Source: Phycisphaerae bacterium
GTDB taxonomy: Bacteria; Planctomycetota; Phycisphaerae; UBA1845; PWPN01
Length of the DNA: 64,000 bases
Direction of reading: 5' to 3'
Assembly: GCA_018003015.1 (NCBI GenBank)
Contig: JAGNEZ010000006.1
Coordinates: 62,001 to 126,000, forward strand
In this document: positions 1-64,000 of the stretch, in pieces
Layout of the letters: every line of letters begins with the position of its first letter
Position numbering within the stretch: the first letter of the stretch is position 1
Notes under the pieces: generated by a model
Seen by the model: only the letters and a program-made list of their open reading frames with translations
Told to the model about the DNA's origin: nothing
The model's database searches: none
Program-made: the position numbers and the translations under genes

Positions 1-224
1 ACGGTCTGCTCGGTCGCAGGGATCAATGGAAACACGTCGAGATCGTGGAGGATACACAGATGTCGCCCGGAGGGTGCCGGGTGCATTGGGACAGCGGGGC
101 GGTTGACGCCGCGCTGGAGACCCAGCTCGACCGCATCGCCGATCAGCTCGCCGCTCCGGCCGTGGAGGATCCCGCGGTCGGTGGGAGCGGGGGTTCGACG
201 GGCTTGGCGGGGGTGAGCGGATGA
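1..224 (+). CDS. fliH: FliH, flagellar export stator (C-terminal fragment)
   Basis: The open frame entering from the left edge (first full codon at base 3) encodes about 73 residues ending in TGA at 222-224. It contains GGCRVHWDSGAVDA followed by LETQLDRIADQL, the typical end of FliH, which links the FliI ATPase to the export gate and C-ring. The residues after that are a Gly/Ser-rich tail. The stop codon overlaps the ATG of fliI (ATGA at 221-224), which supports translational coupling and the identification. The N-terminal part lies outside the window. The call rests on the motif and on position directly upstream of fliI. Confidence 0.85.
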   Translation, partial: GLLGRRDQWKHVEIVEDTQMSPGGCRVHWDSGAVDAALETQLDRIADQLAAPAVEDPAVGGSGGSTGLAGVSG

Positions 225-1624
225 ACACCTTCACCGGGGAGATCGACCGCGTGGAGCGGATGTGCACGCCGGCGTTGATCGGCCGGGTGGCCGACGTCAT
301 CGGGTTGGCCGTTCGGGTCGAGGGGCTGCCAGCGCCCGTGGGCACGATGTGTGCCATCGATCTGGCCGGCGGCAAGATCGAGGCCCAGGTGGTCGGCTTC
401 AAGGATGACGATGCCATTCTCATGCCGCTGCGAGACACGCTCGGGATCGCTCGCGGCGATCAGGTCACGGCCCTTCCCGACGAGGCGGGTGTCGGCGTCA
501 CTGACGCTCTGGTCGGGCGGGTGCTTGATGGCCTTGGGCGACCGATCGACGGCGGTCCACCCCTGCACGCGAAGGCGTACTACCCGCTGTATCGGACGGC
601 TCCCAAGGCCCTCAAACGGCCGCGGATTTCCGAGCCTCTTTCGACGGGCATCCGGGCCATCGACGGTCTGCTGACAGCTGGTCGCGGCCAGCGCATGGGC
701 CTCTTTGCCGGCACCGGTGTCGGCAAGAGCGTCCTCATGGGCATGATCGCCCAGCACACCGATGCCGACGTGGTCGTCGTCGGACTGATCGGTGAACGTG
801 GCCGCGAGGTCAATGAGTTCATTGACAAGGATCTGGGTCCAGTGGGCTGCCGGAAGGCGGTCATGGTGGTCAGTACATCGGACGAGTCGCCGGTGCTTCG
901 CGTGCGTGCGGGTTTCACCGCGACCGCGATTGCCGAGTTCTTCCGCGACCAGGGGAAGGACGTTCTCCTTCTCATGGATTCCGTGACCCGCATCGCCATG
1001 GCCCAGCGGCAGATCGGCCTGGCAGCAGGTGAGCCGCCGGCGACCAAGGGGTACACACCCAGCGTGTTCGGGTTGTTTCCCCAGTTGCTGGAGCGGGCCG
1101 GGCGCACGCAGCTGGGGAGTATCACTGGGTTCTATACAGTTCTTGTCGAGGCCGACGACATCAATGATCCGGTTGGCGATGCGGTTCGCGGGATCCTCGA
1201 CGGCCACATCTGGCTGGCAAGGAAACTGGCCAACCAGGCTCACTACCCGGCGATCGGCATCACCGACAGCATCAGCCGTGTCATGGTGGACGTGGTAGAT
1301 GCAGAGCTGCTCAACGCTGCCCGGCTGGTCGTTCGGATGCTGGCGACGTGGAATGAGATCGAGGACCTGGTGAATATCGGGGCCTACGCCCCCGGATCCA
1401 ATGCCCAGTTTGACACCGTGATCGAGACCCGGCCGGCAGTGCTGGCGTTTCTTCAGCAGGGAATACGCGAACGGATCGGGTTTGCTCAAGCCCGTGAGCA
1501 GCTGATTGCCCTGGCTGATCTGATTGAGCAGACGCGTCAGCGGCTCGGCAGCCGCAACCCGGCGTCGCAAGCGACCGCTGCGCCGCGCCACCCGGCGGCG
1601 ACGGGTACGGTCGGAGCTCGGTAG
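221..1624 (+). CDS. fliI: FliI, flagellum-specific export ATPase
   Basis: A 467-residue protein of normal FliI length. It energises loading of export substrates at the flagellar type III apparatus on the cytoplasmic side of the membrane. The Walker A loop AGTGVGKS (about residues 163-170), the Walker B strand VLLLMDSVTR and the neighbouring AGEPPATKGYTPSVF segment are those of the FliI/YscN branch of F1-beta-like ATPases. The N-terminal beta-barrel region and C-terminal helical region are both present. ATG at 221 overlaps the fliH stop by four bases. FliJ follows after an 89-bp gap. Confidence 0.97.
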   Translation: MNTFTGEIDRVERMCTPALIGRVADVIGLAVRVEGLPAPVGTMCAIDLAGGKIEAQVVGFKDDDAILMPLRDTLGIARGDQVTALPDEAGVGVTDALVGRVLDGLGRPIDGGPPLHAKAYYPLYRTAPKALKRPRISEPLSTGIRAIDGLLTAGRGQRMGLFAGTGVGKSVLMGMIAQHTDADVVVVGLIGERGREVNEFIDKDLGPVGCRKAVMVVSTSDESPVLRVRAGFTATAIAEFFRDQGKDVLLLMDSVTRIAMAQRQIGLAAGEPPATKGYTPSVFGLFPQLLERAGRTQLGSITGFYTVLVEADDINDPVGDAVRGILDGHIWLARKLANQAHYPAIGITDSISRVMVDVVDAELLNAARLVVRMLATWNEIEDLVNIGAYAPGSNAQFDTVIETRPAVLAFLQQGIRERIGFAQAREQLIALADLIEQTRQRLGSRNPASQATAAPRHPAATGTVGAR

Positions 1625-1713
1625 AAGGACCGGTGGCGCACCAAGGGATGCGTGCGCCATCGCAAGGAAAAAGAGTGTGAGGTCGGATTCTCGCACTCCT
1701 GAGGCGGTCAAGG

Positions 1714-2178
1714 ATGGCCAAGCGATTCACATTCCGATTTGAGACCATGCTGCGGATCCGACGGCAGCGGGAGGATGAGCGCAAGCGGATTGTGGCCAGC
1801 CGGCTTCGGGAGATCCGGAACCTGCAGAAGTACATGGCTTCGCTGGAGCAGCAGATTCACGACGAGCTCCGGGCCATCCGAATCGGCCGACAGCCGGGCA
1901 CGATCGACATGCAGCAGATCATCCGCCACCGGCAATGGCTGGGCTGCCTGCACAAGAGCGTACTGGAAGGACAGGCCAAGGCGCGCTTCCTGGAGGCGGA
2001 GTTGGCCCGCGAGCGCGCGGATCTGGCTGATGCCGCCAAGCAGCGACGGATCCTGGAGAAGCTCAAGGAGCGGCAGTGGGAGCAGCATCGAAGCGAGCAG
2101 GATCGGGTGGAGGCGCTGGCTGCCGATGACCTGACGACGGTTCGCTTCGTGTTCGATCAGCAGGTGGGTGCGTCATGA
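1714..2178 (+). CDS. fliJ: FliJ, flagellar export chaperone/stalk
   Basis: A 154-residue, highly charged, almost entirely helical protein starting MAKRFTFRFETMLRIRRQRE, as FliJ proteins do. FliJ forms an antiparallel coiled coil that fits into the FliI hexamer and escorts substrates to FlhA. The sequence has no recognisable catalytic motif, as expected. Its stop (TGA 2176-2178) overlaps the next start (ATG 2175) by four bases. Position after fliI is the standard one. Confidence 0.9.
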   Translation: MAKRFTFRFETMLRIRRQREDERKRIVASRLREIRNLQKYMASLEQQIHDELRAIRIGRQPGTIDMQQIIRHRQWLGCLHKSVLEGQAKARFLEAELARERADLADAAKQRRILEKLKERQWEQHRSEQDRVEALAADDLTTVRFVFDQQVGAS

Positions 2179-2831
2179 TGAAGAGGGTCTATACCACCCT
2201 GGCTCTCTTGGCGATGGTCAACCTCTTCGCTCTGGTGGGCTTGGTGGGTTTCCTGTTCGCCACCGGGCGGCTGAACAAGGAGCGGGTCGGCCAGGTCGCC
2301 GAGGTTCTGCGCGGTGAGTACCCGACCAGTCAGCCGGTGGCTGCGAGCCAGCCGACGACACAGGAAGCTCCGCCGCAACGATCCCGTGAGGAGATCGCCG
2401 CCGGCCAAGCCCGGCGAGAGGTGCTTCAACTCCAGGCCGAACGTGTGGAGCAGGAAAGCGCCCAACGCAAGTCGTTGGGCGAGTCCCTCGAGGTTCGCGT
2501 CCTTCGCCGGCTGGAGGAAATCCAGAAGCAGAACGAGTCCTTCGAGAAACAGAGGAAGGCTCTGCAGGAGCAGGTCGAGCAGGAAGGCTTCACCCAGGCC
2601 CTGGAGATGTACTCCGGCATGGAACCGAAGCTGGCCAAGGACCTGCTCAAGAGCAAGGAGAAAGACGCCGACGTGGTCCACCTGCTGATCAAGATGGACC
2701 CAAACCGGCGGAAGAAGATCGTGAACGCGTGCAAGACGGCGGAGGAGAAGCTCTGGATCAGGAGGATCCTGGACCAGATACAGGCTCAGGATGAGACGGG
2801 TAAACCGGCGAACGGCGTGGATGGTCCGTAA
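2175..2831 (+). CDS. MotE-like flagellar protein (MgtE N-domain type)
   Basis: A 218-residue protein. It has one N-terminal membrane segment (about residues 7-29), a Pro/Ala/Thr linker, a long charged coiled coil (about 75-135) and a C-terminal helical domain. The last contains YSGMEPKLAKDLL and LLIKMDPNRRKKIV, typical of MotE and the MgtE intracellular N-domain. In other bacteria MotE-like proteins sit beside fliJ and act as periplasmic or membrane-anchored chaperones for stator or basal-body parts. Here it is translationally coupled to fliJ and precedes fliK. Family membership is fairly clear; the exact role is inferred from context. Confidence 0.7.
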   Translation: MMKRVYTTLALLAMVNLFALVGLVGFLFATGRLNKERVGQVAEVLRGEYPTSQPVAASQPTTQEAPPQRSREEIAAGQARREVLQLQAERVEQESAQRKSLGESLEVRVLRRLEEIQKQNESFEKQRKALQEQVEQEGFTQALEMYSGMEPKLAKDLLKSKEKDADVVHLLIKMDPNRRKKIVNACKTAEEKLWIRRILDQIQAQDETGKPANGVDGP

Positions 2832-2854
2832 GCCACCTCCGCACGGAGGCCGAC

Positions 2855-4351
2855 ATGACCACAGTGGCAGCGGCGGATGCCGAGCCCGGAGCGGTAAGCC
2901 GGGCCCGGCAGACGGTCGCGGACCCTACGCCGACCGAGGAATCATCGTTCAGCGGTTCCCAGGCGTTCGCGGCGGTGTTGACCGCGACCCGCCAGACAAG
3001 CCTGATGCTGCGTAGACTGCTTGACCAGCGGGTTGTTCAGATTTCTTCCACCTATCAGCGGCAACAGAAGGCCGCCGAAGCGGTGACGCCGGGTCCCGCT
3101 CGAGAAACGTCCTCTCTGGCGGAGGGAGGGCGATCATCGAGGGTGGAAGCGGGCGGGGATCGCGAGGTCTCCGAGAGCGGCCGAGCCAGGACGGATCAAC
3201 GCGAATCATCCTCCGATGATGATACCTCCGCAAGCGTGGATGCCCCAGACGAGTCCACAGTCTTGTCTCACAGCGAGGATTCCCGGTTCACAGCTCCCGA
3301 GGCCCTGGAGTCGGCGGCTGCGGTTGCATCGGAGCGGCAAGCTGCCGAGTCACCGGCCGTCAGCCCGGGAGGCGCGAGCCGGGAACAGCCGCTGGCCGGT
3401 ACCGACCGTTTGACCACTCACCAGCCGTCGGGTAACTGCCGGGGAGTCGCCGATGCGGGTGCGTCGCCGGCGATCTCGGGCGCTACTCCGCAGGCCACCG
3501 GCCACGATCCACTTGTCCAGACGGGGATGCCTGGTCAGCCGGCGACCACCTCGACCACGGGACAGTATTCGGCCGCGGTCGCCGCCGAAGGGCCAATGCC
3601 CACGCTGGTGGTTTCTACATCGCAGGCCGGGGGTGGCAGCGGCACCGCTTCCGAACTCGGACAGGGTAGTACGGCCGCCAGGGGGGGCCAAGCGACCACC
3701 AGGTCGGGCGCCGCCCCGGCCGAGTTCCAATCGCTGCTCCAGCAAGCCGGTCGGGGGCGATCCGCCGTCGCGGCCGGAGTGGGCGGCTCGGCGAAAAACG
3801 GGTCCACTGCCGAAGAGGCGGCGTTGGATCCGAGTCGGGCGGAGTCGATCGAGAAGCTGGCCCGCGTGTTGCGTTTGCAGCTTGGGACACGCAATTCCTC
3901 GATGTCGCTGCGACTCGATCCGCCGGAACTGGGCAATGTACGCATCGAGGTCCGTATGCAGGACCAGACCCTGACTGTGAAATTCCAGGTCGACACGCAA
4001 GCCGGCCACGGTGTCCTGCAGAGCCGCCTGGACACACTGCGTCAGACGCTCGAACAGCAGGGAGTCCGCGTGGACCAAGTGACGGTGGAGTACCGTCCGC
4101 AGCAGGGTGATTCACCGCAGCAGAACCGCGACGGCTCGAACCCATCGAGCTACGACGGATCCGCCAACGGGCACGGCAGCGGGTTCGGCCAGGCTCGGGA
4201 GCAGGGTCGTGGTATGCAGGAGTCATACGCCGCCGCGAACTACACCCGCTCGTCGGCGGATACTGCGATGAAGGACGTTTTTGGAGGTCAAGAGATGCTC
4301 CCGGCAGGAACTGGGAGTATCTCGGCCTCGGGAGTTGATCTCATTGCGTGA
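2855..4351 (+). CDS. fliK: FliK, hook-length control protein
   Basis: A 498-residue protein. The first 320 residues are low-complexity (Ser, Ala, Gly, Thr, Pro rich), the typical FliK 'ruler'. A folded C-terminal substrate-switch domain (about residues 335-415) contains SMSLRLDPPELGNVRIEV and LRQTLEQQGVRVDQVTVE, both conserved in FliK. A Gln/Gly/Ser-rich tail follows. FliK measures hook length and switches the export gate through FlhB, which is encoded downstream. The start ATG has a good ribosome site (GGAGG about 7 bases upstream). Its place before flgD agrees. Confidence 0.92.
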   Translation: MTTVAAADAEPGAVSRARQTVADPTPTEESSFSGSQAFAAVLTATRQTSLMLRRLLDQRVVQISSTYQRQQKAAEAVTPGPARETSSLAEGGRSSRVEAGGDREVSESGRARTDQRESSSDDDTSASVDAPDESTVLSHSEDSRFTAPEALESAAAVASERQAAESPAVSPGGASREQPLAGTDRLTTHQPSGNCRGVADAGASPAISGATPQATGHDPLVQTGMPGQPATTSTTGQYSAAVAAEGPMPTLVVSTSQAGGGSGTASELGQGSTAARGGQATTRSGAAPAEFQSLLQQAGRGRSAVAAGVGGSAKNGSTAEEAALDPSRAESIEKLARVLRLQLGTRNSSMSLRLDPPELGNVRIEVRMQDQTLTVKFQVDTQAGHGVLQSRLDTLRQTLEQQGVRVDQVTVEYRPQQGDSPQQNRDGSNPSSYDGSANGHGSGFGQAREQGRGMQESYAAANYTRSSADTAMKDVFGGQEMLPAGTGSISASGVDLIA

Positions 4352-4405
4352 CCAGGCACGAGATAAGGGCCGTGTTCGACAGTACGGCATGAAGGAGAAG
4401 CAATC

Positions 4406-4870
4406 ATGAGCGTCAGTAGCATCCTCGGTTCGAATTCCGCAACCGCCGGCGCCGCAACCGCCGCTGCCGGCCTGTCCGGCATGACCGGTGAGGATTTCAT
4501 GAAGATCCTCGTTGCCCAGCTTCAGTATCAGGATCCCATGGAGCCGATGACCAACGAAGAGATGGTGGCCCAGATGTCCAGTATTCGCGAACTCGAGATG
4601 AACACGCGGCTTAGCGAGAAGCTGAGCCTGCTCAGCGATCAGCAGCGGTTCGGGGCCGCCGCCTCGCTGATCGGCAAATACGTCAAGGGTACCATGTCCG
4701 ACGACAGCGGCACGACGTTCAGCATGGAAGGCATCGTGACGGCCGTTCGCTTCAATGAAAGCGGTGAAGCCATGCTGGAACTGGACAGCGGCGATACGCT
4801 TCCGCTGGCCTCTCTCACCGAGATCAACGCAGGCACGTCGGCGTCGACCAGCGGCCAGCAGGTCGCATGA
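4406..4870 (+). CDS. flgD: FlgD, hook capping/scaffold protein
   Basis: A 154-residue protein, short for FlgD (often about 220). It has the diagnostic segment MTGEDFMKILVAQLQYQDP followed by MEPMTNEEMVAQMSSI near residues 27-60. FlgD caps the growing hook and is needed for FlgE polymerisation. The C-terminal part is a single small beta domain, so the tudor/Fn3 insert of enterobacterial FlgD appears reduced. AAGGAG lies upstream of the ATG. It sits between fliK and flgE as usual. Confidence 0.93.
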   Translation: MSVSSILGSNSATAGAATAAAGLSGMTGEDFMKILVAQLQYQDPMEPMTNEEMVAQMSSIRELEMNTRLSEKLSLLSDQQRFGAAASLIGKYVKGTMSDDSGTTFSMEGIVTAVRFNESGEAMLELDSGDTLPLASLTEINAGTSASTSGQQVA

Positions 4871-4980
4871 CCGGATTCCGATATGTCCCTGCGACGGAAT
4901 GTGAACGGACTGACAGGAGCCAAGAACCGAGAGCTGAATGCTGATCGCTGACGGATCAGACAGACTTCAGGAGCCATGTC

Positions 4981-6702
4981 ATGGGATTGACCAGCGCCAT
5001 GTACACCGGGTTGACCGGTTTGAATGCCAATCAGCTACGCATCGATACGATCGGTAACAACGTTGCCAACGTGAACACGACAGCGTTCAAGGGCAGCCGG
5101 GCGAACTTCGAGAACCAGTTCTCACTGACACTCTCAGGCGGTAGCGGCCCGAGCGAAACCAGCGGTGGCACCAACCCGTCCCAGATCGGCCTGGGTACCA
5201 TGCTGGGCAGCATACAGAAGAGCTTCCTGGCGGGTTCGATCGAGACTACTGGTCTGCCGACGGACATGGCCATCGAAGGGGCCGGATTCTTCATCGTTCG
5301 GACGCCTACAGGGGAACAGGCCTACACACGCGACGGATCCTTCAAGCTGGCTTCCGATCAGGTCCTGGTCAGTGCCAACGGCTACCAGGTGCAGGGATAT
5401 GGCGTTGACCAGGATTTCAACATCGTCCCCGGCGTGCTCGGTGACCTGGTGATTCCCCTGGGCACCTTGAGCACCGCACGGGCTACCACCGAAGCCCAGT
5501 TCGACGGTAACCTGGATGCTTCCGGGAGCATCGCCACCCAGGGCACGATCCTGACCTCCCAGGTGTTTCAGGAGGGTGCAAGTGGTGGTCCTGCCGCCAC
5601 GGGAGCCACACGCCTCACCAACGTCTATGATGCGGGTTCGAACGCGCCCCTGTTCGCGGAGAATGACGTCATCACGCTCAGCACGGTCAGAAAAGGGGCC
5701 AACGGCGGCCGGCAGCTGCCTGAAGCCTGTTTCACGGTCACCGCCACCAGCACGCTGAGCGATTTCGCCGCGTTCCTCAACGACAGGCTGGGCATTAACG
5801 CCGATCCGGCGGCGGGCGGCACGCCGGGCGTGACCATCGGAACCGTGGCTCCCGACGAGGGCAAAATCATCATCCAAGGCAATGCCGGGACCGAGAACGC
5901 CCTGACCATTGATATGGCCGACATCCAGAGCACCAACGCCAACTTCAATGCGCCTTTCGAGTTCACCGAGACGCAAGAGGCCAATGGTGAGAGCGTCTTC
6001 ACCACCTTCATCGCCTACGACTCGCTGGGGAATCCGGTGACGGTCGACTTCACCACCACCTTGATCGAGAAGAACAACCTCGGCACGACGTGGCGGTTTT
6101 ACGCCGAAAGCGCTCAGGACAGTGACAGCTCTCCGTCTCTCGGCTTGACCGGCACGGTTTCCTTCAACAACGACGGCCAACTCACCGGGATCACCCATGA
6201 CACGCTGGAGATCGACCGCGTGGGCTCAGGGGCGTTGACGCCGCTTCAGGTTCAATTGGATTTTTCAGGTGTCACGAGTCTTGCGGCACCCTATGCAGCC
6301 AACCCGTCGACCTTGGTGATGAGCACTCAGGACGGCTACGGCATGGGAACGTTGTCCAACTTCGCGGTGGGTACGGACGGAATGATTGTGGGCACGTTCA
6401 CGAACGGTCTGACCCGTCGCCTCGGGCAGGTCGCTCTGGCCACCTTCGCCAATGCCGAAGGACTCGTGTCCGACCTCAACAACCTCTACCGCATCGGACC
6501 GAACTCAGGCAACCCTATGATCAGTACCCCAGGCACTTTGGGTGCCGGTACGATCGCGTCGAGTTCGCTGGAGTTGAGCAATGTGGATCTCACTCGGGAG
6601 TTTATCGGACTCATCGGAGCGAGTACGGGCTTCTCCGCCTCCGGGCGGGTGATTTCGACCTCGAACGATCTCCTCAATGAATTGATGTCGATAGCCCGAT
6701 AA
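4981..6702 (+). CDS. flgE: FlgE, flagellar hook protein
   Basis: A 573-residue axial protein. The N-terminal D0 region contains GLNANQLRIDTIGNNVANVN and then TAFKGSR. The C-terminal helix contains SSLELSNVDLTREFIGLI and then RVISTSNDLLNELM. The middle is the expected expanded D1/D2 beta region, making it somewhat longer than the enterobacterial hook protein (about 400). The usual QRxYQAN segment near the C-terminus is replaced by ASTGFSASG, a mild oddity. A ribosome site (AGGAG) lies about 9 bases before the ATG. The order flgD-flgE-flbD is canonical. Confidence 0.93.
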   Translation: MGLTSAMYTGLTGLNANQLRIDTIGNNVANVNTTAFKGSRANFENQFSLTLSGGSGPSETSGGTNPSQIGLGTMLGSIQKSFLAGSIETTGLPTDMAIEGAGFFIVRTPTGEQAYTRDGSFKLASDQVLVSANGYQVQGYGVDQDFNIVPGVLGDLVIPLGTLSTARATTEAQFDGNLDASGSIATQGTILTSQVFQEGASGGPAATGATRLTNVYDAGSNAPLFAENDVITLSTVRKGANGGRQLPEACFTVTATSTLSDFAAFLNDRLGINADPAAGGTPGVTIGTVAPDEGKIIIQGNAGTENALTIDMADIQSTNANFNAPFEFTETQEANGESVFTTFIAYDSLGNPVTVDFTTTLIEKNNLGTTWRFYAESAQDSDSSPSLGLTGTVSFNNDGQLTGITHDTLEIDRVGSGALTPLQVQLDFSGVTSLAAPYAANPSTLVMSTQDGYGMGTLSNFAVGTDGMIVGTFTNGLTRRLGQVALATFANAEGLVSDLNNLYRIGPNSGNPMISTPGTLGAGTIASSSLELSNVDLTREFIGLIGASTGFSASGRVISTSNDLLNELMSIAR

Positions 6703-6805
6703 GTACGGTGACGGAAGGTCGAACAGCGGCCATGTGTTGCACTTGCGGATGGGGCCAGGTGCCCTCGTCGCAGGATGGAAGGGACGTCTTCGAGGTTGAT
6801 GCGCG

Positions 6806-6997
6806 GTGATCACCCTGACACGGTTGAACGACACCCGCTTTGTGATCAACGCTGACCTGATACGCACGGTGGAGGAACGTCCGGATACGACGATTGTGCT
6901 CATCAACGGGGAGACCTTCATTGTGAAGGAGAGCATGGAGGCCGTGGTTGCCAAGGCGATCGAATATGCCCGAACGGTGAGGGCGTTCAAGCCTTGA
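6806..6997 (+). CDS. flbD: FlbD family flagellar protein
   Basis: A 63-residue protein with a GTG start. It begins MITLTRLNDTRFVINADLI and continues with TVEERPDTTIVLINGETFIV, the whole-length signature of the small FlbD family (also called SwrD in Bacillus, where it boosts stator power). There are no membrane segments. It lies between flgE and motA, the usual location. The role is known only broadly; the family assignment is firm. Confidence 0.9.
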   Translation: MITLTRLNDTRFVINADLIRTVEERPDTTIVLINGETFIVKESMEAVVAKAIEYARTVRAFKP

Positions 6998-7159
6998 CGC
7001 AGGTGGAGTCCGGAGACTGGTGAACAGCAAGGTGCGTAAGGTCGATGAAACCACGGGATGGTCTCTCTGGCCGTCCGGTAACTGGGTCGCCCGGCTCGTC
7101 GCTCAAGGGCGTGTTGGATCGCTCCGCCGCGGTAAACGGACTCCGAGAGGGGGCGGGCG

Positions 7160-8308
7160 ATGATCGATCGGGCGACGATGGTGGGGTTGCTCGCGACGCT
7201 TGCCCTGCTGGGGTGGGTGATCGTCAGCGGAACAGATTGGGATGTGTGGGCGTTCATCAGCCCGGCCTCGATCGCGATGGTCGTGGGTGGGGCCGTGCTC
7301 ACCACGCTGATGTCGTTCCCGGCCTCAGGCTTCCGGTCGTTCGTGCAGGTCGCCCGGAATGCCTTCGTGGTTCATACTCGACCGCCGGAAGAGTCGGTGG
7401 TCTTGCTGGTTGCCCTGGCCGAGATTGCCCGGCGTGACGGTCTGTTGGCGCTGGAACGGCCGGTGGCAGGTTTGAACGACGAGTTCTTGAAGCAATCGAT
7501 GCGGATGGCGATCGATGGCTTCGACGCCGGCACGATCGAGTCGGTTTGTCGTGCGGAGATGGAAAGTGTCGAACTGCGGCACCATCGCGGGATTCGGCTG
7601 ATTGAATCGACGGCCCGCTCGGCGCCGGTGTTTGGCATGATCGGAACGGTGACCGGTCTGATCATCATGCTGGGCCGGATGAAGGACCCAACGAGCATCG
7701 GGCCAGGGATGGCTATCGCACTGCTGACGACTTTGTACGGTCTGGTGCTAGCCAACGTGTTCTGCTGGCCGCTGGCCAGGAAACTCGCTCACCGCAGCGA
7801 GGAAGAATCGCTGGTCAAGATGATCGTGCTGAAGGGAGTGTTGGCCATCCAGACGGGCGACAACCCGCGGACGGTGGAACAGAAGCTTCGGGCGTACCTG
7901 CCGCCGGGAGTGCTGGCGACGGGTCCGTCCGGTCGATCGGCAGTGACCGGGCGGGTGCTGCGGTCGCTGGCCGAGGCGCGTCGGGCACGTGGGGCGGAAC
8001 CTCGCGGCATCAGCCCGGAGAAGGTTGAGCCGGTTGAGCCCGCCGCCCCGCCGGCTGTGGTTCCCTCGGCGGTGGAGAAACCGGGTGCGGAAAGCGCGAC
8101 GGTGACCGAGCAAGGATTACCGGAGGAATGGACGGCGGGTCAGTGGGCCAGCCTTCTGGGTTCGTGGGGGCCGGATGAGTATGAGCTCACCCCGGTGGAT
8201 GAGTCGGCGACCTCGACCAGCGGGTCAGTGAACCGCCCGAGACCGAGCAGTCCTGCCGGCCGGGCGAGCGGCTCGTCGGCCAAACCCGGATTTGAAGAGG
8301 CGGCATGA
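7160..8308 (+). CDS. motA: MotA, flagellar stator subunit with long C-terminal tail
   Basis: A 382-residue protein. Residues 1-250 match MotA: two N-terminal membrane segments, a cytoplasmic loop with charged residues, then SAPVFGMIGTVTGLIIML and the last membrane segment TLYGLVLANVFCWPLA. With MotB it forms the ion channel that drives rotation. MotA proteins are usually about 255-295 residues. Here a Pro/Ala/Glu/Ser-rich tail of roughly 120 residues follows the core. motB starts inside the stop codon (ATGA at 8305-8308), so the pair is translationally coupled. Confidence 0.93.
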   Translation: MIDRATMVGLLATLALLGWVIVSGTDWDVWAFISPASIAMVVGGAVLTTLMSFPASGFRSFVQVARNAFVVHTRPPEESVVLLVALAEIARRDGLLALERPVAGLNDEFLKQSMRMAIDGFDAGTIESVCRAEMESVELRHHRGIRLIESTARSAPVFGMIGTVTGLIIMLGRMKDPTSIGPGMAIALLTTLYGLVLANVFCWPLARKLAHRSEEESLVKMIVLKGVLAIQTGDNPRTVEQKLRAYLPPGVLATGPSGRSAVTGRVLRSLAEARRARGAEPRGISPEKVEPVEPAAPPAVVPSAVEKPGAESATVTEQGLPEEWTAGQWASLLGSWGPDEYELTPVDESATSTSGSVNRPRPSSPAGRASGSSAKPGFEEAA

Positions 8309-9108
8309 GAACCGTAATGGTCGGTCTGAAGCCCAAAAGCATAGACGAGAGCGACGCCCAATGGGTGTTGCCGTTTGCTGATCTGATGACGCTGCTGCTG
8401 GTCATCTTCGTGACCTTGGCGGCGATGAGCGATCTTCGGCCCGGCCGGCGGTTTAATGAGGTCTCCGGAGGCGTGCGGGCTGCGTTCGGCTTTGGCCCGG
8501 CAGGATCGACGGACTTGCGCGGACTGCTGACTCCTGCCGGAAAGCCGGGGCTGGTGGAGCGCCTGGAGCAGGCGGGACTGACCGGCACGGCACGAAGCGA
8601 GCTGAGCAATGGCAGCGGCGAGCGCCTGGCTCCCTGCGAGATGGTCACCGATGGCGACCGAGTGACCCTGCGGGTGCCCGGCGATTCGACCTTTGACCGC
8701 CATGGTGCCGTTCTCAGGCCCGAGGCCGAGAGGTTGCTGGTCGCCCTGGCGGGTCTTCTGAGTGAGGGGTACTTGACCAGCGGGCGGACGCGCATCGAGA
8801 TTCATGGATACGCAGGGGATGGCCCCATTTCAGATACGGTTGCCTTCCGCGATGCGTGGGACTTGTCCTACGAGCGGGGCAAGGCGGTCGCAGACACGCT
8901 GGTTCGGTCCGGCATCGCTCGCGGTCGGATTTCCGTGACTGCGATGGGTGACCAGGGCTTGCTCACGACGCCGATATCGGGCGACGGCCGGCAAGAGCCG
9001 GAGACTGCCAGGATGATGGGCCGCCGCATTGAGATCACCGTGCGCGCCGCTGAGCCCGGCGGGCACGTCAAGGGTATCGCCGACAAGGAAGCAACGAGTC
9101 ATGGCTAA
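8305..9108 (+). CDS. motB: MotB, peptidoglycan-anchoring stator subunit
   Basis: A 267-residue protein with one N-terminal membrane segment beginning WVLPFADLMTLLLVIFVTL. The Asp in FADLM is the expected ion-carrying residue of MotB/PomB. A C-terminal OmpA-like peptidoglycan-binding domain (about residues 120-255) includes IEIHGYAGDGPIS, SYERGKAVADTLVRSGI and MGRRIEITV. It anchors MotA to the cell wall. The segment before the OmpA domain can serve as plug and linker. It overlaps motA by four bases, and fliL starts eight bases before its end. Confidence 0.92.
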   Translation: MRTVMVGLKPKSIDESDAQWVLPFADLMTLLLVIFVTLAAMSDLRPGRRFNEVSGGVRAAFGFGPAGSTDLRGLLTPAGKPGLVERLEQAGLTGTARSELSNGSGERLAPCEMVTDGDRVTLRVPGDSTFDRHGAVLRPEAERLLVALAGLLSEGYLTSGRTRIEIHGYAGDGPISDTVAFRDAWDLSYERGKAVADTLVRSGIARGRISVTAMGDQGLLTTPISGDGRQEPETARMMGRRIEITVRAAEPGGHVKGIADKEATSHG

Positions 9109-9658
9109 AGACAAGGAAGAAGCCCCGAAGAAACCGAGCGAGGATGCGGCCGGCGGCGATAAGCCGAAGAAAGGTCGCGGCAAGCTCATCATGATCGGTG
9201 TGATTGCCGGTGTGATGATTGCGGAGGCGGCGGTCGTCTTCGTGCTGGTTAAGAACTTCTCTGGCGGGGGGCCCCAGGAGGCCGAGGCTCACGCCACGGA
9301 GGGATTGAAGGACGGCGAGGGTGCCCAGGCCTTGGCGGCCCAGGTGGACCTGGAAGTGGTCAAATTCAGGGCTCAGAATGAGAAGTCGCAGCGACTGCTG
9401 ATGTACGAGTTGAGCGTCTCCGCCGTGGTGTCCGGTGATAGCGAGGCGGAAGTCAAGGAGACACTCGAACGCCGTAAAGAGACGATCCGCGACCGGTTCA
9501 CCCGCGTGGTCAGATCGGCGGATCCGTCCCGGTTCATGGAGCCCGACCTTGCCACGCTTCGTGATCAGTTCAAGACCGAACTGTCGCAGGTGATCGGCAA
9601 GGAAGGAGCGATACAGGAGGTTCTCATCCCGCAGATCGTGTTGATGAGCGGGGGTTGA
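9101..9658 (+). CDS. fliL: FliL, basal-body-associated protein
   Basis: With ATG at 9101 the product is 185 residues. A Lys/Glu-rich cytoplasmic N-terminus leads to one membrane helix (about 29-50, GKLIMIGVIAGVMIAEAAV). The periplasmic domain ends with IGKEGAIQEVLIPQIVLM, similar to the C-terminal strand of FliL. FliL forms a ring around the stator. The frame is open upstream to 9029 inside motB, but 9101 gives the usual charged N-terminus and a short overlap with motB. It is followed directly by fliN, whereas fliM would normally come next. Confidence 0.88.
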   Translation: MAKDKEEAPKKPSEDAAGGDKPKKGRGKLIMIGVIAGVMIAEAAVVFVLVKNFSGGGPQEAEAHATEGLKDGEGAQALAAQVDLEVVKFRAQNEKSQRLLMYELSVSAVVSGDSEAEVKETLERRKETIRDRFTRVVRSADPSRFMEPDLATLRDQFKTELSQVIGKEGAIQEVLIPQIVLMSGG

Positions 9659-9683
9659 GGCTCTCCCAGGAGTGTTGGCCGCG

Positions 9684-10331
9684 ATGCCCGGTGATCCACA
9701 AGATGGAATGCTGAGTCAGGATGACATCGACGCGGCGTTGGCGGCGGCGGGCTATGCCACCGACAGCGCACCGGAAACGCCGAGTCCAGTCCCGGCACCA
9801 TCTGCGGCCGACGATGGCGACCTGAGCCAGGCGGATATCGACGCTACTCTGGCGGCCGCAGGACCGGAGGCCTCGGCGGAGCCGACGACGGCTACGGCCG
9901 TGGTCGATGAGCGTCTGGATTCCGCGGGTCGTCCGTTCGATGAGGTCGCAGCGGCCATGGCTGCGGCCATTGAGAGTGAGGCGGCCGCGGCCCGAGCGAT
10001 GCCACCTCCACCGGCGGGATCGGTTCCCTTCACGCTGCCCGATCTGGCAAGCGGAGGGAGCGAATCGGGGGCCGCCCTCAATCAGGCGATTGACCTTCTG
10101 CGCGACGTCCAGCTCAACGTGAAGATCGAGCTGGGGCGTACCCGCATGCTGGTTGACGATGTGCTCAAACTGGGCGAAGGCTCGGTTGTCGAATTGGACA
10201 AGCTCGCTGGCGACCCGGTGGATGTGTTCGTGAACGAACGACTGGTGGCTCGTGGCGAGGTGCTCGTGCTGAACGACAACTTCTGCGTTCGGATCAACGA
10301 TATCGTGCAACAGCATTTGGATGAGGAGTAG
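9684..10331 (+). CDS. fliN: FliN, C-ring switch protein with two LSQxxID motifs
   Basis: A 215-residue protein, longer than typical FliN (about 100-140). The C-terminal SpoA domain (about 133-207) contains VQLNVKIELGRTRMLVDDVL and VNERLVARGEVLVLNDNFCV, the FliN core of the C-ring. The N-terminus carries LSQDDIDAALAAAG at residues 10-23 and LSQADIDATLAAAG at 47-60. Both resemble the LSQxEIDALL motif by which FliM (and FliY) binds phospho-CheY. An Ala/Pro-rich linker joins these to the SpoA domain. ATG 9684 is preferred because AGGAG lies 11 bases upstream; TTG 9675 is an alternative. Confidence 0.88.
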   Translation: MPGDPQDGMLSQDDIDAALAAAGYATDSAPETPSPVPAPSAADDGDLSQADIDATLAAAGPEASAEPTTATAVVDERLDSAGRPFDEVAAAMAAAIESEAAAARAMPPPPAGSVPFTLPDLASGGSESGAALNQAIDLLRDVQLNVKIELGRTRMLVDDVLKLGEGSVVELDKLAGDPVDVFVNERLVARGEVLVLNDNFCVRINDIVQQHLDEE

Positions 10332-10438
10332 AAGCGGCGTCCGTGGACTCACGGGTACGAGGGTCTGCGGGCCAGGATGCGAGGTACCGGTCCGCGGTGT
10401 TGGATGGCCGCACCGGCCCTCGCCGGAGCTTATGCAGG

Positions 10439-11290
10439 ATGCAGGTTGTGACCAGGATGGTCAGCCCATTGACAGGCCGTTGCGGTCCCTGGCTCGGCGC
10501 GGCACTCCGTGCCGTGCTGGCCATTGCACTCGCGTGCCCCTCCGCCCGCGCGGCCGATGCTACCGGTGCAAAGGACTCCTCCGGCAGCGGGACTGCCGTG
10601 ACCTCTTCCGGTAGCCCATCAAATCCCGTCACGCACTTGCCTGGTCGGGGTGGTATCCTCGAGGAGTTCGGAACCAGTACCCAGCCAGCGGCAGAAGTGG
10701 TACCCAACTCCAGCGTGGCTTCCGGCATGCCTACGGCCGCCCAGGATCGACAGGTGATTCAGCGTCGGTCGGCCTCGGAAACGGTGCCCCGCGGTGCGGA
10801 GGCTCAGTATCCGGTGCAGCGTCCCGTGCGGGGGCTGGGCTCTTGGTCGATCTGGGATTCGCTTCCGCTGCTGGTCGTGCTGATTCTGATCGGCGGAGTG
10901 GCCCTGGTGATCAAGCGGTCGATGCCCGTCCGACGGATGCTCGCCGGTGGGGGTGTACTCGTCGTGCTGGCCAGGCTGCCCATCTCCGCCAAGCAGAGCC
11001 TGATGCTGGTCAAGATGGGCCGGCAGCTTGTTCTTCTGGGCGTGACTCCCGACCGCATCAGCTCGCTGAGCGTCGTGACCGACCCGGAGCAGGTGACCTC
11101 CATGGTCGGTGATGTCGCCAGCGGCAACAAAGACTCGATGACTCGGGCCTTTGCCGAGGCCTTCAGCGATGAGAGCAAGGCCTATGCCGGCGCCGAGGAG
11201 GATGAGCCTGCTGTCCCGTCCGCATCGGGACAGGTGAAAAACCTCCTGGAGAAGGTCCGGAGTCTGGCCAAGGGGCAGGGTGCGTTCTGA
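10439..11290 (+). CDS. fliO: FliO, export gate assembly protein
   Basis: From ATG 10439 the protein is 283 residues. A signal-like hydrophobic stretch (about residues 18-37, ending PSARAADA) is followed by a low-complexity region. A single membrane helix, LPLLVVLILIGGVALVI (about 143-160), precedes a FliO-type cytoplasmic domain with LARLPISAKQSLMLVKMGRQ and LLGVTPDRISSL. FliO helps FliP oligomerise. The frame is open back to 10343 but the upstream residues look non-coding. GGAG lies 10 bases before 10439. The position before fliP supports the call. Confidence 0.88.
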   Translation: MQVVTRMVSPLTGRCGPWLGAALRAVLAIALACPSARAADATGAKDSSGSGTAVTSSGSPSNPVTHLPGRGGILEEFGTSTQPAAEVVPNSSVASGMPTAAQDRQVIQRRSASETVPRGAEAQYPVQRPVRGLGSWSIWDSLPLLVVLILIGGVALVIKRSMPVRRMLAGGGVLVVLARLPISAKQSLMLVKMGRQLVLLGVTPDRISSLSVVTDPEQVTSMVGDVASGNKDSMTRAFAEAFSDESKAYAGAEEDEPAVPSASGQVKNLLEKVRSLAKGQGAF

Positions 11291-11381
11291 ACCCTGGCCT
11301 GCGCGCCGCCCGGGCTCCTTGCCCGCGGCAATGATTGAATAGAACCGCGGGTGGAAACCGCGGGAAGGGGACGCGACCTGG

Positions 11382-12245
11382 ATGCGCCGAACGACTGAGC
11401 ATGGATGCTCGCGCTGGCTGCTGGCATCGGCGATGGTGGCCGCCTTGGCCGCTCCTGCCGTGGCCCAGGCACCGGCCGCGCTGGCCCCGTCCGGTGTTGT
11501 CCCGTCAGGCGCCGGGACAATCGACAACAGCACGCTGGGCATCCCTGATCTGGGGCGTATTCTGCCGCCCGCTCAGAACCGCCAGGCGGTCAGCTCCACG
11601 TTGCAGATCTTCGTGATCCTGACCGTGCTCACACTGGCCCCTTCGTTGCTGATCATGACCACGTGTTTCACCCGGATCATGATCGTGCTCGGCCTGCTTC
11701 GCCAAGCGATCGGCACCCAGCAGCTTCCACCGGGGCAGATTCTCGTCGGCCTCTCGTTGTTCATGACGTTCCTCATCATGGCCCCAACGTTCGAGAGGAT
11801 TCATCGCGAAGCGCTGATGCCCTGGCTGGAGAGCGCACCGGGGATGAGCCAGGAGAGGGCCTACCGGATTGCCGAGGGGCACATGCGCGACTTCATGTTC
11901 GCTCAGATCGAGCGGGCCAGGAACGAAGAGGACATCTTCCTGTTCATGGAGTATCAGCGCAAGGAGCCCATTCCCATCAACCAGCAAGTGACCCGGGCCC
12001 AGGTGGACACGGTCGCCCTGGTGCCGGCCTTCGTGCTGAGTGAACTGAAGACCGCCTTCGTGCTCGGATTCCGCATCTACCTGCCCTTTTTGGTGATCGA
12101 CATGGTCATCGCCACCGTGCTGATCTCCATGGGCATGCTCATGCTGCCGCCGGTGCTGATCTCACTGCCGTTCAAGCTGTTGCTGTTCGTTCTGGCCGAT
12201 GGCTGGCATCTGGTGGTGGCCTCACTCATGACGGGGTTCTCGTAG
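11382..12245 (+). CDS. fliP: FliP, core export gate subunit
   Basis: A 287-residue protein. The cleavable signal (about 1-29) is followed by STLQIFVILTVLTLAPSLLI, MTTCFTRIMIVLGLLRQAIG and a C-terminal membrane segment after FVLSELKTAFVLGFRIYLPF, all typical of FliP/SctR. FliP5-FliQ4-FliR1 forms the helical export pore in the centre of the basal body. A signal peptide on FliP is normal. fliQ follows after 69 bp. Confidence 0.96.
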   Translation: MRRTTEHGCSRWLLASAMVAALAAPAVAQAPAALAPSGVVPSGAGTIDNSTLGIPDLGRILPPAQNRQAVSSTLQIFVILTVLTLAPSLLIMTTCFTRIMIVLGLLRQAIGTQQLPPGQILVGLSLFMTFLIMAPTFERIHREALMPWLESAPGMSQERAYRIAEGHMRDFMFAQIERARNEEDIFLFMEYQRKEPIPINQQVTRAQVDTVALVPAFVLSELKTAFVLGFRIYLPFLVIDMVIATVLISMGMLMLPPVLISLPFKLLLFVLADGWHLVVASLMTGFS

Positions 12246-12314
12246 CGGGGGGCGAGTCTGTCGTGAAATCCGCGTCATCGAACGATGAGTTGATCATGGC
12301 TGGGTCTCAGTGAG

Positions 12315-12575
12315 ATGGATGTCGGGCAGGCGTTAGACTTGGGGCGCGACGCACTGATCATGGTGCTGATCATCTCCGCGCCGGTCATGGGCGTGGGGCT
12401 GATCGTCGGCTTGGTGATCTCCATGTTTCAGTCCATGACCCAGCTTCAGGAGCAGACCCTGAGCTTCGTTCCGAAGATCGTGGCCATGGTTGGCCTGACC
12501 CTGCTTCTGATACCGTGGCTGGCCGAGCGTCTGCTCGAATACACGGTCGTCCTGCTGGGCGAGCCGGGAATGTGA
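12315..12575 (+). CDS. fliQ: FliQ, core export gate subunit
   Basis: An 86-residue protein with two membrane hairpin helices, the normal FliQ size. Motifs are SAPVMGVGLIVGLVISMFQS, MTQLQEQTLSFVPKI and LTLLLIPWLAERLLEYT. FliQ packs round the FliP-FliR core of the export gate. The ORF ends in TGA at 12573-12575, and fliR does not follow immediately: 287 bases separate the two, unlike the tight packing elsewhere in the block. Confidence 0.96.
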   Translation: MDVGQALDLGRDALIMVLIISAPVMGVGLIVGLVISMFQSMTQLQEQTLSFVPKIVAMVGLTLLLIPWLAERLLEYTVVLLGEPGM

Positions 12576-12656
12576 GGATGCGGCCCGACACCGCATGCCG
12601 CGGTGCGGGGAGGTGCGGGATCACGGGTGGAGGGAGCACGGCAAAGGAGTCACGGG

Positions 12657-12860
12657 ATGATAATGCTGACGAGTTGCCGGAGCGACGTCACAGCGAGGCC
12701 TTCGCCGTCGAAGAAACCGCCGATTCATGTGGCTCAAGGACTGTCATCGACGATGTGCGTGCAGATGCGAGGCGAACCATCCATGCCGCGGTCCGTGCCG
12801 AGCGTGGTGCTTTCGCCTCCTCTCGCCCCAATGTTCTCCGGTCGGTTTTCGGCTTTCTGA
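12657..12860 (+). CDS. possible small leader ORF between fliQ and fliR
   Basis: A 67-codon ORF starting ATG 12657, with a strong ribosome site AAAGGAG (12643-12649, spacer 7). It ends with TGA at 12858-12860, two bases before the fliR ATG at 12863. It begins MIMLTSCRSD and ends FSGRFSAF; I recognise no domain. fliR itself has no visible Shine-Dalgarno, so ribosomes finishing this ORF could restart on fliR. Alternatives are that it is chance, or that the region is an N-terminal extension of FliR read in another frame. That extension frame is open back to 12578 but lacks a good ribosome site. Confidence 0.35.
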   Translation: MIMLTSCRSDVTARPSPSKKPPIHVAQGLSSTMCVQMRGEPSMPRSVPSVVLSPPLAPMFSGRFSAF

Positions 12861-12862
12861 CT

Positions 12863-13645
12863 ATGTCGGTACCGTTCGTTGACATCTACCTGGCCTTACC
12901 CGCGTTCATGCTGGTGCTGGCGCGCATCTCGGGTTTGATGTTGACCGCTCCGTTCTTCAGCGGATCGATCATTCCGACGCAGGTCAAGGCCATCCTGGTG
13001 CTCGCCGTCTCTGCGGTTGTCTTCCCGATGGCCGGCCCGCACACGGCCGTGCCGGTAACCATGTCCACGGTCGTCTGGGGAATGGTCGGGGAGTTGGCCT
13101 TGGGGACGATTGTCGGGATTGGCGTGTCCCTGGTTCTGACCGGCGTGCAGATGGGTGTTCAGTTGGCGAGTCAGCAGGCGGGCATGGCCTTGGGCGAAGC
13201 CTTCAATCCGATGCTCGAAACCAGTCTGCCGGTGGTGTCGGAGTTGTACTTCTTCGTGTCCTTCACGGTGTTCCTGGCTGTCGGAGGTCACCGGGCGATG
13301 ATCCGGGCTTTGCTCGACAGCTTCGAGACTCTGCCGCTGATGGGGCTCCGTGTGGACGAGAGCATGGTCCTCCTGATGATCAGCCTAGTGACCGTGGCGT
13401 TCACCGTGGCGATCCGCGTGGCCGGACCGATGATGCTGGCTTTGCTCATGAGTTTCATTACCCTGGGCTTTTTGTCTCGGACCGTGCCGCAGTTGAATAT
13501 TCTCACCGTGGGCTTTCCGGCCAAGATGATGCTCGCCCTGCTGATCATGGCCCTGACCATCATGTCGCTGGAGCCGGTCCTGACTGGATCGCTCGCCCTG
13601 GTGATGGACGAGCTTCGGCAGGGGCTTGGTATCGGTGCTGGGTAG
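12863..13645 (+). CDS. fliR: FliR, core export gate subunit
   Basis: From ATG 12863 the product is 260 residues, the normal FliR length. It starts MSVPFVDIYLALPAFMLVLA and continues with ISGLMLTAPFFSGSIIPTQV, conserved in FliR/SctT. Several membrane helices follow, with FLSRTVPQLNILTVGFPAKM near the end. FliR supplies the single asymmetric subunit of the export pore and contacts FlhB, encoded next. The frame is open upstream to 12515, but the extra residues do not look like FliR and the family length favours 12863. No ribosome site precedes this ATG; see the small ORF at 12657-12860. Confidence 0.93.
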   Translation: MSVPFVDIYLALPAFMLVLARISGLMLTAPFFSGSIIPTQVKAILVLAVSAVVFPMAGPHTAVPVTMSTVVWGMVGELALGTIVGIGVSLVLTGVQMGVQLASQQAGMALGEAFNPMLETSLPVVSELYFFVSFTVFLAVGGHRAMIRALLDSFETLPLMGLRVDESMVLLMISLVTVAFTVAIRVAGPMMLALLMSFITLGFLSRTVPQLNILTVGFPAKMMLALLIMALTIMSLEPVLTGSLALVMDELRQGLGIGAG

Positions 13646-13659
13646 GGGATTGACGAGAC

Positions 13660-14769
13660 ATGGCTGATACACTGCAAGACAAGACCGAACCCGCAACCCC
13701 GCGACGACGGGAGGAAGCTCGCGAGCGAGGTCAGGTGGCTAGGAGTTCGGACTTCACCTCGGCCGTGGTGCTCCTGGGGGCGATTGTCGTTCTGTACGTG
13801 AGTCGGGACACCATCACCGGGCGGTTGCTCGCTGTGCTGCGCCTGTGTCTTGATCCAGATGACACCTCTGCGGTCGACTCCGCTCAGATGGTCCCAATGC
13901 TGATGATCGCCGGTCGGGCCGTCGCGGAGATCCTGGCGCCCCTGATGCTGGCGGTGACGATCATCGCCCTGGTGATCTCGTTCGGCCAGGTGGGCGTGGT
14001 CTTCTCCTGGGAGACGATCAAGCCGGGCCTGGACAAGATGAATCCCCTCGCCGGCCTCAAGCGGATGTTCAGCGCTCGTTCTTTCGTCCACCTGCTCATG
14101 GGCTTGGCCAAGATGTGTGTGCTTGTGGGAGTTGCTTACTACACGCTCCGCGGCAAGCTGAACAGCCTGGCCGAGGCGGCTCTGCTGTCGCATTTGGCCT
14201 TGGCTCAGATGACCATCGACCTGGTCTTCACGCTCGGACTTCGCCTGGCGATGGCTTTGCTAGTCCTGGCCATCATTGACCTGGTCTACCAGAAGTGGAA
14301 GCTCGAGAAGGACCTGCGGATGACCAAGGAAGAGGTCCGCGAGGAGCTGCGGAGAATGGACGGCGATCCACACATCAAACGTCGCCGGCGCGAGCTGCAG
14401 ATGCAGTTGGCGATGCGACGGATTCGCGCCGCGGTGCCCAAGGCCGATGTCGTGGTAACCAACCCCACCCACTTCGCGGTGGCCCTCCAGTATGACTCGG
14501 AAACGATGTCCGCCCCGACGGTGACGGCTAAGGGAGCCGACCATCTGGCTCAGTTGATCCGCACCTTGGCGATCGAGCATGGCGTGCCGATCGTTGAGCG
14601 GCCGCCGCTGGCTCGGGCCCTGTATCAGAGCGTCGAAGTCGGCCAGGAGATCCCCGCCCAATTCTATCGGACCGTGGCGGAGGTCCTGGCTTATGTCTAT
14701 GAGTTGGCCGGGCAAAGCGACCGGCGCCGCCCGACCACGGCCGCACCGGCGGGTGTTTCATTGAACTGA
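13660..14769 (+). CDS. flhB: FlhB, export switch protein (autocleaving)
   Basis: A 369-residue protein. The N-terminus KTEPATPRRREEARERGQVA is the standard FlhB start. Four membrane helices follow, then a cytoplasmic domain with the autocleavage site N268-P-T-H271 within VVVTNPTHFAVALQYD. After cleavage FlhB switches export from hook to filament substrates in response to FliK. A short tail rich in Arg/Pro/Ala follows the domain. It lies 14 bp after fliR and 14 bp before flhA. Confidence 0.97.
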   Translation: MADTLQDKTEPATPRRREEARERGQVARSSDFTSAVVLLGAIVVLYVSRDTITGRLLAVLRLCLDPDDTSAVDSAQMVPMLMIAGRAVAEILAPLMLAVTIIALVISFGQVGVVFSWETIKPGLDKMNPLAGLKRMFSARSFVHLLMGLAKMCVLVGVAYYTLRGKLNSLAEAALLSHLALAQMTIDLVFTLGLRLAMALLVLAIIDLVYQKWKLEKDLRMTKEEVREELRRMDGDPHIKRRRRELQMQLAMRRIRAAVPKADVVVTNPTHFAVALQYDSETMSAPTVTAKGADHLAQLIRTLAIEHGVPIVERPPLARALYQSVEVGQEIPAQFYRTVAEVLAYVYELAGQSDRRRPTTAAPAGVSLN

Positions 14770-14783
14770 GGGAACGGTAGTCC

Positions 14784-16880
14784 ATGGCCGGACCGGCATT
14801 CATGCAATCGAAGCCCTTCAAGTGGTTGGAAGGCAACCGGGCGATGCTGCTGCCCCTCGGGGCCACGCTGCTGATCTTCGTCCTGCTGGTTCCGCTTCCC
14901 ACTCAGATGCTCGATGTTCTACTCGCCGGGAACATCACCCTGGCCGCGATCATCATGCTGACCGTGATGTACCTGCGGCATCCCCTGGAGCTTTCCTCGT
15001 TCCCCTCGCTGCTGCTGGCCACGACGCTCTTCCGGTTGGTGCTCAACGTCGCCACCACGCGTCTCATCCTGTCCAACGGCCAGTCGGGCATGGACGCCGC
15101 TGGCCAAGTGGTCCGGGTCTTCGGCAATTTCGTCACCGCCGGGAACCTCACCGTCGGCGTCATCATCTTCACCATCCTGACGGTGATCCAATTCGCGGTC
15201 ATCACCAAGGGCGCCACACGTATCGCTGAAGTGGCCGCCCGGTTCACCCTCGATGGCATGCCCGGCAAGCAAATGGCCATTGACGCCGACCTGAACGCGG
15301 GCATCATCGACGAGAAGGAAGCCCGCCGCCGACGCGAAGAGATCGCCGCCGAAGCCGACTTCTACGGAGCCATGGACGGGGCCTCGAAGTTCGTCCGCGG
15401 CGATGCCGTCGCCGGCCTGATCATCACCCTGGTGAACATCATCGGTGGACTCTACGTCGGCATGGTCGAGCACGGCATGCTGGTCATAGACTGCATCCGG
15501 GTCTATACCACGTTGACCATCGGCGATGGACTGGTGGCCGCCATTCCGGCGTTTCTCATCTCCATCTCGGCCGGCATGCTCGTGACCCGGAGCAGCGCCC
15601 GCTCGAACCTGGGTGAGGATCTTCTGTCCCAACTCACCGCCCGTCCCGTCGCCCTGGTTCTGGCCGCCGTTTTTCTGGGCTTCCTCTCGCTCACCCCGCT
15701 GCCGAAGATCCCCCTGATCGCCCTGGCGGCTGGCTGCGGAGGAGTGGCGTTCTTCCTGACCACTACTCGAGCGACTGCGGCCGCCGACGCCGCCATCAAG
15801 GCCAAAGAGGAGGCCAGGAAGCCCGAAAGGGTGGAGTCCCTCCTGACCATTGATCCGATGGAACTGGAGGTGGGTTACGGGCTGATCCGAATTGTCGACC
15901 GCAAGCAAGGGGGTGACTTGCTCGATCGGATCACCAACATTCGACGGCAGACCGCCACCGAGTTGGGCATCGTCGTGCCCCCCATTCGCGTCCGCGATCA
16001 TCTTCGGCTTGAGCCCAACCGGTACGTGGTCAAGCTCCGCGGCGTCGAGGTTGCCCGCGGCGAATGTATGCCCGGTTATCTGCTGGCCATCGATAACGGC
16101 CAGGTGAGTGTGCCCGTCCCAGGCCTGGAGACGCGAGAACCGGCGTTCGGCCTGCCCGCCCTCTGGATCAACGAGGACCACAAGGCCGACGCTGAGCAGC
16201 GGAACTACACGGTCGTTCCTCCTTCCAGCGTCCTGGCCACCCACCTCAAGGAGATCATCAAGCGATATGCCGATGAGTTGCTGACCCGCGAGCAGACCCA
16301 CCGACTCCTGGATACCCTCAAGGAGAAGTCGCCCAAGGCGGTCGAGGACGTGATCCCCGAGGTCGTCAAAGTGGGGGAAGTGCAGAGGGTCCTGCAGAAC
16401 CTGCTTCGCGAACGGGTGCCGGTCCGCGACCTCGAGACCATCCTCGAGACCATGGCCGAATGGGCACCTCGTACCAAGGACACGGACATTCTCTCAGAAT
16501 ATGCCAGGAATGCTCTGGCAAGAACGATCTGTCAGATGTATAAGGACGACAAGAACATGGTCCGCGTGGTGACGCTGGACCCGAAACTGGAGGATCTGGT
16601 CGGCGCTCACATCGAGCGCAGCGAACGCGGAGCGTTTCTGAACTTGCCGCCCGAGACTCAGAATCGGCTGGTTCGGGCCATCCGCGATCGCGTCGAGCAG
16701 TCAACACCCAGTGCAGGAGGCCAAACGGTGGCGGTCCTCTGCTCGCCGCAGATCAGGATGTGGGTGCGGCGACTCATCGAACCCTCCCTGCAACACGTTC
16801 CGGTGTTGGCCTACAACGAAATTGTTCGTGGTATCGAGGTGCAGTCCCTGGGATTGGTGGTACTGAACGATGGAGCTTAA
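14784..16880 (+). CDS. flhA: FlhA, export gate platform protein
   Basis: A 698-residue protein of normal length. About eight membrane helices occupy residues 1-330. They include the FHIPEP-type region with GNITLAAIIMLTVMYLRHPL, FPSLLLATTLFRLVLNVATT and KGATRIAEVAARFTLDGMPG. A large C-terminal cytosolic domain (about 350-698) forms the nonameric docking ring for chaperone-substrate complexes. Residues MAIDADLNAG and EKEARRRREEIAAEADFYGA mark the conserved cytoplasmic loop. The stop overlaps the start of flhF by 11 bases. Confidence 0.97.
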   Translation: MAGPAFMQSKPFKWLEGNRAMLLPLGATLLIFVLLVPLPTQMLDVLLAGNITLAAIIMLTVMYLRHPLELSSFPSLLLATTLFRLVLNVATTRLILSNGQSGMDAAGQVVRVFGNFVTAGNLTVGVIIFTILTVIQFAVITKGATRIAEVAARFTLDGMPGKQMAIDADLNAGIIDEKEARRRREEIAAEADFYGAMDGASKFVRGDAVAGLIITLVNIIGGLYVGMVEHGMLVIDCIRVYTTLTIGDGLVAAIPAFLISISAGMLVTRSSARSNLGEDLLSQLTARPVALVLAAVFLGFLSLTPLPKIPLIALAAGCGGVAFFLTTTRATAAADAAIKAKEEARKPERVESLLTIDPMELEVGYGLIRIVDRKQGGDLLDRITNIRRQTATELGIVVPPIRVRDHLRLEPNRYVVKLRGVEVARGECMPGYLLAIDNGQVSVPVPGLETREPAFGLPALWINEDHKADAEQRNYTVVPPSSVLATHLKEIIKRYADELLTREQTHRLLDTLKEKSPKAVEDVIPEVVKVGEVQRVLQNLLRERVPVRDLETILETMAEWAPRTKDTDILSEYARNALARTICQMYKDDKNMVRVVTLDPKLEDLVGAHIERSERGAFLNLPPETQNRLVRAIRDRVEQSTPSAGGQTVAVLCSPQIRMWVRRLIEPSLQHVPVLAYNEIVRGIEVQSLGLVVLNDGA

Positions 16881-18369
16881 GACCTATCAGGCTCACTCGA
16901 TGGCCGAGGCTCTTGAGAAGGTTAAGCGCGAACTCGGCCCCGACGCGGTTATCCTGAACACCCGAACCATTCGCAGGGGGGGCGTACTCGGCGTCGGGGC
17001 GAGAGACGTCATCGAGATCACCGCCAGCCGCGATCGCAACGCTCTGCCGGCCGTCGAACGACGGGCGATGGCCTATCGGGCGGCCAGCGCTGCGGGGCGA
17101 CCTTCCCCCGCCGCCGAGCCCCTTCGATCAGCATCCAGCCGCCCCTCGCTTCAGCCTCCCTCATCGCAACCTCTGGTCCAAAAAGATCTTAGCGCTGAGG
17201 AGGGGCTCGGTGATCGAGGTTCGACCCAGGTTTCGGCTTTCACCTCCGGGCTGCGCGACGAGATGCGCGAAATTCGGGGCATGGTCAGCGAGCTGCTCAA
17301 TCGACCGACCGTGGCCGCTCCCGCCGCACCGGCCGTGCCCGCCGAGTTCCAGGACTACTACACCCGCCTGCTTCAGAACGCTGTGGCCGAGGAACTGGCC
17401 CGCGAAGTCATCGCCAAGGCTCGTGAGCGCCTCGACGATTGCCGCACCCGAATCCTGTCTGGAGTGGCCGCCCGACTCGACCACGCCCAGGCGGAGGAGA
17501 AAGTCGCCGCGAAGCTGAACGAGCTCATTCCCGCGGTGCTCTCCGAGTGCATCGAACGCATGCTCCCCGCAGCCGAGCCGGTGACCGGTGAGGCCGGCGA
17601 TCCACCCAAGGTCATGGCGCTGGTCGGACCGACAGGCGTGGGTAAGACGACGACCATTGCCAAACTCGCCGCCCAATTCCGTCTGCGTGAACACAAGACC
17701 GTCGGCCTGATCACGATTGACACCTACCGGATCGCGGCCGTAGACCAGCTGAAGGCCTACGCCGACATCATGAGTCTCCCCCTGGAAGTGGTGTTTACCC
17801 CAGAGGAACTTGGTGCCGCGATCGTCAAACTGCGTCACTGCGACCTCATCCTGATCGATACCTCCGGGCGCAGCCATCGCGACCTGCAGCGATTGGGCGA
17901 GTTGCGGGCCTTCTTGGACGCCGCCCGCCGGGCAGCGGAACCGTCGCGGAAACCCCGGGGTCAGGCCGCCCGGCTCAAACACGCGACCGGCGACACTCCC
18001 AAGCGTGGTTCCGGGCGCGGGGCAGCGTCGGCCAAGAAGCGACTCGAAGTCCATCTGCTTCTGTCCTGCACATGTCACCAGGATCAGCTGCTCCAGGTGG
18101 CCGAGCGGTTCGCCGCTCTGGACGTCGATCGGGTGGTGTTTACCAAGTTGGACGAAGCGGTCGGCTTGGGCGTGATCCTCAACGTCGCCAGTCGTCTTAA
18201 ATGGCGCATGTCCTACTTGACGACCGGGCAGGAAGTGCCGGATGATATTGAAATAGGGCATCGGCGGCGGATCGCGGAGATGCTGCTGCGTCCAGAGTCG
18301 GATGCGACGGCCGAGGGCCGCTCATCCTCGACCCAAGCCGGCATCGCGTCCGTGGATCAGCTCGCATAG
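16870..18369 (+). CDS. flhF: FlhF, SRP-like GTPase for flagellar placement
   Basis: A 499-residue protein starting MELKTYQAHSMAEALEKVKR, the FlhF B-domain start. The SRP-type NG domain has G1 GPTGVGKT (253-260), DTYRIAAVDQLKAYADIM, G3 DTSGR, G4 TKLDEA and G5 TTGQEVPDD. FlhF sets position and number of flagella together with FlhG. Between G3 and the next strand there is an extra basic segment of about 40 residues (from roughly AEPSRKPRGQ to ASAKKRLE) that canonical FlhF lacks. The start lies inside the end of flhA. Confidence 0.95.
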   Translation: MELKTYQAHSMAEALEKVKRELGPDAVILNTRTIRRGGVLGVGARDVIEITASRDRNALPAVERRAMAYRAASAAGRPSPAAEPLRSASSRPSLQPPSSQPLVQKDLSAEEGLGDRGSTQVSAFTSGLRDEMREIRGMVSELLNRPTVAAPAAPAVPAEFQDYYTRLLQNAVAEELAREVIAKARERLDDCRTRILSGVAARLDHAQAEEKVAAKLNELIPAVLSECIERMLPAAEPVTGEAGDPPKVMALVGPTGVGKTTTIAKLAAQFRLREHKTVGLITIDTYRIAAVDQLKAYADIMSLPLEVVFTPEELGAAIVKLRHCDLILIDTSGRSHRDLQRLGELRAFLDAARRAAEPSRKPRGQAARLKHATGDTPKRGSGRGAASAKKRLEVHLLLSCTCHQDQLLQVAERFAALDVDRVVFTKLDEAVGLGVILNVASRLKWRMSYLTTGQEVPDDIEIGHRRRIAEMLLRPESDATAEGRSSSTQAGIASVDQLA

Positions 18370-18405
18370 GACCTCGGGGTCGGGGGTGTACGACCGGAGG
18401 CCAGG

Positions 18406-19320
18406 ATGTTCCGACATGAGGGTGGTAGTGGTCGCCTCGATCAGGCGAGCCGCTTGCGCCGCATGATGACCGTACCGGAGGCGACCGCCTCGCCGGACCA
18501 TCCTGCCGCTCATGTCATTGCTGTGGTCAGCGGCAAGGGCGGCGTGGGCAAAACGTTTATTTCCGCCAATCTCGCGATCGCTCTTTCTGCCCGTGGTCAT
18601 CGGGTCGTTCTCTTCGACCTCGACATGGGCTTGGCTAACACCGACATCATCCTGGGTGTCGAGGCCGCGGTTACCTGGCCCGAAGTGCTCGGGGGTCGTC
18701 GCTCGCCCGGCGAGGTGATCATTCAGGGACCCGGTGACATCGCCTTCGTGCCCGGCGCGTCGGGTATGGCCAATATCGCCAACCTCTCCGAGTTCGAGCG
18801 CCACCAGCTCCTGGCGGTCATGGAGGAAATCGAGAGTCGCTACCATGTCTGCATCCTGGACTGCGGGGCGGGCATCTCCCGCAACGTCGTGACACTGGCC
18901 GCCTCCGCGGATACCCTCCTGGTGGTGACCACGCCCGAGCCGACCGCCGTCACCGACGCCTACGCCACAATCAAGGCATTCGCTCAGGAGAGACAGCGCG
19001 CCGCCGATTCTGGTATGGGCGGTTCCATGGGTGTGATCGTCAATCAGGCACTCAGTCGCCGGGAGGGCCGGGACACCTACGAGCGCCTGGCCGGTGTCGC
19101 CGCGCGCTTCCTGCATGTACCGGTCACCGACTACGGCTATATCCTCGTCGACGAACATGTTCCCGCCGCCGTTCGTCAGCGCCGCCCGGTCCTGCTCGAT
19201 TACCCCCGATGCGCGGCCAGCAGCTGCATCATGGCCACGGCCGGGCGGCTCTCCCGCGAGTTGGGCCGTCCGGAAGCCCGGCAGAGCCTGTTTTATCGGG
19301 TCATTAGCCTGTTCATCTGA
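18406..19320 (+). CDS. flhG: FlhG, MinD-like ATPase for flagellar number
   Basis: A 304-residue ParA/MinD family ATPase. The deviant Walker A GKGGVGKT lies at residues 43-50, with FDLDMGLANTDIILG and YHVCILDCGAGIS further on. The short N-terminal helix LDQASRLRRM carries the DQAxxLR motif by which FlhG activates FlhF GTPase, which supports the ATG at 18406. A membrane-targeting amphipathic helix is plausible at the very C-terminus (SLFYRVISLFI). It follows flhF by 36 bp. Confidence 0.95.
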   Translation: MFRHEGGSGRLDQASRLRRMMTVPEATASPDHPAAHVIAVVSGKGGVGKTFISANLAIALSARGHRVVLFDLDMGLANTDIILGVEAAVTWPEVLGGRRSPGEVIIQGPGDIAFVPGASGMANIANLSEFERHQLLAVMEEIESRYHVCILDCGAGISRNVVTLAASADTLLVVTTPEPTAVTDAYATIKAFAQERQRAADSGMGGSMGVIVNQALSRREGRDTYERLAGVAARFLHVPVTDYGYILVDEHVPAAVRQRRPVLLDYPRCAASSCIMATAGRLSRELGRPEARQSLFYRVISLFI

Positions 19321-19358
19321 CCCGCCCGGTGACCTTGCCCCGGCCGCTGTTTTTGAGT

Positions 19359-19386
19359 TAAAGCTATCGATCGCCAGTGCCGTTAC
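19359..19386 (+). promoter_or_regulatory. possible sigma-28-type promoter
   Basis: TAAAGCTA (19359-19366), a 12-base spacer and GCCGTTAC (19379-19386) resemble the FliA consensus TAAAGTTT-N11-GCCGATAA. It lies about 40 bases upstream of the small membrane protein that precedes fliA, so it could let FliA drive its own gene. The spacer is one base longer than consensus and no second example was found in the window. Confidence 0.3.
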
Positions 19387-19425
19387 TCTTGAAACGATGA
19401 TTCACGGCGACAAGGACGTTGCGTG

Positions 19426-19815
19426 ATGATCAGACTCTGTGGAGCTTGCTTAGCTCTATTCGCGTTCTCGATCACGGTCCTGCTGGGTCTATCCGCCGGC
19501 AACCCGATCGAGGTGATTCTCCCTCGGGCAATTTGGGCGCTCGTTCTGTTCTGTGCAATCGGTTTGAGTGCTGGTTGGGTGGGCAGTCGCATACTCGATG
19601 AGCACGCCCTGCGGCGCAGTCGCGAGATGTTCACGGAAGTGGACGAATCCGAGGCTCAGCATGAGCCCCAGGCGCCAGGCGGAGATGCCGGCGCTGCCAA
19701 GACACCTGTGGGGCAAAAACGAGCCGAGGTGAGGGCGGGTGCAGGTACGGCCGCTCCCGCGGGCGCCACATCAAGCGCAAGAGCGCCTGCCACGGCCGGT
19801 GGGGGACCCCGGTGA
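19426..19815 (+). CDS. small membrane protein between flhG and fliA
   Basis: About 129 residues from ATG 19426 (GTG 19423 is an in-frame alternative). Two hydrophobic helices, CLALFAFSITVLLGLSAG and AIWALVLFCAIGLSAGWVG, are followed by a short charged stretch and an Ala/Gly/Pro/Thr-rich, probably disordered tail. I do not recognise a family. Its location, tightly between flhG and fliA and after a possible sigma-28 promoter, suggests a flagellum- or envelope-linked role, but nothing in the sequence fixes a function. Confidence 0.65.
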   Translation: MIRLCGACLALFAFSITVLLGLSAGNPIEVILPRAIWALVLFCAIGLSAGWVGSRILDEHALRRSREMFTEVDESEAQHEPQAPGGDAGAAKTPVGQKRAEVRAGAGTAAPAGATSSARAPATAGGGPR

Positions 19816-19867
19816 CCTGAACGGCTCGCCAGGGGTGGCTGATCAACGACCTATGGGGAGGTGATGG

Positions 19868-20626
19868 ATGGCCGACCTCGATACGGACATCCAGCAGGTC
19901 TGGTTGGATTACAAACAAAGTGGTGATCGCCGGTTGCGGAATATGCTCATGGAGCATTACCTGCCCCTCGTTCGCTACACCGCCGAGCGGGTGGCCACCA
20001 AGCTACCCAGCGAGGTAGATACCGACGACCTCGTTTCCGCCGGCACGTTCGGGCTCCTCGACGCCATCGAAGCCTTCGATCTCAGCCGCGGCGTCAAGTT
20101 CGAGACCTACTGCTCCGCACGCATCCGCGGCGCAATCCTCGACGAGCTCCGAACCATGGATTGGGTGCCGCGGCTTGTTCGCAGCCGGGCTCATCGGCTT
20201 GAGGTCGCCACTAAAGCCCTCCGAGCAGAATTGGGGCGACTTCCCTCCGACGATGAGGTGGCGCATCGATTGGGACTCAGCAAGGCCGAGTTTCACAAGC
20301 TCATGCGCGACGCCAACGCCGTGTCGCTCGTCTCGCTCTCACGCAAGTACCACGACGAAGATTCCACCCGCGAACTCCAGGAGATCGACGTCCTCGAGGA
20401 CCGCCAGAGCGAAGACCCCTTCAACGAACTGCAGAAACGCGACATGCGCGACGTCATCATGAGCGGCCTGAGTCGTATCGAACGACTCATCGTCGTGCTC
20501 TATTACTACGAGCAGATGACCATGAAGGAGATCGGCTCGACCCTCGACCTCTCCGAAAGCCGGGTGAGCCAGCTTCATTCCAGCATCCTCAGTCGGCTGA
20601 CGCATCAACTCATCCGCAAGTCCTAG
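19868..20626 (+). CDS. fliA: FliA, flagellar sigma-28 factor
   Basis: A 252-residue sigma factor of the FliA/WhiG class. Region 2 contains YLPLVRYTAERVATKLP and FDLSRGVKFETYCSARIRGA. Region 3 starts ILDELRTMDWVPRLVRSRAH. Region 4 includes LYYYEQMTMKEIGSTLDLSE and SRVSQLHSSIL. It directs transcription of late flagellar genes such as flagellin. It closes the flagellar block; no anti-sigma FlgM is visible next to it. The ATG at 19868 has GGAGG about 8 bases upstream. Confidence 0.95.
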   Translation: MADLDTDIQQVWLDYKQSGDRRLRNMLMEHYLPLVRYTAERVATKLPSEVDTDDLVSAGTFGLLDAIEAFDLSRGVKFETYCSARIRGAILDELRTMDWVPRLVRSRAHRLEVATKALRAELGRLPSDDEVAHRLGLSKAEFHKLMRDANAVSLVSLSRKYHDEDSTRELQEIDVLEDRQSEDPFNELQKRDMRDVIMSGLSRIERLIVVLYYYEQMTMKEIGSTLDLSESRVSQLHSSILSRLTHQLIRKS

Positions 20627-20741
20627 CCGGACAGAGTACTCATGGTGGATGGTCAGCCGCTCCCCTGGCTCCTGTTCCGCAACCACGTTAGACTGTCCTG
20701 TGTTTCAGTCCCGCTTGCTCGTGATCGGGGAGGGTCCGACC

Positions 20742-21782
20742 ATGCAACCCACGGTTCAGCGAAGAGACCTGCTGAAGGCCGGAGCTGCCGCTGCAATGGC
20801 TGCAGCCATCTCGGGTCGACTGCCCGGTGCCCTGGGACAGGCGTCGACCACCGCACCCGCCCGGCCAGGCCGTATCTGGGCCGATCTCCTCCACCTCAGC
20901 TACAACATGTGGTGCGACTGGGATTCACCCGCCTGGAAGGGGCTCTATGGTGCATACCGGCCGGAGCTTCGCTTCGACGAGACTCTGTGGAATGACCTGC
21001 TGAAACGGATGGTCGACGCCGGCCTGAACATGGTGGTCATCGACCTGGGCGACGGGGTGCAGTACCGAAGCCATCCCGAAATCGCGGTCAGAGGCGCCTG
21101 GCCAATCGAGAAGCTCAGGACTGAGTTGGCTCGACTGCGTAGGATGGGGCTTGAGCCGATCCCGAAGATGAATTTCTCGGCCACCCACGATGCCTGGTTG
21201 GGCAAGTACGCCCGCGCCGTCTCAACCGATGCCTACTACACAGTCTGCCGAGACCTCATCATCGAGGCCATCGAGCTGTTCGACAAGCCGCGGTTCTTCC
21301 ACCTGGGCATGGACGAGGAGACCGCCGAACACCAGCGCGAGTACCAGTACGCCGTCATCCGCCAGCACGATCTTTGGTGGCACGATTTCCTGTTCTACGT
21401 TGAGCAGATCGAGCGGGCTGGCTCGCGGGCCTGGATCTGGTCGGATTATCTGTGGAAGCACGCCGAGCCGTTCTTTAGGAAGATGCCCAGGAGTGTCCTT
21501 CAGTCCAATTGGTACTACGGCGACAAGTTCGAGAACGACGTGACCGCCGCCAAGGCATACCTCGATCTTGAGAAGCACGGCTACGAGCAAGTGCCAACAG
21601 GAAGCAATTGGTCGAGCTCCAACAACTTCCGCCTCACCGTGGACTACTGCTCCAAGCACATCGCCAGGGAACGCCTCCTCGGCTTCCTCCAGACCGCCTG
21701 GCACCCGACGCTCGAAGTCTGCCGAAGAAGGCATGAAGAGGCGATCGATCAGGTTCGTGCGGCGAAGGCGGCCGGAAGATGA
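20742..21782 (+). CDS. Tat-exported GH20-like glycoside hydrolase
   Basis: From ATG 20742 (GGGGAGGG upstream) the product is 346 residues. A twin-arginine signal QRRDLLKAGAAAAMAAAISG is followed by a TIM-barrel-like domain. Near residues 186-192 it has FHLGMDEE, resembling the Asp-Glu catalytic pair of GH20 beta-N-acetylhexosaminidases. Other barrel-strand segments are MVVIDLGDGVQYRS, EPIPKMNFSATH and RAWIWSDYLW. The protein is shorter than classical GH20 enzymes and lacks their N-terminal domain, so substrate specificity is open. It is monocistronic, 115 bp after fliA, and unrelated to the flagellar genes. Confidence 0.65.
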   Translation: MQPTVQRRDLLKAGAAAAMAAAISGRLPGALGQASTTAPARPGRIWADLLHLSYNMWCDWDSPAWKGLYGAYRPELRFDETLWNDLLKRMVDAGLNMVVIDLGDGVQYRSHPEIAVRGAWPIEKLRTELARLRRMGLEPIPKMNFSATHDAWLGKYARAVSTDAYYTVCRDLIIEAIELFDKPRFFHLGMDEETAEHQREYQYAVIRQHDLWWHDFLFYVEQIERAGSRAWIWSDYLWKHAEPFFRKMPRSVLQSNWYYGDKFENDVTAAKAYLDLEKHGYEQVPTGSNWSSSNNFRLTVDYCSKHIARERLLGFLQTAWHPTLEVCRRRHEEAIDQVRAAKAAGR

Positions 21783-21859
21783 CAATGAGGCCGTAAGGCA
21801 CAGATCCGCGACCCGGCCGAGCGACGCAGTGACAATGGACGCCGCTCACGGGCATTTCG

Positions 21860-22165
21860 GTGACCGATCCGAACGGGCAGCCTGTCAACCGCGCCAAGCT
21901 CATGACGTCTCAGCCATTGGATCTCGGCGAGTGGTTCGTGCTCGGCTTCGTCGCCTGCCTGGCCACGCTCGGCGAGGGGGGCTTTCATGGGGGTGGAGGA
22001 GGTGGCGGTGGCGGCGGTAATGGACCGGGCACTTGGCCGGGGCAGGGGGCCGGGACGACAGACGAAATCAGGCAGCGGTTTTCCACGAACCTGATGGAGG
22101 TCATCGGTGTCGGCCTGGCGGTCATCGCCGTAATCCTGGTCACAGGGTTCCGGGTAATACAGGTC
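21860..22165 (+). other. possible small Gly-rich two-helix protein, end unclear
   Basis: From GTG 21860 the plus frame has coding-like third-position GC up to about 22150. It encodes a hydrophobic segment LGEWFVLGFVACLATLG, a run of ten glycines and a second helix LMEVIGVGLAVIAVILVTG. No stop follows in this frame until 22996, deep in antisense of the MFS gene. A one-base shift would stop at the TAA at about 22156-22158. So this is either a frameshifted small membrane protein or a chance frame. The rest of the stretch 21783-22216 shows nothing else. Confidence 0.3.
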
Positions 22166-22216
22166 AGCGGTCTCTCCTGTGTCGGTTCTCGGCGTTTCGG
22201 CTTACGGCCTCCACGT

Positions 22217-24661
22217 TCATCCATACACAAACACGTACGTCGCCAGCAGTGCCAGCCCGTCCCATGGAGCTTCCGGAGCGGTGCTCTTGACGCAGGCATC
22301 GCTGAGGTAGCCGATCAGCCAGTATCGCTCGGCATGGGTCGGAGCGACGGCGGTGAGGAACTCGATGGCGTGTCCCTCGTCTCCATGGTACCGGTAACGA
22401 AGACGCAGGAACTGGAAGGCCAGTCGCTGCAGGGACCTGAAGACCTCTTGCCACTCCTCGGCCTCGGCTTGTTCGAGGAGCCGTTCGACCTCGGCGTCGG
22501 TCTGGAGGAGCAGTCTCCTGCGATCGGCTCGAGAGATCGGCCCGCTCGGCAGCGTGACGCGGACGAACAGCCGGGCCTGGCGGCGGATCTTGCGGGCCAG
22601 CTTGGCGAAGCCGCTACCTCGCCAGTGCCGGTCCTGCCGCCAGAGCATCTGGAAGTCACCGCTGCCGCCGAGGAGATCCGCCAGTGCGACGAGCATCTGG
22701 GAGCGAACGGTGGTATTGCCCGAATGAAGGGCCAGCTCGATCATCTCGTGAACCGCACCCAGTTCCTTCAGATTGGACAAGGCTGCCGCCGCGGCCGCGA
22801 GAACCTCGGCATCGTGCTCGCCGGCGAGCAGGCTGCGCAGTTCTCCGGCTGCGGCCGTGTCCTCCGAGCGGCCCAGGGCCTCGACTGCCGCCCGGCGGAC
22901 CCGGCCGTCCGGATCGTGCAGGGCTCGCTTGAGCAGGACGGTACGATCCTCGATCTCCGCCTGACTGATGGCTTCGATCGACTGGGCCCGAACTGACGCG
23001 TCCGGTTCGTGGAGATACCACCGGAGCATGTCCAGGGCTTCGGGGGTACCCAGCCGGCCGAGGGCGAGCAAGGCTTCCCGCCGAATGGCCAGATCTGGGT
23101 CGTCCAGCGCGCCCACGATTTCGGGTAGCATCATGTTCCCGTCACGCGGACTGATCCGTCGCAGGGCTCGCACCGCTCGCGAGACGCTCGACGCTGAACC
23201 CAGCACACTGATGTTCCAGGTGATCCGCCACAGGTCGCCGGAGATCAGCCGGCCCAACCACGGGCGGACGGCCGTACCCATCGGATCGGGAATGCGGGCC
23301 ATAAGAGGGATGGTGAGAAAGACTCCGGCGAAAGTGATTATCAGCAATACGTGCATGTAGCACACCGGCTGGCCGCTGGGCAGCTTGAACCATGGAACGA
23401 CGCGACAGATGTCCGCTAGCCAGCCAGCCAGCAGCGGCCCGAACGCGCTGGCAACGGCCGTCACCGCCTGGAACATGCCCATGTAGAACTCATGCTGCCG
23501 GCTTGGCGCCATGGACAGGGCCAGGTTCTGAACCGCCACGGTCTGGCCGCCGAACAGCACTCCGTATGCCGCAGCATTGACCAGCGCGATCCACGTGTAG
23601 TTCTCCTCGTTGATGAAGAAGTAGGTGACGTGAGTCAACAGCCCCAATGAACTCAGCAGCCAGACCGTGCGGTGTCCGATCTTGTCCGCAAGTCGACCCC
23701 ATTGGCTGGCAGCCAGGGCAGTACCCACCGCGTACACGACCCAGACGGCCGAAACCAGCCACAACGCCGCATGACCGCCCAACCAGACGCCGTCCACTTC
23801 TTCGCCACGGAGGAACAGCGGCAGGAACACGATGGGCACGTTGTAGAAGAATAGATAAATGCCCTGAGCGATCAGGACGCTGCGAAACGGCTTGTCCCGC
23901 AGCGGTGCGAGATACTCGTCGGCCAGCTTTCGCAGGGTGCGACGTTCCGGCGGCGGCCGGACCGGTTCGGGCACCGCGCAGAACAACAGCGGGTCGAGCA
24001 CCGCCAATGCGGCCATGACCATGAAGACGGCGAAGTACATATGGCGAACGGCCGCTTCACCGCTGGTTCGATCCACGAGGGCGCCGGCCGCGATGGTCAC
24101 CACCGACTGGCCGAGCAACATCCACCGGTATCGGCGTCCGAAGAAGGTCCCCCGGATCGCGTCCGGGATGAGGTCGGCCATCCAGGACCAGTAACCGGGC
24201 GAGGTGAAGACGCTCCCGCCCTGAACCAGGAGCAAGCCAACCATGAATACCCAGATCAGGGTGGTATGCCACTCGCGGTAGCCGGCCAGCAGGGCCACGG
24301 CCGCCGAGCCGAACATGCACGAGCGGGCCAAGGCGGTGATGATGATCCAGGTTGCCCGGCGGCGCTGGAGCCGGCAGAAGACGGCCGCCCCGGGCAGTGA
24401 TGCGGCCGTCGCCAGACTTACCAGGGTGAGGTTCATTCCAATCAGGGTCTTGCTCGCCCCGAGCTGTTCGGCCATGAAGACCGCGGTAATGCCTGCCGTC
24501 GGCCACAACACCGCGATCGACATCATGATCGAAGTGCCGCCGAGGATGTTGATGGTCATGGCCCGGGCCAGGCGCAGCGGTCCGATCGGCCGTCCGGCAT
24601 AGTCTGTCGGCCGTTGAGGCAAGGGGTCCAGCAGTTTGTTGGGCGGGTCTGTACCTCCCAT
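22217..24661 (-). CDS. MFS transporter fused to HEAT-repeat domain
   Basis: An 814-residue protein. Residues about 30-470 contain twelve hydrophobic segments with MFS features, for example GRLADKIGHRTVWLLSSLGL as the loop between helices. Residues about 490-690 form HEAT/PBS-lyase-type repeats such as AIRREALLALGRLGTPEALD and GRVRRAAVEALGRSEDTAAA. A further helical region of about 120 residues ends the protein. The substrate is unknown. The start codon lacks an obvious ribosome site. It is divergent from the GH116 gene; its 3' end overlaps the unclear Gly-rich frame on the other strand. Confidence 0.8.
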   Translation of the reverse strand: MGGTDPPNKLLDPLPQRPTDYAGRPIGPLRLARAMTINILGGTSIMMSIAVLWPTAGITAVFMAEQLGASKTLIGMNLTLVSLATAASLPGAAVFCRLQRRRATWIIITALARSCMFGSAAVALLAGYREWHTTLIWVFMVGLLLVQGGSVFTSPGYWSWMADLIPDAIRGTFFGRRYRWMLLGQSVVTIAAGALVDRTSGEAAVRHMYFAVFMVMAALAVLDPLLFCAVPEPVRPPPERRTLRKLADEYLAPLRDKPFRSVLIAQGIYLFFYNVPIVFLPLFLRGEEVDGVWLGGHAALWLVSAVWVVYAVGTALAASQWGRLADKIGHRTVWLLSSLGLLTHVTYFFINEENYTWIALVNAAAYGVLFGGQTVAVQNLALSMAPSRQHEFYMGMFQAVTAVASAFGPLLAGWLADICRVVPWFKLPSGQPVCYMHVLLIITFAGVFLTIPLMARIPDPMGTAVRPWLGRLISGDLWRITWNISVLGSASSVSRAVRALRRISPRDGNMMLPEIVGALDDPDLAIRREALLALGRLGTPEALDMLRWYLHEPDASVRAQSIEAISQAEIEDRTVLLKRALHDPDGRVRRAAVEALGRSEDTAAAGELRSLLAGEHDAEVLAAAAAALSNLKELGAVHEMIELALHSGNTTVRSQMLVALADLLGGSGDFQMLWRQDRHWRGSGFAKLARKIRRQARLFVRVTLPSGPISRADRRRLLLQTDAEVERLLEQAEAEEWQEVFRSLQRLAFQFLRLRYRYHGDEGHAIEFLTAVAPTHAERYWLIGYLSDACVKSTAPEAPWDGLALLATYVFVYG

Positions 24662-24816
24662 GAGTCAGCGATTCTAGAGAAAAGCACGGTGGGAGCAAGC
24701 CAGGCGAGGAAACAAGGCTGGCGGACAAGTAGTTGGGGAGGGAGCATCGGCCGTCGGGCGGCACGCCCCGTGAAGACGGCGTGTTCTGCGGTTGTTCGGG
24801 TGCGGTAGTAGAATGC

Positions 24817-24865
24817 CCTCGCCTTCGGATGGCAGCAGCCGCTGCCCCATTCTCAGAAGGCGAGG
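24817..24865 (+). promoter_or_regulatory. hairpin covering a Shine-Dalgarno site
   Basis: CCTCGCCTTC (24817-24826) is perfectly complementary to GAAGGCGAGG (24856-24865), which contains the ribosome site for ATG 24873. Inside lies a second perfect stem GGCAGC/GCTGCC (24831-24836 with 24841-24846, four-base loop). When formed, the structure would hide the ribosome site of the small ORF at 24873-25076 and, through coupling, lower translation of the GH116 gene. No U-rich tract follows, so it is not a simple terminator. The rest of 24662-24816 shows no recognisable feature. Confidence 0.5.
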
Positions 24866-24872
24866 ATGTCGA

Positions 24873-25076
24873 ATGATCTCTGTCGCGATGCTCATTGTAC
24901 TCCTGTTCGTCATCCTCGCGGCCCCAGGCGTGCTGGTGGGGGTTCGTCTCCCGGGGTGGCGACCTTGTCTGCGTCGGTGGCATGGGGATAGAGTATGCCC
25001 GGGTGGATGGCCGCTCGTGCATGGACGCGGTCGGTTCTCGATCCAGAGTTGCGTGAACGCGAGGTGCGGAACATGA
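24873..25076 (+). CDS. possible small leader ORF coupled to GH116 gene
   Basis: A 67-codon ORF with ribosome site GAGG seven bases before ATG 24873. It begins MISVAMLIVLLFVILAAPGV, a clear membrane or signal-like helix, followed by a Trp/Arg/Cys-rich region of no known family. Its TGA (25074-25076) overlaps the ATG of the GH116 gene (25073) as ATGA, the overlap used for coupling in this genome (fliH-fliI, fliJ-motE, motA-motB). An upstream hairpin can mask its ribosome site. It could be a leader peptide or a small membrane protein; chance cannot be excluded. Confidence 0.4.
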   Translation: MISVAMLIVLLFVILAAPGVLVGVRLPGWRPCLRRWHGDRVCPGGWPLVHGRGRFSIQSCVNARCGT

Positions 25077-28000
25077 ATAACCATACACAACCGTGCAGTA
25101 GTGCTGCGGAAGCCTCTCCTCGTTCGGCGGACTGCTGCACAGGGATGTGCCGCCGTGACGTGCTGAAGGTGGCCGGTCTGGCCATGGCAAACGCGGCCAT
25201 ATCGGGGATGCCGGTCATGGCTGGTCCGTTTGAAGCGTCCGACTTTGAGAGACTCGTTCCGGCCGACAAGAAGCTCCATCCCGATTGGGTGAAGTCGCTT
25301 TTCGCCCGCGGGTCGCAGGCGGTGTATCGCGGCGCCGATCTGGAGAAGATTGGCATGCCCGTCGGCGGGATCTGTACGGGCCAGCTTTACCTCGGAGGCG
25401 ATGGCCGGCTCTGGCACTGGGATATCTTCAACGAAGTGACCGGCACGGGGGCCGAACACTACGCACAGCCAATGGCTCCCTCCTCACCTCTGGAGCACGG
25501 CTTCGCCCTCCGCATCACTTCGGGCGGTCTATCGCGGGTCCGCACGTTGGACCGCGCTGGCTGGAAGGACGTCTCGTTTCTTGGAGAGTACCCCGTAGGT
25601 CATGTCGAGTACCGGGATGATAGCTCGGCCGTGGCCGTGTCGCTCGACGCGTTCTCGCCCTTCATTCCGCTCAACGCCGACGATTCCGCATTGCCTGCCA
25701 CGGTGATGCGTTTCACCATCAAGAACAGCGGTGCGGAGAAGGTCAATGTGGAGCTGGCCGGCTGGCTCGAAAACGCAGTTGGCCTGCGTAGCGAACAATC
25801 GTTTGCAGGCGTGCGGCGCAATCGGATCGTTCGCCTGGGTGGACTCACCTGTCTCGAGTGCGACATGGAGCCGCTAGCCGAGAAGCCGTCGGCGTCGAGG
25901 AGGCCGGATCTCGTTTTCGAGGATTTCGAGCGGCAGACCTACGAAGGCTGGACCGCCACCGGCACCGCCTTCGGTCCCGGCCCGATCGAGAAGAGCAAGA
26001 TGCCTGTTTACCAGGGCGACGTCGGCTCGAAGGGCGAGCGCCTGGTCAACACGCACAACACGCGCAACGGCGAGGAAGTCGGTGCGGGCGACGCTCATGT
26101 CGGCACGCTGACCAGCAAGCCATTCACCATCGAGCGCGACTTCATCTCGTTCCTGATCGGCGGCGGAGCCCACAAAGGCAAGACCTGCATCAACTTGTTG
26201 ATCGACGACAAAGTGGTGCGCACTCTGACCGGCTGGAACGACAATCGCATGAATCCCGGCGGCTGGGACATCCGGCCATGGGCGGGCAAGACGGCCAGGC
26301 TGCAGATCGTGGACAACGAGAAGGGCGGCTGGGGCAATATCGGCATCGATCAGATCGTGTTCACCGATACGCCGCAGGGCCCGGGCGGCAAGCTAAGCGA
26401 CCAGCCCGATTTCGGCACGATGGGGCTAGCCCTGCTCGAACCTCAAGCCAGCGACCTCGCGACGGCCGTCACACCAGAACGCAACGGCGACGCCGCGCTG
26501 TTCCCGGATCGAACTGCCGCATCCGACGCTTCGCCGGCCTCCACTTCGGCCGGTAAACTGATCGGCGCCCTCGGCCGTACCCTGAGCCTCGCTCCGCAGG
26601 CGTCCGCCACAGTGACATTCGTCGTCACCTGGCACTTCCCGAACATCAAGCTGCACGGCCTCGAACGCGAAGGGGGCCGCTGGTACGGCAAGCGATTCCC
26701 CAACGCCCTGGCGGTGGCCGAGCATGTGGCCGCCAACTTCGCTCGTCTTGATGCCCAGACCCGGCTTTGGCACGACACCTGGTACGACTCCACGCTCCCG
26801 CGCTGGTTCCTCGATCGCACGTTCCTCAATACGTCCATCCTGGCGACCAATACGTGCTACTGGTTCGACAGCGGCCGGTTCTACGGCTGGGAGGGCGTCG
26901 GCTGCTGCGCCGGTACCTGCACCCACGTGTGGCACTACGCCCATGCGGTGGGGCGGCTGTTCCCCGTGCTGGAGCGATCGCTCCGTGAACGCGCCGATTA
27001 CGGTGCCGGCTTCAACCCCGACACCGGCCGGATCCGCTTCCGTGCCGAGCACAATGACCATTGGGCAGTCGACGGCCAGGCGGGCTGCATCCTGCGGACC
27101 TATCGCGAGCACCAGATGAGCACCGACGATGCGTTCCTTCGCCGCCTCTGGCCGAAGGTCAAGAAGTCGATCGAGTTCCTGATGAGCAAGGATCCCAATG
27201 CGGAGGGCATCATTCAGGGTCCGCAGCACAATACGCTCGACGCCGATTGGTACGGCCAGGTCGCCTGGCTGAGCGGCCTCTATCTGGCGGCCGTACGCGC
27301 CGGCGAGAAGATGGCCCGCGAGGTCGGCGACGACACCTTCGCCGCCCGCTGCCGGGCGATCTTCGAGAAGGGCGGTCCCAGGGTCGATGCGACGCTGTTC
27401 AACGGCGAGTACTACGTTCACAGACCTGACGAGAAGCACGCCCAAACCGTTGGCTCGTACGACGGTTGCGAGATCGACCAGGTCTTCGGCCAGAGCTGGT
27501 CGTGGCAGTTGGGTCTAGGCCGTATCACCGACCCGGAGAAGACCCGTTCTGCCCTCCGCTCGCTGTGGCGGTACAACTACACCCCCGACGTCGGCCCCTA
27601 TCGCGCTGCCCATAAGCCGGGCCGGTGGTACGCCATGGCCGGCGAAGGTGGCTTGCTCATGTGCACCTGGCCGCGCGGCGAGGGCTTGCGTGTGACACGC
27701 GATTACGACTCCTATTTCAACGAGTGCATGACCGGTTTCGAATACCAGGTCGCTGGGCACATGCTGGCCGAGGGCATGCTCCTCGAAGGTCTGGCGATCG
27801 CTCGGACGATCCACGACCGCTATCACCCCGCGCGGCGCAATCCGTGGAACGAGGTCGAGTGCGGCGACCATTATGCCCGGGCGATGGCCAGCTACGGAGT
27901 GTTCCTGGCCGCCTGCGGCTACGAGCATCACGGGCCCAAGGGCCACCTCGGCTTCGCCCCGCGCCTGACGCCTGACAACTTCCGAGCCGCGTTCACTACC

Positions 28001-28261
28001 GGCGAAGGCTGGGGCGCGTTCATTCAGAAGCGTACCGGTGTTGCCCAACAAGACACCATCGAGATGAAATGGGGCAGGCTGCGCTTGCGGTCACTGGCGT
28101 TTGGGCTGGCCGAGGGGACACGCCCGGTGAGTGCCACGGTGACGGCGGCGGGCGAGAATGTGCCGGCCACTCTGAAGATCGAAGCCGGCCGCGCGCAACT
28201 CGCACTCTCGGAAGAGGTCGTGCTAAAGGAAGGGGCGACGCTGGAAGTGTCACTTGGGTGA
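25073..28261 (+). CDS. GH116-like glucosidase with inserted jelly-roll domain
   Basis: From ATG 25073 the product is 1062 residues. A Tat-like signal (CRRDVLKVAGLAMANAAISG) leads to a GBA2-type N-terminal beta-sandwich with KIGMPVGGICTGQLYLGGDG. The sandwich is interrupted at about residues 280-435 by a lectin-like module (DFERQTYEGWTATGTAFGPG to GGWGNIGIDQIVF), similar to modules in other planctomycete glycosidases. An (alpha/alpha)6 catalytic domain follows. By comparison with GH116, E607 in EGVGCCAGTCTHVW is the likely nucleophile and D723 in QHNTLDADWYG the likely acid/base. The family acts on beta-glucosides or glucosylceramide; the substrate here is unknown. The upstream frame is open to 24995, but 25073 fits the Tat signal. 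Confidence 0.82.
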   Translation: MNNHTQPCSSAAEASPRSADCCTGMCRRDVLKVAGLAMANAAISGMPVMAGPFEASDFERLVPADKKLHPDWVKSLFARGSQAVYRGADLEKIGMPVGGICTGQLYLGGDGRLWHWDIFNEVTGTGAEHYAQPMAPSSPLEHGFALRITSGGLSRVRTLDRAGWKDVSFLGEYPVGHVEYRDDSSAVAVSLDAFSPFIPLNADDSALPATVMRFTIKNSGAEKVNVELAGWLENAVGLRSEQSFAGVRRNRIVRLGGLTCLECDMEPLAEKPSASRRPDLVFEDFERQTYEGWTATGTAFGPGPIEKSKMPVYQGDVGSKGERLVNTHNTRNGEEVGAGDAHVGTLTSKPFTIERDFISFLIGGGAHKGKTCINLLIDDKVVRTLTGWNDNRMNPGGWDIRPWAGKTARLQIVDNEKGGWGNIGIDQIVFTDTPQGPGGKLSDQPDFGTMGLALLEPQASDLATAVTPERNGDAALFPDRTAASDASPASTSAGKLIGALGRTLSLAPQASATVTFVVTWHFPNIKLHGLEREGGRWYGKRFPNALAVAEHVAANFARLDAQTRLWHDTWYDSTLPRWFLDRTFLNTSILATNTCYWFDSGRFYGWEGVGCCAGTCTHVWHYAHAVGRLFPVLERSLRERADYGAGFNPDTGRIRFRAEHNDHWAVDGQAGCILRTYREHQMSTDDAFLRRLWPKVKKSIEFLMSKDPNAEGIIQGPQHNTLDADWYGQVAWLSGLYLAAVRAGEKMAREVGDDTFAARCRAIFEKGGPRVDATLFNGEYYVHRPDEKHAQTVGSYDGCEIDQVFGQSWSWQLGLGRITDPEKTRSALRSLWRYNYTPDVGPYRAAHKPGRWYAMAGEGGLLMCTWPRGEGLRVTRDYDSYFNECMTGFEYQVAGHMLAEGMLLEGLAIARTIHDRYHPARRNPWNEVECGDHYARAMASYGVFLAACGYEHHGPKGHLGFAPRLTPDNFRAAFTTGEGWGAFIQKRTGVAQQDTIEMKWGRLRLRSLAFGLAEGTRPVSATVTAAGENVPATLKIEAGRAQLALSEEVVLKEGATLEVSLG

Positions 28262-28712
28262 CGCCGGTTTGGTCTTCGCCTGCACCGGCCAGAAGACGAA
28301 ATCGCCATTCTTCCACGAATCGTCGTGCTTGCCGCCGTCGTCCTTGAGATTCTCCGCGACACTGTAGAGCAAGAAGCCCTTCGACCGCTGCTTGTAGACG
28401 AAGTCCCGGCCGCTGAACGGGTCGATGCGGAGTTTACTCATGTCCGGATCCTCGAGTTCATCGAGAGACTCGGGGTAGCCGCCTGTCTTGCCGTGATATA
28501 TGAGGATGAGGCAAATGAGGAACGTTGACCGGTGAGATGCAATCGTCCGTTCGTAGAGCACCCTTGACCGGTTTGGCCGGGTTGGGTTTGGGCGGCTTGG
28601 GTTCGGCCGCGAGGCTGGCCGCTGCCAGGAGCAGGAACGCCGGGACGATCGTCCATCTTGGGGTTGCTCGTCTGTGATGGTCAACGAAGTCCGGGCGGGC
28701 GAGCCGAATCAT
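28250..28712 (-). pseudogene. frameshifted small secreted protein
   Basis: Two minus-strand frames together make one protein. From ATG 28712 frame A encodes a signal peptide (TIVPAFLLLAAASLAAEPKP). Around 28560 the sense moves to frame B, which reads YERTIASHRSTFLICLILIY, GKTGGYPESLDELEDPDM, SKLRIDPFSGRDFVYKQRSK and ends at TGA 28250-28252. The second half resembles the C-terminal part of planctomycete secreted proteins with a YP-x-LDEL ... DPFSG pattern. A single indel would explain the break; a sequencing error is the alternative. The 3' end overlaps the GH116 stop by 12 bases, tail to tail. Confidence 0.55.
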
Positions 28713-28876
28713 GCGCCTGCTCCTCTCGCGCGGAATCGGTACGCGAGGCGGCCTGGCGGTGCCCCCTGCCTGCGTCTCGATACTCGCTACTCCCTCTGAC
28801 GGCAGGATGCAATCTAGTTGAGCGATTCGGCATTCCTCGCACCGAACCGGCTTCGTATCATCCCGCGTCCACCGGG

Positions 28877-29749
28877 TCACGCCGGCCGTCGTGCCCCGAA
28901 CCACATCGACCCCAGGACACACAGAATCTGTGCGCCCAATCCCGCCGCGAGAATCGCGCCGGCGGCGGCGATAAGGTAGATCACCGGTTCGAAGGGGCGG
29001 GCCAGCCACCAGCCGCCGATGTCCATGCAGACGGCCAGCATCGGCAGAGGGCCGAGGATGAGCTTGATCCCGGCGGGCAGACCGGTCAGCAGGAACAGGC
29101 CACCGACAATGAGCGTGAACACCGGGATCGCCAGGATGTGGGCATGGGTGATCTGGACCAGCTCGTTCGTGGCTGTCGGAGCGAGGTAGATCGTCGAGGT
29201 CTTCGTGACCATCGGCCCGATCTTCGGAGCGGCCAGCTTGGCGACCAAGGCGAACTGCGGGGCGGTGGCCGAGTCGGGTGCGTAGGGGATGTCGGATTCA
29301 TCACCGTCCTTGGCATTGTGGCAGCGCACACAGCATTGGCCGATCACTGTTTGAGGCGACGGATCGCCGGCTTGGGGCTTGCCGACGACGGTGAAGTCCG
29401 CCTCCTTGGCGCCGGCTTCCAGCCAGGTAGTGAGCGATCGGACCGCTGCCGGACCGCCCGCTTCCAAGTACTTCCGCATTCGTCCGCCCGGCGAAACTTC
29501 CTTGAGCATTTCTGAAAGCTCGGCCGTGCTTTCTTGTGCAGTGACCATCTTCTCCATCCCGTGGAACGTGCGTCGGATGTCGTCCACGGTCAGTGCCGGG
29601 TCAAGATCCGCGTCATGATGGTGATGGTAGATGTTGGCCCGCGAGACCAGCACGCCCGCGCCCATGAGGAAGAGAAAGAGCGTGAGCAGGAGCTTGGCCG
29701 GCAGAGACAGCGAAGGCAGATGCACGGGGCAGGTGGGAGTCGGGTTCAT
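28877..29749 (-). CDS. membrane protein with one c-type heme motif
   Basis: A 290-residue protein. An N-terminal membrane helix (about 17-37) leads to a periplasmic region with the single heme-binding motif C140-V-R-C-H144. Three or four C-terminal membrane helices follow (AHILAIPVFTLIVGGLFLLT, LILGPLPMLAVCMDIGGWW, VIYLIAAAGAILAAGLGAQI). I do not know a named family. The heme motif and membrane anchoring suggest an electron-transfer role. The remains of a di-heme peroxidase gene lie upstream on the same strand, possibly its former partner. Confidence 0.7.
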   Translation of the reverse strand: MNPTPTCPVHLPSLSLPAKLLLTLFLFLMGAGVLVSRANIYHHHHDADLDPALTVDDIRRTFHGMEKMVTAQESTAELSEMLKEVSPGGRMRKYLEAGGPAAVRSLTTWLEAGAKEADFTVVGKPQAGDPSPQTVIGQCCVRCHNAKDGDESDIPYAPDSATAPQFALVAKLAAPKIGPMVTKTSTIYLAPTATNELVQITHAHILAIPVFTLIVGGLFLLTGLPAGIKLILGPLPMLAVCMDIGGWWLARPFEPVIYLIAAAGAILAAGLGAQILCVLGSMWFGARRPA

Positions 29750-29778
29750 GGTCCAAACCTCAAGAGAAAACCGAAAGC

Positions 29779-29939
29779 CGAAACGCCGAAAGCCGAAATC
29801 GGAGGCCTCGATACCTAAGGATATTGCCCAGTCGAAACACCCATACCTGAATCGCCGATAGCCGAGGCGATCGTCTTCTTAGTCGGGCTGAAGCCATGCC
29901 TCAGGTGCTCATTTCGGCGTTTCGGCTTTCGGCGTTTCG
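29779..29939. repeat. 20-bp inverted repeat between cytochrome genes
   Basis: CGAAACGCCGAAAGCCGAAA (29779-29798) is perfectly repeated inverted at 29920-29939. The motif CCGAAA(G/C)G/C is itself reiterated within each arm. The arms enclose about 120 bases with no gene. This could be a dispersed intergenic repeat or a remnant of the rearrangement that damaged the neighbouring peroxidase gene. No transposase is present. Confidence 0.6.
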
Positions 29940-29944
29940 ACGTT

Positions 29945-30459
29945 TCACCCCGGTAGTCTGGGTGGCTGGGTTTTCGGGTACTCACCTGACAAGGCCTTCA
30001 TGAATTCGACCAGGTCCTGGATGTCCTGTTCTGTCAACTTGGCGTCGCGGCCCGGTCGTCCCAGAACTGGACGCGCAGGTACGCGGCATTGATGATCGTG
30101 GGCGCGTTTCGGTCTCCGAGCTGGCCGTGGATGCCTTTGCTGGTCGCCGTCTTCTCGGCCCAGGCCATTGTCGGATCGTGGCAGGTGGCGCAGGCAATGT
30201 CATTCTCCTTGCTCAGCCGTTTGTCGAAGTAGAGCATCTTCCCAAGCTCAACCTCGGCCTCGGTCATGGGGTTGTCCGCGGGGATGCTCACGGGATCCAG
30301 TCCCAGGGGCACGGCCGGCAACTGCCCGGCGGGTGCGGCGAGCGTGCTTGGTCCAGCGGGTGTGGCCGGCTTGCTCGGCTGCTCCGATTCCTTGCAGCCG
30401 ACGGCCAGCAGTACCCACAACGAAGACGTCGCCAATAACGAAACGTGCAGACGATTCAT
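29945..30459 (-). pseudogene. di-heme cytochrome c peroxidase, middle deleted
   Basis: From ATG 30459 a lipoprotein signal (LLAVGCKESEQ) is followed by the MauG/CcpA peroxidase N-terminus: ELGKMLYFDKRLSKENDIAC, the heme site CATCHD and NAPTIINAAYLRVQFWDDRA. The frame stops at 30034-30036. In the next frame the sequence resumes as KLTEQDIQDLVEFMKALSGE and ends at the TGA at 29945-29947, the usual peroxidase C-terminus. Roughly 200 residues, including the second heme domain, are missing between the two parts, and the join is out of frame. The enzyme cannot be functional as written. Confidence 0.8.
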
Positions 30460-30663
30460 GTTCGTCACTCCCCTTCTTGCGTGCCTGGTCCGAATTAGAA
30501 CCGAAAGCCAGTTGAGAAACGCGACAGTACCTGTCTCACCGGTGGTCCGAAGAAGACGGTCCGGTGAGGAGTCGCTCAGCCCGCGCAAACAACGACCCCT
30601 GCAGGCTAACCCAGTGCTGATGATGTGGCAAGAGGATCGGTTGCGCCCGCTGACAGTGGACGG

Positions 30664-31227
30664 CTACTTGGCCCGCTCAAGATACTCACCGGTGCGGGTA
30701 TCTACCCGAATCATCTCGCCGACCTCGATGAAAGGCGGGACTTTGACCTTCGCGCCGGTCTCCAGGGTGGCTTCCTTGTTCTGGTTGGTGGCGGTCGCGC
30801 CCTTGATGCCCGGGGGGGTGTCCGTGACCTGCAAATCGACCGTGTTGGGCAGGTCGCCGCTGACGATGACCCCGTCGATGACCGAGCAGACGCAGCGGGT
30901 GTTCTCTTTGAGGAACTGCAGGGCGTCGCCGAAGATATCGCCGGAGACGGGGATCTGGTCGTAGGTGTCCACGTCGGCCATGATGTAGTCGTCGCCGTCC
31001 CGGTACAGATATTCGAACGGCTTGGTCTGCACGAAGACGGTCTCGATGCGGTCGTCCGGGGCCATGCGCTGGTCGATGATGCGGCCAGTCTTGAAGTCCT
31101 TGAGCTTGACCTGGTAGTAACTCCGCCAGTTCCCCTTGGCAACGTGCTGCAGATCCTTGATCGTGTAGCGCAGACCTTCGTACTCGATGACCTGGCCTCT
31201 CTTGAGTTCGCTCACCTTGACCGACAT
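30664..31227 (-). CDS. efp: Elongation factor P
   Basis: From ATG 31227 (GGAG upstream) the product is 187 residues, the family's length. It has the KOW-like N-domain (MSVKVSELKRGQVIEYEGLR) and two OB-type domains (RYTIKDLQHVAKGNW, then ending VGEMIRVDTRTGEYLERAK). EF-P relieves ribosome stalling at proline runs. The tip of domain I reads HVAKGNWRS with Lys31, lacking the PGK triplet of the E. coli modification site; whether Lys31 is modified is unknown and no modifying enzyme is visible here. Longer upstream starts are not supported. Confidence 0.93.
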   Translation of the reverse strand: MSVKVSELKRGQVIEYEGLRYTIKDLQHVAKGNWRSYYQVKLKDFKTGRIIDQRMAPDDRIETVFVQTKPFEYLYRDGDDYIMADVDTYDQIPVSGDIFGDALQFLKENTRCVCSVIDGVIVSGDLPNTVDLQVTDTPPGIKGATATNQNKEATLETGAKVKVPPFIEVGEMIRVDTRTGEYLERAK

Positions 31228-31402
31228 AAGCTCCGATCTCCGAAACGAGCCCTTCACTTCGTACAGACCCGTCAGTGTCCCACAACTAAACCGCAAAGTC
31301 AACGGCCGCTCGTGACGGCTTCTGACGTGGACTCGGTGGCGGTCTGGGACTATAGGACCGTCCCCCGACAGGGCCACGGCGACTCCTTCGCTGTCCCTCG
31401 GT

Positions 31403-31458
31403 GTGGGGGCAGGCGTGTCGCCGGCGGGGAAACCGCCGTTCGCGTGCCATGCCCCCAC
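31403..31458. other. structured intergenic element between glgB and efp
   Basis: GTGGGGGCA (31403-31411) pairs with TGCCCCCAC (31450-31458). A second perfect stem CGGCGG/CCGCCG (31422-31427 with 31433-31438) lies inside. It falls in the 346-base gap 31228-31573 between the end of the branching enzyme gene and the start of efp (both minus strand). It could be a terminator without U-tract, or structure in the efp leader. Nothing else is seen in the gap. Confidence 0.4.
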
Positions 31459-31573
31459 TCAGGCTGCGACAGACCCTCGCGTCTGGACTTCCCGGAAAGT
31501 GGCCGATCGTGATCGAAGAACGATCGTGACGGTCGGGCTGTGGGATCCTGTTCCGATCCCGGGCGTTCGCGGC

Positions 31574-33676
31574 TCAGTCTGTTTTCTCCCCCTCCTTCTG
31601 GGCCGCGATCGTCCTGGGAGCCAGGACCTGGGCGGTTCGGGCGGGGATGTAGATCTGGATGGACTGGTCGCGGCCGTCGGCGGGAACCTGTTGCCAAGGG
31701 TGTTCCTGGCCGTGGTCCACGAGGCCGTGTCCTCCAAACCAGAAATCGTCGGTGTTGAGGACCATGCAGTAGGTCTCACGATCGGGGACGCCGAAACGGT
31801 AACCGGTGACCGAAGTCGATGGGTGGAAGTTGAAGACGAAGACCAGCGGGCCGCGGCGATACATGAGCAGCTTGGCCGGTTCGTCGTAGTGCAGCTGTTC
31901 GACCAGTGGTGAGCATAGCAGGTCGTACTTGGTGTCAAGGGCCTGCAGGTGCCGATCGAACGCGGCCAGATCGCAGTAACGCAGCATGGGGTCGTCCATC
32001 AGGTGCCACAGGCGTCGAGCGTACTTGTAGCTGAACCCGTTGCCCTCGCGGGGAAAGTCGATCCACTCGGGGTGGCCAAACTCGTTACCCATGAAGTTGA
32101 GGTAAGCCTCGCCACCAAGGCTGAAGGTGATGAGTCGAATCATCTTATGCAAGGCGATGCCGCGGTCGATGATCAGGTTGGCTGGACCGCCCTTACTCAT
32201 GTGCCAGTACATCTCCTTGTCCATCAGCCAGAAGGCCAGGGTCTTGTCGCCAACCAGGGCCTGGTCATGGCTCTCGGCATAGGCGATGTGCTTCTCATGG
32301 GCCCGGCGATTGGTCAGGACGTGGTAGATCTCGCCCATGGACCACTCCTCGTCACGTTTCTCCTTGAGGAGCTTGATCCAGTAATCGGGGATGCCCATCG
32401 CGAGCCGGTAATCGAAGCCAAGACCGCCCTCGTCGAGCGGCCGGCAGAGGCCGGGCATGCCCGAGACGTCTTCGGCGATCGTGATGGCCCGAGGGTTGAC
32501 CGCATGGGCGACCTGGTTGGCCAGTTGCAGGTAGGCAATGGCGTCGGTGTCTAGCCCGAAGATCAGGTAGTTGTCGTAGTGTCCAAAATCTCGCCCCAGG
32601 CCGTGGTCCAAGTACATCATGCTGGTGACGCCGTCGAACCGGAAGCCGTCCAGGTGGTACTCTTCCAGCCAGTAGCGGACGTTGCTGAGCAGAAACTGCT
32701 GGACCTCGAGCTTGGAGTAGTCGAACAGCAGTGAATCCCAGGCCGGGTGCTGGCCCCGGCCGCCGGCGTGGAAGTACTGGTAGTCCGTGCCGTCGAATTG
32801 GTTCAGTCCGTCGTGCAGGTTCTTGATCGAATGGCTGTGCACCAGGTCGAGCAGTACCAGCAGCCCATGTCCGTGGGCGGCGTCCACCAGCCGCTTGAAG
32901 TCGCGCGGTGTGCCAAACCGCGAGGAGACGGCGTAGAAGCTGCTTACGTGATAGCCGAACGAGCCGTAGTAGGGGTGCTCCTGCACGGCCATCAACTGGA
33001 CGGCGTTGTATCCGGCTTCCTTGATTCGCGGGAGGACCTGCTCGGTGAACTCCTGGAACGTGCCGATGCGTTCTTGCTCGGTGGCCATGCCCACATGAGC
33101 TTCGTAGACTCGGAGGCCGCCCTCGATCTGGGGTGATGCGTGCTTCCACTCATGAGGAGAAGGCGGGCTCCAGAAATGCCCGCAGCTGTCGAAGGATTTC
33201 GGGTCGAAGGTGACACGTCGGATGTAGGCCGGGATGCGGTCCAGCGGTCCCAGGCTGCTGACCACGTGGACCTTGACGCCGCCGTCATGGACCAGCCGCC
33301 AGGCATACTGCCTGTCCGGGAGGAAAATGCTCCAGACGCCCTTGGCATCGCGGGCCATGGGGTGGGAGTGGCGGTCCCAGCGGTTGAAGTCGCCGGTCAG
33401 GAACAGGGCGTTGGCCTTGGGAGCCCACTCGCGATACCACACTCCGGGCTCGCCATCATGCTGGCCTCGGGTGAAGCCGAAGTACTCGTGGGCTCGGCTG
33501 AACTCCTCCAGTGAACCTGCGTACGCGCCGATCCGAGCCAAGGTCTTCTGAAAGTGCTCATACCGGTACTTAAGGGCGTCGGCGTAGGGCTTGAGCCAGG
33601 GATCGAGATCGATCAAGCCCGTCCCATCGGGTTGCTTGTCTCGTGCGGGACCTGTTCTTCGCGGAGTCGTGGCCAT
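31574..33676 (-). CDS. Eukaryote-type 1,4-alpha-glucan branching enzyme
   Basis: A 700-residue GH13 enzyme that makes alpha-1,6 branches in glycogen. A CBM48-like N-domain contains REWAPKANALFLTGDFNRWD, and the (beta/alpha)8 barrel has catalytic residues D348 (DGFRFDGVTSM), E402 (TIAEDVSG) and D471 (AESHDQAL). The start of the protein (HEYFGFTRGQ) and barrel segments such as YFHAGGRGQHPAWDSLLFDY resemble eukaryotic GBE1 (GH13_8) more than E. coli GlgB. It lies 17 bases after the response regulator gene, so it probably shares an mRNA with the two-component system. Confidence 0.9.
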   Translation of the reverse strand: MATTPRRTGPARDKQPDGTGLIDLDPWLKPYADALKYRYEHFQKTLARIGAYAGSLEEFSRAHEYFGFTRGQHDGEPGVWYREWAPKANALFLTGDFNRWDRHSHPMARDAKGVWSIFLPDRQYAWRLVHDGGVKVHVVSSLGPLDRIPAYIRRVTFDPKSFDSCGHFWSPPSPHEWKHASPQIEGGLRVYEAHVGMATEQERIGTFQEFTEQVLPRIKEAGYNAVQLMAVQEHPYYGSFGYHVSSFYAVSSRFGTPRDFKRLVDAAHGHGLLVLLDLVHSHSIKNLHDGLNQFDGTDYQYFHAGGRGQHPAWDSLLFDYSKLEVQQFLLSNVRYWLEEYHLDGFRFDGVTSMMYLDHGLGRDFGHYDNYLIFGLDTDAIAYLQLANQVAHAVNPRAITIAEDVSGMPGLCRPLDEGGLGFDYRLAMGIPDYWIKLLKEKRDEEWSMGEIYHVLTNRRAHEKHIAYAESHDQALVGDKTLAFWLMDKEMYWHMSKGGPANLIIDRGIALHKMIRLITFSLGGEAYLNFMGNEFGHPEWIDFPREGNGFSYKYARRLWHLMDDPMLRYCDLAAFDRHLQALDTKYDLLCSPLVEQLHYDEPAKLLMYRRGPLVFVFNFHPSTSVTGYRFGVPDRETYCMVLNTDDFWFGGHGLVDHGQEHPWQQVPADGRDQSIQIYIPARTAQVLAPRTIAAQKEGEKTD

Positions 33677-33693
33677 CCCGCAATTCTACGCGC

Positions 33694-34407
33694 TTAGCGG
33701 TCGATTTGCACTTGCTCATCATCGGGGATTTCAAAGCGGTAGCCGATGTCGCGGACGGTCTGGATGAACCTCGGACGGCGAGGATCCGGCTCGATCTTGC
33801 CGCGCAGGGTGGTCACGCAGCGATCGACGCTTCGCCGGGTAACAAAGACGTCGTCGCCCCAGACGGCGTTGAGCAACTCGTTACGGGTGAACGCTCGTCC
33901 TGCATGGCGGATCAGATGGGTCAGTAGCCGGAACTCCTTCGGGGTGAGGATGACCTCGGCCGCACCCCGAAGCAGGCGGTGGGACGTCAGGTCAAGTCGA
34001 AAAGGACCGAAATCGTGGATGGAGGCATCCTTCTGGCGGCGGCGGCGAAGGAAGGCGTTGGCTCGGGCCAGCAACTCGCGGACGCTAAACGGCTTGGTCA
34101 CGTAGTCGTCCGCGCCGAGGTTCAAGCCCAGGACGATGTCCGACTCCTGCCCTTTGGCGGTCAGCATGATGATGGGCACGTCGAACCCCTTCTCCCGCAG
34201 CCGCCGACAGACTTCGTAGCCGTTGATTCTCGGCAACATGATGTCGAGAAGGATGAGGGCGGGCTTGGTGTCCAGGGCAGCCATCAGCCCTTGCTCCCCA
34301 TCGGTGGCGGTGGAGACCCGCCAGTGGTGCCGCTCGAAATTGTCCTTCAAGCCGCGGAGCAGCGCCGCGTCGTCCTCGATGATCAGGATATGCTCTTCAC
34401 CGTTCAT
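33694..34407 (-). CDS. OmpR/PhoB-type response regulator
   Basis: A 237-residue protein with a receiver domain (acidic E11-D12-D13, phospho-acceptor D55 in LILLDIMLP, Lys in DDYVTKPF). A C-terminal winged-helix DNA-binding domain contains LTPKEFRLLTHLIRHAGRAF and RSVDRCVTTLRGKIE. It is the DNA-binding partner of the histidine kinase gene, whose stop overlaps its start by four bases (34404-34407). The branching enzyme gene follows closely. Targets are unknown; autoregulation and control of glycogen branching are inferences from gene order. Confidence 0.93.
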   Translation of the reverse strand: MNGEEHILIIEDDAALLRGLKDNFERHHWRVSTATDGEQGLMAALDTKPALILLDIMLPRINGYEVCRRLREKGFDVPIIMLTAKGQESDIVLGLNLGADDYVTKPFSVRELLARANAFLRRRRQKDASIHDFGPFRLDLTSHRLLRGAAEVILTPKEFRLLTHLIRHAGRAFTRNELLNAVWGDDVFVTRRSVDRCVTTLRGKIEPDPRRPRFIQTVRDIGYRFEIPDDEQVQIDR

Positions 34408-36383
34408 CCTTGTTCGGTCCTCGTCGCCTCCACCCGAGCCGGCAGCCAGATGCTGAACGTGCTGCCCTGGCCGGGCTGGCTGCGGACGTCGATTCTACCT
34501 CCGTGGGCATCGACGATGAACTCCACGATGCTCAAGCCGAGGCCGCATCCCCCGCTCTCGCGCGAGAGGCTCTGGTCGGCCTGGTAGAACCGATCGAAGA
34601 TGCGGCGGATATCCCGGCGGCTGAGGCCGATGCCGTGGTCTTCCACCGCCATGCACACCTGGTCGCCCTCGGCATTGATGCGGACCGCCACGCGTTTGTC
34701 GTTTCGGGCGTACTTCAGGGCGTTGTCCAGGAGGTTGACCAGGACGGTCACGAGCGCATCGCGGTCGCCCGTGACTTGCGGAAGCTGAGGGGCGGTCTTG
34801 ATCTCGAGCTGGAAGCCGGCGGCGTGGAAACGCTCGTGAACGGCCTCGGCCGCGTCCTTCGCTACCTCACTCAGGGTGACCACCCGCATTTCGAAAGCCC
34901 GCTTGTTGCGCTCCATCCGCGAGAAGGTGAGAAAGTTGTCGATCAGCCGGCTGAGTCTCTGATTCTCCCTGGCAATCAGCTCGAGGTACTCGCGCGTCTG
35001 TTTCGGGTTTCCGCATTCATTGTCAAGCAGCGTCTCGACCAGCACTCGGACCGACGACAGCGGCGTTTTCAGCTCGTGTGACACGGTCGCGATGAGGTCG
35101 TTCTTCAGTCGGGTTAGGCGAACCTGGCGGCCCATGTGCCGAGCCAGGACGAGAGTGACCGCCGCGCACGCGAGGATTACCAGTATTCCTGTCCACCAGT
35201 AGATGGCGATCTGCCGTTCAGCGGCCTTGGCGAAGGGGTTGGGTCCCGCCAGTTTGACGTTGAATTGCCAGTCGGTCATCGTCTGGCCAACGGGTTCTCG
35301 CAGGAAGCACTCGCGGTCGTTCAGGCCTGCGCCGGTGGGGAAGACCCAGACGGCGGCCTCGGGCAATGTGGCCCATTTCTTCGCCATAGCCGCCATCTCG
35401 CTGACGATTCGTGATTCCTGTAACAGGGCGACCACGGTTTTGTCCGCGGAGGCGAATTGCCAGACCTTGTTCGACAGGGTACGGGTGAGAATCGTGGTCG
35501 AAGGCAGCGGCGTCTGGCTCTCCACGTAGTCAAGAGCCAGCTTCTCCGCGTCCCACCGCTCGAAGTAGGGCTGAGGGACTAAGGAGGCAAGCCGTTCCAT
35601 CAGGAACAGACGCTGGGCGGTTGGCATGACTGGTTCGCGGTAGTTGAGCAGCCGGGCGCGCAGATCTTGGGCGATCCGGCCGAAGTCACTCTGGTCAGCG
35701 GAGCGGCCGGCCATCATCTCCAGGGCCACCAGCTGCGCGGAGGGCACGATCAGCCGGCCGTTCGAATCCCGAGCGTTGCCGTACCTGGGCTCGGATAGAC
35801 GATGGACCAGCACCTCGATGGCCGCCTGGTGATGGCCGCCGCCGCCCAGGCAGCGGGCCTGGGCCATCAGGGCCTGGGCGGCCAGGTCAATCTCGTTCGC
35901 CTGGTCGGCGATGACTTGGTAGATGCCGGCTGCTTCCGTCAGGGAGCCGGCCGCGACCAAGTCTTCCGCCTTTACCCATTCTTCGGAACCTCCGATGGGC
36001 TGGCTTTCAGGCCCCCGCGGCCGCGGCAGGACGGGGTACACGAGTTCGCCCTGGGTGTTGTACAGGATGAAGCTGTCCGCGAGTCTTCCATCGACCAACT
36101 TCGCAAATCGCTCGCCAGCGGGGACGTCGGCTGCGAGGGCGGTCAGCCGGTCGGCGCGGTCCTGCCACCAGTCCTCGAGCCTGACTCGCACTTCCTGCAG
36201 CTCGGCCCGGTAGGCATTCTCGAGTTTCTGCCGGATGGCCAGGCGCTCGTTCTGGGTTGCCTGGGTGATGAGCCAGAGCAGGCAGGCGGTTGGGGCCACG
36301 ACGGCGACGATCAGCAGAAGGAGCACAGGGCCGAAACCCGTTCCCGAGGTTGGTGTGCCCCATTTGCGTAGGGTCATTCGCAT
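34404..36383 (-). CDS. sensor histidine kinase
   Basis: From ATG 36383 (GGGAG upstream) the product is 659 residues. A membrane helix (VLLLLIVAVVAPTACLLWL) is followed by a large extracytoplasmic domain of about 370 residues and a second helix (ILVILACAAVTLVLA). Then come a HisKA domain with H436 (TVSHELKTPLSS) and a HATPase domain (NLLDNALKYA, VEDHGIGLSRRDI, GGCGLGLSIVEFIVDAHGG). The sensor part is rich in helical, TPR-like segments (for example QALMAQARCLGGGGHHQAAI) rather than a known small-molecule fold. It is coupled to the response regulator by an ATGA overlap. Confidence 0.92.
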   Translation of the reverse strand: MRMTLRKWGTPTSGTGFGPVLLLLIVAVVAPTACLLWLITQATQNERLAIRQKLENAYRAELQEVRVRLEDWWQDRADRLTALAADVPAGERFAKLVDGRLADSFILYNTQGELVYPVLPRPRGPESQPIGGSEEWVKAEDLVAAGSLTEAAGIYQVIADQANEIDLAAQALMAQARCLGGGGHHQAAIEVLVHRLSEPRYGNARDSNGRLIVPSAQLVALEMMAGRSADQSDFGRIAQDLRARLLNYREPVMPTAQRLFLMERLASLVPQPYFERWDAEKLALDYVESQTPLPSTTILTRTLSNKVWQFASADKTVVALLQESRIVSEMAAMAKKWATLPEAAVWVFPTGAGLNDRECFLREPVGQTMTDWQFNVKLAGPNPFAKAAERQIAIYWWTGILVILACAAVTLVLARHMGRQVRLTRLKNDLIATVSHELKTPLSSVRVLVETLLDNECGNPKQTREYLELIARENQRLSRLIDNFLTFSRMERNKRAFEMRVVTLSEVAKDAAEAVHERFHAAGFQLEIKTAPQLPQVTGDRDALVTVLVNLLDNALKYARNDKRVAVRINAEGDQVCMAVEDHGIGLSRRDIRRIFDRFYQADQSLSRESGGCGLGLSIVEFIVDAHGGRIDVRSQPGQGSTFSIWLPARVEATRTEQG

Positions 36384-36408
36384 TCGTGCTCCCGGCAAGA
36401 CCAAGGTT

Positions 36409-36759
36409 TCAGAGGGACGGCCCTTGGCTCCGAGACGCCTCCGGTGCCGAGTCTGGCTTGAGGTACAGACCACGGCACAAGAGCAGCGGGACCACGACAA
36501 GTGCATTGAGGAACAAGACAGTCACCCCATGCCCGTGAGGTCGAGTAAAGGCCAGAACTGTGCCGAAGCCGGCCGCCGCCAGGGTGAGGATAAACGCCCA
36601 ACTCCTCATCCGCCAGAGCCCCCAGAGTAACAGAGCGGAGATACCCGCATCGATCAGGATCAGAGGCCCGACCTTCACCGCCGACAGGATCTTGCCCAAC
36701 ACCATCAGAGCGAGGCTGATGAACATGATCCAGATAACCGGGGGCCTTTGTTGAATCAC
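36409..36759 (-). CDS. small four-helix membrane protein
   Basis: From GTG 36759 (AAGGAGG eight bases upstream, the best ribosome site in the frame) the product is 116 residues. It has four hydrophobic helices (IWIMFISLALMVLGKIL, LILIDAGISALLLWGLW, AFILTLAAAGFGTVLAF, VTVLFLNALVVVPLLLC) and a short polar tail. I recognise no family. It lies 25 bases upstream of the histidine kinase gene on the same strand and may be co-transcribed. The upstream extension in the same frame looks non-coding. Confidence 0.65.
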   Translation of the reverse strand: MIQQRPPVIWIMFISLALMVLGKILSAVKVGPLILIDAGISALLLWGLWRMRSWAFILTLAAAGFGTVLAFTRPHGHGVTVLFLNALVVVPLLLCRGLYLKPDSAPEASRSQGPSL

Positions 36760-36829
36760 GATTCGTGCCTCCTTGCCCGCATTCCCGCCGCCCTCAGGTA
36801 GGTAGCTGACGTCGCCCGTCCGCCCCACA

Positions 36830-38557
36830 TCACCGATGACTCTTCCACCAGGCTCGCCACTTCTCCTTCGAGGTTCCGAAGTACTCGCCGGTAATCTGGG
36901 CCAGGGCCAGCCGGGCGTAGACCTGCACATTCTGGTTGCCGTATTCGACCAGCTCGATCAGAACGGGTACGGCCGCCTTATCGCCGATCCGGCCCAGGCC
37001 CCGGATCGCCATCCACTTGGGGCGCTGGTTGCCCATCGGTTCGTCGACGATGCTGATCAACGCGTTGGTGGCCTTTTTGCAGGAGATGTTGCCCAGGGCC
37101 GCGATCGCCCGCGTGCGGGTTCTGAAGTCGTTCCCGCGGGCTTCGGCCAGCCACTGCTCCACCATCGCGTCCTTCTCCGCCTGCGAGGCCGCTTCATATC
37201 GTGTTTCGGGTCGAAACCAGTTTGCGAAGGACTGCTCGAAGTGCTCGATCGCGGATCGCGTCGCCGGATCGAGCAAAGCCATGGCCTTGTCCGGCGATGG
37301 CTGACCGCTTGTCGGCTTCGCCCGTTCGTTAATGGCCTTGGCTTGGCTGACAAGGTCTTCAGGAATGGGCGTGGGCTTGCCGTCGGCGGACCGCGTTGCG
37401 AAGAGGATCACATGTCTGGCTGCCGGGATCTTTGCCTCTGACTTGAAGTTCCTGTGGCTCGGGCTGTTGATGCCGACCCAGTAGACCTTGCCCGGCTGCA
37501 GTTGAACCGGTAGCGTGCATTGGGTGCGGGAAGCGTTGTAGGAGGGTCTGCCGGTCAGCTTGGGGTAAGTGTCGCCGCCGCCGGTCCACGACCAGCTCTG
37601 GTCGAGCATCCGCTGGTCGAATGTGGCTGTGATCGCGGTCGTGTCGGGGGGCACGTCATCGGCGAGCGCTTTCGGCGTGGTCGACAGGATAACAGGGGGC
37701 TTGGTGGCCGCTTGTTCGAGGAGCTTGAGTGCCGCCTCGGCGTTGGCCCGCACCATGGCATCCTCGTCCTTGTTGGCTCTCTCGAGGACTTCTTTTGCCT
37801 CGGGTCGCCCCATCCAGCCGAGGGCGATCGCCGCGCAGCGTCGGGCGTAGCCGCTCTTGTCCTTGAGAACCATCTCCGCCACTTTGTCGTAGCTGGATGC
37901 AATCTTCTTCGATCCCAGAGCCAAGGCTGCCATGCCGCGGGTGAGATCCTCCTCATGCGAACAGAGTCCCAACAGCCCCTCGGCCGCTGGTTCGATGTTG
38001 TCGAACTGACCCATCCACAGGATGTAGATGGCCGCCCGCCGCGCGTTGGCCTCCGACGACGTGAGGTGGCCGGCCAGGATCTTCGCGGCCAGCTTGGAGT
38101 CGAGGCCCTTGAGGGTCGCCAGCGTCTCGCCGACCTTGGGGTCACTCTCGGTCAGCGTCGAAATAATCGTGATCGCTTTCTTGATCAGCGGAGCCATCTG
38201 GGCCTCGGTGAGGTTCCTCTGTGAGCCGGCCAGCCGCTTCTTCGCCTTCTCGACCCATTCCTTCTGGCCGGGGAAGCGTTGGACCAGGGTTTGGAGTGTA
38301 GCCGTCGCCTCGGCGGGCTTGTTCTGCTTCAGGTAGCATTCGGCTAGGCGGAACATGGCTTGGGCGGCATACGGCCGGTCAGCCTTGTCCACCTCAACGA
38401 TCTGCTTGTACAATCGGATGGCTTCCTCCACGTCCCCCTTGGTTTCCTCTGCGTAGACGGCCTTCTCTAACAGGACCGAAACGGACTCGGCCGCAGCCGC
38501 GGGATAGGGCAGCAAGCCCAGGGTGCCGATCAGGATCAGGCTTAATGTGCGGTTCAT
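36830..38557 (-). CDS. secreted TPR / HEAT-repeat protein with Ig-like insert
   Basis: From ATG 38557 (GAGGAG upstream) the product is 575 residues. A signal peptide (about 1-22, ending YPAAAAES) leads to a TPR-like region (AIRLYKQIVEVDKADRPYAA, FRLAECYLKQNKPAEATATL). HEAT repeats follow (about 165-290), then a bacterial Ig-like domain of the Big_5 type (STTPKALADDVPPDTTAITA) and a C-terminal HEAT stretch (RGLGRIGDKAAVPVLIELVE). It is a scaffold-type protein, probably periplasmic, without catalytic motifs. It heads the minus-strand run containing the two-component system; the gap to the next gene is 70 bases. Confidence 0.8.
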   Translation of the reverse strand: MNRTLSLILIGTLGLLPYPAAAAESVSVLLEKAVYAEETKGDVEEAIRLYKQIVEVDKADRPYAAQAMFRLAECYLKQNKPAEATATLQTLVQRFPGQKEWVEKAKKRLAGSQRNLTEAQMAPLIKKAITIISTLTESDPKVGETLATLKGLDSKLAAKILAGHLTSSEANARRAAIYILWMGQFDNIEPAAEGLLGLCSHEEDLTRGMAALALGSKKIASSYDKVAEMVLKDKSGYARRCAAIALGWMGRPEAKEVLERANKDEDAMVRANAEAALKLLEQAATKPPVILSTTPKALADDVPPDTTAITATFDQRMLDQSWSWTGGGDTYPKLTGRPSYNASRTQCTLPVQLQPGKVYWVGINSPSHRNFKSEAKIPAARHVILFATRSADGKPTPIPEDLVSQAKAINERAKPTSGQPSPDKAMALLDPATRSAIEHFEQSFANWFRPETRYEAASQAEKDAMVEQWLAEARGNDFRTRTRAIAALGNISCKKATNALISIVDEPMGNQRPKWMAIRGLGRIGDKAAVPVLIELVEYGNQNVQVYARLALAQITGEYFGTSKEKWRAWWKSHR

Positions 38558-38841
38558 GACGTTCACTCCTCGACCATGTTCAAAGGGGTCCACGTACACG
38601 CCGGTCGAAGTGTAAGCCACCTATGTTACCAGCTTGTTACCCTGGCGTCCTTCTTCTGCCCTTTCGGCCGAATTCGATTCGACCGGCATTGCCCGGGCAG
38701 GCAAGGGGCCGCGGCATCCGGTTTGGCTTCCCGCTGCCCCTCGATTTCACTTGCCGGCGTTGTCCGGGTACCCTACGCATCTGGACGGGGACTGGATGGG
38801 GAATTGCGTCTGCCGGCACCAGACCGCCGTCCGGAGATTCT

Positions 38842-39807
38842 ATGGCCGTACAGCAGCTGGGATCACAACTGTGGAGCCTGGGGGTGCGATTCGGAGTCGC
38901 ATGGGAATCGCTCCAGGACGCCCGTTTTCGCTTTCGCGGGCCGGTCAAGCTGCTGATCTTCCTGGTCGTGGTTTTCCTCATGCTCTATCCTCGTCCCGCG
39001 CTCTTCATCAAGCACGTCAGCCATCTCCGCCAAGTGGACGCCCTGGCTGATCCGAACGACCAGGCCGTTGCAGCCTTGTCTCAGCGGTTCGACGCCCATT
39101 TGCGGATGCTTGCCCACGGTCCGCAAGCCACAGGCGGTCCGGTCCCGAACGATCCCCAATTCGCGATCCAGGCGGTGGATCGGTTCGTTTGTCGGGAGAT
39201 CCCGTACTCCTACGACTGGGACAATTGGGGGGTGATGGATTACATTCCCACCGCCGGCGAGGCCATTGACCGAGGCACGGAGGACTGTGATGGACGGGCT
39301 GTGGTGGCCACCGCGCTCCTGAGACGACGGGGGATCGATGCCCGGGTCATGGGTGACTTCCAGCACGTCTGGGTTTGGACCCCGGCGGGCGAGACCCTGC
39401 ACCCGCTCCCCAAGCCGGTCTACAGGGTCACTGAAAAAGGCACGGTGATTCAGTGGCGCAATATCGTGAATCTCAAGCCTGTGGGATTCGCCTTCGGCGT
39501 CTTCCCCTTGCCCCGGCAGCTGATTATCTTGGTCGCGGCCTGGTTCCTGCTCCTGGCTCCCAGACTTGCCCGCTCTTGGCGGCTTCTGGCCCTCGGATTG
39601 GCCCTTCACGGCTTGTTTGTGGCCCGGGCGGCAGGACAGCGCGGGCGCGTGCCGGATGACCTCGGCACGATCCTCGGGCTGCTGGAATTGGGGGTTGCGG
39701 TGGCCGTTCTGCTGTGGTTTGGGTGGAAAGCCCGCCAGGCTGAAACCGCCCTTGATCCACGGTTGTATTCCACTAGGTTGCCGGCAGCGGGGACAGAGGG
39801 TGCCTGA
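38842..39807 (+). CDS. membrane-anchored transglutaminase-like protein
   Basis: From ATG 38842 (CCGGAG upstream) the product is 321 residues. A membrane helix (VKLLIFLVVVFLMLY) precedes a transglutaminase-like fold: C149 in GTEDCDGRAVVATALL, then H175 in DFQHVWVWTPAG, the Cys-His order of this superfamily. Three C-terminal hydrophobic helices close the protein. Such proteins often act as peptidases or in envelope modification. The frame is open further upstream but without ribosome site. It is divergent from the TPR/HEAT gene and precedes the SppA gene by 69 bp. Confidence 0.75.
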   Translation: MAVQQLGSQLWSLGVRFGVAWESLQDARFRFRGPVKLLIFLVVVFLMLYPRPALFIKHVSHLRQVDALADPNDQAVAALSQRFDAHLRMLAHGPQATGGPVPNDPQFAIQAVDRFVCREIPYSYDWDNWGVMDYIPTAGEAIDRGTEDCDGRAVVATALLRRRGIDARVMGDFQHVWVWTPAGETLHPLPKPVYRVTEKGTVIQWRNIVNLKPVGFAFGVFPLPRQLIILVAAWFLLLAPRLARSWRLLALGLALHGLFVARAAGQRGRVPDDLGTILGLLELGVAVAVLLWFGWKARQAETALDPRLYSTRLPAAGTEGA

Positions 39808-39876
39808 CCGGTGGGGAAGCAGCCCGGTTCCCCTGCTTGCCGGGCTCGTGTTTTGGTTTCTGGGGAGTGAGATGCA

Positions 39877-41880
39877 ATGCGCAGTATCCGTTGGCCTATG
39901 GCGTTAATGCTCGTGGTTTTCTATGCCCCGCCCTTGGCGGCCGACGACTCAACCGCCCTGGCAGACAAACCGGCCCAGACCGCCGAAGCCGACGAAGCTG
40001 GGAAGGCGGACAACAAGAACAAGGCTGGCGGCCAAGCTGACAAGACCGATGAGGCCGGGGCGAAGGTCAAGCCGGCAAAGATGAGCCAGTCGCCCCGAGG
40101 GGGCTCGAAAGCCGCCGTCGAGGCAGAGAAGATCGTCGTTCTCCAACTTGGCGGCGAACTGATGGAGAAGCCCCCAGAGGTCAGTCTCGGCCTCGACATG
40201 GAGGTTCGCCGTTCCCTTCACGACCTGCTCCAGCGGCTTCGCAAGGCCGAGAAGGACAAGAGCGTCAAGGCCCTGGTGTTCACCTTCGAGGATCCGTCGA
40301 TTGGCTGGGCCCAGATGCAGGAGCTCCGGGCCGCCCTGGACCGTCTCCGCCAGGCCCGCAAGGACGTGTATTTCTACATCGAGAATGCGGGCGGCGGGCT
40401 CTACCAGTTGGCCACTGCGGCGTCACGAATCTGCATTTCCCCGGCCGGCGAGGTGGGTCTGATCGGCCTTCGCGGCGAAGGGGTTTACCTCAAGGGCCTG
40501 CTTGACAAGATCGGAGTGGAAGCCGACATCGAGCACATCGGGGCCTACAAATCGGCAGGCGAGTCACTGACCCGCACCGGCCCTTCCGACGAAGCCAAGG
40601 AGATGATGAACTGGGTGCTCAAGGATCTGTTCGACCAGATGGTCGATACCATCGCCGAGGGACGGCAGATACCCGTGGACAAGATCCGGGAGCTGATCGA
40701 TCGCGGCCCGTTCAATGCTCAACAGGCTCTTGATGCCCAGCTCGTGGACGAAATCCTGGATGCCGACGCCTTCGCCGAGTCGCTTCGCGAACGGCATGGC
40801 CGGGCGTGCAGGCTGGTCCACAATTACGGCGAGAAGAAGGGGCCGGAGATCGACCTTTCCAGCCCCTTCGCTTTCTTCAAGCTGCTCGGCGAGAGCATGG
40901 GCAAGCAGAAGAAGACCGGCAGGGACAGCGTGGCCGTCGTCTACATCGACGGGACCCTCATGACCGGCAAAACGTCGCCCGGCCTGTTTGGTGAAAGCGA
41001 AGGCACCGGAAGTACAACCATCCGCTGGGCCTTGGCTCAGGCGCGCAACGACGACGCGATCAAGGCCGTGGTTCTTCGCATCAACTCGCCCGGCGGCTCC
41101 GCCCTGGCCAGCGACATCATGTGGCGGGCGGCCCGGACCCTCGCCGAGGTCAAACCCGTTGTGGTGTCCATGGGTAACGTAGCGGCCAGCGGCGGATACT
41201 ACCTGTCCGTGGGGGCGCCGACCATCTTCGCCGAGCCTGGCACGCTCACCGGTTCGATTGGCGTGGTCGGGGGCAAGGTGGTCACCAAGGGCCTGTGGGA
41301 CTGGCTGGGGGTTTCCTTCCACGAGTACAAGTTCGGCCAGAACTCCGACCTGTACAGCAGCAGTCACAGGTTTGACGATCGCCAACGAGCCTTGATTCGC
41401 GAACAGATGAACCATGTGTACCAGATGTTTGCCGACTGCGTGAAGAAGGGCCGTGATGGCAAACTCAAGAAGAACCTGGACGATTTGGCGGGGGGGCGGG
41501 TGTTCACTGGCCGACAGGCCCTGGACCAGGGACTGGTAGACAGACTCGGCGGTCTGGAAGACGCGATCGTGTTTGCCGCCGAAAAAGCCAGCATCACCGA
41601 TTACCAGGTTCAGACCCTGCCTGAATCCCGCAATTTCATGGACATGCTGCTCAAGAGCCTGACCGGTCAGCCAACGGAAGAAGAGGGCGGGGGTAAGGGG
41701 GTATCCACGGGTATCCGGGGGTGGCTGGTCAAACAGGCTGCGCTCCAGGATGTCCTGAAGGCCCTGCAACTGGCTGATCCAGCCCGGGCCAAGGCCGTCC
41801 TCGGGGCCTTGCGCCGAGCAGAACTCCTCCGGAGCGAGGCTGCCCTCCTGGTCATGCCGTGCGAGCTTCTGGTGCGGTAG
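39877..41880 (+). CDS. sppA: SppA-type signal peptide peptidase
   Basis: A 667-residue protein with a signal peptide (ending APPLAADD), a Lys/Ala/Asp-rich linker (about 25-80) and two tandem S49 domains, as in long SppA (67K type). The catalytic pair is K225 (HIGAYKSAGESLT) in the first domain and S438 (NVAASGGYYLS) in the second, the arrangement of E. coli SppA. INSPGGSALASDI is the conserved oxyanion segment. It degrades leftover signal peptides in the membrane. Its 3' end overlaps the pyruvate kinase gene by 29 bases, tail to tail. Confidence 0.92.
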   Translation: MRSIRWPMALMLVVFYAPPLAADDSTALADKPAQTAEADEAGKADNKNKAGGQADKTDEAGAKVKPAKMSQSPRGGSKAAVEAEKIVVLQLGGELMEKPPEVSLGLDMEVRRSLHDLLQRLRKAEKDKSVKALVFTFEDPSIGWAQMQELRAALDRLRQARKDVYFYIENAGGGLYQLATAASRICISPAGEVGLIGLRGEGVYLKGLLDKIGVEADIEHIGAYKSAGESLTRTGPSDEAKEMMNWVLKDLFDQMVDTIAEGRQIPVDKIRELIDRGPFNAQQALDAQLVDEILDADAFAESLRERHGRACRLVHNYGEKKGPEIDLSSPFAFFKLLGESMGKQKKTGRDSVAVVYIDGTLMTGKTSPGLFGESEGTGSTTIRWALAQARNDDAIKAVVLRINSPGGSALASDIMWRAARTLAEVKPVVVSMGNVAASGGYYLSVGAPTIFAEPGTLTGSIGVVGGKVVTKGLWDWLGVSFHEYKFGQNSDLYSSSHRFDDRQRALIREQMNHVYQMFADCVKKGRDGKLKKNLDDLAGGRVFTGRQALDQGLVDRLGGLEDAIVFAAEKASITDYQVQTLPESRNFMDMLLKSLTGQPTEEEGGGKGVSTGIRGWLVKQAALQDVLKALQLADPARAKAVLGALRRAELLRSEAALLVMPCELLVR

Positions 41881-43294
41881 AGCAGACCAGGTGGATGAAC
41901 ACGGCATCGATCTCGTCTGCCACGTCCGGGCGAGTGTCGGCCACGACCACGATCCGGTCGCGCTTGGCCGCCAAGCCGCGCTGGAGCAGGACTTCGTCTA
42001 GCTGGCTAAGCATCGCCCGGAAGCCTTGACACAGGTCCATGTGGATGGGAATGACCCCGTAGAGCAGGGCCATTTGTCGGCAGACCCGCTCGTCCGGCGA
42101 CAAGGCTACAATGGGGGCCTCGAGCCGGTGCTTGCTGAGCAGCGTGGCCGTCTCTCCCGAAGGCGTCCACAAAGCCACCAGCGGCGGCTTCATCTCCCGG
42201 GCCACGACCGCCGTGCCGCGAACGATGGCCGTCGCCACCGGCAGGCTCGTCGTCAGGTTGATTCCCAGTTCCTGCCCACGGCGCTGCCCGAACGACTCGG
42301 TCTGCTCCGCGATACGCCCCATCATCCGCACCGCCTCGACCGGAAACTGTCCGACGGACGTCTCCGCGGAGAGCATGACCGCGTCCCCCCGATCGAGAAT
42401 GGCGTTGGCCACATCGCTGACCTCGGCTCGTGTCGGCACCGGGCTGGCAACCATCGACTGCAGCATCTGTGTCGCGATCACCACCGGCTTGCCATCGTGT
42501 TGTCCGTGCAGGGCGATCTCCTTCTGGATGACCGGGACCCGAGCCAGATCCATCTCCACGCCGAGATCGCCGCGGGCAACCATGACCCCGTCGCTGAGGG
42601 CGATGATCTCGTCGACATGCTCCAGGGCTTCCGGCTTCTCCAGCTTGGCCATGATTCGCAGCCCGCTGCGGCGCTGCTTCAGGATCGCGCGGAGCTGCCG
42701 GAGGTCCTCCGGCTGACGCACGAACGACAGGGCCACCCAGTCGAGATCATGGGCGACAGCCCAGTCCAGATCGCCTCGGTCCTTCTCGGTCAGAGCCGGG
42801 GCTGAGACCTTCGAGTCGGGTAGGTTGATGCCCTTGCGATCGCTGATCATACCTCCAACCTCGCAGCGGCAGACCAACTCGTCCTTTTGCTTGCCGATTG
42901 CCCTGAGCCGGACGTTGCCGTCATCGATGAGCACCCGATGTCCTTCCTGCACGTCGTCGATCAGGCTTGCGTAGCCGCTCCACAGCCTTTGGGGTGTTCC
43001 TTCGATCTCCGCCCGCTGGAAGGTCACCTCCTGCCCGACGACCAGCTCACACTTGCCCGCGGCGATCTTGCCCAACCGGATCTTCGGTCCGCACAGGTCA
43101 CCCAGCACGGCGATCATGGCCCCACGGTGGATCGCCAGTCGCCGGATCCGGCCCAGCGAGGCCGCGTGGGCGTCCAGGGTGCCGTGTGAGAAGTTCAACC
43201 GGAACACGTTGACGCCGGCGTCGATCATCTGTCCAAGCACGGCATCGTTGTCGCACGCCGGCCCGACCGTTGCGATGAGCTTGGTTCGTATCAT
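41852..43294 (-). CDS. pyk: Pyruvate kinase
   Basis: From ATG 43294 the product is 480 residues, the usual length. It begins MIRTKLIATVGPAC and has NVFRLNFSHG, the barrel active-site segments IMAKLEKPEALEHVDEI and DGVMVARGDLGVEM, the potassium/ATP segment KPVVIATQMLQSMV, and the C-terminal allosteric domain. It converts phosphoenolpyruvate and ADP to pyruvate and ATP. The frame is open upstream to 44212 but those residues are antisense of the next gene. It is convergent with sppA (29-base overlap) and divergent from the amidohydrolase gene. Confidence 0.96.
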   Translation of the reverse strand: MIRTKLIATVGPACDNDAVLGQMIDAGVNVFRLNFSHGTLDAHAASLGRIRRLAIHRGAMIAVLGDLCGPKIRLGKIAAGKCELVVGQEVTFQRAEIEGTPQRLWSGYASLIDDVQEGHRVLIDDGNVRLRAIGKQKDELVCRCEVGGMISDRKGINLPDSKVSAPALTEKDRGDLDWAVAHDLDWVALSFVRQPEDLRQLRAILKQRRSGLRIMAKLEKPEALEHVDEIIALSDGVMVARGDLGVEMDLARVPVIQKEIALHGQHDGKPVVIATQMLQSMVASPVPTRAEVSDVANAILDRGDAVMLSAETSVGQFPVEAVRMMGRIAEQTESFGQRRGQELGINLTTSLPVATAIVRGTAVVAREMKPPLVALWTPSGETATLLSKHRLEAPIVALSPDERVCRQMALLYGVIPIHMDLCQGFRAMLSQLDEVLLQRGLAAKRDRIVVVADTRPDVADEIDAVFIHLVCSTAPEARTA

Positions 43295-43444
43295 GACTGG
43301 GCATTCTAACCATCCGACCGGTCCGACAAAACCGCGCTGCGGCCGGAATCGCTTGCCCGGCCGAGTGATTGCCATTCGTCCCCTTTCCGAAGATAATACG
43401 ACGACCGTGTGAAGTGAGGGTCCGAGATTGGATGGCCAGAGAGC

Positions 43445-44350
43445 ATGATCGTTGACTGCCATACCCACGTTTGGGAATCCATCGAGCAACTGGGTCGGGG
43501 CACCGGTCAGGTCTATGGCCGGCCGCACGGGCATCGTTCCGCTTCGATCCCCCGGGCAGATATAGCCAGTCATCTCGCCGCTGCCAAGCCGGTGGACAAG
43601 TCGTTCGTACTGGCGTTCAAGAGCCACTACCTCGAGGCCGACGTTCCGAACGCCTACGTCGCCCGTTATGTCCGCCAGTACCCCGACCGGCTGATCGGGT
43701 TCGCCGGGCTGGATCCCTCGCGGCCCAAGGAGGCGATCGACGAACTCCGCCGGGCTCACGATGATCTGGGCATGCGCGGCGTGACCATCTGGCCGGCCGC
43801 CCAGGACTTCCACCCGGCCAGTTCGGCCGCCATGCGGGTATACGCCGAGGTCTCCCGGCTGCGGCTCCCCATGCTCATCCACCAGGACATCCACGTGGCC
43901 GAGAACTGCAAGATGGAGTTCGCACGACCATACCTGGTGGACGAGATCGCCCGCGAGTTCCCCGACCTCAAGATCGTCATCGCCCAGCTCGGCTACCCCT
44001 GGACGGAAGAGACCATCGCTCTGCTCTGCAAGCACCGCAACGTCTTCGCCGACATCAGCGGACTCCTTCACCAGCCCTGGGCAGCCTATAATGCCCTCGT
44101 GTCGGCTTACCAGGCGGAAGTCATGGATGCCCTGCTGTTCGGCAGCGACTTCCCGTACGGCAACGCGGCCGCCTGCATCGAGGCGTTGTACCGAATCAAC
44201 CAGTTCTGCCACGGCACCAACCTGCCAACCGTTCCTCGTGAGCAGCTCCGCCTCATCGTCGAACGCGACGTCCTCAAGCTGCTAGACATCGAGTCCGACG
44301 GCGACACCGCTCCTCGCGAGCCGGATACAACGGTCATTCGCGACGAATAG
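43445..44350 (+). CDS. amidohydrolase-2 family metal-dependent hydrolase
   Basis: A 301-residue TIM-barrel protein starting MIVDCHTHVWES; H6 and H8 form the metal-binding HxH. Further ligands are likely in MLIHQDIHV and LLFGSDFPYGN near the end. The family includes ACMSD-like decarboxylases and various hydrolases; the substrate cannot be told from sequence. GLGRGTGQVYGRPHG-type segments are specific to this branch and not diagnostic. The gene stands alone, divergent from pyk. The 218 bases after it (44351-44568) show no gene. Confidence 0.8.
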   Translation: MIVDCHTHVWESIEQLGRGTGQVYGRPHGHRSASIPRADIASHLAAAKPVDKSFVLAFKSHYLEADVPNAYVARYVRQYPDRLIGFAGLDPSRPKEAIDELRRAHDDLGMRGVTIWPAAQDFHPASSAAMRVYAEVSRLRLPMLIHQDIHVAENCKMEFARPYLVDEIAREFPDLKIVIAQLGYPWTEETIALLCKHRNVFADISGLLHQPWAAYNALVSAYQAEVMDALLFGSDFPYGNAAACIEALYRINQFCHGTNLPTVPREQLRLIVERDVLKLLDIESDGDTAPREPDTTVIRDE

Positions 44351-44568
44351 GACGTGGCCAGGCTTGCTCTGGTGAAAACCTCCTCTTCCGTGCGCATCCA
44401 ATCTGGACACAAGCGACCACTCGCTGGACAATGACTTCTGATAGTCTGCGGGCTGGCCCAGCACCAGGCCGCAGGGCCTCCCCCTGAACCCGGTCCTCAG
44501 CAAAGCTGGGCCGCTCGCCGTCACGCCCCCCCGTTGCATCGCTGGCCGGCCGGGATACACTGTTCGCC

Positions 44569-45147
44569 ATGGGCACGGCTCGCTCTCCCAGACCGGTGAA
44601 CCTCGTCTGCGGGTTGATCTCCAATGACCCCGACTTGATGAACCGCGCGGTCAAGTTGCTGGGCGAGCACTTCGGGGCGACCGATGAGGTCACGAAGCTG
44701 TGGCCTTTCGACGATACCGACTACTACGCCCTTGAAATGGGCGAGGATCTGCAGCGGCAATTCACCTCCTTCGAGCGAGTAGTCGATCCGGCTCAGTTAG
44801 CCGCGGTCAAGGTGCTGACCAACGAGATTGAGCGGCGGATTGCGCGGGACTGCGGGCTTACGGCGGACCGGCGGCCGGTGAACCTCGATCCTGGATACCT
44901 GACGCTCAGCAAGCTGGTGTTGGCCACAACCAAGGATTTTGGCCACCGGGTGTATCTCCGCGATGGGATTTACGCCGAGAGCACGCTGCACTATGAGCAT
45001 GGGCGGTGGACGGCGTGGCCGTGGACATATCCCGATTACGCCGGCCCGAGGTACCACGAGTTCTTCGACCGCGTCCGCGAGCGCCTGCGGGTCAAACTCA
45101 ACACATGGGCGGCAGAATCCAGCTCGGACAAGGGGACTACCCGGTGA
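44569..45147 (+). CDS. DUF4416 family protein
   Basis: A 192-residue protein with PVNLVCGLISNDPDLMNRAV, TKLWPFDDTDYYALEMG, RPVNLDPGYLTLSKLVLATT, KDFGHRVYLRDGIYAESTLH and AWPWTYPDY. I recognise this as the DUF4416 family, uncharacterised and common in Planctomycetota and some other phyla. No catalytic role is known. The stop overlaps the GTG start of the WecA-like gene by four bases (45144-45147), so it belongs to the envelope-polysaccharide operon. Confidence 0.82.
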   Translation: MGTARSPRPVNLVCGLISNDPDLMNRAVKLLGEHFGATDEVTKLWPFDDTDYYALEMGEDLQRQFTSFERVVDPAQLAAVKVLTNEIERRIARDCGLTADRRPVNLDPGYLTLSKLVLATTKDFGHRVYLRDGIYAESTLHYEHGRWTAWPWTYPDYAGPRYHEFFDRVRERLRVKLNTWAAESSSDKGTTR

Positions 45148-46265
45148 TATCTCGTGGTTCGATCGGCGTGGCTGTCGCCTCTCTCCTGGTCTCCCTGCTG
45201 ATCAGCGCGATCCTGACTCCGATCGTCCGTCGCTGGGCGAGCCGGCGCGAGTTCGTGGATCGGCCGGGCCCGGTCGACAGCTACAAGAAACACAAGGTCC
45301 CGACACCCTACGGCGGGGGGATCGCGATCACCGTGGCCATCCTCGTACCCATGGCGGCCATGGTCCTGGCCGGCGTCGCGTTTAAGCATATCGAACCGAA
45401 CCAGATCCACGCGTTCACGAACTGGCTGCCGCACTGGCCGCACTGGCTGGGTGGCGTCGCGATCAAGATCCCGGTCGCACTGGCCATCATCGCCGGGGCC
45501 CTGGTCATGCACCTCATGGGCATCATCGACGATCACTACCCGTTGTCTCCGTACTTCAAGCTGTTCATTCAGGCGGTGGTCGCCCTCATGCTCACCGCCG
45601 GCTTCAAGATCCGCGTGCTCGAGTTCCTGGGGCCGGTCCCTGCGGTCATACTGACCATGGTGTGGATCGTCGCCCTCACCAACGCGTTCAACTTCATGGA
45701 CAACATGGACGGTCTGTCTGCGGGGGTCGCGGCGTTGACCGCGATCATGCTGGCCCTGACCTCACTGCTGGCCGGTCAGGTGTTTGTGCCCTGCATGCTG
45801 CTGCTGGTCGCCGGGGCGGTACTTGGCTTCCTGATCTACAACTTCCCGCCCGCCACGATCTTCATGGGCGACGCCGGCAGTCTTGTCGTGGGGTACATGC
45901 TTGCGGTGAGCGTCGTCCTGGTGACGTTCTACAATCCCGGACAGGACCGTGAGCCGTTCGGCGTTTTCGTGCCGCTGGTCATCTTCGCCGTGCCGATCTA
46001 CGACATGGGCAGCGTGATGATCCACCGCTTGCGCAGCGGGGCGAGCGTCTTCCATCCTGACCGCCGCCACTTCTCGCATCGCCTGGTCAAGCTCGGCATG
46101 AGCCCGACGGCCGCCGTACTGACCATCTACTTGGCGACCACGGCCACGGCCATGCCCGCGATTCTGCTGCCGTTCCTGCACTGGGCGGGCGCGGTGCTCA
46201 TCTTCGGCCAGTGTGTCTGCGTCGTGGCTCTGATCGCCGTTCTGGAATCGCGTGATGCATCCTGA
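45144..46265 (+). CDS. WecA/TagO-like polyprenyl-phosphate sugar transferase
   Basis: From GTG 45144 the product is 373 residues with about ten membrane helices. Family motifs are DRPGPVDSYKKHKVPTPYGG, HLMGIIDDHYPLSPYFKLF, ALTNAFNFMDNMDGLSAGVA, FMGDAGSLVVGYML and DRRHFSHRL. They match the MraY/WecA family, which joins a sugar-1-phosphate (often GlcNAc or a relative) to undecaprenyl phosphate and starts O-antigen, teichoic acid or similar polymers. A longer upstream frame (45006) is inside DUF4416. It overlaps the neighbouring genes at both ends. Confidence 0.9.
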   Translation: MISRGSIGVAVASLLVSLLISAILTPIVRRWASRREFVDRPGPVDSYKKHKVPTPYGGGIAITVAILVPMAAMVLAGVAFKHIEPNQIHAFTNWLPHWPHWLGGVAIKIPVALAIIAGALVMHLMGIIDDHYPLSPYFKLFIQAVVALMLTAGFKIRVLEFLGPVPAVILTMVWIVALTNAFNFMDNMDGLSAGVAALTAIMLALTSLLAGQVFVPCMLLLVAGAVLGFLIYNFPPATIFMGDAGSLVVGYMLAVSVVLVTFYNPGQDREPFGVFVPLVIFAVPIYDMGSVMIHRLRSGASVFHPDRRHFSHRLVKLGMSPTAAVLTIYLATTATAMPAILLPFLHWAGAVLIFGQCVCVVALIAVLESRDAS

Positions 46266-48561
46266 TCGACCGCCGTCCCGCTCCATTCCGGCTGCTTCGG
46301 CTGCTGCCCGGCTCGCATCGACTGCCCCCGTGGACGGGCGTCAGTGGATCGCCAGCATCCTGGAAAGGGTCGCGCTGTTCGTGCTGCTCATGCTCCTGGC
46401 CATGCGGCCGCTGTTGGGAGAAAGCTACGACTCCTCGTTGAACTCGATTTCCGCGGCAGTCGACCTGCCGGACACGATCAACCCGGCCACCACCGCATGG
46501 TTCGATCTGGTGATCTGGGCGGCGGGCATCCTGGTCGCCGGTGCGGCCGTACTGAGCCGTCGCGCCTGGCGATGGACCGGGCTCGAAGCCGGCTGGGTGC
46601 TGCTGATTCTGGCGGCCGTCGTTTCCACCGTTTTCGCCAGCAACCGGAGGCTGGCGCTCAACGGTTCGGCCGATTGGCTCGCTGCCGTGGTGATCGTCTT
46701 CCTCGTGGCCAACCTGAGCCGCGACCGGCTGCGGATCGCCCTGGTCCTGGCCGTCCTGGCCGCGTCGGGTGTGGCCACGGCTGCCAGGTCCGGTATGCAG
46801 GCCACAGTCGAGTTCAAGGAAACCTGGGACCATTATCAGAAGACCAAGGAGGAGTTCTGGCGGCGCCAGGGGATCCAGCTCACCGACGTCCGCGTCGACC
46901 TGTTCGAGCGCCGAATGAAGTCGCGCGAGGCCAGCGGGTTCTTCCCGTTCAGCAATGCCCAGGGTGCTCTGCTGGCCATGTGCGGGTTCTCGCTGCTGGG
47001 CCTGCTCGCCTTGCGCCGCCGAGCCCGTTGGCAGCAGATCGTGCTCGGCAAGCTGGCAGCCCTGCTCTTCCTGTTCATCCCCCTGACCGGCAGTAAGGCG
47101 GGTTGTGCCGCCGGACTCCTGGGATTGCTGCTGGGAGGGTACCTCTGGCTATACTCGGATGCCTGGCGGCCGCAATGGCGAAAGACTCTGGCGTCCGCCT
47201 GGGCGGCCATCGCAGTTTGCACACTCCTCGTGGCCATCTTCGGGTTCGTGCGCGGTGGACTGCCCGGCGACTCGCTGAACTTCCGCTGGCAATACTGGCA
47301 GGTCACCGGTCGGATTATCGCCGACACCTTCCCGACCGGCACGGGTGCCCTCAACTACGATTGGGCCTACCTGCTGCGCAAGCCGATCGAGTACCCCGAG
47401 GAAATCAAGGACCCCCACAACTTCGTGCTCTCCACCATCGCCCAGTGGGGCGCGTTCGGTGGCCTGGGGCTGCTGATCCTGCTGGCCGGCGGGTCACTGG
47501 TGCTCGCTCGGACCTGGGGCACGGCGGGGGAGGAATCCGTCGAGCCTGTGCCGGAAACGGCTGCGGAGAGGGCCGTCATGCTGCGGTGGTGGGGTGCCTT
47601 GGCCATCGGCTTCTTCCTGCTCCGGATCCTCCTGTTCAGCGGTCTCTGGCAGCGCGATGCCTCCGGCCAGGCGATGGTCATGTTTGACCTTGGCCTCTAC
47701 GGTGTTCTTTGGGCCTTCTCGCTGGGGGCATTCCTCTGGCTCGGTCTGGAGGGCCAGCCGAGGGAAGGCGATTGCTTCCGCATCCCCATCCTGTGTGCCG
47801 TGTTAGTGTTCCTGCTGCACAACACGGTTGACAGTTCGATGTTCTTCGCGGGAACACTGACTCCTTTCGCGGCTTTGGGTGGGCTTCTCCTGGCCTCGGC
47901 AGGTGCCGGTTCCGCCTCCCCTCGCTCCATCCGCGCGGTTCGTCTGGTCTTCGCCGCGGCGGCCTTGGGATTCCTTGCCCACCTTGCAGTGAACGTGATC
48001 CCGGTGTCCCGATCCCGGGCCGCTCTGGCCGAGTCCAGGTCCAGGGACTTCGACGATCGCGCCCTCGCCTGCTTTGCCGAGGCCGCAGCCGCCGATCCCC
48101 TGGATCCGACGCCGTCGGCCGATCTGGCCAGTGCCTGCTTCCGCGATCCATCGCCCGAGGCCCTCACCGCCGGCCTCGAAGCCCTCGATGAGGCCATCCG
48201 CCGTGATCCCAAACGGATATCCCATCAGCAGTGCCGCATGCGGGCCCTGGAAGCCGCCTTCCAGACCGGGGGCACGCCCGCCGACCTCCAGGCCGCCATA
48301 GCCGCCGGACGTCGGTGCACGGCCATGTATCCTGCTTCGCCCGACCACCACCTGGAGCTGGCCGCTCTGCTGGACCGCGCTCGAACAGCCCTGTCCGATC
48401 CCGCCCTCCTCGACGAAGCCGTCCGCGAGTACCGCGAAGCCCTGCGCCTGAACGATGCCCGCCCCATTGCCGAGCCTCGTCGCTGGCCCCCCGAACATCG
48501 CCGCCAGGTTCAATCCCGCCTGGAGGAGCTGCTGGCGTCCCGAACCCGCCCGGCTGGCTGA
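46255..48561 (+). CDS. O-antigen ligase/polymerase-like protein with TPR tail
   Basis: About 768 residues from ATG 46255 (GTG 46252 is also possible). Ten or more membrane helices include a long periplasmic loop around GTGALNYDWAYLLRKPIEYP and DPHNFVLSTIAQWGAFG. This H-N-F loop pattern is typical of the Wzy/WaaL O-antigen ligase superfamily. The last 180 residues form TPR-like helices (AALAESRSRDFDDRALACFA, ALDEAIRRDPKRISHQQCRM). It likely ligates or polymerises an envelope glycan begun by the WecA-like enzyme, whose gene overlaps by 11 bases. Confidence 0.85.
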   Translation: MHPDRPPSRSIPAASAAARLASTAPVDGRQWIASILERVALFVLLMLLAMRPLLGESYDSSLNSISAAVDLPDTINPATTAWFDLVIWAAGILVAGAAVLSRRAWRWTGLEAGWVLLILAAVVSTVFASNRRLALNGSADWLAAVVIVFLVANLSRDRLRIALVLAVLAASGVATAARSGMQATVEFKETWDHYQKTKEEFWRRQGIQLTDVRVDLFERRMKSREASGFFPFSNAQGALLAMCGFSLLGLLALRRRARWQQIVLGKLAALLFLFIPLTGSKAGCAAGLLGLLLGGYLWLYSDAWRPQWRKTLASAWAAIAVCTLLVAIFGFVRGGLPGDSLNFRWQYWQVTGRIIADTFPTGTGALNYDWAYLLRKPIEYPEEIKDPHNFVLSTIAQWGAFGGLGLLILLAGGSLVLARTWGTAGEESVEPVPETAAERAVMLRWWGALAIGFFLLRILLFSGLWQRDASGQAMVMFDLGLYGVLWAFSLGAFLWLGLEGQPREGDCFRIPILCAVLVFLLHNTVDSSMFFAGTLTPFAALGGLLLASAGAGSASPRSIRAVRLVFAAAALGFLAHLAVNVIPVSRSRAALAESRSRDFDDRALACFAEAAAADPLDPTPSADLASACFRDPSPEALTAGLEALDEAIRRDPKRISHQQCRMRALEAAFQTGGTPADLQAAIAAGRRCTAMYPASPDHHLELAALLDRARTALSDPALLDEAVREYREALRLNDARPIAEPRRWPPEHRRQVQSRLEELLASRTRPAG

Positions 48562-48593
48562 ATGGCCGCCACCTGCATGAAGGCGACAAAAGA

Positions 48594-48630
48594 ACACGGC
48601 CACGGGCGATTCGTGCACCCGTGGCCGTGT
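48594..48630 (-). terminator. intrinsic terminator of first tandem giant gene
   Basis: A perfect 13-bp stem, ACACGGCCACGGG (48594-48606) with CCCGTGGCCGTGT (48618-48630) and an 11-base loop. On the minus strand it is followed by TTCTTTTGT, a U-rich tract, so it reads as a terminator for the gene ending at 48657. It also lies after the plus-strand ligase gene and may act in both directions. Confidence 0.75.
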
Positions 48631-48656
48631 CGGAGTGTTACCTACCTTGCCCTAGA

Positions 48657-51600
48657 TTATCCCGGGCAGTTGGCGGTCGCTGTCCACGGAATCTCGGGTC
48701 CCGTGTAGCAGTTCTGGAACGCCGCGAAGTCGGTGGCGTTGATGAGGCCGTCGTCGTCCTGGTCAAGGCAGGAGCATCCCGCGGCCATTTCACCCGCGTC
48801 ACCCGTGAAGCACTGTTGCCATACGCCGAAGTCCGACTGATCTACGTCGGTGTCGCCATCCGTGTCCGCGAACGGGATCGGGCACGGGGTGACCGTCTGG
48901 AATACCTTGGCGGCATTCCCGACATTCACGATTTCAGGCGTGATGGTCCCATCGATCGAGACGATGAACTCTTTGAAGTGGAGGTCCTCGCCGCCGCCGC
49001 GCTCGTTCATGTCGATCTCGAACTTGTAGAGACCGTCCTGGTCCGCGACGACGTAGAAGTACCGCTCCGAAGCACCCTTCAGGGGCCCGGATTCGCCGAC
49101 GACGTTTCCGTCGAGATGCGGCGTCGTACCGCCCATCCACATCTTGAACCCGTCGTCAGTACTCACGGACAAGACGTGCCCGCCCTTGGTCAGGGCCAGG
49201 TAGCCGGTCACGCGAACGGCGAAATCCTCCTCGTTGGTGCCGGTCACCAGGTTCGGGTCGGTGAAGCCGGACATGCCCGGGAAGGTGTTGTCGCCGAAGT
49301 CGACCGTCTCGGTGATGGCGGTCACCCCCATCGTGCCCTGCTCATTGAGGCTCGGAATGCCGAGCAGGACCGCATCCAGGAGCTCGGTGCCGGAGATGTT
49401 GTCCCGGAACACGTTGCGGTCCCAGTCCCAGTCACCGTAACCGCTGATATTGAAGGTGGCGTTCACGGTCTGGACCTTGAAGCCGGGGTCAGCAGCGTCC
49501 TTGATGCGTCCGGCGCTGGCCGATGCCGGCAGGCGGACCGGGTTGGCGTGGGCCGTCGAGGCCGGGGCCGCGGTCAGGGTGCGATAGACGCTGACCGTCG
49601 AGCCGCCGTTGATCAGCACACGCTTGGTGGCCGCCGGATTGGCCGGATCGGCAATGTACTGGAACACTTCCATCGCGAAGCCGCCGCCTCGCTCGAAGAC
49701 ATCCGCCCGGATGTCGTAGAGGCCCGGCTCGTCCACCCAGATTGAGTGATACCAGTAGTCGCGCGGTCCGGTCGGATCCCGGAACCAGGTCACGCGCTGA
49801 CCGGCAATCCAGAGGTTGCCGCCGTCATCGCCATTGATGTTGAGAGCATAGGCGCCCGCCTCCGGGAACAGAATGTAGCCCGTGGCGGACACGACGAAGT
49901 CCTCGTTCTCGGCCGTGGGCAGGATTACGGTACCCGATGGATCGAAGGCGTTCACGTCACGATCCGGGTAGCCGTTCGACGCCGTGAAGATGCCGGACGC
50001 CCTGGTGATGCCATCCGTACCATGGTCGGAGTAATTGAGCGTGAGCGAGGTATCGGTCAACTCGGTGCCAAACGGGACGGGGATACTGGCCAGGCTGTTC
50101 TCGGCCAGCGCGGTCCCGCGATAATCACCATCGATCGCCACGAGAGCGGCGAACTCTGGCAGTTCCTTAACCAGCTTGGCGTTCCAGCCCAACTCGCCTT
50201 CCTGGCCGACATTGGCCACCTTGCGGTCGGCGGTAATCCGGATGCCACGCGGCTCCGGCATCGGTGCATCGGCCGGGATGGTCGCCTCGGTCCAGACGGT
50301 AATGGCGTTGGGATCGGTCGCGGTGTTCAGCACGACCATGCCGTCGCCATACGTGGCCTCGCCGAACTCGAGATACGCATCGCCGCCGAACTCGGCAAAC
50401 TCGACGGTGATGGCATACACGCCGGCCTCGGCAAGGTTGATCGGCAGGGCTTCATAGTTGGTGCCTGCCCCGCTGTAAATGGTCTGATTGCCGAGCTTGA
50501 GGGTGAAGTTGTCGTCGGACCGCAGCCAGAGGTAGTAGCGGCCGGCTCGCGGGAAGTTGGCGTAGCCCCAGGCTTTCACGCCGTAGCCATCCGCGCTGAG
50601 ATAGTAGTCGCTGGCCGGCGGACCGGGATTGGCCCCGGCGTCGAACCCCCACGGTATGGGTCCCAAAACAGGAGTGATACCCGGGAATTGCTCATTGTTG
50701 GGTATCATGCCGCCCTCGGTCTCGTATGGGGCATCCCACACCTCGTTGGAGTATGTCCAGTTGCCGGCTGAGCCCGAAACCGTGACGTGCAGGTGGATCG
50801 TCCAGTCCGTGTAGTTCAGTCCGCTGGCCGTGGTGACGGGATAGGCCACGTTGGGCATGGCTTCGAGCATCCGCTGAGCGCTGATAACCTCGTCACCCTC
50901 CTCGTCATAGGCCATGCCGCCCCAGCTCCAATCGGTGGGAGCCTTGACGACCTTCAGGTTGAACTTCTGCTCGCCGCCAACGACGGCGCCCTGGATCTTC
51001 TGGCTGGCGAGCACGTCGACGCCATGGGGCGGCACGCTGGCCAGGATGTCCATCGGGATCGCGCCCAGGCTGGAGCCGTAGATCACCGGATGATCAGGCA
51101 TGCCTTCCGGCCGGGTGTTGCCCACCAGGACGTACTTGGGTCCGAGCAGCAGCTGGTCGGGGATTGCGACAACCCGGCTGAACTCGATACCTGAGCCGCC
51201 GCCGCCTTCCCAGTAGATGATCTGGATCGGATAGACGCCGGGCTCGGAAACGGTGACGCCGAAGGTGGTTCCGGCATCGCAGCCCCGCCCGGCGTCGAAG
51301 TAGCCGATGACCTGGTTGGTCGTGCCGGTTCCAATGACGCAGCAGAAGCCGTCATCGGAGCTGACGTTGAAGAAGTAATCCTTGGCTTCGGGGAAGCAGA
51401 TCCAGCCTTTGAACACGGCTCCGTAGTAATCGGCACTGTTTACACCGGGCATCTGCCGTTTGCCGCCGTTGTGGCCGCCGCACCCATTGACATCCGCGTA
51501 GTTGACATCCTTCTGGGCGTGGAGGTTGGCGGCGACGAGACCGTGAGTCTCCGCGTACTGCAGCCAGTAGGCGGCCGGGCCGAGGTAGTTGTTCCAGTTG

Positions 51601-52757
51601 CGGACATAGCTGTAGACCTTGACATCCCAGCCATCCACCGCCGGATTAGGCAGGGTGGCGGGGCAGTCTGCGGCCTTGCCGGCAGGGTTGAGCGGCACCG
51701 GCGTCGGCAGACTGGCGATGGGAACGTCGATCGGGTCGCAGGCCGTGCCCGGGTCACTCAAGACCGTGGTGTTCACGACGATGTTGTCGACCTGATGAAC
51801 GGCGTTGCAGCCACCGGTCGAGCCGGTGACGCCGAATACGGCGGTGGGGAACTCTGCCGGCCAGGCTCCGACGCAGCCTTCAAGAACCATGATGCCGTAG
51901 GGCTGGCCGACCGGATCATCCATGCCGTAGGAGTAGCCGGCGCCGCCGGTGGCCGGGTCCACCTTGAGGTACACGCGGACCTTGCCGGTGCCGCCCTCGG
52001 CCGGATCGTTGTAGAAGATGGTGAAATGCACCGGCTGGCCGCCATCGCCGGTCGTGACCATTCGGGGAATAGAGCCCGCACCCACGACGTCGACGTTGGT
52101 GATCAAACTAGGAAGCCGGTCCGTGCCGCGTCCGCCCGGATTCCACAGAGCATAGACGTCGAGACCCACGTGGTTATTCTGATCAGCTCCGGGCGGATCG
52201 AGGCCAGCCTCCTCCGTGTTGTACCAGACGTCAAACTCGATGGCCAAGCCGTCGAGCCCGCCCCAGGACACACCGCCGCCGCCGACGCCGATCTTGTTGA
52301 CGGCATCCGCAACGGATGTGGTCACAGGCATCAGCGCGATCACGCCACCGTCCGCCGGGCTGCAGACATTGCCCGAGCGAAGGATGAGGTCGAACTCGAT
52401 TCTGATGGCCTGGTTAGTCAACTGAATCGGATAGTCGCCGGAGTGGGCTCCGGCGCCGTTGTACCAGGCCGCGGCCGCGCGGCCGTCCTGGTTCTGACCG
52501 GGATGGATCAGGTTGAGCCGCCCGGGGCCCGTCCAAGAAGCACCGTAGTCCACGGTCATGCCCCAGCCGTCCGGATCCTGGGTGAACACGGCAGGCGGAT
52601 ATGCCGCGTTGTTGCTGATACACGTCCACCCCGTCGGAGTGCTCAAGTGTGCGTACGAATTGAAATTCTCGCTGAGACTGAAGGGGGTCTGGCCATTGGC
52701 TCCAACGGCGGCCACCAGACCCACTAGAGCGCAACACAAACAAAGACTGCGGCGCAT
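48657..52757 (-). CDS. giant secreted lectin/PA14 protein, copy 1, dockerin-like tail
   Basis: From ATG 52757 (GGGAGG upstream) the product is 1366 residues. A signal peptide (MRRSLCLCCALVGLVAAVGA) precedes an L-type-lectin/LamG-like domain (about 25-320). Four PA14-like modules follow, for example around FKGWICFPEAKDYFFNVSSD, GYANFPRAGRYYLWLRSDDN, GYILFPEAGAYALNINGDDG and GYLALTKGGHVLSVSTDDGF. A C-terminal pair of EF-hand/dockerin-like loops contains DTDGDTDVDQSDFG and DQDDDGLINATDF, with NCYTG afterwards. No catalytic motif is seen; it looks like an adhesin or carbohydrate-binding scaffold on or outside the cell. Bases 48865-52725 repeat at 53568-57428. Confidence 0.85.
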   Translation of the reverse strand: MRRSLCLCCALVGLVAAVGANGQTPFSLSENFNSYAHLSTPTGWTCISNNAAYPPAVFTQDPDGWGMTVDYGASWTGPGRLNLIHPGQNQDGRAAAAWYNGAGAHSGDYPIQLTNQAIRIEFDLILRSGNVCSPADGGVIALMPVTTSVADAVNKIGVGGGGVSWGGLDGLAIEFDVWYNTEEAGLDPPGADQNNHVGLDVYALWNPGGRGTDRLPSLITNVDVVGAGSIPRMVTTGDGGQPVHFTIFYNDPAEGGTGKVRVYLKVDPATGGAGYSYGMDDPVGQPYGIMVLEGCVGAWPAEFPTAVFGVTGSTGGCNAVHQVDNIVVNTTVLSDPGTACDPIDVPIASLPTPVPLNPAGKAADCPATLPNPAVDGWDVKVYSYVRNWNNYLGPAAYWLQYAETHGLVAANLHAQKDVNYADVNGCGGHNGGKRQMPGVNSADYYGAVFKGWICFPEAKDYFFNVSSDDGFCCVIGTGTTNQVIGYFDAGRGCDAGTTFGVTVSEPGVYPIQIIYWEGGGGSGIEFSRVVAIPDQLLLGPKYVLVGNTRPEGMPDHPVIYGSSLGAIPMDILASVPPHGVDVLASQKIQGAVVGGEQKFNLKVVKAPTDWSWGGMAYDEEGDEVISAQRMLEAMPNVAYPVTTASGLNYTDWTIHLHVTVSGSAGNWTYSNEVWDAPYETEGGMIPNNEQFPGITPVLGPIPWGFDAGANPGPPASDYYLSADGYGVKAWGYANFPRAGRYYLWLRSDDNFTLKLGNQTIYSGAGTNYEALPINLAEAGVYAITVEFAEFGGDAYLEFGEATYGDGMVVLNTATDPNAITVWTEATIPADAPMPEPRGIRITADRKVANVGQEGELGWNAKLVKELPEFAALVAIDGDYRGTALAENSLASIPVPFGTELTDTSLTLNYSDHGTDGITRASGIFTASNGYPDRDVNAFDPSGTVILPTAENEDFVVSATGYILFPEAGAYALNINGDDGGNLWIAGQRVTWFRDPTGPRDYWYHSIWVDEPGLYDIRADVFERGGGFAMEVFQYIADPANPAATKRVLINGGSTVSVYRTLTAAPASTAHANPVRLPASASAGRIKDAADPGFKVQTVNATFNISGYGDWDWDRNVFRDNISGTELLDAVLLGIPSLNEQGTMGVTAITETVDFGDNTFPGMSGFTDPNLVTGTNEEDFAVRVTGYLALTKGGHVLSVSTDDGFKMWMGGTTPHLDGNVVGESGPLKGASERYFYVVADQDGLYKFEIDMNERGGGEDLHFKEFIVSIDGTITPEIVNVGNAAKVFQTVTPCPIPFADTDGDTDVDQSDFGVWQQCFTGDAGEMAAGCSCLDQDDDGLINATDFAAFQNCYTGPEIPWTATANCPG
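48865..52725. repeat. 3.86-kb duplicated core, unit 1
   Basis: This block recurs at a constant offset of 4703 bases (53568-57428). Every stretch compared, including translations in several frames, is the same. The match starts abruptly at TCCGCGAACGGG and ends at CCACT inside the signal-peptide coding region. Outside these borders the two loci differ clearly. The block covers all of the mature protein except the last 60-odd residues. Confidence 0.9.
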
Positions 52758-53148
52758 GCGACATGTCCTCCCAAAAAAGAAACGACCTTTGTCTCCTGCT
52801 AGCAGCAATGCGCGCAGCAGAACCGACACAGCGTACGGAACCACTACATGCAACGCTGCTCTACACTTCCGAAAAGCCGCCAGGTTGTTCAGGGTAGCGA
52901 ACGGGGTGCCTACACCACCAACGACACCACCCCCGCGCGTGCTCCTCTTACCGAAACACACGCCCTACCAGACTCCATTTCAGGTTGTGATAACGACTGG
53001 AGCCGACTCCGCAGCCGCTTTCTCTCTCCTTTACAGCTTGTTCAAAACGGGAGATCCAGGCGTTGAAATGGGCGACAGCCCGATCCCATCCGTTTTCGGC
53101 CCAAGCTGGACCGCTTCGATATGGCGGCCACCTCAAGCCGACTATCTT

Positions 53149-53176
53149 ACTATACCACGTCCCTGGGCTTCGTCAA
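53149..53176 (-). promoter_or_regulatory. sigma-70 promoter of tandem copy 1
   Basis: Read on the minus strand: TTGACG (53171-53176), a 16-base spacer, and TATAGT (53149-53154). The same arrangement with the same spacer stands before copy 2. Transcription would start near 53142, giving a leader of about 385 bases before ATG 52757. The gap 52758-53353 otherwise holds this leader and the copy 2 terminator. Confidence 0.55.
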
Positions 53177-53286
53177 GGCCCAAAGGCGGGAAGATGCGGG
53201 CTGATCGCCGGTAAAAAATGGAATGAGAGGCCTGCGGCGCCCGCCCGGCGTGCGATGGAGCGGCGTCGGGCGGACGCACACAGGAT

Positions 53287-53323
53287 ACACGACCATGGGC
53301 GCGTCTGGCGCCCATGGTCGTGT
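53287..53323 (-). terminator. terminator-like hairpin of tandem copy 2
   Basis: A perfect 16-bp stem, ACACGACCATGGGCGC (53287-53302) with GCGCCCATGGTCGTGT (53308-53323) and a 5-base loop, downstream of the copy 2 stop. It is homologous to the hairpin after copy 1: the shared outer stem differs at two positions, each with a compensating change in the other arm. No clear U-tract follows. Confidence 0.65.
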
Positions 53324-53353
53324 CGGAGTGTTGCTTACCCAGGATCGTCCTGA

Positions 53354-56300
53354 TCAAGGAACGCAATCAGGTGTCAACGCCTGGGTCCAGATGATCGCGG
53401 GTCCCGTGTAGCAGTTCTGGAATGCCGCGAAGTCCAGGGCGTCGATGGCATCGTTGCTGTCCTGGTCCAGGCAGGAGCATGCCTGGGCAGCTCCGCCCAC
53501 CTCGCCCGTGTAGCAGAGCTGCCATGCACCGAAGTCCCTCTGGTCCACGTCGCCGTCAGCGTCCGTATCCGCGAACGGGATCGGGCACGGGGTGACCGTC
53601 TGGAATACCTTGGCGGCATTCCCGACATTCACGATTTCAGGCGTGATGGTCCCATCGATCGAGACGATGAACTCTTTGAAGTGGAGGTCCTCGCCGCCGC
53701 CGCGCTCGTTCATGTCGATCTCGAACTTGTAGAGACCGTCCTGGTCCGCGACGACGTAGAAGTACCGCTCCGAAGCACCCTTCAGGGGCCCGGATTCGCC
53801 GACGACGTTTCCGTCGAGATGCGGCGTCGTACCGCCCATCCACATCTTGAACCCGTCGTCAGTACTCACGGACAAGACGTGCCCGCCCTTGGTCAGGGCC
53901 AGGTAGCCGGTCACGCGAACGGCGAAATCCTCCTCGTTGGTGCCGGTCACCAGGTTCGGGTCGGTGAAGCCGGACATGCCCGGGAAGGTGTTGTCGCCGA
54001 AGTCGACCGTCTCGGTGATGGCGGTCACCCCCATCGTGCCCTGCTCATTGAGGCTCGGAATGCCGAGCAGGACCGCATCCAGGAGCTCGGTGCCGGAGAT
54101 GTTGTCCCGGAACACGTTGCGGTCCCAGTCCCAGTCACCGTAACCGCTGATATTGAAGGTGGCGTTCACGGTCTGGACCTTGAAGCCGGGGTCAGCAGCG
54201 TCCTTGATGCGTCCGGCGCTGGCCGATGCCGGCAGGCGGACCGGGTTGGCGTGGGCCGTCGAGGCCGGGGCCGCGGTCAGGGTGCGATAGACGCTGACCG
54301 TCGAGCCGCCGTTGATCAGCACACGCTTGGTGGCCGCCGGATTGGCCGGATCGGCAATGTACTGGAACACTTCCATCGCGAAGCCGCCGCCTCGCTCGAA
54401 GACATCCGCCCGGATGTCGTAGAGGCCCGGCTCGTCCACCCAGATTGAGTGATACCAGTAGTCGCGCGGTCCGGTCGGATCCCGGAACCAGGTCACGCGC
54501 TGACCGGCAATCCAGAGGTTGCCGCCGTCATCGCCATTGATGTTGAGAGCATAGGCGCCCGCCTCCGGGAACAGAATGTAGCCCGTGGCGGACACGACGA
54601 AGTCCTCGTTCTCGGCCGTGGGCAGGATTACGGTACCCGATGGATCGAAGGCGTTCACGTCACGATCCGGGTAGCCGTTCGACGCCGTGAAGATGCCGGA
54701 CGCCCTGGTGATGCCATCCGTACCATGGTCGGAGTAATTGAGCGTGAGCGAGGTATCGGTCAACTCGGTGCCAAACGGGACGGGGATACTGGCCAGGCTG
54801 TTCTCGGCCAGCGCGGTCCCGCGATAATCACCATCGATCGCCACGAGAGCGGCGAACTCTGGCAGTTCCTTAACCAGCTTGGCGTTCCAGCCCAACTCGC
54901 CTTCCTGGCCGACATTGGCCACCTTGCGGTCGGCGGTAATCCGGATGCCACGCGGCTCCGGCATCGGTGCATCGGCCGGGATGGTCGCCTCGGTCCAGAC
55001 GGTAATGGCGTTGGGATCGGTCGCGGTGTTCAGCACGACCATGCCGTCGCCATACGTGGCCTCGCCGAACTCGAGATACGCATCGCCGCCGAACTCGGCA
55101 AACTCGACGGTGATGGCATACACGCCGGCCTCGGCAAGGTTGATCGGCAGGGCTTCATAGTTGGTGCCTGCCCCGCTGTAAATGGTCTGATTGCCGAGCT
55201 TGAGGGTGAAGTTGTCGTCGGACCGCAGCCAGAGGTAGTAGCGGCCGGCTCGCGGGAAGTTGGCGTAGCCCCAGGCTTTCACGCCGTAGCCATCCGCGCT
55301 GAGATAGTAGTCGCTGGCCGGCGGACCGGGATTGGCCCCGGCGTCGAACCCCCACGGTATGGGTCCCAAAACAGGAGTGATACCCGGGAATTGCTCATTG
55401 TTGGGTATCATGCCGCCCTCGGTCTCGTATGGGGCATCCCACACCTCGTTGGAGTATGTCCAGTTGCCGGCTGAGCCCGAAACCGTGACGTGCAGGTGGA
55501 TCGTCCAGTCCGTGTAGTTCAGTCCGCTGGCCGTGGTGACGGGATAGGCCACGTTGGGCATGGCTTCGAGCATCCGCTGAGCGCTGATAACCTCGTCACC
55601 CTCCTCGTCATAGGCCATGCCGCCCCAGCTCCAATCGGTGGGAGCCTTGACGACCTTCAGGTTGAACTTCTGCTCGCCGCCAACGACGGCGCCCTGGATC
55701 TTCTGGCTGGCGAGCACGTCGACGCCATGGGGCGGCACGCTGGCCAGGATGTCCATCGGGATCGCGCCCAGGCTGGAGCCGTAGATCACCGGATGATCAG
55801 GCATGCCTTCCGGCCGGGTGTTGCCCACCAGGACGTACTTGGGTCCGAGCAGCAGCTGGTCGGGGATTGCGACAACCCGGCTGAACTCGATACCTGAGCC
55901 GCCGCCGCCTTCCCAGTAGATGATCTGGATCGGATAGACGCCGGGCTCGGAAACGGTGACGCCGAAGGTGGTTCCGGCATCGCAGCCCCGCCCGGCGTCG
56001 AAGTAGCCGATGACCTGGTTGGTCGTGCCGGTTCCAATGACGCAGCAGAAGCCGTCATCGGAGCTGACGTTGAAGAAGTAATCCTTGGCTTCGGGGAAGC
56101 AGATCCAGCCTTTGAACACGGCTCCGTAGTAATCGGCACTGTTTACACCGGGCATCTGCCGTTTGCCGCCGTTGTGGCCGCCGCACCCATTGACATCCGC
56201 GTAGTTGACATCCTTCTGGGCGTGGAGGTTGGCGGCGACGAGACCGTGAGTCTCCGCGTACTGCAGCCAGTAGGCGGCCGGGCCGAGGTAGTTGTTCCAG

Positions 56301-57460
56301 TTGCGGACATAGCTGTAGACCTTGACATCCCAGCCATCCACCGCCGGATTAGGCAGGGTGGCGGGGCAGTCTGCGGCCTTGCCGGCAGGGTTGAGCGGCA
56401 CCGGCGTCGGCAGACTGGCGATGGGAACGTCGATCGGGTCGCAGGCCGTGCCCGGGTCACTCAAGACCGTGGTGTTCACGACGATGTTGTCGACCTGATG
56501 AACGGCGTTGCAGCCACCGGTCGAGCCGGTGACGCCGAATACGGCGGTGGGGAACTCTGCCGGCCAGGCTCCGACGCAGCCTTCAAGAACCATGATGCCG
56601 TAGGGCTGGCCGACCGGATCATCCATGCCGTAGGAGTAGCCGGCGCCGCCGGTGGCCGGGTCCACCTTGAGGTACACGCGGACCTTGCCGGTGCCGCCCT
56701 CGGCCGGATCGTTGTAGAAGATGGTGAAATGCACCGGCTGGCCGCCATCGCCGGTCGTGACCATTCGGGGAATAGAGCCCGCACCCACGACGTCGACGTT
56801 GGTGATCAAACTAGGAAGCCGGTCCGTGCCGCGTCCGCCCGGATTCCACAGAGCATAGACGTCGAGACCCACGTGGTTATTCTGATCAGCTCCGGGCGGA
56901 TCGAGGCCAGCCTCCTCCGTGTTGTACCAGACGTCAAACTCGATGGCCAAGCCGTCGAGCCCGCCCCAGGACACACCGCCGCCGCCGACGCCGATCTTGT
57001 TGACGGCATCCGCAACGGATGTGGTCACAGGCATCAGCGCGATCACGCCACCGTCCGCCGGGCTGCAGACATTGCCCGAGCGAAGGATGAGGTCGAACTC
57101 GATTCTGATGGCCTGGTTAGTCAACTGAATCGGATAGTCGCCGGAGTGGGCTCCGGCGCCGTTGTACCAGGCCGCGGCCGCGCGGCCGTCCTGGTTCTGA
57201 CCGGGATGGATCAGGTTGAGCCGCCCGGGGCCCGTCCAAGAAGCACCGTAGTCCACGGTCATGCCCCAGCCGTCCGGATCCTGGGTGAACACGGCAGGCG
57301 GATATGCCGCGTTGTTGCTGATACACGTCCACCCCGTCGGAGTGCTCAAGTGTGCGTACGAATTGAAATTCTCGCTGAGACTGAAGGGGGTCTGGCCATT
57401 GGCTCCAACGGCGGCCACCAGACCCACTGCAGCACAACACACAAACAGATGGTAGCGCAT
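53354..57460 (-). CDS. giant secreted lectin/PA14 protein, copy 2, dockerin-like tail
   Basis: From ATG 57460 the product is 1368 residues with the same architecture as the neighbouring copy: signal peptide (MRYHLFVCCAAVGLVAAVGA), lectin-like domain, four PA14-like modules and an EF-hand/dockerin-like tail. The tail differs: DTDADGDVDQRDFGAWQLCY and DQDSNDAIDALDF, ending TPDCVP. Between the signal peptide and the tail the two proteins look identical. Each has its own promoter and terminator, so they are separate transcription units. Identical binding modules with different tails could place the same adhesin at two anchoring sites. Confidence 0.85.
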   Translation of the reverse strand: MRYHLFVCCAAVGLVAAVGANGQTPFSLSENFNSYAHLSTPTGWTCISNNAAYPPAVFTQDPDGWGMTVDYGASWTGPGRLNLIHPGQNQDGRAAAAWYNGAGAHSGDYPIQLTNQAIRIEFDLILRSGNVCSPADGGVIALMPVTTSVADAVNKIGVGGGGVSWGGLDGLAIEFDVWYNTEEAGLDPPGADQNNHVGLDVYALWNPGGRGTDRLPSLITNVDVVGAGSIPRMVTTGDGGQPVHFTIFYNDPAEGGTGKVRVYLKVDPATGGAGYSYGMDDPVGQPYGIMVLEGCVGAWPAEFPTAVFGVTGSTGGCNAVHQVDNIVVNTTVLSDPGTACDPIDVPIASLPTPVPLNPAGKAADCPATLPNPAVDGWDVKVYSYVRNWNNYLGPAAYWLQYAETHGLVAANLHAQKDVNYADVNGCGGHNGGKRQMPGVNSADYYGAVFKGWICFPEAKDYFFNVSSDDGFCCVIGTGTTNQVIGYFDAGRGCDAGTTFGVTVSEPGVYPIQIIYWEGGGGSGIEFSRVVAIPDQLLLGPKYVLVGNTRPEGMPDHPVIYGSSLGAIPMDILASVPPHGVDVLASQKIQGAVVGGEQKFNLKVVKAPTDWSWGGMAYDEEGDEVISAQRMLEAMPNVAYPVTTASGLNYTDWTIHLHVTVSGSAGNWTYSNEVWDAPYETEGGMIPNNEQFPGITPVLGPIPWGFDAGANPGPPASDYYLSADGYGVKAWGYANFPRAGRYYLWLRSDDNFTLKLGNQTIYSGAGTNYEALPINLAEAGVYAITVEFAEFGGDAYLEFGEATYGDGMVVLNTATDPNAITVWTEATIPADAPMPEPRGIRITADRKVANVGQEGELGWNAKLVKELPEFAALVAIDGDYRGTALAENSLASIPVPFGTELTDTSLTLNYSDHGTDGITRASGIFTASNGYPDRDVNAFDPSGTVILPTAENEDFVVSATGYILFPEAGAYALNINGDDGGNLWIAGQRVTWFRDPTGPRDYWYHSIWVDEPGLYDIRADVFERGGGFAMEVFQYIADPANPAATKRVLINGGSTVSVYRTLTAAPASTAHANPVRLPASASAGRIKDAADPGFKVQTVNATFNISGYGDWDWDRNVFRDNISGTELLDAVLLGIPSLNEQGTMGVTAITETVDFGDNTFPGMSGFTDPNLVTGTNEEDFAVRVTGYLALTKGGHVLSVSTDDGFKMWMGGTTPHLDGNVVGESGPLKGASERYFYVVADQDGLYKFEIDMNERGGGEDLHFKEFIVSIDGTITPEIVNVGNAAKVFQTVTPCPIPFADTDADGDVDQRDFGAWQLCYTGEVGGAAQACSCLDQDSNDAIDALDFAAFQNCYTGPAIIWTQALTPDCVP
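53568..57428. repeat. 3.86-kb duplicated core, unit 2
   Basis: Second copy of the block at 48865-52725, in the same orientation. The borders fall inside the coding sequence at both ends, while leaders, promoters, signal peptide and tail coding regions of the two loci are related but diverged. Confidence 0.9.
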
Positions 57461-57848
57461 GCGACATGTCCTCCCAAAAAAAGAAATGACCTCGTTTCCC
57501 TGCCAAACGGCGGTAGGAGCGCGAGCCGACACCACGACATGCAGGGTGTACGCCCCCGGCGCCGTCGTACTCTCGAGATAGGCCGATCGTTCAATAAGGT
57601 CAACGACGTGAGTGCTTCACATCCCCACAGTCGTCGCCCCCGCATGAGCATCGCTTGGGCGCGCTCATGGCACGCAGGACTCCAAATCACCGAAGCTCCA
57701 ACGAGAACCTGATCTCCAGCCTCTTTCTGTTTCCCTAGACCGTCGATTTGCATGTGGGACCCAGGCACTGATATGAACGCTATCCTGATCCCATCCGTCC
57801 TCGGCACTCGCCGCGTTGACATGAGAGCGACTCTGTGCCGACATCCGT

Positions 57849-57876
57849 AATATAGCACGATCGCTGCCTGGGTCAA
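57849..57876 (-). promoter_or_regulatory. sigma-70 promoter of tandem copy 2
   Basis: Read on the minus strand: TTGACC (57871-57876), a 16-base spacer, and TATATT (57849-57854) preceded by TGC (extended -10). It sits 4700 bases from the matching copy 1 promoter. The predicted leader is about 380 bases. In both leaders GATCCCATCCG occurs near the 5' end and the ribosome-site block next to the start codon is conserved; the rest has diverged. Nothing else is seen in 57461-58076. Confidence 0.55.
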
Positions 57877-58076
57877 GGGCCAAAATCGCAGGGCTTTGTT
57901 TTGCGACACGCCCGAGGATCTTCAAGCGTAATCCGCTTGCCGGCTGGCTGTGGGCGGCATGGGGACCAGACAAGGCTGGGTTCGGACGGCCGCTTCGGCT
58001 TAAGGGGCGCTTTAGCTACGGTGATCGCCCAACTTCTGCGCTCTCGGGAAGCGCTTGGCCTTCAAGCACCTCGCGG

Positions 58077-58489
58077 TCAGTCTGGCATGGGCTCAGCCTG
58101 CTCGCGCGGCGAGGTGAGGTCCCGTCCTGAGGCCCATCGACTGGTGTCTTGTTTCTGGATTGCGACAGCCATGAGATCGGCGAATACGTCCAGGGTACAG
58201 GCAGACGCGGGTACGCCCATGGCCGCGAGCCTGGCGGCGATCGCATGCTCAGAACTCGAGACGCCCTCGTCACTCAGGGCCAGGAGGACATTGAGCTGCA
58301 CGCCGGCGGCCACCAACGCGGTCGCGTTCAACGTCGGCATCTTTGGGTCACGGGTCGCCGAGCGGTGGAGAAGAACTTGGAGCTAGGATCGACCAGCGGC
58401 GGGACCGCCCCGTCGCGCTCAGTACCCAGGACGGCCATTGAGATCAACTGCTGCCGATCGAGGTTCGGATTGTCCTGGGTGGTCGCCAT
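58077..58489 (-). pseudogene. frameshifted small protein of unknown function
   Basis: From ATG 58489 one frame reads MATTQDNPNLDRQQLISMAV and VPPLVDPSSKFFS, then leads to an early stop. A one-base shift near 58360 continues as RSATRDPKMPTLNATALVAA, GVQLNVLLALSDEGVSSSEH, AIAARLAAMGVPASACTLDV and ends at 58077. The second part is strongly coding-like. Together they would make a protein of about 137 residues. I do not know the family. Either the gene is broken or the assembly has an indel here. It lies downstream of the third large secreted gene's terminator. Confidence 0.5.
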
Positions 58490-58558
58490 GATCCGCTATG
58501 CCGTCTTTGCCGGTGGGGTGCCATCCTCGTCGGCCAGTCTGCTGGTCCCCACAAAAGT

Positions 58559-58591
58559 GGAAGGACCGGTCCACCAGGAACCGGCCCTTCC
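58559..58591 (-). terminator. intrinsic terminator of third large secreted gene
   Basis: A 12-bp stem, GGAAGGACCGGT (58559-58570) with ACCGGCCCTTCC (58580-58591), with one G-U wobble in the minus-strand RNA and a 9-base loop. It is followed on the minus strand by ACTTTTGT. The CTTTTGT tract matches that of the copy 1 terminator, and the hairpin lies about 33 bases after the stop at 58625. Confidence 0.7.
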
Positions 58592-58624
58592 GCTGGTCAT
58601 TTGAACTCGTCGATTTGGCCGAGG

Positions 58625-61600
58625 CTACTCGTCACAGTTCGGGTCCGCCGCCATCGCCGGACCGCTCCAGCAGTTGGTGAACGCGATGAGGTCCGCGGCG
58701 TCGATCTTCTCGTCGCCGTTGCGGTCGAAGCACTCGCAGCCGGCGGGGATGCCGGTGGTGGTGCCGGTGTAGCACTTCTGGAACTCGCCGAAGTCCACCT
58801 GGTCGACGTCGTTGTCCACGTCACGATCGGCGAAGACCGCTCCGCAATCCTTGGCTCCCTTGAGCAGAACACGCATCGTGATGGGCTGGCCCAGCGCGAT
58901 CAGCGGGTTCGGCAACTCCTGAGCGGTCGGCATCTTCCCTGAGGTCAGGCGGAGCCATCGCTTCTGCTGAGCATCGACGAACTGGAATGAGATCTTCAGC
59001 GACTTCGTTCCGGCTCCGTCGGCCTGCTCCTCGGACACTTCCGCCACGTTCGGCGGGGTGATCAGGTTGGCGGCGGTTGTGCCTGAGTAGGTCGGCTGGG
59101 CAAAGATGACCTTCGCGGCGGGTGCGTAGCTCTCAAAGTCGGTGAGCAACGTTGTGCCGCTGTAGATGTTGTCGATGTAGACCGTGTATCGACCGGTGTT
59201 TGGCGTGGTCGTGTCAATGGCAAAGGCCAGGTGCTCGAGCACACCCCAACTGCCGTCGAGAATGCCGTTGCCGGCGTTGAAGCTCAGAACCTTGTCCACG
59301 CCCGGCGTGAAGGTCACGGTCTGCCAGTCTGGATCGACCGGCACCTGCTTGCCTTGCGGGGCACCTCCGACAGTCGTGGTCGGACCGAGCCACTCGATGT
59401 TTCCGGTCATCCCGCCATCAGCGCCCACCGGTCCCGTGCCGCCGGTCTCGCGGATGCCGACGGACATGAGCAATCCGGTGTTCTTGCCCAGGCCGACCAC
59501 TGGTCCGACCTTGCCCTTGCACCCTTCCATGTCCTGGGCGGGGTCGCAGATGCTGAGCGTCTGAGTCGCAACCAGCGTCTTGCCCTTGACCAGCGGTGCC
59601 ACCGCGACGTTGGCGGTCGCGGCGGAAGGCACGACCTCGCCCAACTTGGTCCAATTGTCACCGCCGTCCCAAGTGTACACCGTCACCATCGTGGCCGGCG
59701 GGCTGGTGCTGACGCCGCTGACGGTTACGGTGGTCTCGCCGGCCTCGAGCGGCCCGGTATTGATGGTGACTGCCCCAACGCGCTGGCAGACGCAAGGCGG
59801 TTCGCCTTCACCCAGGGTGATGTCGTCCACCCACATCGCCGGGTAACCGGCGGCACTGGTGCCCGATGCCCCGGTTGTCACATAGTTGGCGACATTGGTC
59901 GAGAAGACGATCAACAGGCTGTCGCCGGCGTTGGCTGAGAAGGAGCCGGTGTAGGCCAGCTTCATGGCTCCATCGATGCCGACGCCATCCTGGTTCTCGG
60001 TCAGAGGAGTGTAATCACCGATGACGCCACCTGTATCAGTCGTGACGCCGGCCAGGGAAGCCGGATGCACGCGGTGCTGCCCGTTGACCAGAACGCCGAC
60101 CTGGTAGGTCGACATCCAGGCCAGATTGGCCCCCGTTCCACTCTCGTCCGCCAGCATGCTGACCTTGATGTGATAGACGCCCGTGGCGGGGATGACCTGC
60201 TCGTAAATGGCGTACATGCCGTTCTGATAGCCGTTGTCCGAGATCTTCATGGCCTTGGAGCCGAACAGCCCCCCGGAGGCCGCGATCGTGGCCGCATAAC
60301 CCCCGTCGCCGACGTCGTACCACGTGCGGTACGTGCCTGTCGGGAAGGGGTTATCTGCATCAATGACCCCGTCCTCGAAATCCTCGATGACCCAGGAGGC
60401 CATGACCCGCCGGCCGGTGGCAGGCATGCAGCCTTCGATGCGGATCACCTGCGTGGCCTTGATCGTTTGGGTGAGGACCAGCCCGGTCACGTTCACGAGC
60501 ACGGTGCTGTTGCCGCCCGGGGCGTTGTTCGTCCCGATCAGGGTGTCGGTCGTTCCGTCGTTGGCGTAGACCTTCACCGCGGTCGCGTTCGCGGACACGC
60601 CGGCCACACGGACCTGGGTGCGTCCGGCATCCACCAGGCCCACAACGGTGACGGCCGGGATCTGCTCGCACGAACCGACCACCGGACCATCCGCGGGGGC
60701 GCAGCCATTCAACGTGCGGAACCTCTGGGTCGCGGTGATCTTGGTGTTAGCCACCAAGGCAGTGACGGCTACGATCACCGTGGCGTTGCCGCCTGGAGCA
60801 TTGTTCGTCCCGATCGCCGTTCCGTTGGAGTACACCGTGACCGCAGTGGCGCTTGGGCTCACGCCGGAAACGGTTACTGTTGTGTCGCCGGCCAGAACCA
60901 CGCTGCCGACGGCAACCGCAGGAACCTGGGCACAGTCGTTGACCACCGGACCGGTCGCGGGCAGGCAGCTCTCCGTATCCAAGGCCGGCTCGCCCACCAC
61001 CTTGTTCTGTGTCGCGGTGATCGTCTGTCCGCTGATCAGAGCAGTGACCGGTACGGTAACCGTCGTGGCCCCACCCGGGCTGGTGTTCTGGCCAATCTTG
61101 GCTCCGTTGGCATAGACGCTGACCTTGGTCGCCTCGGGATCGACGCCGGTCACCGTAACGCTGGTGTCGCCGGCGATCAGTGCTCCCTGGAAAACGCCGA
61201 CATCAGGGACGTCCGTGCAGCCATGTCCCTTGAAAATGAACTTGACGGCGTCGCACATGACACGGGCGCCCGTGCCGCCGGTCTGGGTCTTCTTGACCGT
61301 GAGCGTGTAGGGCTGGCCCGCGGTCATGGTGAACTGCGTGGTCGTGTCAATGGTGAGCTGATTCCATTGATCGTATAGACCGCCGTCCTGATTCTGGTTC
61401 AGCACCCATGTGTTGGTGGTCTTGCTGCCCGGATTCGAGGGGTCATCGAACTCGAGGATGTGGTCGACCAAGGTGTTGTTGTTGGTCGACCTGCCCCAGG
61501 TCACGTACACCTCGTAGGGGCCGGTGGCCTGGGGCGTGAAGGTGAACGTCCCGTAGTTGCTGGCCGTGCCGGTATCGTAGGTGAAGAATCGGCCCTGGAT

Positions 61601-61813
61601 GCCGACCGTAAGGCCGGCCGCCTTGCTGTGAGCTGACGTGCCGTACCAGCCGGTTCCGGTCTCGGCGTAGCAGCAGTCCCGGTGTTGGCCGTGGATCGTG
61701 CCCGTCGCATCCGTTCCACCTTCGATGATGTATTCCGTATCCAGCAGTGCCATCGCGTTGACCGCCGTGGCGAGCACGATGAGGATGGCCCCCCAAGTGT
61801 ACTTCGTGGTCAT
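58625..61813 (-). CDS. large secreted Ig-repeat protein with dockerin-like tail
   Basis: From ATG 61813 (AAGGAG upstream) the product is 1062 residues. A signal peptide (ending TAVNAMALLD) leads to a golvesin-like beta domain (about 25-175, with TWGRSTNNNTLVDHILEF). Three tandem Ig-like repeats follow, each with TxVTVxGVxxxAT and APGGN-type turns. Next come a jelly-roll module (VIEDFEDGVIDADNPFPTGT), a fourth Ig repeat, a second jelly-roll and an EF-hand/dockerin-like tail (DRDVDNDVDQVDFGEFQKCY, DRNGDEKIDAADL). The tail is of the same type as in the tandem pair. It is probably exported and carbohydrate- or surface-binding; no catalytic site is visible. Confidence 0.82.
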   Translation of the reverse strand: MTTKYTWGAILIVLATAVNAMALLDTEYIIEGGTDATGTIHGQHRDCCYAETGTGWYGTSAHSKAAGLTVGIQGRFFTYDTGTASNYGTFTFTPQATGPYEVYVTWGRSTNNNTLVDHILEFDDPSNPGSKTTNTWVLNQNQDGGLYDQWNQLTIDTTTQFTMTAGQPYTLTVKKTQTGGTGARVMCDAVKFIFKGHGCTDVPDVGVFQGALIAGDTSVTVTGVDPEATKVSVYANGAKIGQNTSPGGATTVTVPVTALISGQTITATQNKVVGEPALDTESCLPATGPVVNDCAQVPAVAVGSVVLAGDTTVTVSGVSPSATAVTVYSNGTAIGTNNAPGGNATVIVAVTALVANTKITATQRFRTLNGCAPADGPVVGSCEQIPAVTVVGLVDAGRTQVRVAGVSANATAVKVYANDGTTDTLIGTNNAPGGNSTVLVNVTGLVLTQTIKATQVIRIEGCMPATGRRVMASWVIEDFEDGVIDADNPFPTGTYRTWYDVGDGGYAATIAASGGLFGSKAMKISDNGYQNGMYAIYEQVIPATGVYHIKVSMLADESGTGANLAWMSTYQVGVLVNGQHRVHPASLAGVTTDTGGVIGDYTPLTENQDGVGIDGAMKLAYTGSFSANAGDSLLIVFSTNVANYVTTGASGTSAAGYPAMWVDDITLGEGEPPCVCQRVGAVTINTGPLEAGETTVTVSGVSTSPPATMVTVYTWDGGDNWTKLGEVVPSAATANVAVAPLVKGKTLVATQTLSICDPAQDMEGCKGKVGPVVGLGKNTGLLMSVGIRETGGTGPVGADGGMTGNIEWLGPTTTVGGAPQGKQVPVDPDWQTVTFTPGVDKVLSFNAGNGILDGSWGVLEHLAFAIDTTTPNTGRYTVYIDNIYSGTTLLTDFESYAPAAKVIFAQPTYSGTTAANLITPPNVAEVSEEQADGAGTKSLKISFQFVDAQQKRWLRLTSGKMPTAQELPNPLIALGQPITMRVLLKGAKDCGAVFADRDVDNDVDQVDFGEFQKCYTGTTTGIPAGCECFDRNGDEKIDAADLIAFTNCWSGPAMAADPNCDE

Positions 61814-62108
61814 GGCTTTCCAACTCCTTCGTTGGTTAGAAGAAACAGTGTTCAAGGATCTCCCGGCGACGCAGAGTTCGCCGGACGGATTCACGCTATT
61901 CCGGTGGATGCACACTTCCTGGTATCGACCCTGCCCCCCGCACTCTTCACTTGTCTTCGCCCGTACGTCGCGTCTGTAGGGTGGAACCGCTGCGCGAAAT
62001 GCGCGACCGATAACCGCCTCCTCCGATGCCCTTGGTATTGTCCGAGGCCAGATCGCCGTCGGGCCGCTCACCCCGGCCAAGACGGCGTGTTCTCATGAGG
62101 CGGCGCTG

Positions 62109-63014
62109 CTACTTCTCGCTGAGCAAGAGGTTCTCGTATTTCCTCCAGTACTCAGGGTTGACTCCCTCCGCGTGGTTGTCGAGGAACACGACCGCGGTCT
62201 TGCCCTGATACTCGGTGGAGGATCCCTTCTTGTATCCACTTCCGAGATGGAACGGCGATTTCGAGAGGCTCTTCCCGGTGTTCGCGGCGTAGTCGTCACT
62301 GATCCGCCAGCTGCCCTCCGGCAGTCCGGCCCGCAGTTCGCCTCCTGGATCATTGGCAAAAGGCTTGCAGAAGGCGTCCGCAAGAGCGTACTTGCGGTAC
62401 GGCTTCCGGATGGTGGACACGCGTTTCGGGCGATACAGGGCGGCTTTCTGGGGAGTTGTTCCGTAGGTGCTCTCCCAGTTGGCCTGGTTCAGGATGCCGC
62501 CGTGCGTGAATCCGAAGAAATACGAGTTGAAGGGGTTGGCGAGCTCGTCGATATCCGGATTCGAGTTCCCAAACGTGTTGATGACGTAGTGCGTCGGCGT
62601 GATGTTGTTCTGCTTGAATACACCATCAGGCACGGGATAGGAGGGGCAGGTGGCCAACTGATCAGCGATCGAATTCGTGGAAGTGCCGCGCTGGGCGAAG
62701 TACTTGCGCAGCAGGTTCGGCAGGTAGTGATCCTGCACGAACTGATTGTTTGTCCATGCCGGGGTATGAGTCAGCAAAGCGGGGTGCTGGGGCCCGGGAA
62801 GCGTATCCTTGTACTCCATGGAGTACATGGAGATGGCCTTCCCGAACTCCTTCAGGTGCGTCTGACACACCACGAATTGCGACTGCCCGCGGGCTCGGGT
62901 CAACGAGGGCAACAGGATCGAGATGAGCAGGGCGATGATCGCCACCACAACCAGGACTTCAATGAGAGTGAATCCATGCCGCCGGTCCGCAGTTGACCTG
63001 CCCAATCGTGCCAT
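62109..63014 (-). CDS. prepilin-like protein (planctomycete type)
   Basis: From ATG 63014 (GGAG nine bases upstream; ATG 63020 is an alternative) the product is 301 residues. The N-terminus has the prepilin methylation motif GFTLIEVLVVVAIIALLISI after a short basic leader. A C-terminal globular domain ends KTAVVFLDNHAEGVNPEYWR, the FxDxHxE pattern frequent in planctomycete pseudopilin-like proteins that occur in many copies per genome. Such proteins are processed by a prepilin peptidase and belong to type II secretion or type IV pilus-like systems. The neighbouring large secreted proteins could be its cargo, but that is only context. The 295-base gap 61814-62108 to the next gene shows no clear element. 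Confidence 0.88.
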   Translation of the reverse strand: MARLGRSTADRRHGFTLIEVLVVVAIIALLISILLPSLTRARGQSQFVVCQTHLKEFGKAISMYSMEYKDTLPGPQHPALLTHTPAWTNNQFVQDHYLPNLLRKYFAQRGTSTNSIADQLATCPSYPVPDGVFKQNNITPTHYVINTFGNSNPDIDELANPFNSYFFGFTHGGILNQANWESTYGTTPQKAALYRPKRVSTIRKPYRKYALADAFCKPFANDPGGELRAGLPEGSWRISDDYAANTGKSLSKSPFHLGSGYKKGSSTEYQGKTAVVFLDNHAEGVNPEYWRKYENLLLSEK

Positions 63015-63085
63015 GATCATCTTCTCCGCCGCTGACGACGATCGCCAGCTTCTTGTCCCAAACCTAAGCCTCACAGTCAATATGG

Positions 63086-63115
63086 AGAATACATTACCCG
63101 GGATCTGGTCGGCAA
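63086..63115 (-). promoter_or_regulatory. possible sigma-70 promoter of prepilin-like gene
   Basis: Read on the minus strand: TTGCCG (63110-63115), an 18-base spacer, and TATTCT (63086-63091), about 70 bases before ATG 63014. It is the only near-consensus pair seen there. An AT-rich stretch with TATAATATATAAT-like sequence lies further upstream at about 63147-63161. Confidence 0.25.
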
Positions 63116-63209
63116 CTCGGTCAGATCCCGAGCTTGGGTATTCCGGTATTATATATTATATCGGGTCGCACAAGTGCCCGCAAGACGAAAATCGGCGTTT
63201 CTGAGGTAC

Positions 63210-64000
63210 TTATGTGGCGAGAAAGCGTCTGGCAAGCTCGCAGAACATCTGCATTCCGCGGGCGGTCGCCTCATCGTTGAAATCGAACTGTGGGTTGTGC
63301 AACGGCGGACAACTTTCTTGTCCGCAAGGTCTTACGCCGAGGCGGAACATGGCCGCCGGGGCATGTTCTCCATAATAGCAAAAATCCTCGACGCCCAGAC
63401 TGGGCGGCTCGTCGCCGAAAAACCACTCGGCCCCCAGAACCTCCCGAGCAGTCCTCTCGATCAGATCGCACATCCGCTCGTGGTTGATCGTCGGGGGGCA
63501 GCCGGCCTCGAGTCGAACCTCGGCCGTGGCGCCCAGTGCGACGGCCATACTCTCCGCGATCTCGCGAACCCGCCTCTGGACGTGCTCGCCGACCTCCGGT
63601 CGCAAAAAGCGGATCGTGCCTTTCATTTGGGACTCTGAAGGGATGACATTGCTGGCGATGCCCCCTGAGAGGGCACCTATCGTCACCACGGCCGCGTCGA
63701 TCGGAGCAACGTTGCGGGCGACAATTGTCTGTAGAGCCGTGACGATGTGGGCGGCCGCCAGAATGGGGTCGACTCCTCGCTGCGGATAGGCTCCGTGACT
63801 GCCCTGACCGTGCACCGTGATGTAGAACGAACAGCTGGCGGCCATGGCCGGGCCGCGACGAAGGGAGATCATGCCGACCGGTTGATTGGGCCAGGCATGC
63901 AGGGCGAAGATGCCATCGACCCTCGGGTTGGTCATGACTCCTTTGGCGCACAGGCCTTCGGCCCCGCCGACGTCCTCCTCACCCGGTTGAAAGATGAACT
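63210..64000 (-). CDS. M20 family amidohydrolase (N-terminal part outside window)
   Basis: The visible 263 codons run off the right edge. They include FQPGEEDVGGAEGL (general-base Glu and metal-binding region of M20D enzymes), IFALHAWPNQPVG, HGQGSHGAYPQRGVDPI in the dimerisation domain, and PSLGVEDFCYYGEHAPAAMF and CPPLHNPQFDFND at the end. These match N-acyl-amino-acid (hippurate-type) amidohydrolases, zinc enzymes that release amino acids from acyl groups. The stop is at 63210-63212. The substrate is not predictable. The 195 bases to the prepilin-like gene appear non-coding. Confidence 0.9.
   Translation of the reverse strand, partial: FIFQPGEEDVGGAEGLCAKGVMTNPRVDGIFALHAWPNQPVGMISLRRGPAMAASCSFYITVHGQGSHGAYPQRGVDPILAAAHIVTALQTIVARNVAPIDAAVVTIGALSGGIASNVIPSESQMKGTIRFLRPEVGEHVQRRVREIAESMAVALGATAEVRLEAGCPPTINHERMCDLIERTAREVLGAEWFFGDEPPSLGVEDFCYYGEHAPAAMFRLGVRPCGQESCPPLHNPQFDFNDEATARGMQMFCELARRFLAT

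What the first reader, a model, noticed from the sequence alone, without database searches (positions are those of the whole stretch)
48865..57428. Tandem giant genes share an identical 3.86-kb core inside diverged flanks: gene conversion
Bases 48865-52725 and 53568-57428 match at a constant offset of 4703, with no difference found in any compared frame. Yet the homologous signal peptides, C-terminal tails, leaders, promoters and terminators on both sides have clearly diverged. A recent simple duplication would leave flanks identical too, so the pattern fits an old duplication whose cores are kept the same by recombination while the ends evolve separately.
Basis: partly seen in the sequence, partly recalled or inferred. 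Interest (0 to 1): 0.75.

Follow-up and report, generated by a model that had tools for sequence, protein, structure and literature searches.

The report
Tandem adhesin-like genes homogenised by recombination
Two neighbouring giant secreted-protein genes in a planctomycete genome assembly share a 3,861-base middle that reads as identical although their promoters, leaders, ends and terminators diverged before the species split from its sister; this is a clear but fairly ordinary case of two gene copies being kept alike by recombination, and the exact 100% identity could be overstated by short-read assembly.

Summary
The window lies in a planctomycete draft genome whose one same-genus relative (MAG RA.bin145) is syntenic. 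There, the gene-1 tail and gene-2 leader are orthologous (88% and 91.5%), much closer to their counterparts here than the two copies' ends are to each other. The core is only 91-93% identical between species (dS about 0.3) but 100% within this genome. So the flanks diverged before the species split and the cores were made alike afterwards. In the sister, both contigs stop about 400 bp inside the core, as expected if it too has two near-identical copies. Caveats: both drafts are k=127 short-read assemblies, so the repeat was read through a graph loop; 'exactly identical' is an upper limit on similarity and 'two copies' a minimum. Gene conversion and unequal crossing-over cannot be told apart. 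The genes encode secreted lectin-like/PA14/GLEYA proteins with dockerin-like tails. A second such pair lies on the same contig outside the window. Concerted evolution of tandem paralogs: known kind, new example.

The parts
48657..52757 (-). gene 1: 1366-aa secreted protein (signal peptide, lectin-like domain, GLEYA/PA14 modules, dockerin-like tail)
   Evidence: ORF and translation; Pfam PA14 E=1.7e-20, GLEYA 4.8e-7, L-type lectin 6e-6 below cut-off
53354..57460 (-). gene 2: 1368-aa tandem paralog of gene 1
   Evidence: ORF and translation; Pfam
48865..52725 (-). core copy 1, 3861 bp, no mismatch to copy 2; covers the second half of the signal peptide and the whole mature extracellular region up to the tail
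53568..57428 (-). core copy 2, identical to copy 1
48657..48864 (-). diverged 3' end of gene 1: dockerin-like two-motif tail
   Evidence: tail 1 (with the sequence just after it) is 88% identical to its sister-species ortholog but 68% to tail 2 (DNA); 88% versus 65% in protein
53354..53567 (-). diverged 3' end of gene 2: dockerin-like tail
52726..53180 (-). gene 1 promoter (-35 starts 53176, -10 ends 53149), leader of about 390 nt and first 11 codons, diverged
57429..57880 (-). gene 2 promoter (-35 starts 57876, -10 ends 57849), leader and first 11 codons, diverged from gene 1 but 91.5% identical to the sister species
48593..48631 (-). terminator hairpin of gene 1, 16-bp stem
53287..53323 (-). 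terminator-like hairpin of gene 2, 16-bp stem, differing from gene 1's by paired (compensatory) changes; weak T-run

Best explanation
An old tandem duplication of a complete transcription unit (promoter, about 390-nt leader, giant secreted adhesin-like gene, terminator) whose 3.86-kb protein-coding core has been homogenised by homologous recombination between the two direct repeats. This happened most recently after the split from the sister species. The 57-68% diverged ends are too different to recombine and evolve separately. Shown: exact core identity in the assembly; homologous but diverged ends; pre-speciation age of the divergence of the ends; post-speciation homogenisation of the core. 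Inferred: RecA-type recombination as the agent (gene conversion or unequal crossover), two near-identical copies also in the sister, and selection for a uniform protein as a possible reason for retention.
For: 3861 bp with 0 mismatches; step profile; synteny with sister contigs C13 (L029) and C72 (L030); tail 269/305 identical to the ortholog versus 202/296 between paralogs; leader 455/497 versus 275/483; core 392/421 and 342/377 between species versus 421/421 and 377/377 within this genome. Copies diverging at the species rate would show about 64 differences in those 798 bp; none is seen; dS 0.27-0.32 in the core between species, so identity is not due to DNA-level constraint; leaders homologous over their whole length; tail 1, tail 2 and the sister tail group together (80/69 support), with tail 1 and the sister tail 1 paired (95/95); sister contigs end 420 bp and 377 bp inside the core and no other core piece is in its bin; contigs of both genomes overlap by up to 127 bases at repeat ends; the two other family loci (C28/C78, C59/C2) are single copies with a counterpart in each genome, so only the tandem neighbours behave this way.
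Against: The genome is a short-read (k=127) assembly, so the two cores may come from one collapsed graph edge. Isolated differences would have been merged: metaSPAdes, the likely assembler, collapses bulges (PMC8021871). The middle spacer (tail 2 + leader 1) is not present in the sister's bin, so two copies there are inferred, not seen. Only one sister species exists in the collection. Tail trees are short and weakly supported.
Confidence: 0.8

Rival explanations
1. Assembly effect: two moderately similar cores, or a single core plus a loop, were written out twice from one collapsed edge of a short-read assembly graph, so the apparent perfect identity is largely artificial.
For: Contig ends in this genome and the sister overlap by 124-127 bases, and a 100-N scaffold gap is present, which marks a k=127 short-read assembly unable to span 3.86 kb. 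Metagenome assemblers merge small differences (PMC8021871).
Against: The 842-bp middle segment (tail 2 + leader 1) joins core end to core start in one contig and is distinct from both outer flanks, so the graph forces at least two passes through the core unless the loop is a separate circle. Copies as different as the two species (7-9%) would not be expected to collapse into one edge. The sister species breaks at the same repeat.
Confidence: 0.1
2. Recent simple tandem duplication of a single gene, with no old duplication.
For: The core copies are identical.
Against: A recent duplication would copy leader and tail too. Instead the leaders are 57% and the tails 68% identical, while each available end is 88-91.5% identical to the sister species; the new junctions would have to come from diverged homologous sequence.
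Confidence: 0.03
3. Tail 2 and leader 1 came from another, diverged paralog by ectopic recombination, and the core was copied in at that time (mosaic insertion rather than long-term co-evolution).
For: Dockerin-like tails are a genome-wide repeated family, tail 2 is as close to one other tail (C44b, 65%) as to tail 1, and another giant-gene pair on the same contig has a shared core joined to different ends.
Against: Leader 1 is homologous to leader 2 over its full length and not visibly to the leaders of the other two family loci. The terminator hairpins match in position and structure. The sister assembly breaks inside the core, which suggests that it already has two copies.
Confidence: 0.1
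4. Identity maintained by strong selection on the DNA or protein of both copies.
For: Protein change between species is slow (4 of 139 and 9 of 125 residues).
Against: Synonymous sites differ freely between species (dS 0.27-0.32) but not at all between the two copies.
Confidence: 0.01

Closest known systems
tufA/tufB of Salmonella: experimentally measured gene conversion between two near-identical genes (PMC5485169)
   Different: tuf copies are far apart and about 1.2 kb (from my own knowledge); here they are adjacent, 3.9 kb, secreted and genus-specific, and no conversion has been measured
Concerted evolution of duplicated genes in prokaryotes (LRCE set, PMC6053082)
   Same: Paralogs within a species more alike than orthologs between species
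   Different: That set is genes of important pathways, mostly over more than about 500 million years; here one genus and two species, and a surface-type protein
Duplicated outer-membrane adhesin genes of Helicobacter pylori (hom/bab families; for example PMC2795765)
   Same: Adhesin-type paralogs exchanging segments by recombination
   Different: There many strains were sampled and the arrangement of exchanged and diverged parts differs (own knowledge); here the whole mature region is the uniform part and only regulatory and end regions differ

Membership tests
Concerted evolution (gene conversion or unequal crossover) of paralogs | Paralogs in one genome more similar than orthologs between species in the affected region | tested here: met
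   Core 100% within, 91-93% between species
Concerted evolution (gene conversion or unequal crossover) of paralogs | Outside the affected region, orthologs more similar than paralogs (duplication older than the species split) | tested here: met
   Tail 1: 88% versus 68%; leader 2: 91.5% versus 57%
Concerted evolution (gene conversion or unequal crossover) of paralogs | Both paralogs present in both species | tested here: inconclusive
   Sister has leader 2 and tail 1 joined to core ends that run off contig ends; spacer and core interior absent from its bin
Concerted evolution (gene conversion or unequal crossover) of paralogs | Non-reciprocal transfer (gene conversion) rather than crossover | not testable with these tools
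   Needs tract data from populations or an experiment
PA14/GLEYA-domain surface proteins | PA14 or GLEYA profile match above curated cut-off | tested here: met
   PA14 73.8 bits versus 24, GLEYA 30.4 versus 26.2; several modules
Dockerin type I proteins | Profile match above curated cut-off in the tail | tested here: not met
   15.5 bits versus 22.9; dockerin-like tail only
L-type (legume) lectins | Profile match above curated cut-off in the N-terminal domain | tested here: not met
   30.9 bits versus 78.3; weak resemblance only

The most novel reading that the evidence does not exclude
In this planctomycete genus, giant secreted dockerin-tailed genes are a general substrate for ectopic homogenisation: several paralog pairs keep near-identical mature regions joined to diverged promoters or ends. 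A second pair on the same contig shows a 3599-bp exact core inside diverged flanks. The tandem here may also vary in copy number.
Probability: 0.25. Interest if true: 0.45.

Novelty: new member of a known kind. Interest (0 to 1): 0.35.

Why it matters
It is a clean natural example in which the border between recombining and non-recombining sequence can be read to the base, in a phylum for which my paper search found no such report. It shows that a surface-protein pair can be kept uniform in its exposed part while regulation, signal and tail diverge. It also shows a practical trap: such pairs look perfect in short-read metagenome assemblies and break the assembly of related genomes.

Tried and rejected
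One scan of GTDB contigs for other genomes with the core found only the sister MAG RA.bin145. Family-wide (13 genomes) and phylum-wide (392 genomes) searches found no other genome with the core beyond this genus, so no third species is available. Paper search for RA.bin145 gave nothing, and for gene conversion in Planctomycetes nothing relevant. No Rfam family in the leaders. 16S search did not help to judge the assembly type (one copy each); contig-end overlaps did. A first script for exact repeats timed out and was replaced. The two 700-aa neighbours in the window were considered as another duplicate pair and rejected as unrelated. Structure prediction was not run: without an admissible alignment of relatives it would be weak and would not bear on the finding.

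Full report
WHAT IS THERE. The stated match is exact. At offset 4703, positions 48865-52725 and 53568-57428 agree at all 3861 bases, with the first mismatches at 48864 and 52726. An alignment of the whole units shows a sharp step on both sides, to 62-72% on the tail/terminator side and 51-67% in the leader. Both genes read on the minus strand. With starts at ATG 52757 and ATG 57460, placed behind the same GGGAGGAC motif, they encode 1366 and 1368 aa. Each has its own promoter-like pair, a leader of about 390 nt and a strong terminator-like hairpin. The promoter-like matches are no more frequent than in shuffled sequence, but they sit at the same place in both units. The hairpins differ by paired changes that keep the stem (alignment). 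The leaders are homologous along their full length (local score 67 versus 11.7 +/- 1.5 in shuffles), so the duplicated unit was a complete transcription unit, not just the core.

WHAT THE PROTEINS ARE. Signal peptide, an N-terminal domain weakly like L-type lectins (below cut-off), GLEYA/PA14 modules (above cut-off as a whole) and a two-motif dockerin-like tail (below the dockerin cut-off). A profile of the family matches solved PA14 domains and modules of large bacterial adhesins and antifreeze proteins. From this I infer a secreted, probably carbohydrate-binding surface protein; no function has been tested. The core is restricted to this genus: 2 of 13 family genomes, and in a phylum-wide draw of 392 genomes only this one at E <= 1e-20. 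Two further family members at 33-38% identity (C28 and C59 here, C78 and C2 in the sister) are single copies with a counterpart in each genome.

THE TEST. The only other genome of the genus, MAG RA.bin145 (G001; one search gives the name), is syntenic at 92-94% on both sides. Its contig C13 begins 420 bp inside the core on the gene-1 tail side; its contig C72 ends 377 bp inside the core on the gene-2 leader side. In the ends, orthologs win: tail 1 269/305 to the ortholog against 202/296 to tail 2; leader 2 455/497 to the ortholog against 275/483 to leader 1. In the core, paralogs win: 421/421 and 377/377 within this genome against 392/421 and 342/377 between species. Synonymous divergence between species is ordinary there (dS 0.27 and 0.32), so constraint does not explain the identity. 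If the two copies had diverged since the species split, about 64 differences would be expected in those 798 bp; none is present. Hence the ends diverged before the split and the cores were homogenised after it.

THE ASSEMBLY CAVEAT. Contig ends in this genome share exact overlaps of 124-127 bases, and in the sister 126-127; this genome also holds a 100-N gap and a shortest contig of 2519 bp. Both are therefore k=127 short-read de Bruijn assemblies, most likely metaSPAdes (the assembler is my inference). Such an assembler cannot span 3.86 kb with ordinary read pairs; it wrote out a loop: upstream - core - spacer - core - tail. The spacer (tail 2 + leader 1, 842 bp) is unique sequence that joins core end to core start, so at least two core passes are forced, unless the loop is a separate circle; there may be more than two. 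Small differences between copies are merged by metaSPAdes (PMC8021871), so 100% is an upper limit. I judge real identity to be at least about 98%, because copies as different as the species would not be expected to collapse; this figure is a judgement, not a measurement. In the sister, k=127 means that the repeat proper starts about 293 and 250 bp further in than here, which, if a repeat is the cause of the break, suggests a somewhat shorter homogenised tract there. The core interior and spacer are missing from its bin, as expected for short or double-depth contigs; two copies there are inferred, not seen.

MECHANISM. Direct repeats 4.7 kb apart with about 3.9 kb of near-identity are good substrates for homologous recombination. 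Conversion of one copy by the other, or cycles of unequal crossover, would both homogenise the core and stop where similarity falls to 57-68%. The persistence of a diverged spacer argues against complete loss and re-duplication, because it could not be regenerated from one gene. Gene conversion proper is a reasonable but unproven choice. [quoted passage not shown]

A SECOND CASE. On the same contig, outside the window (C6:6298-9896 and 16747-20345), two other giant secreted beta-helix/dockerin-tailed genes share an exact 3599-bp 3' core with different N-terminal parts and different last codons. The sister has a single copy, on contig C48, at about 82-84%, and its contig runs straight through, unlike at the pair studied here. 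The same assembly caveat applies.

VERDICT. Observation confirmed; interpretation supported, with conversion versus crossover open and exactness limited by short reads. Known kind, new example.

Noticed in passing
same contig outside the window: L044 (C6:1-20000) 6298-9896, and C6:16747-20345 in L044 and L079: Second pair of giant secreted dockerin-tailed (beta-helix) genes with an exact 3599-bp shared 3' core, diverged N-terminal parts and diverged last codons; the sister species has one copy on contig C48 (L119).
   Followed up: partly
L029 start and L030 end (sister genome contigs C13 and C72): Sister contigs stop about 290 and 250 bp (after subtracting k=127) further inside the core than the identity borders here, suggesting a shorter homogenised tract in that species.
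   Followed up: partly
58625-62080: The next gene upstream on the same strand is another large protein with a dockerin-like tail and a sub-threshold Golvesin_C match; such tails recur in dozens of genes across this genome.
   Followed up: partly
52758-53148 and 57461-57848: Both genes have unusually long (about 390 nt) homologous untranslated leaders with no Rfam match; possible post-transcriptional regulation.
   Followed up: partly
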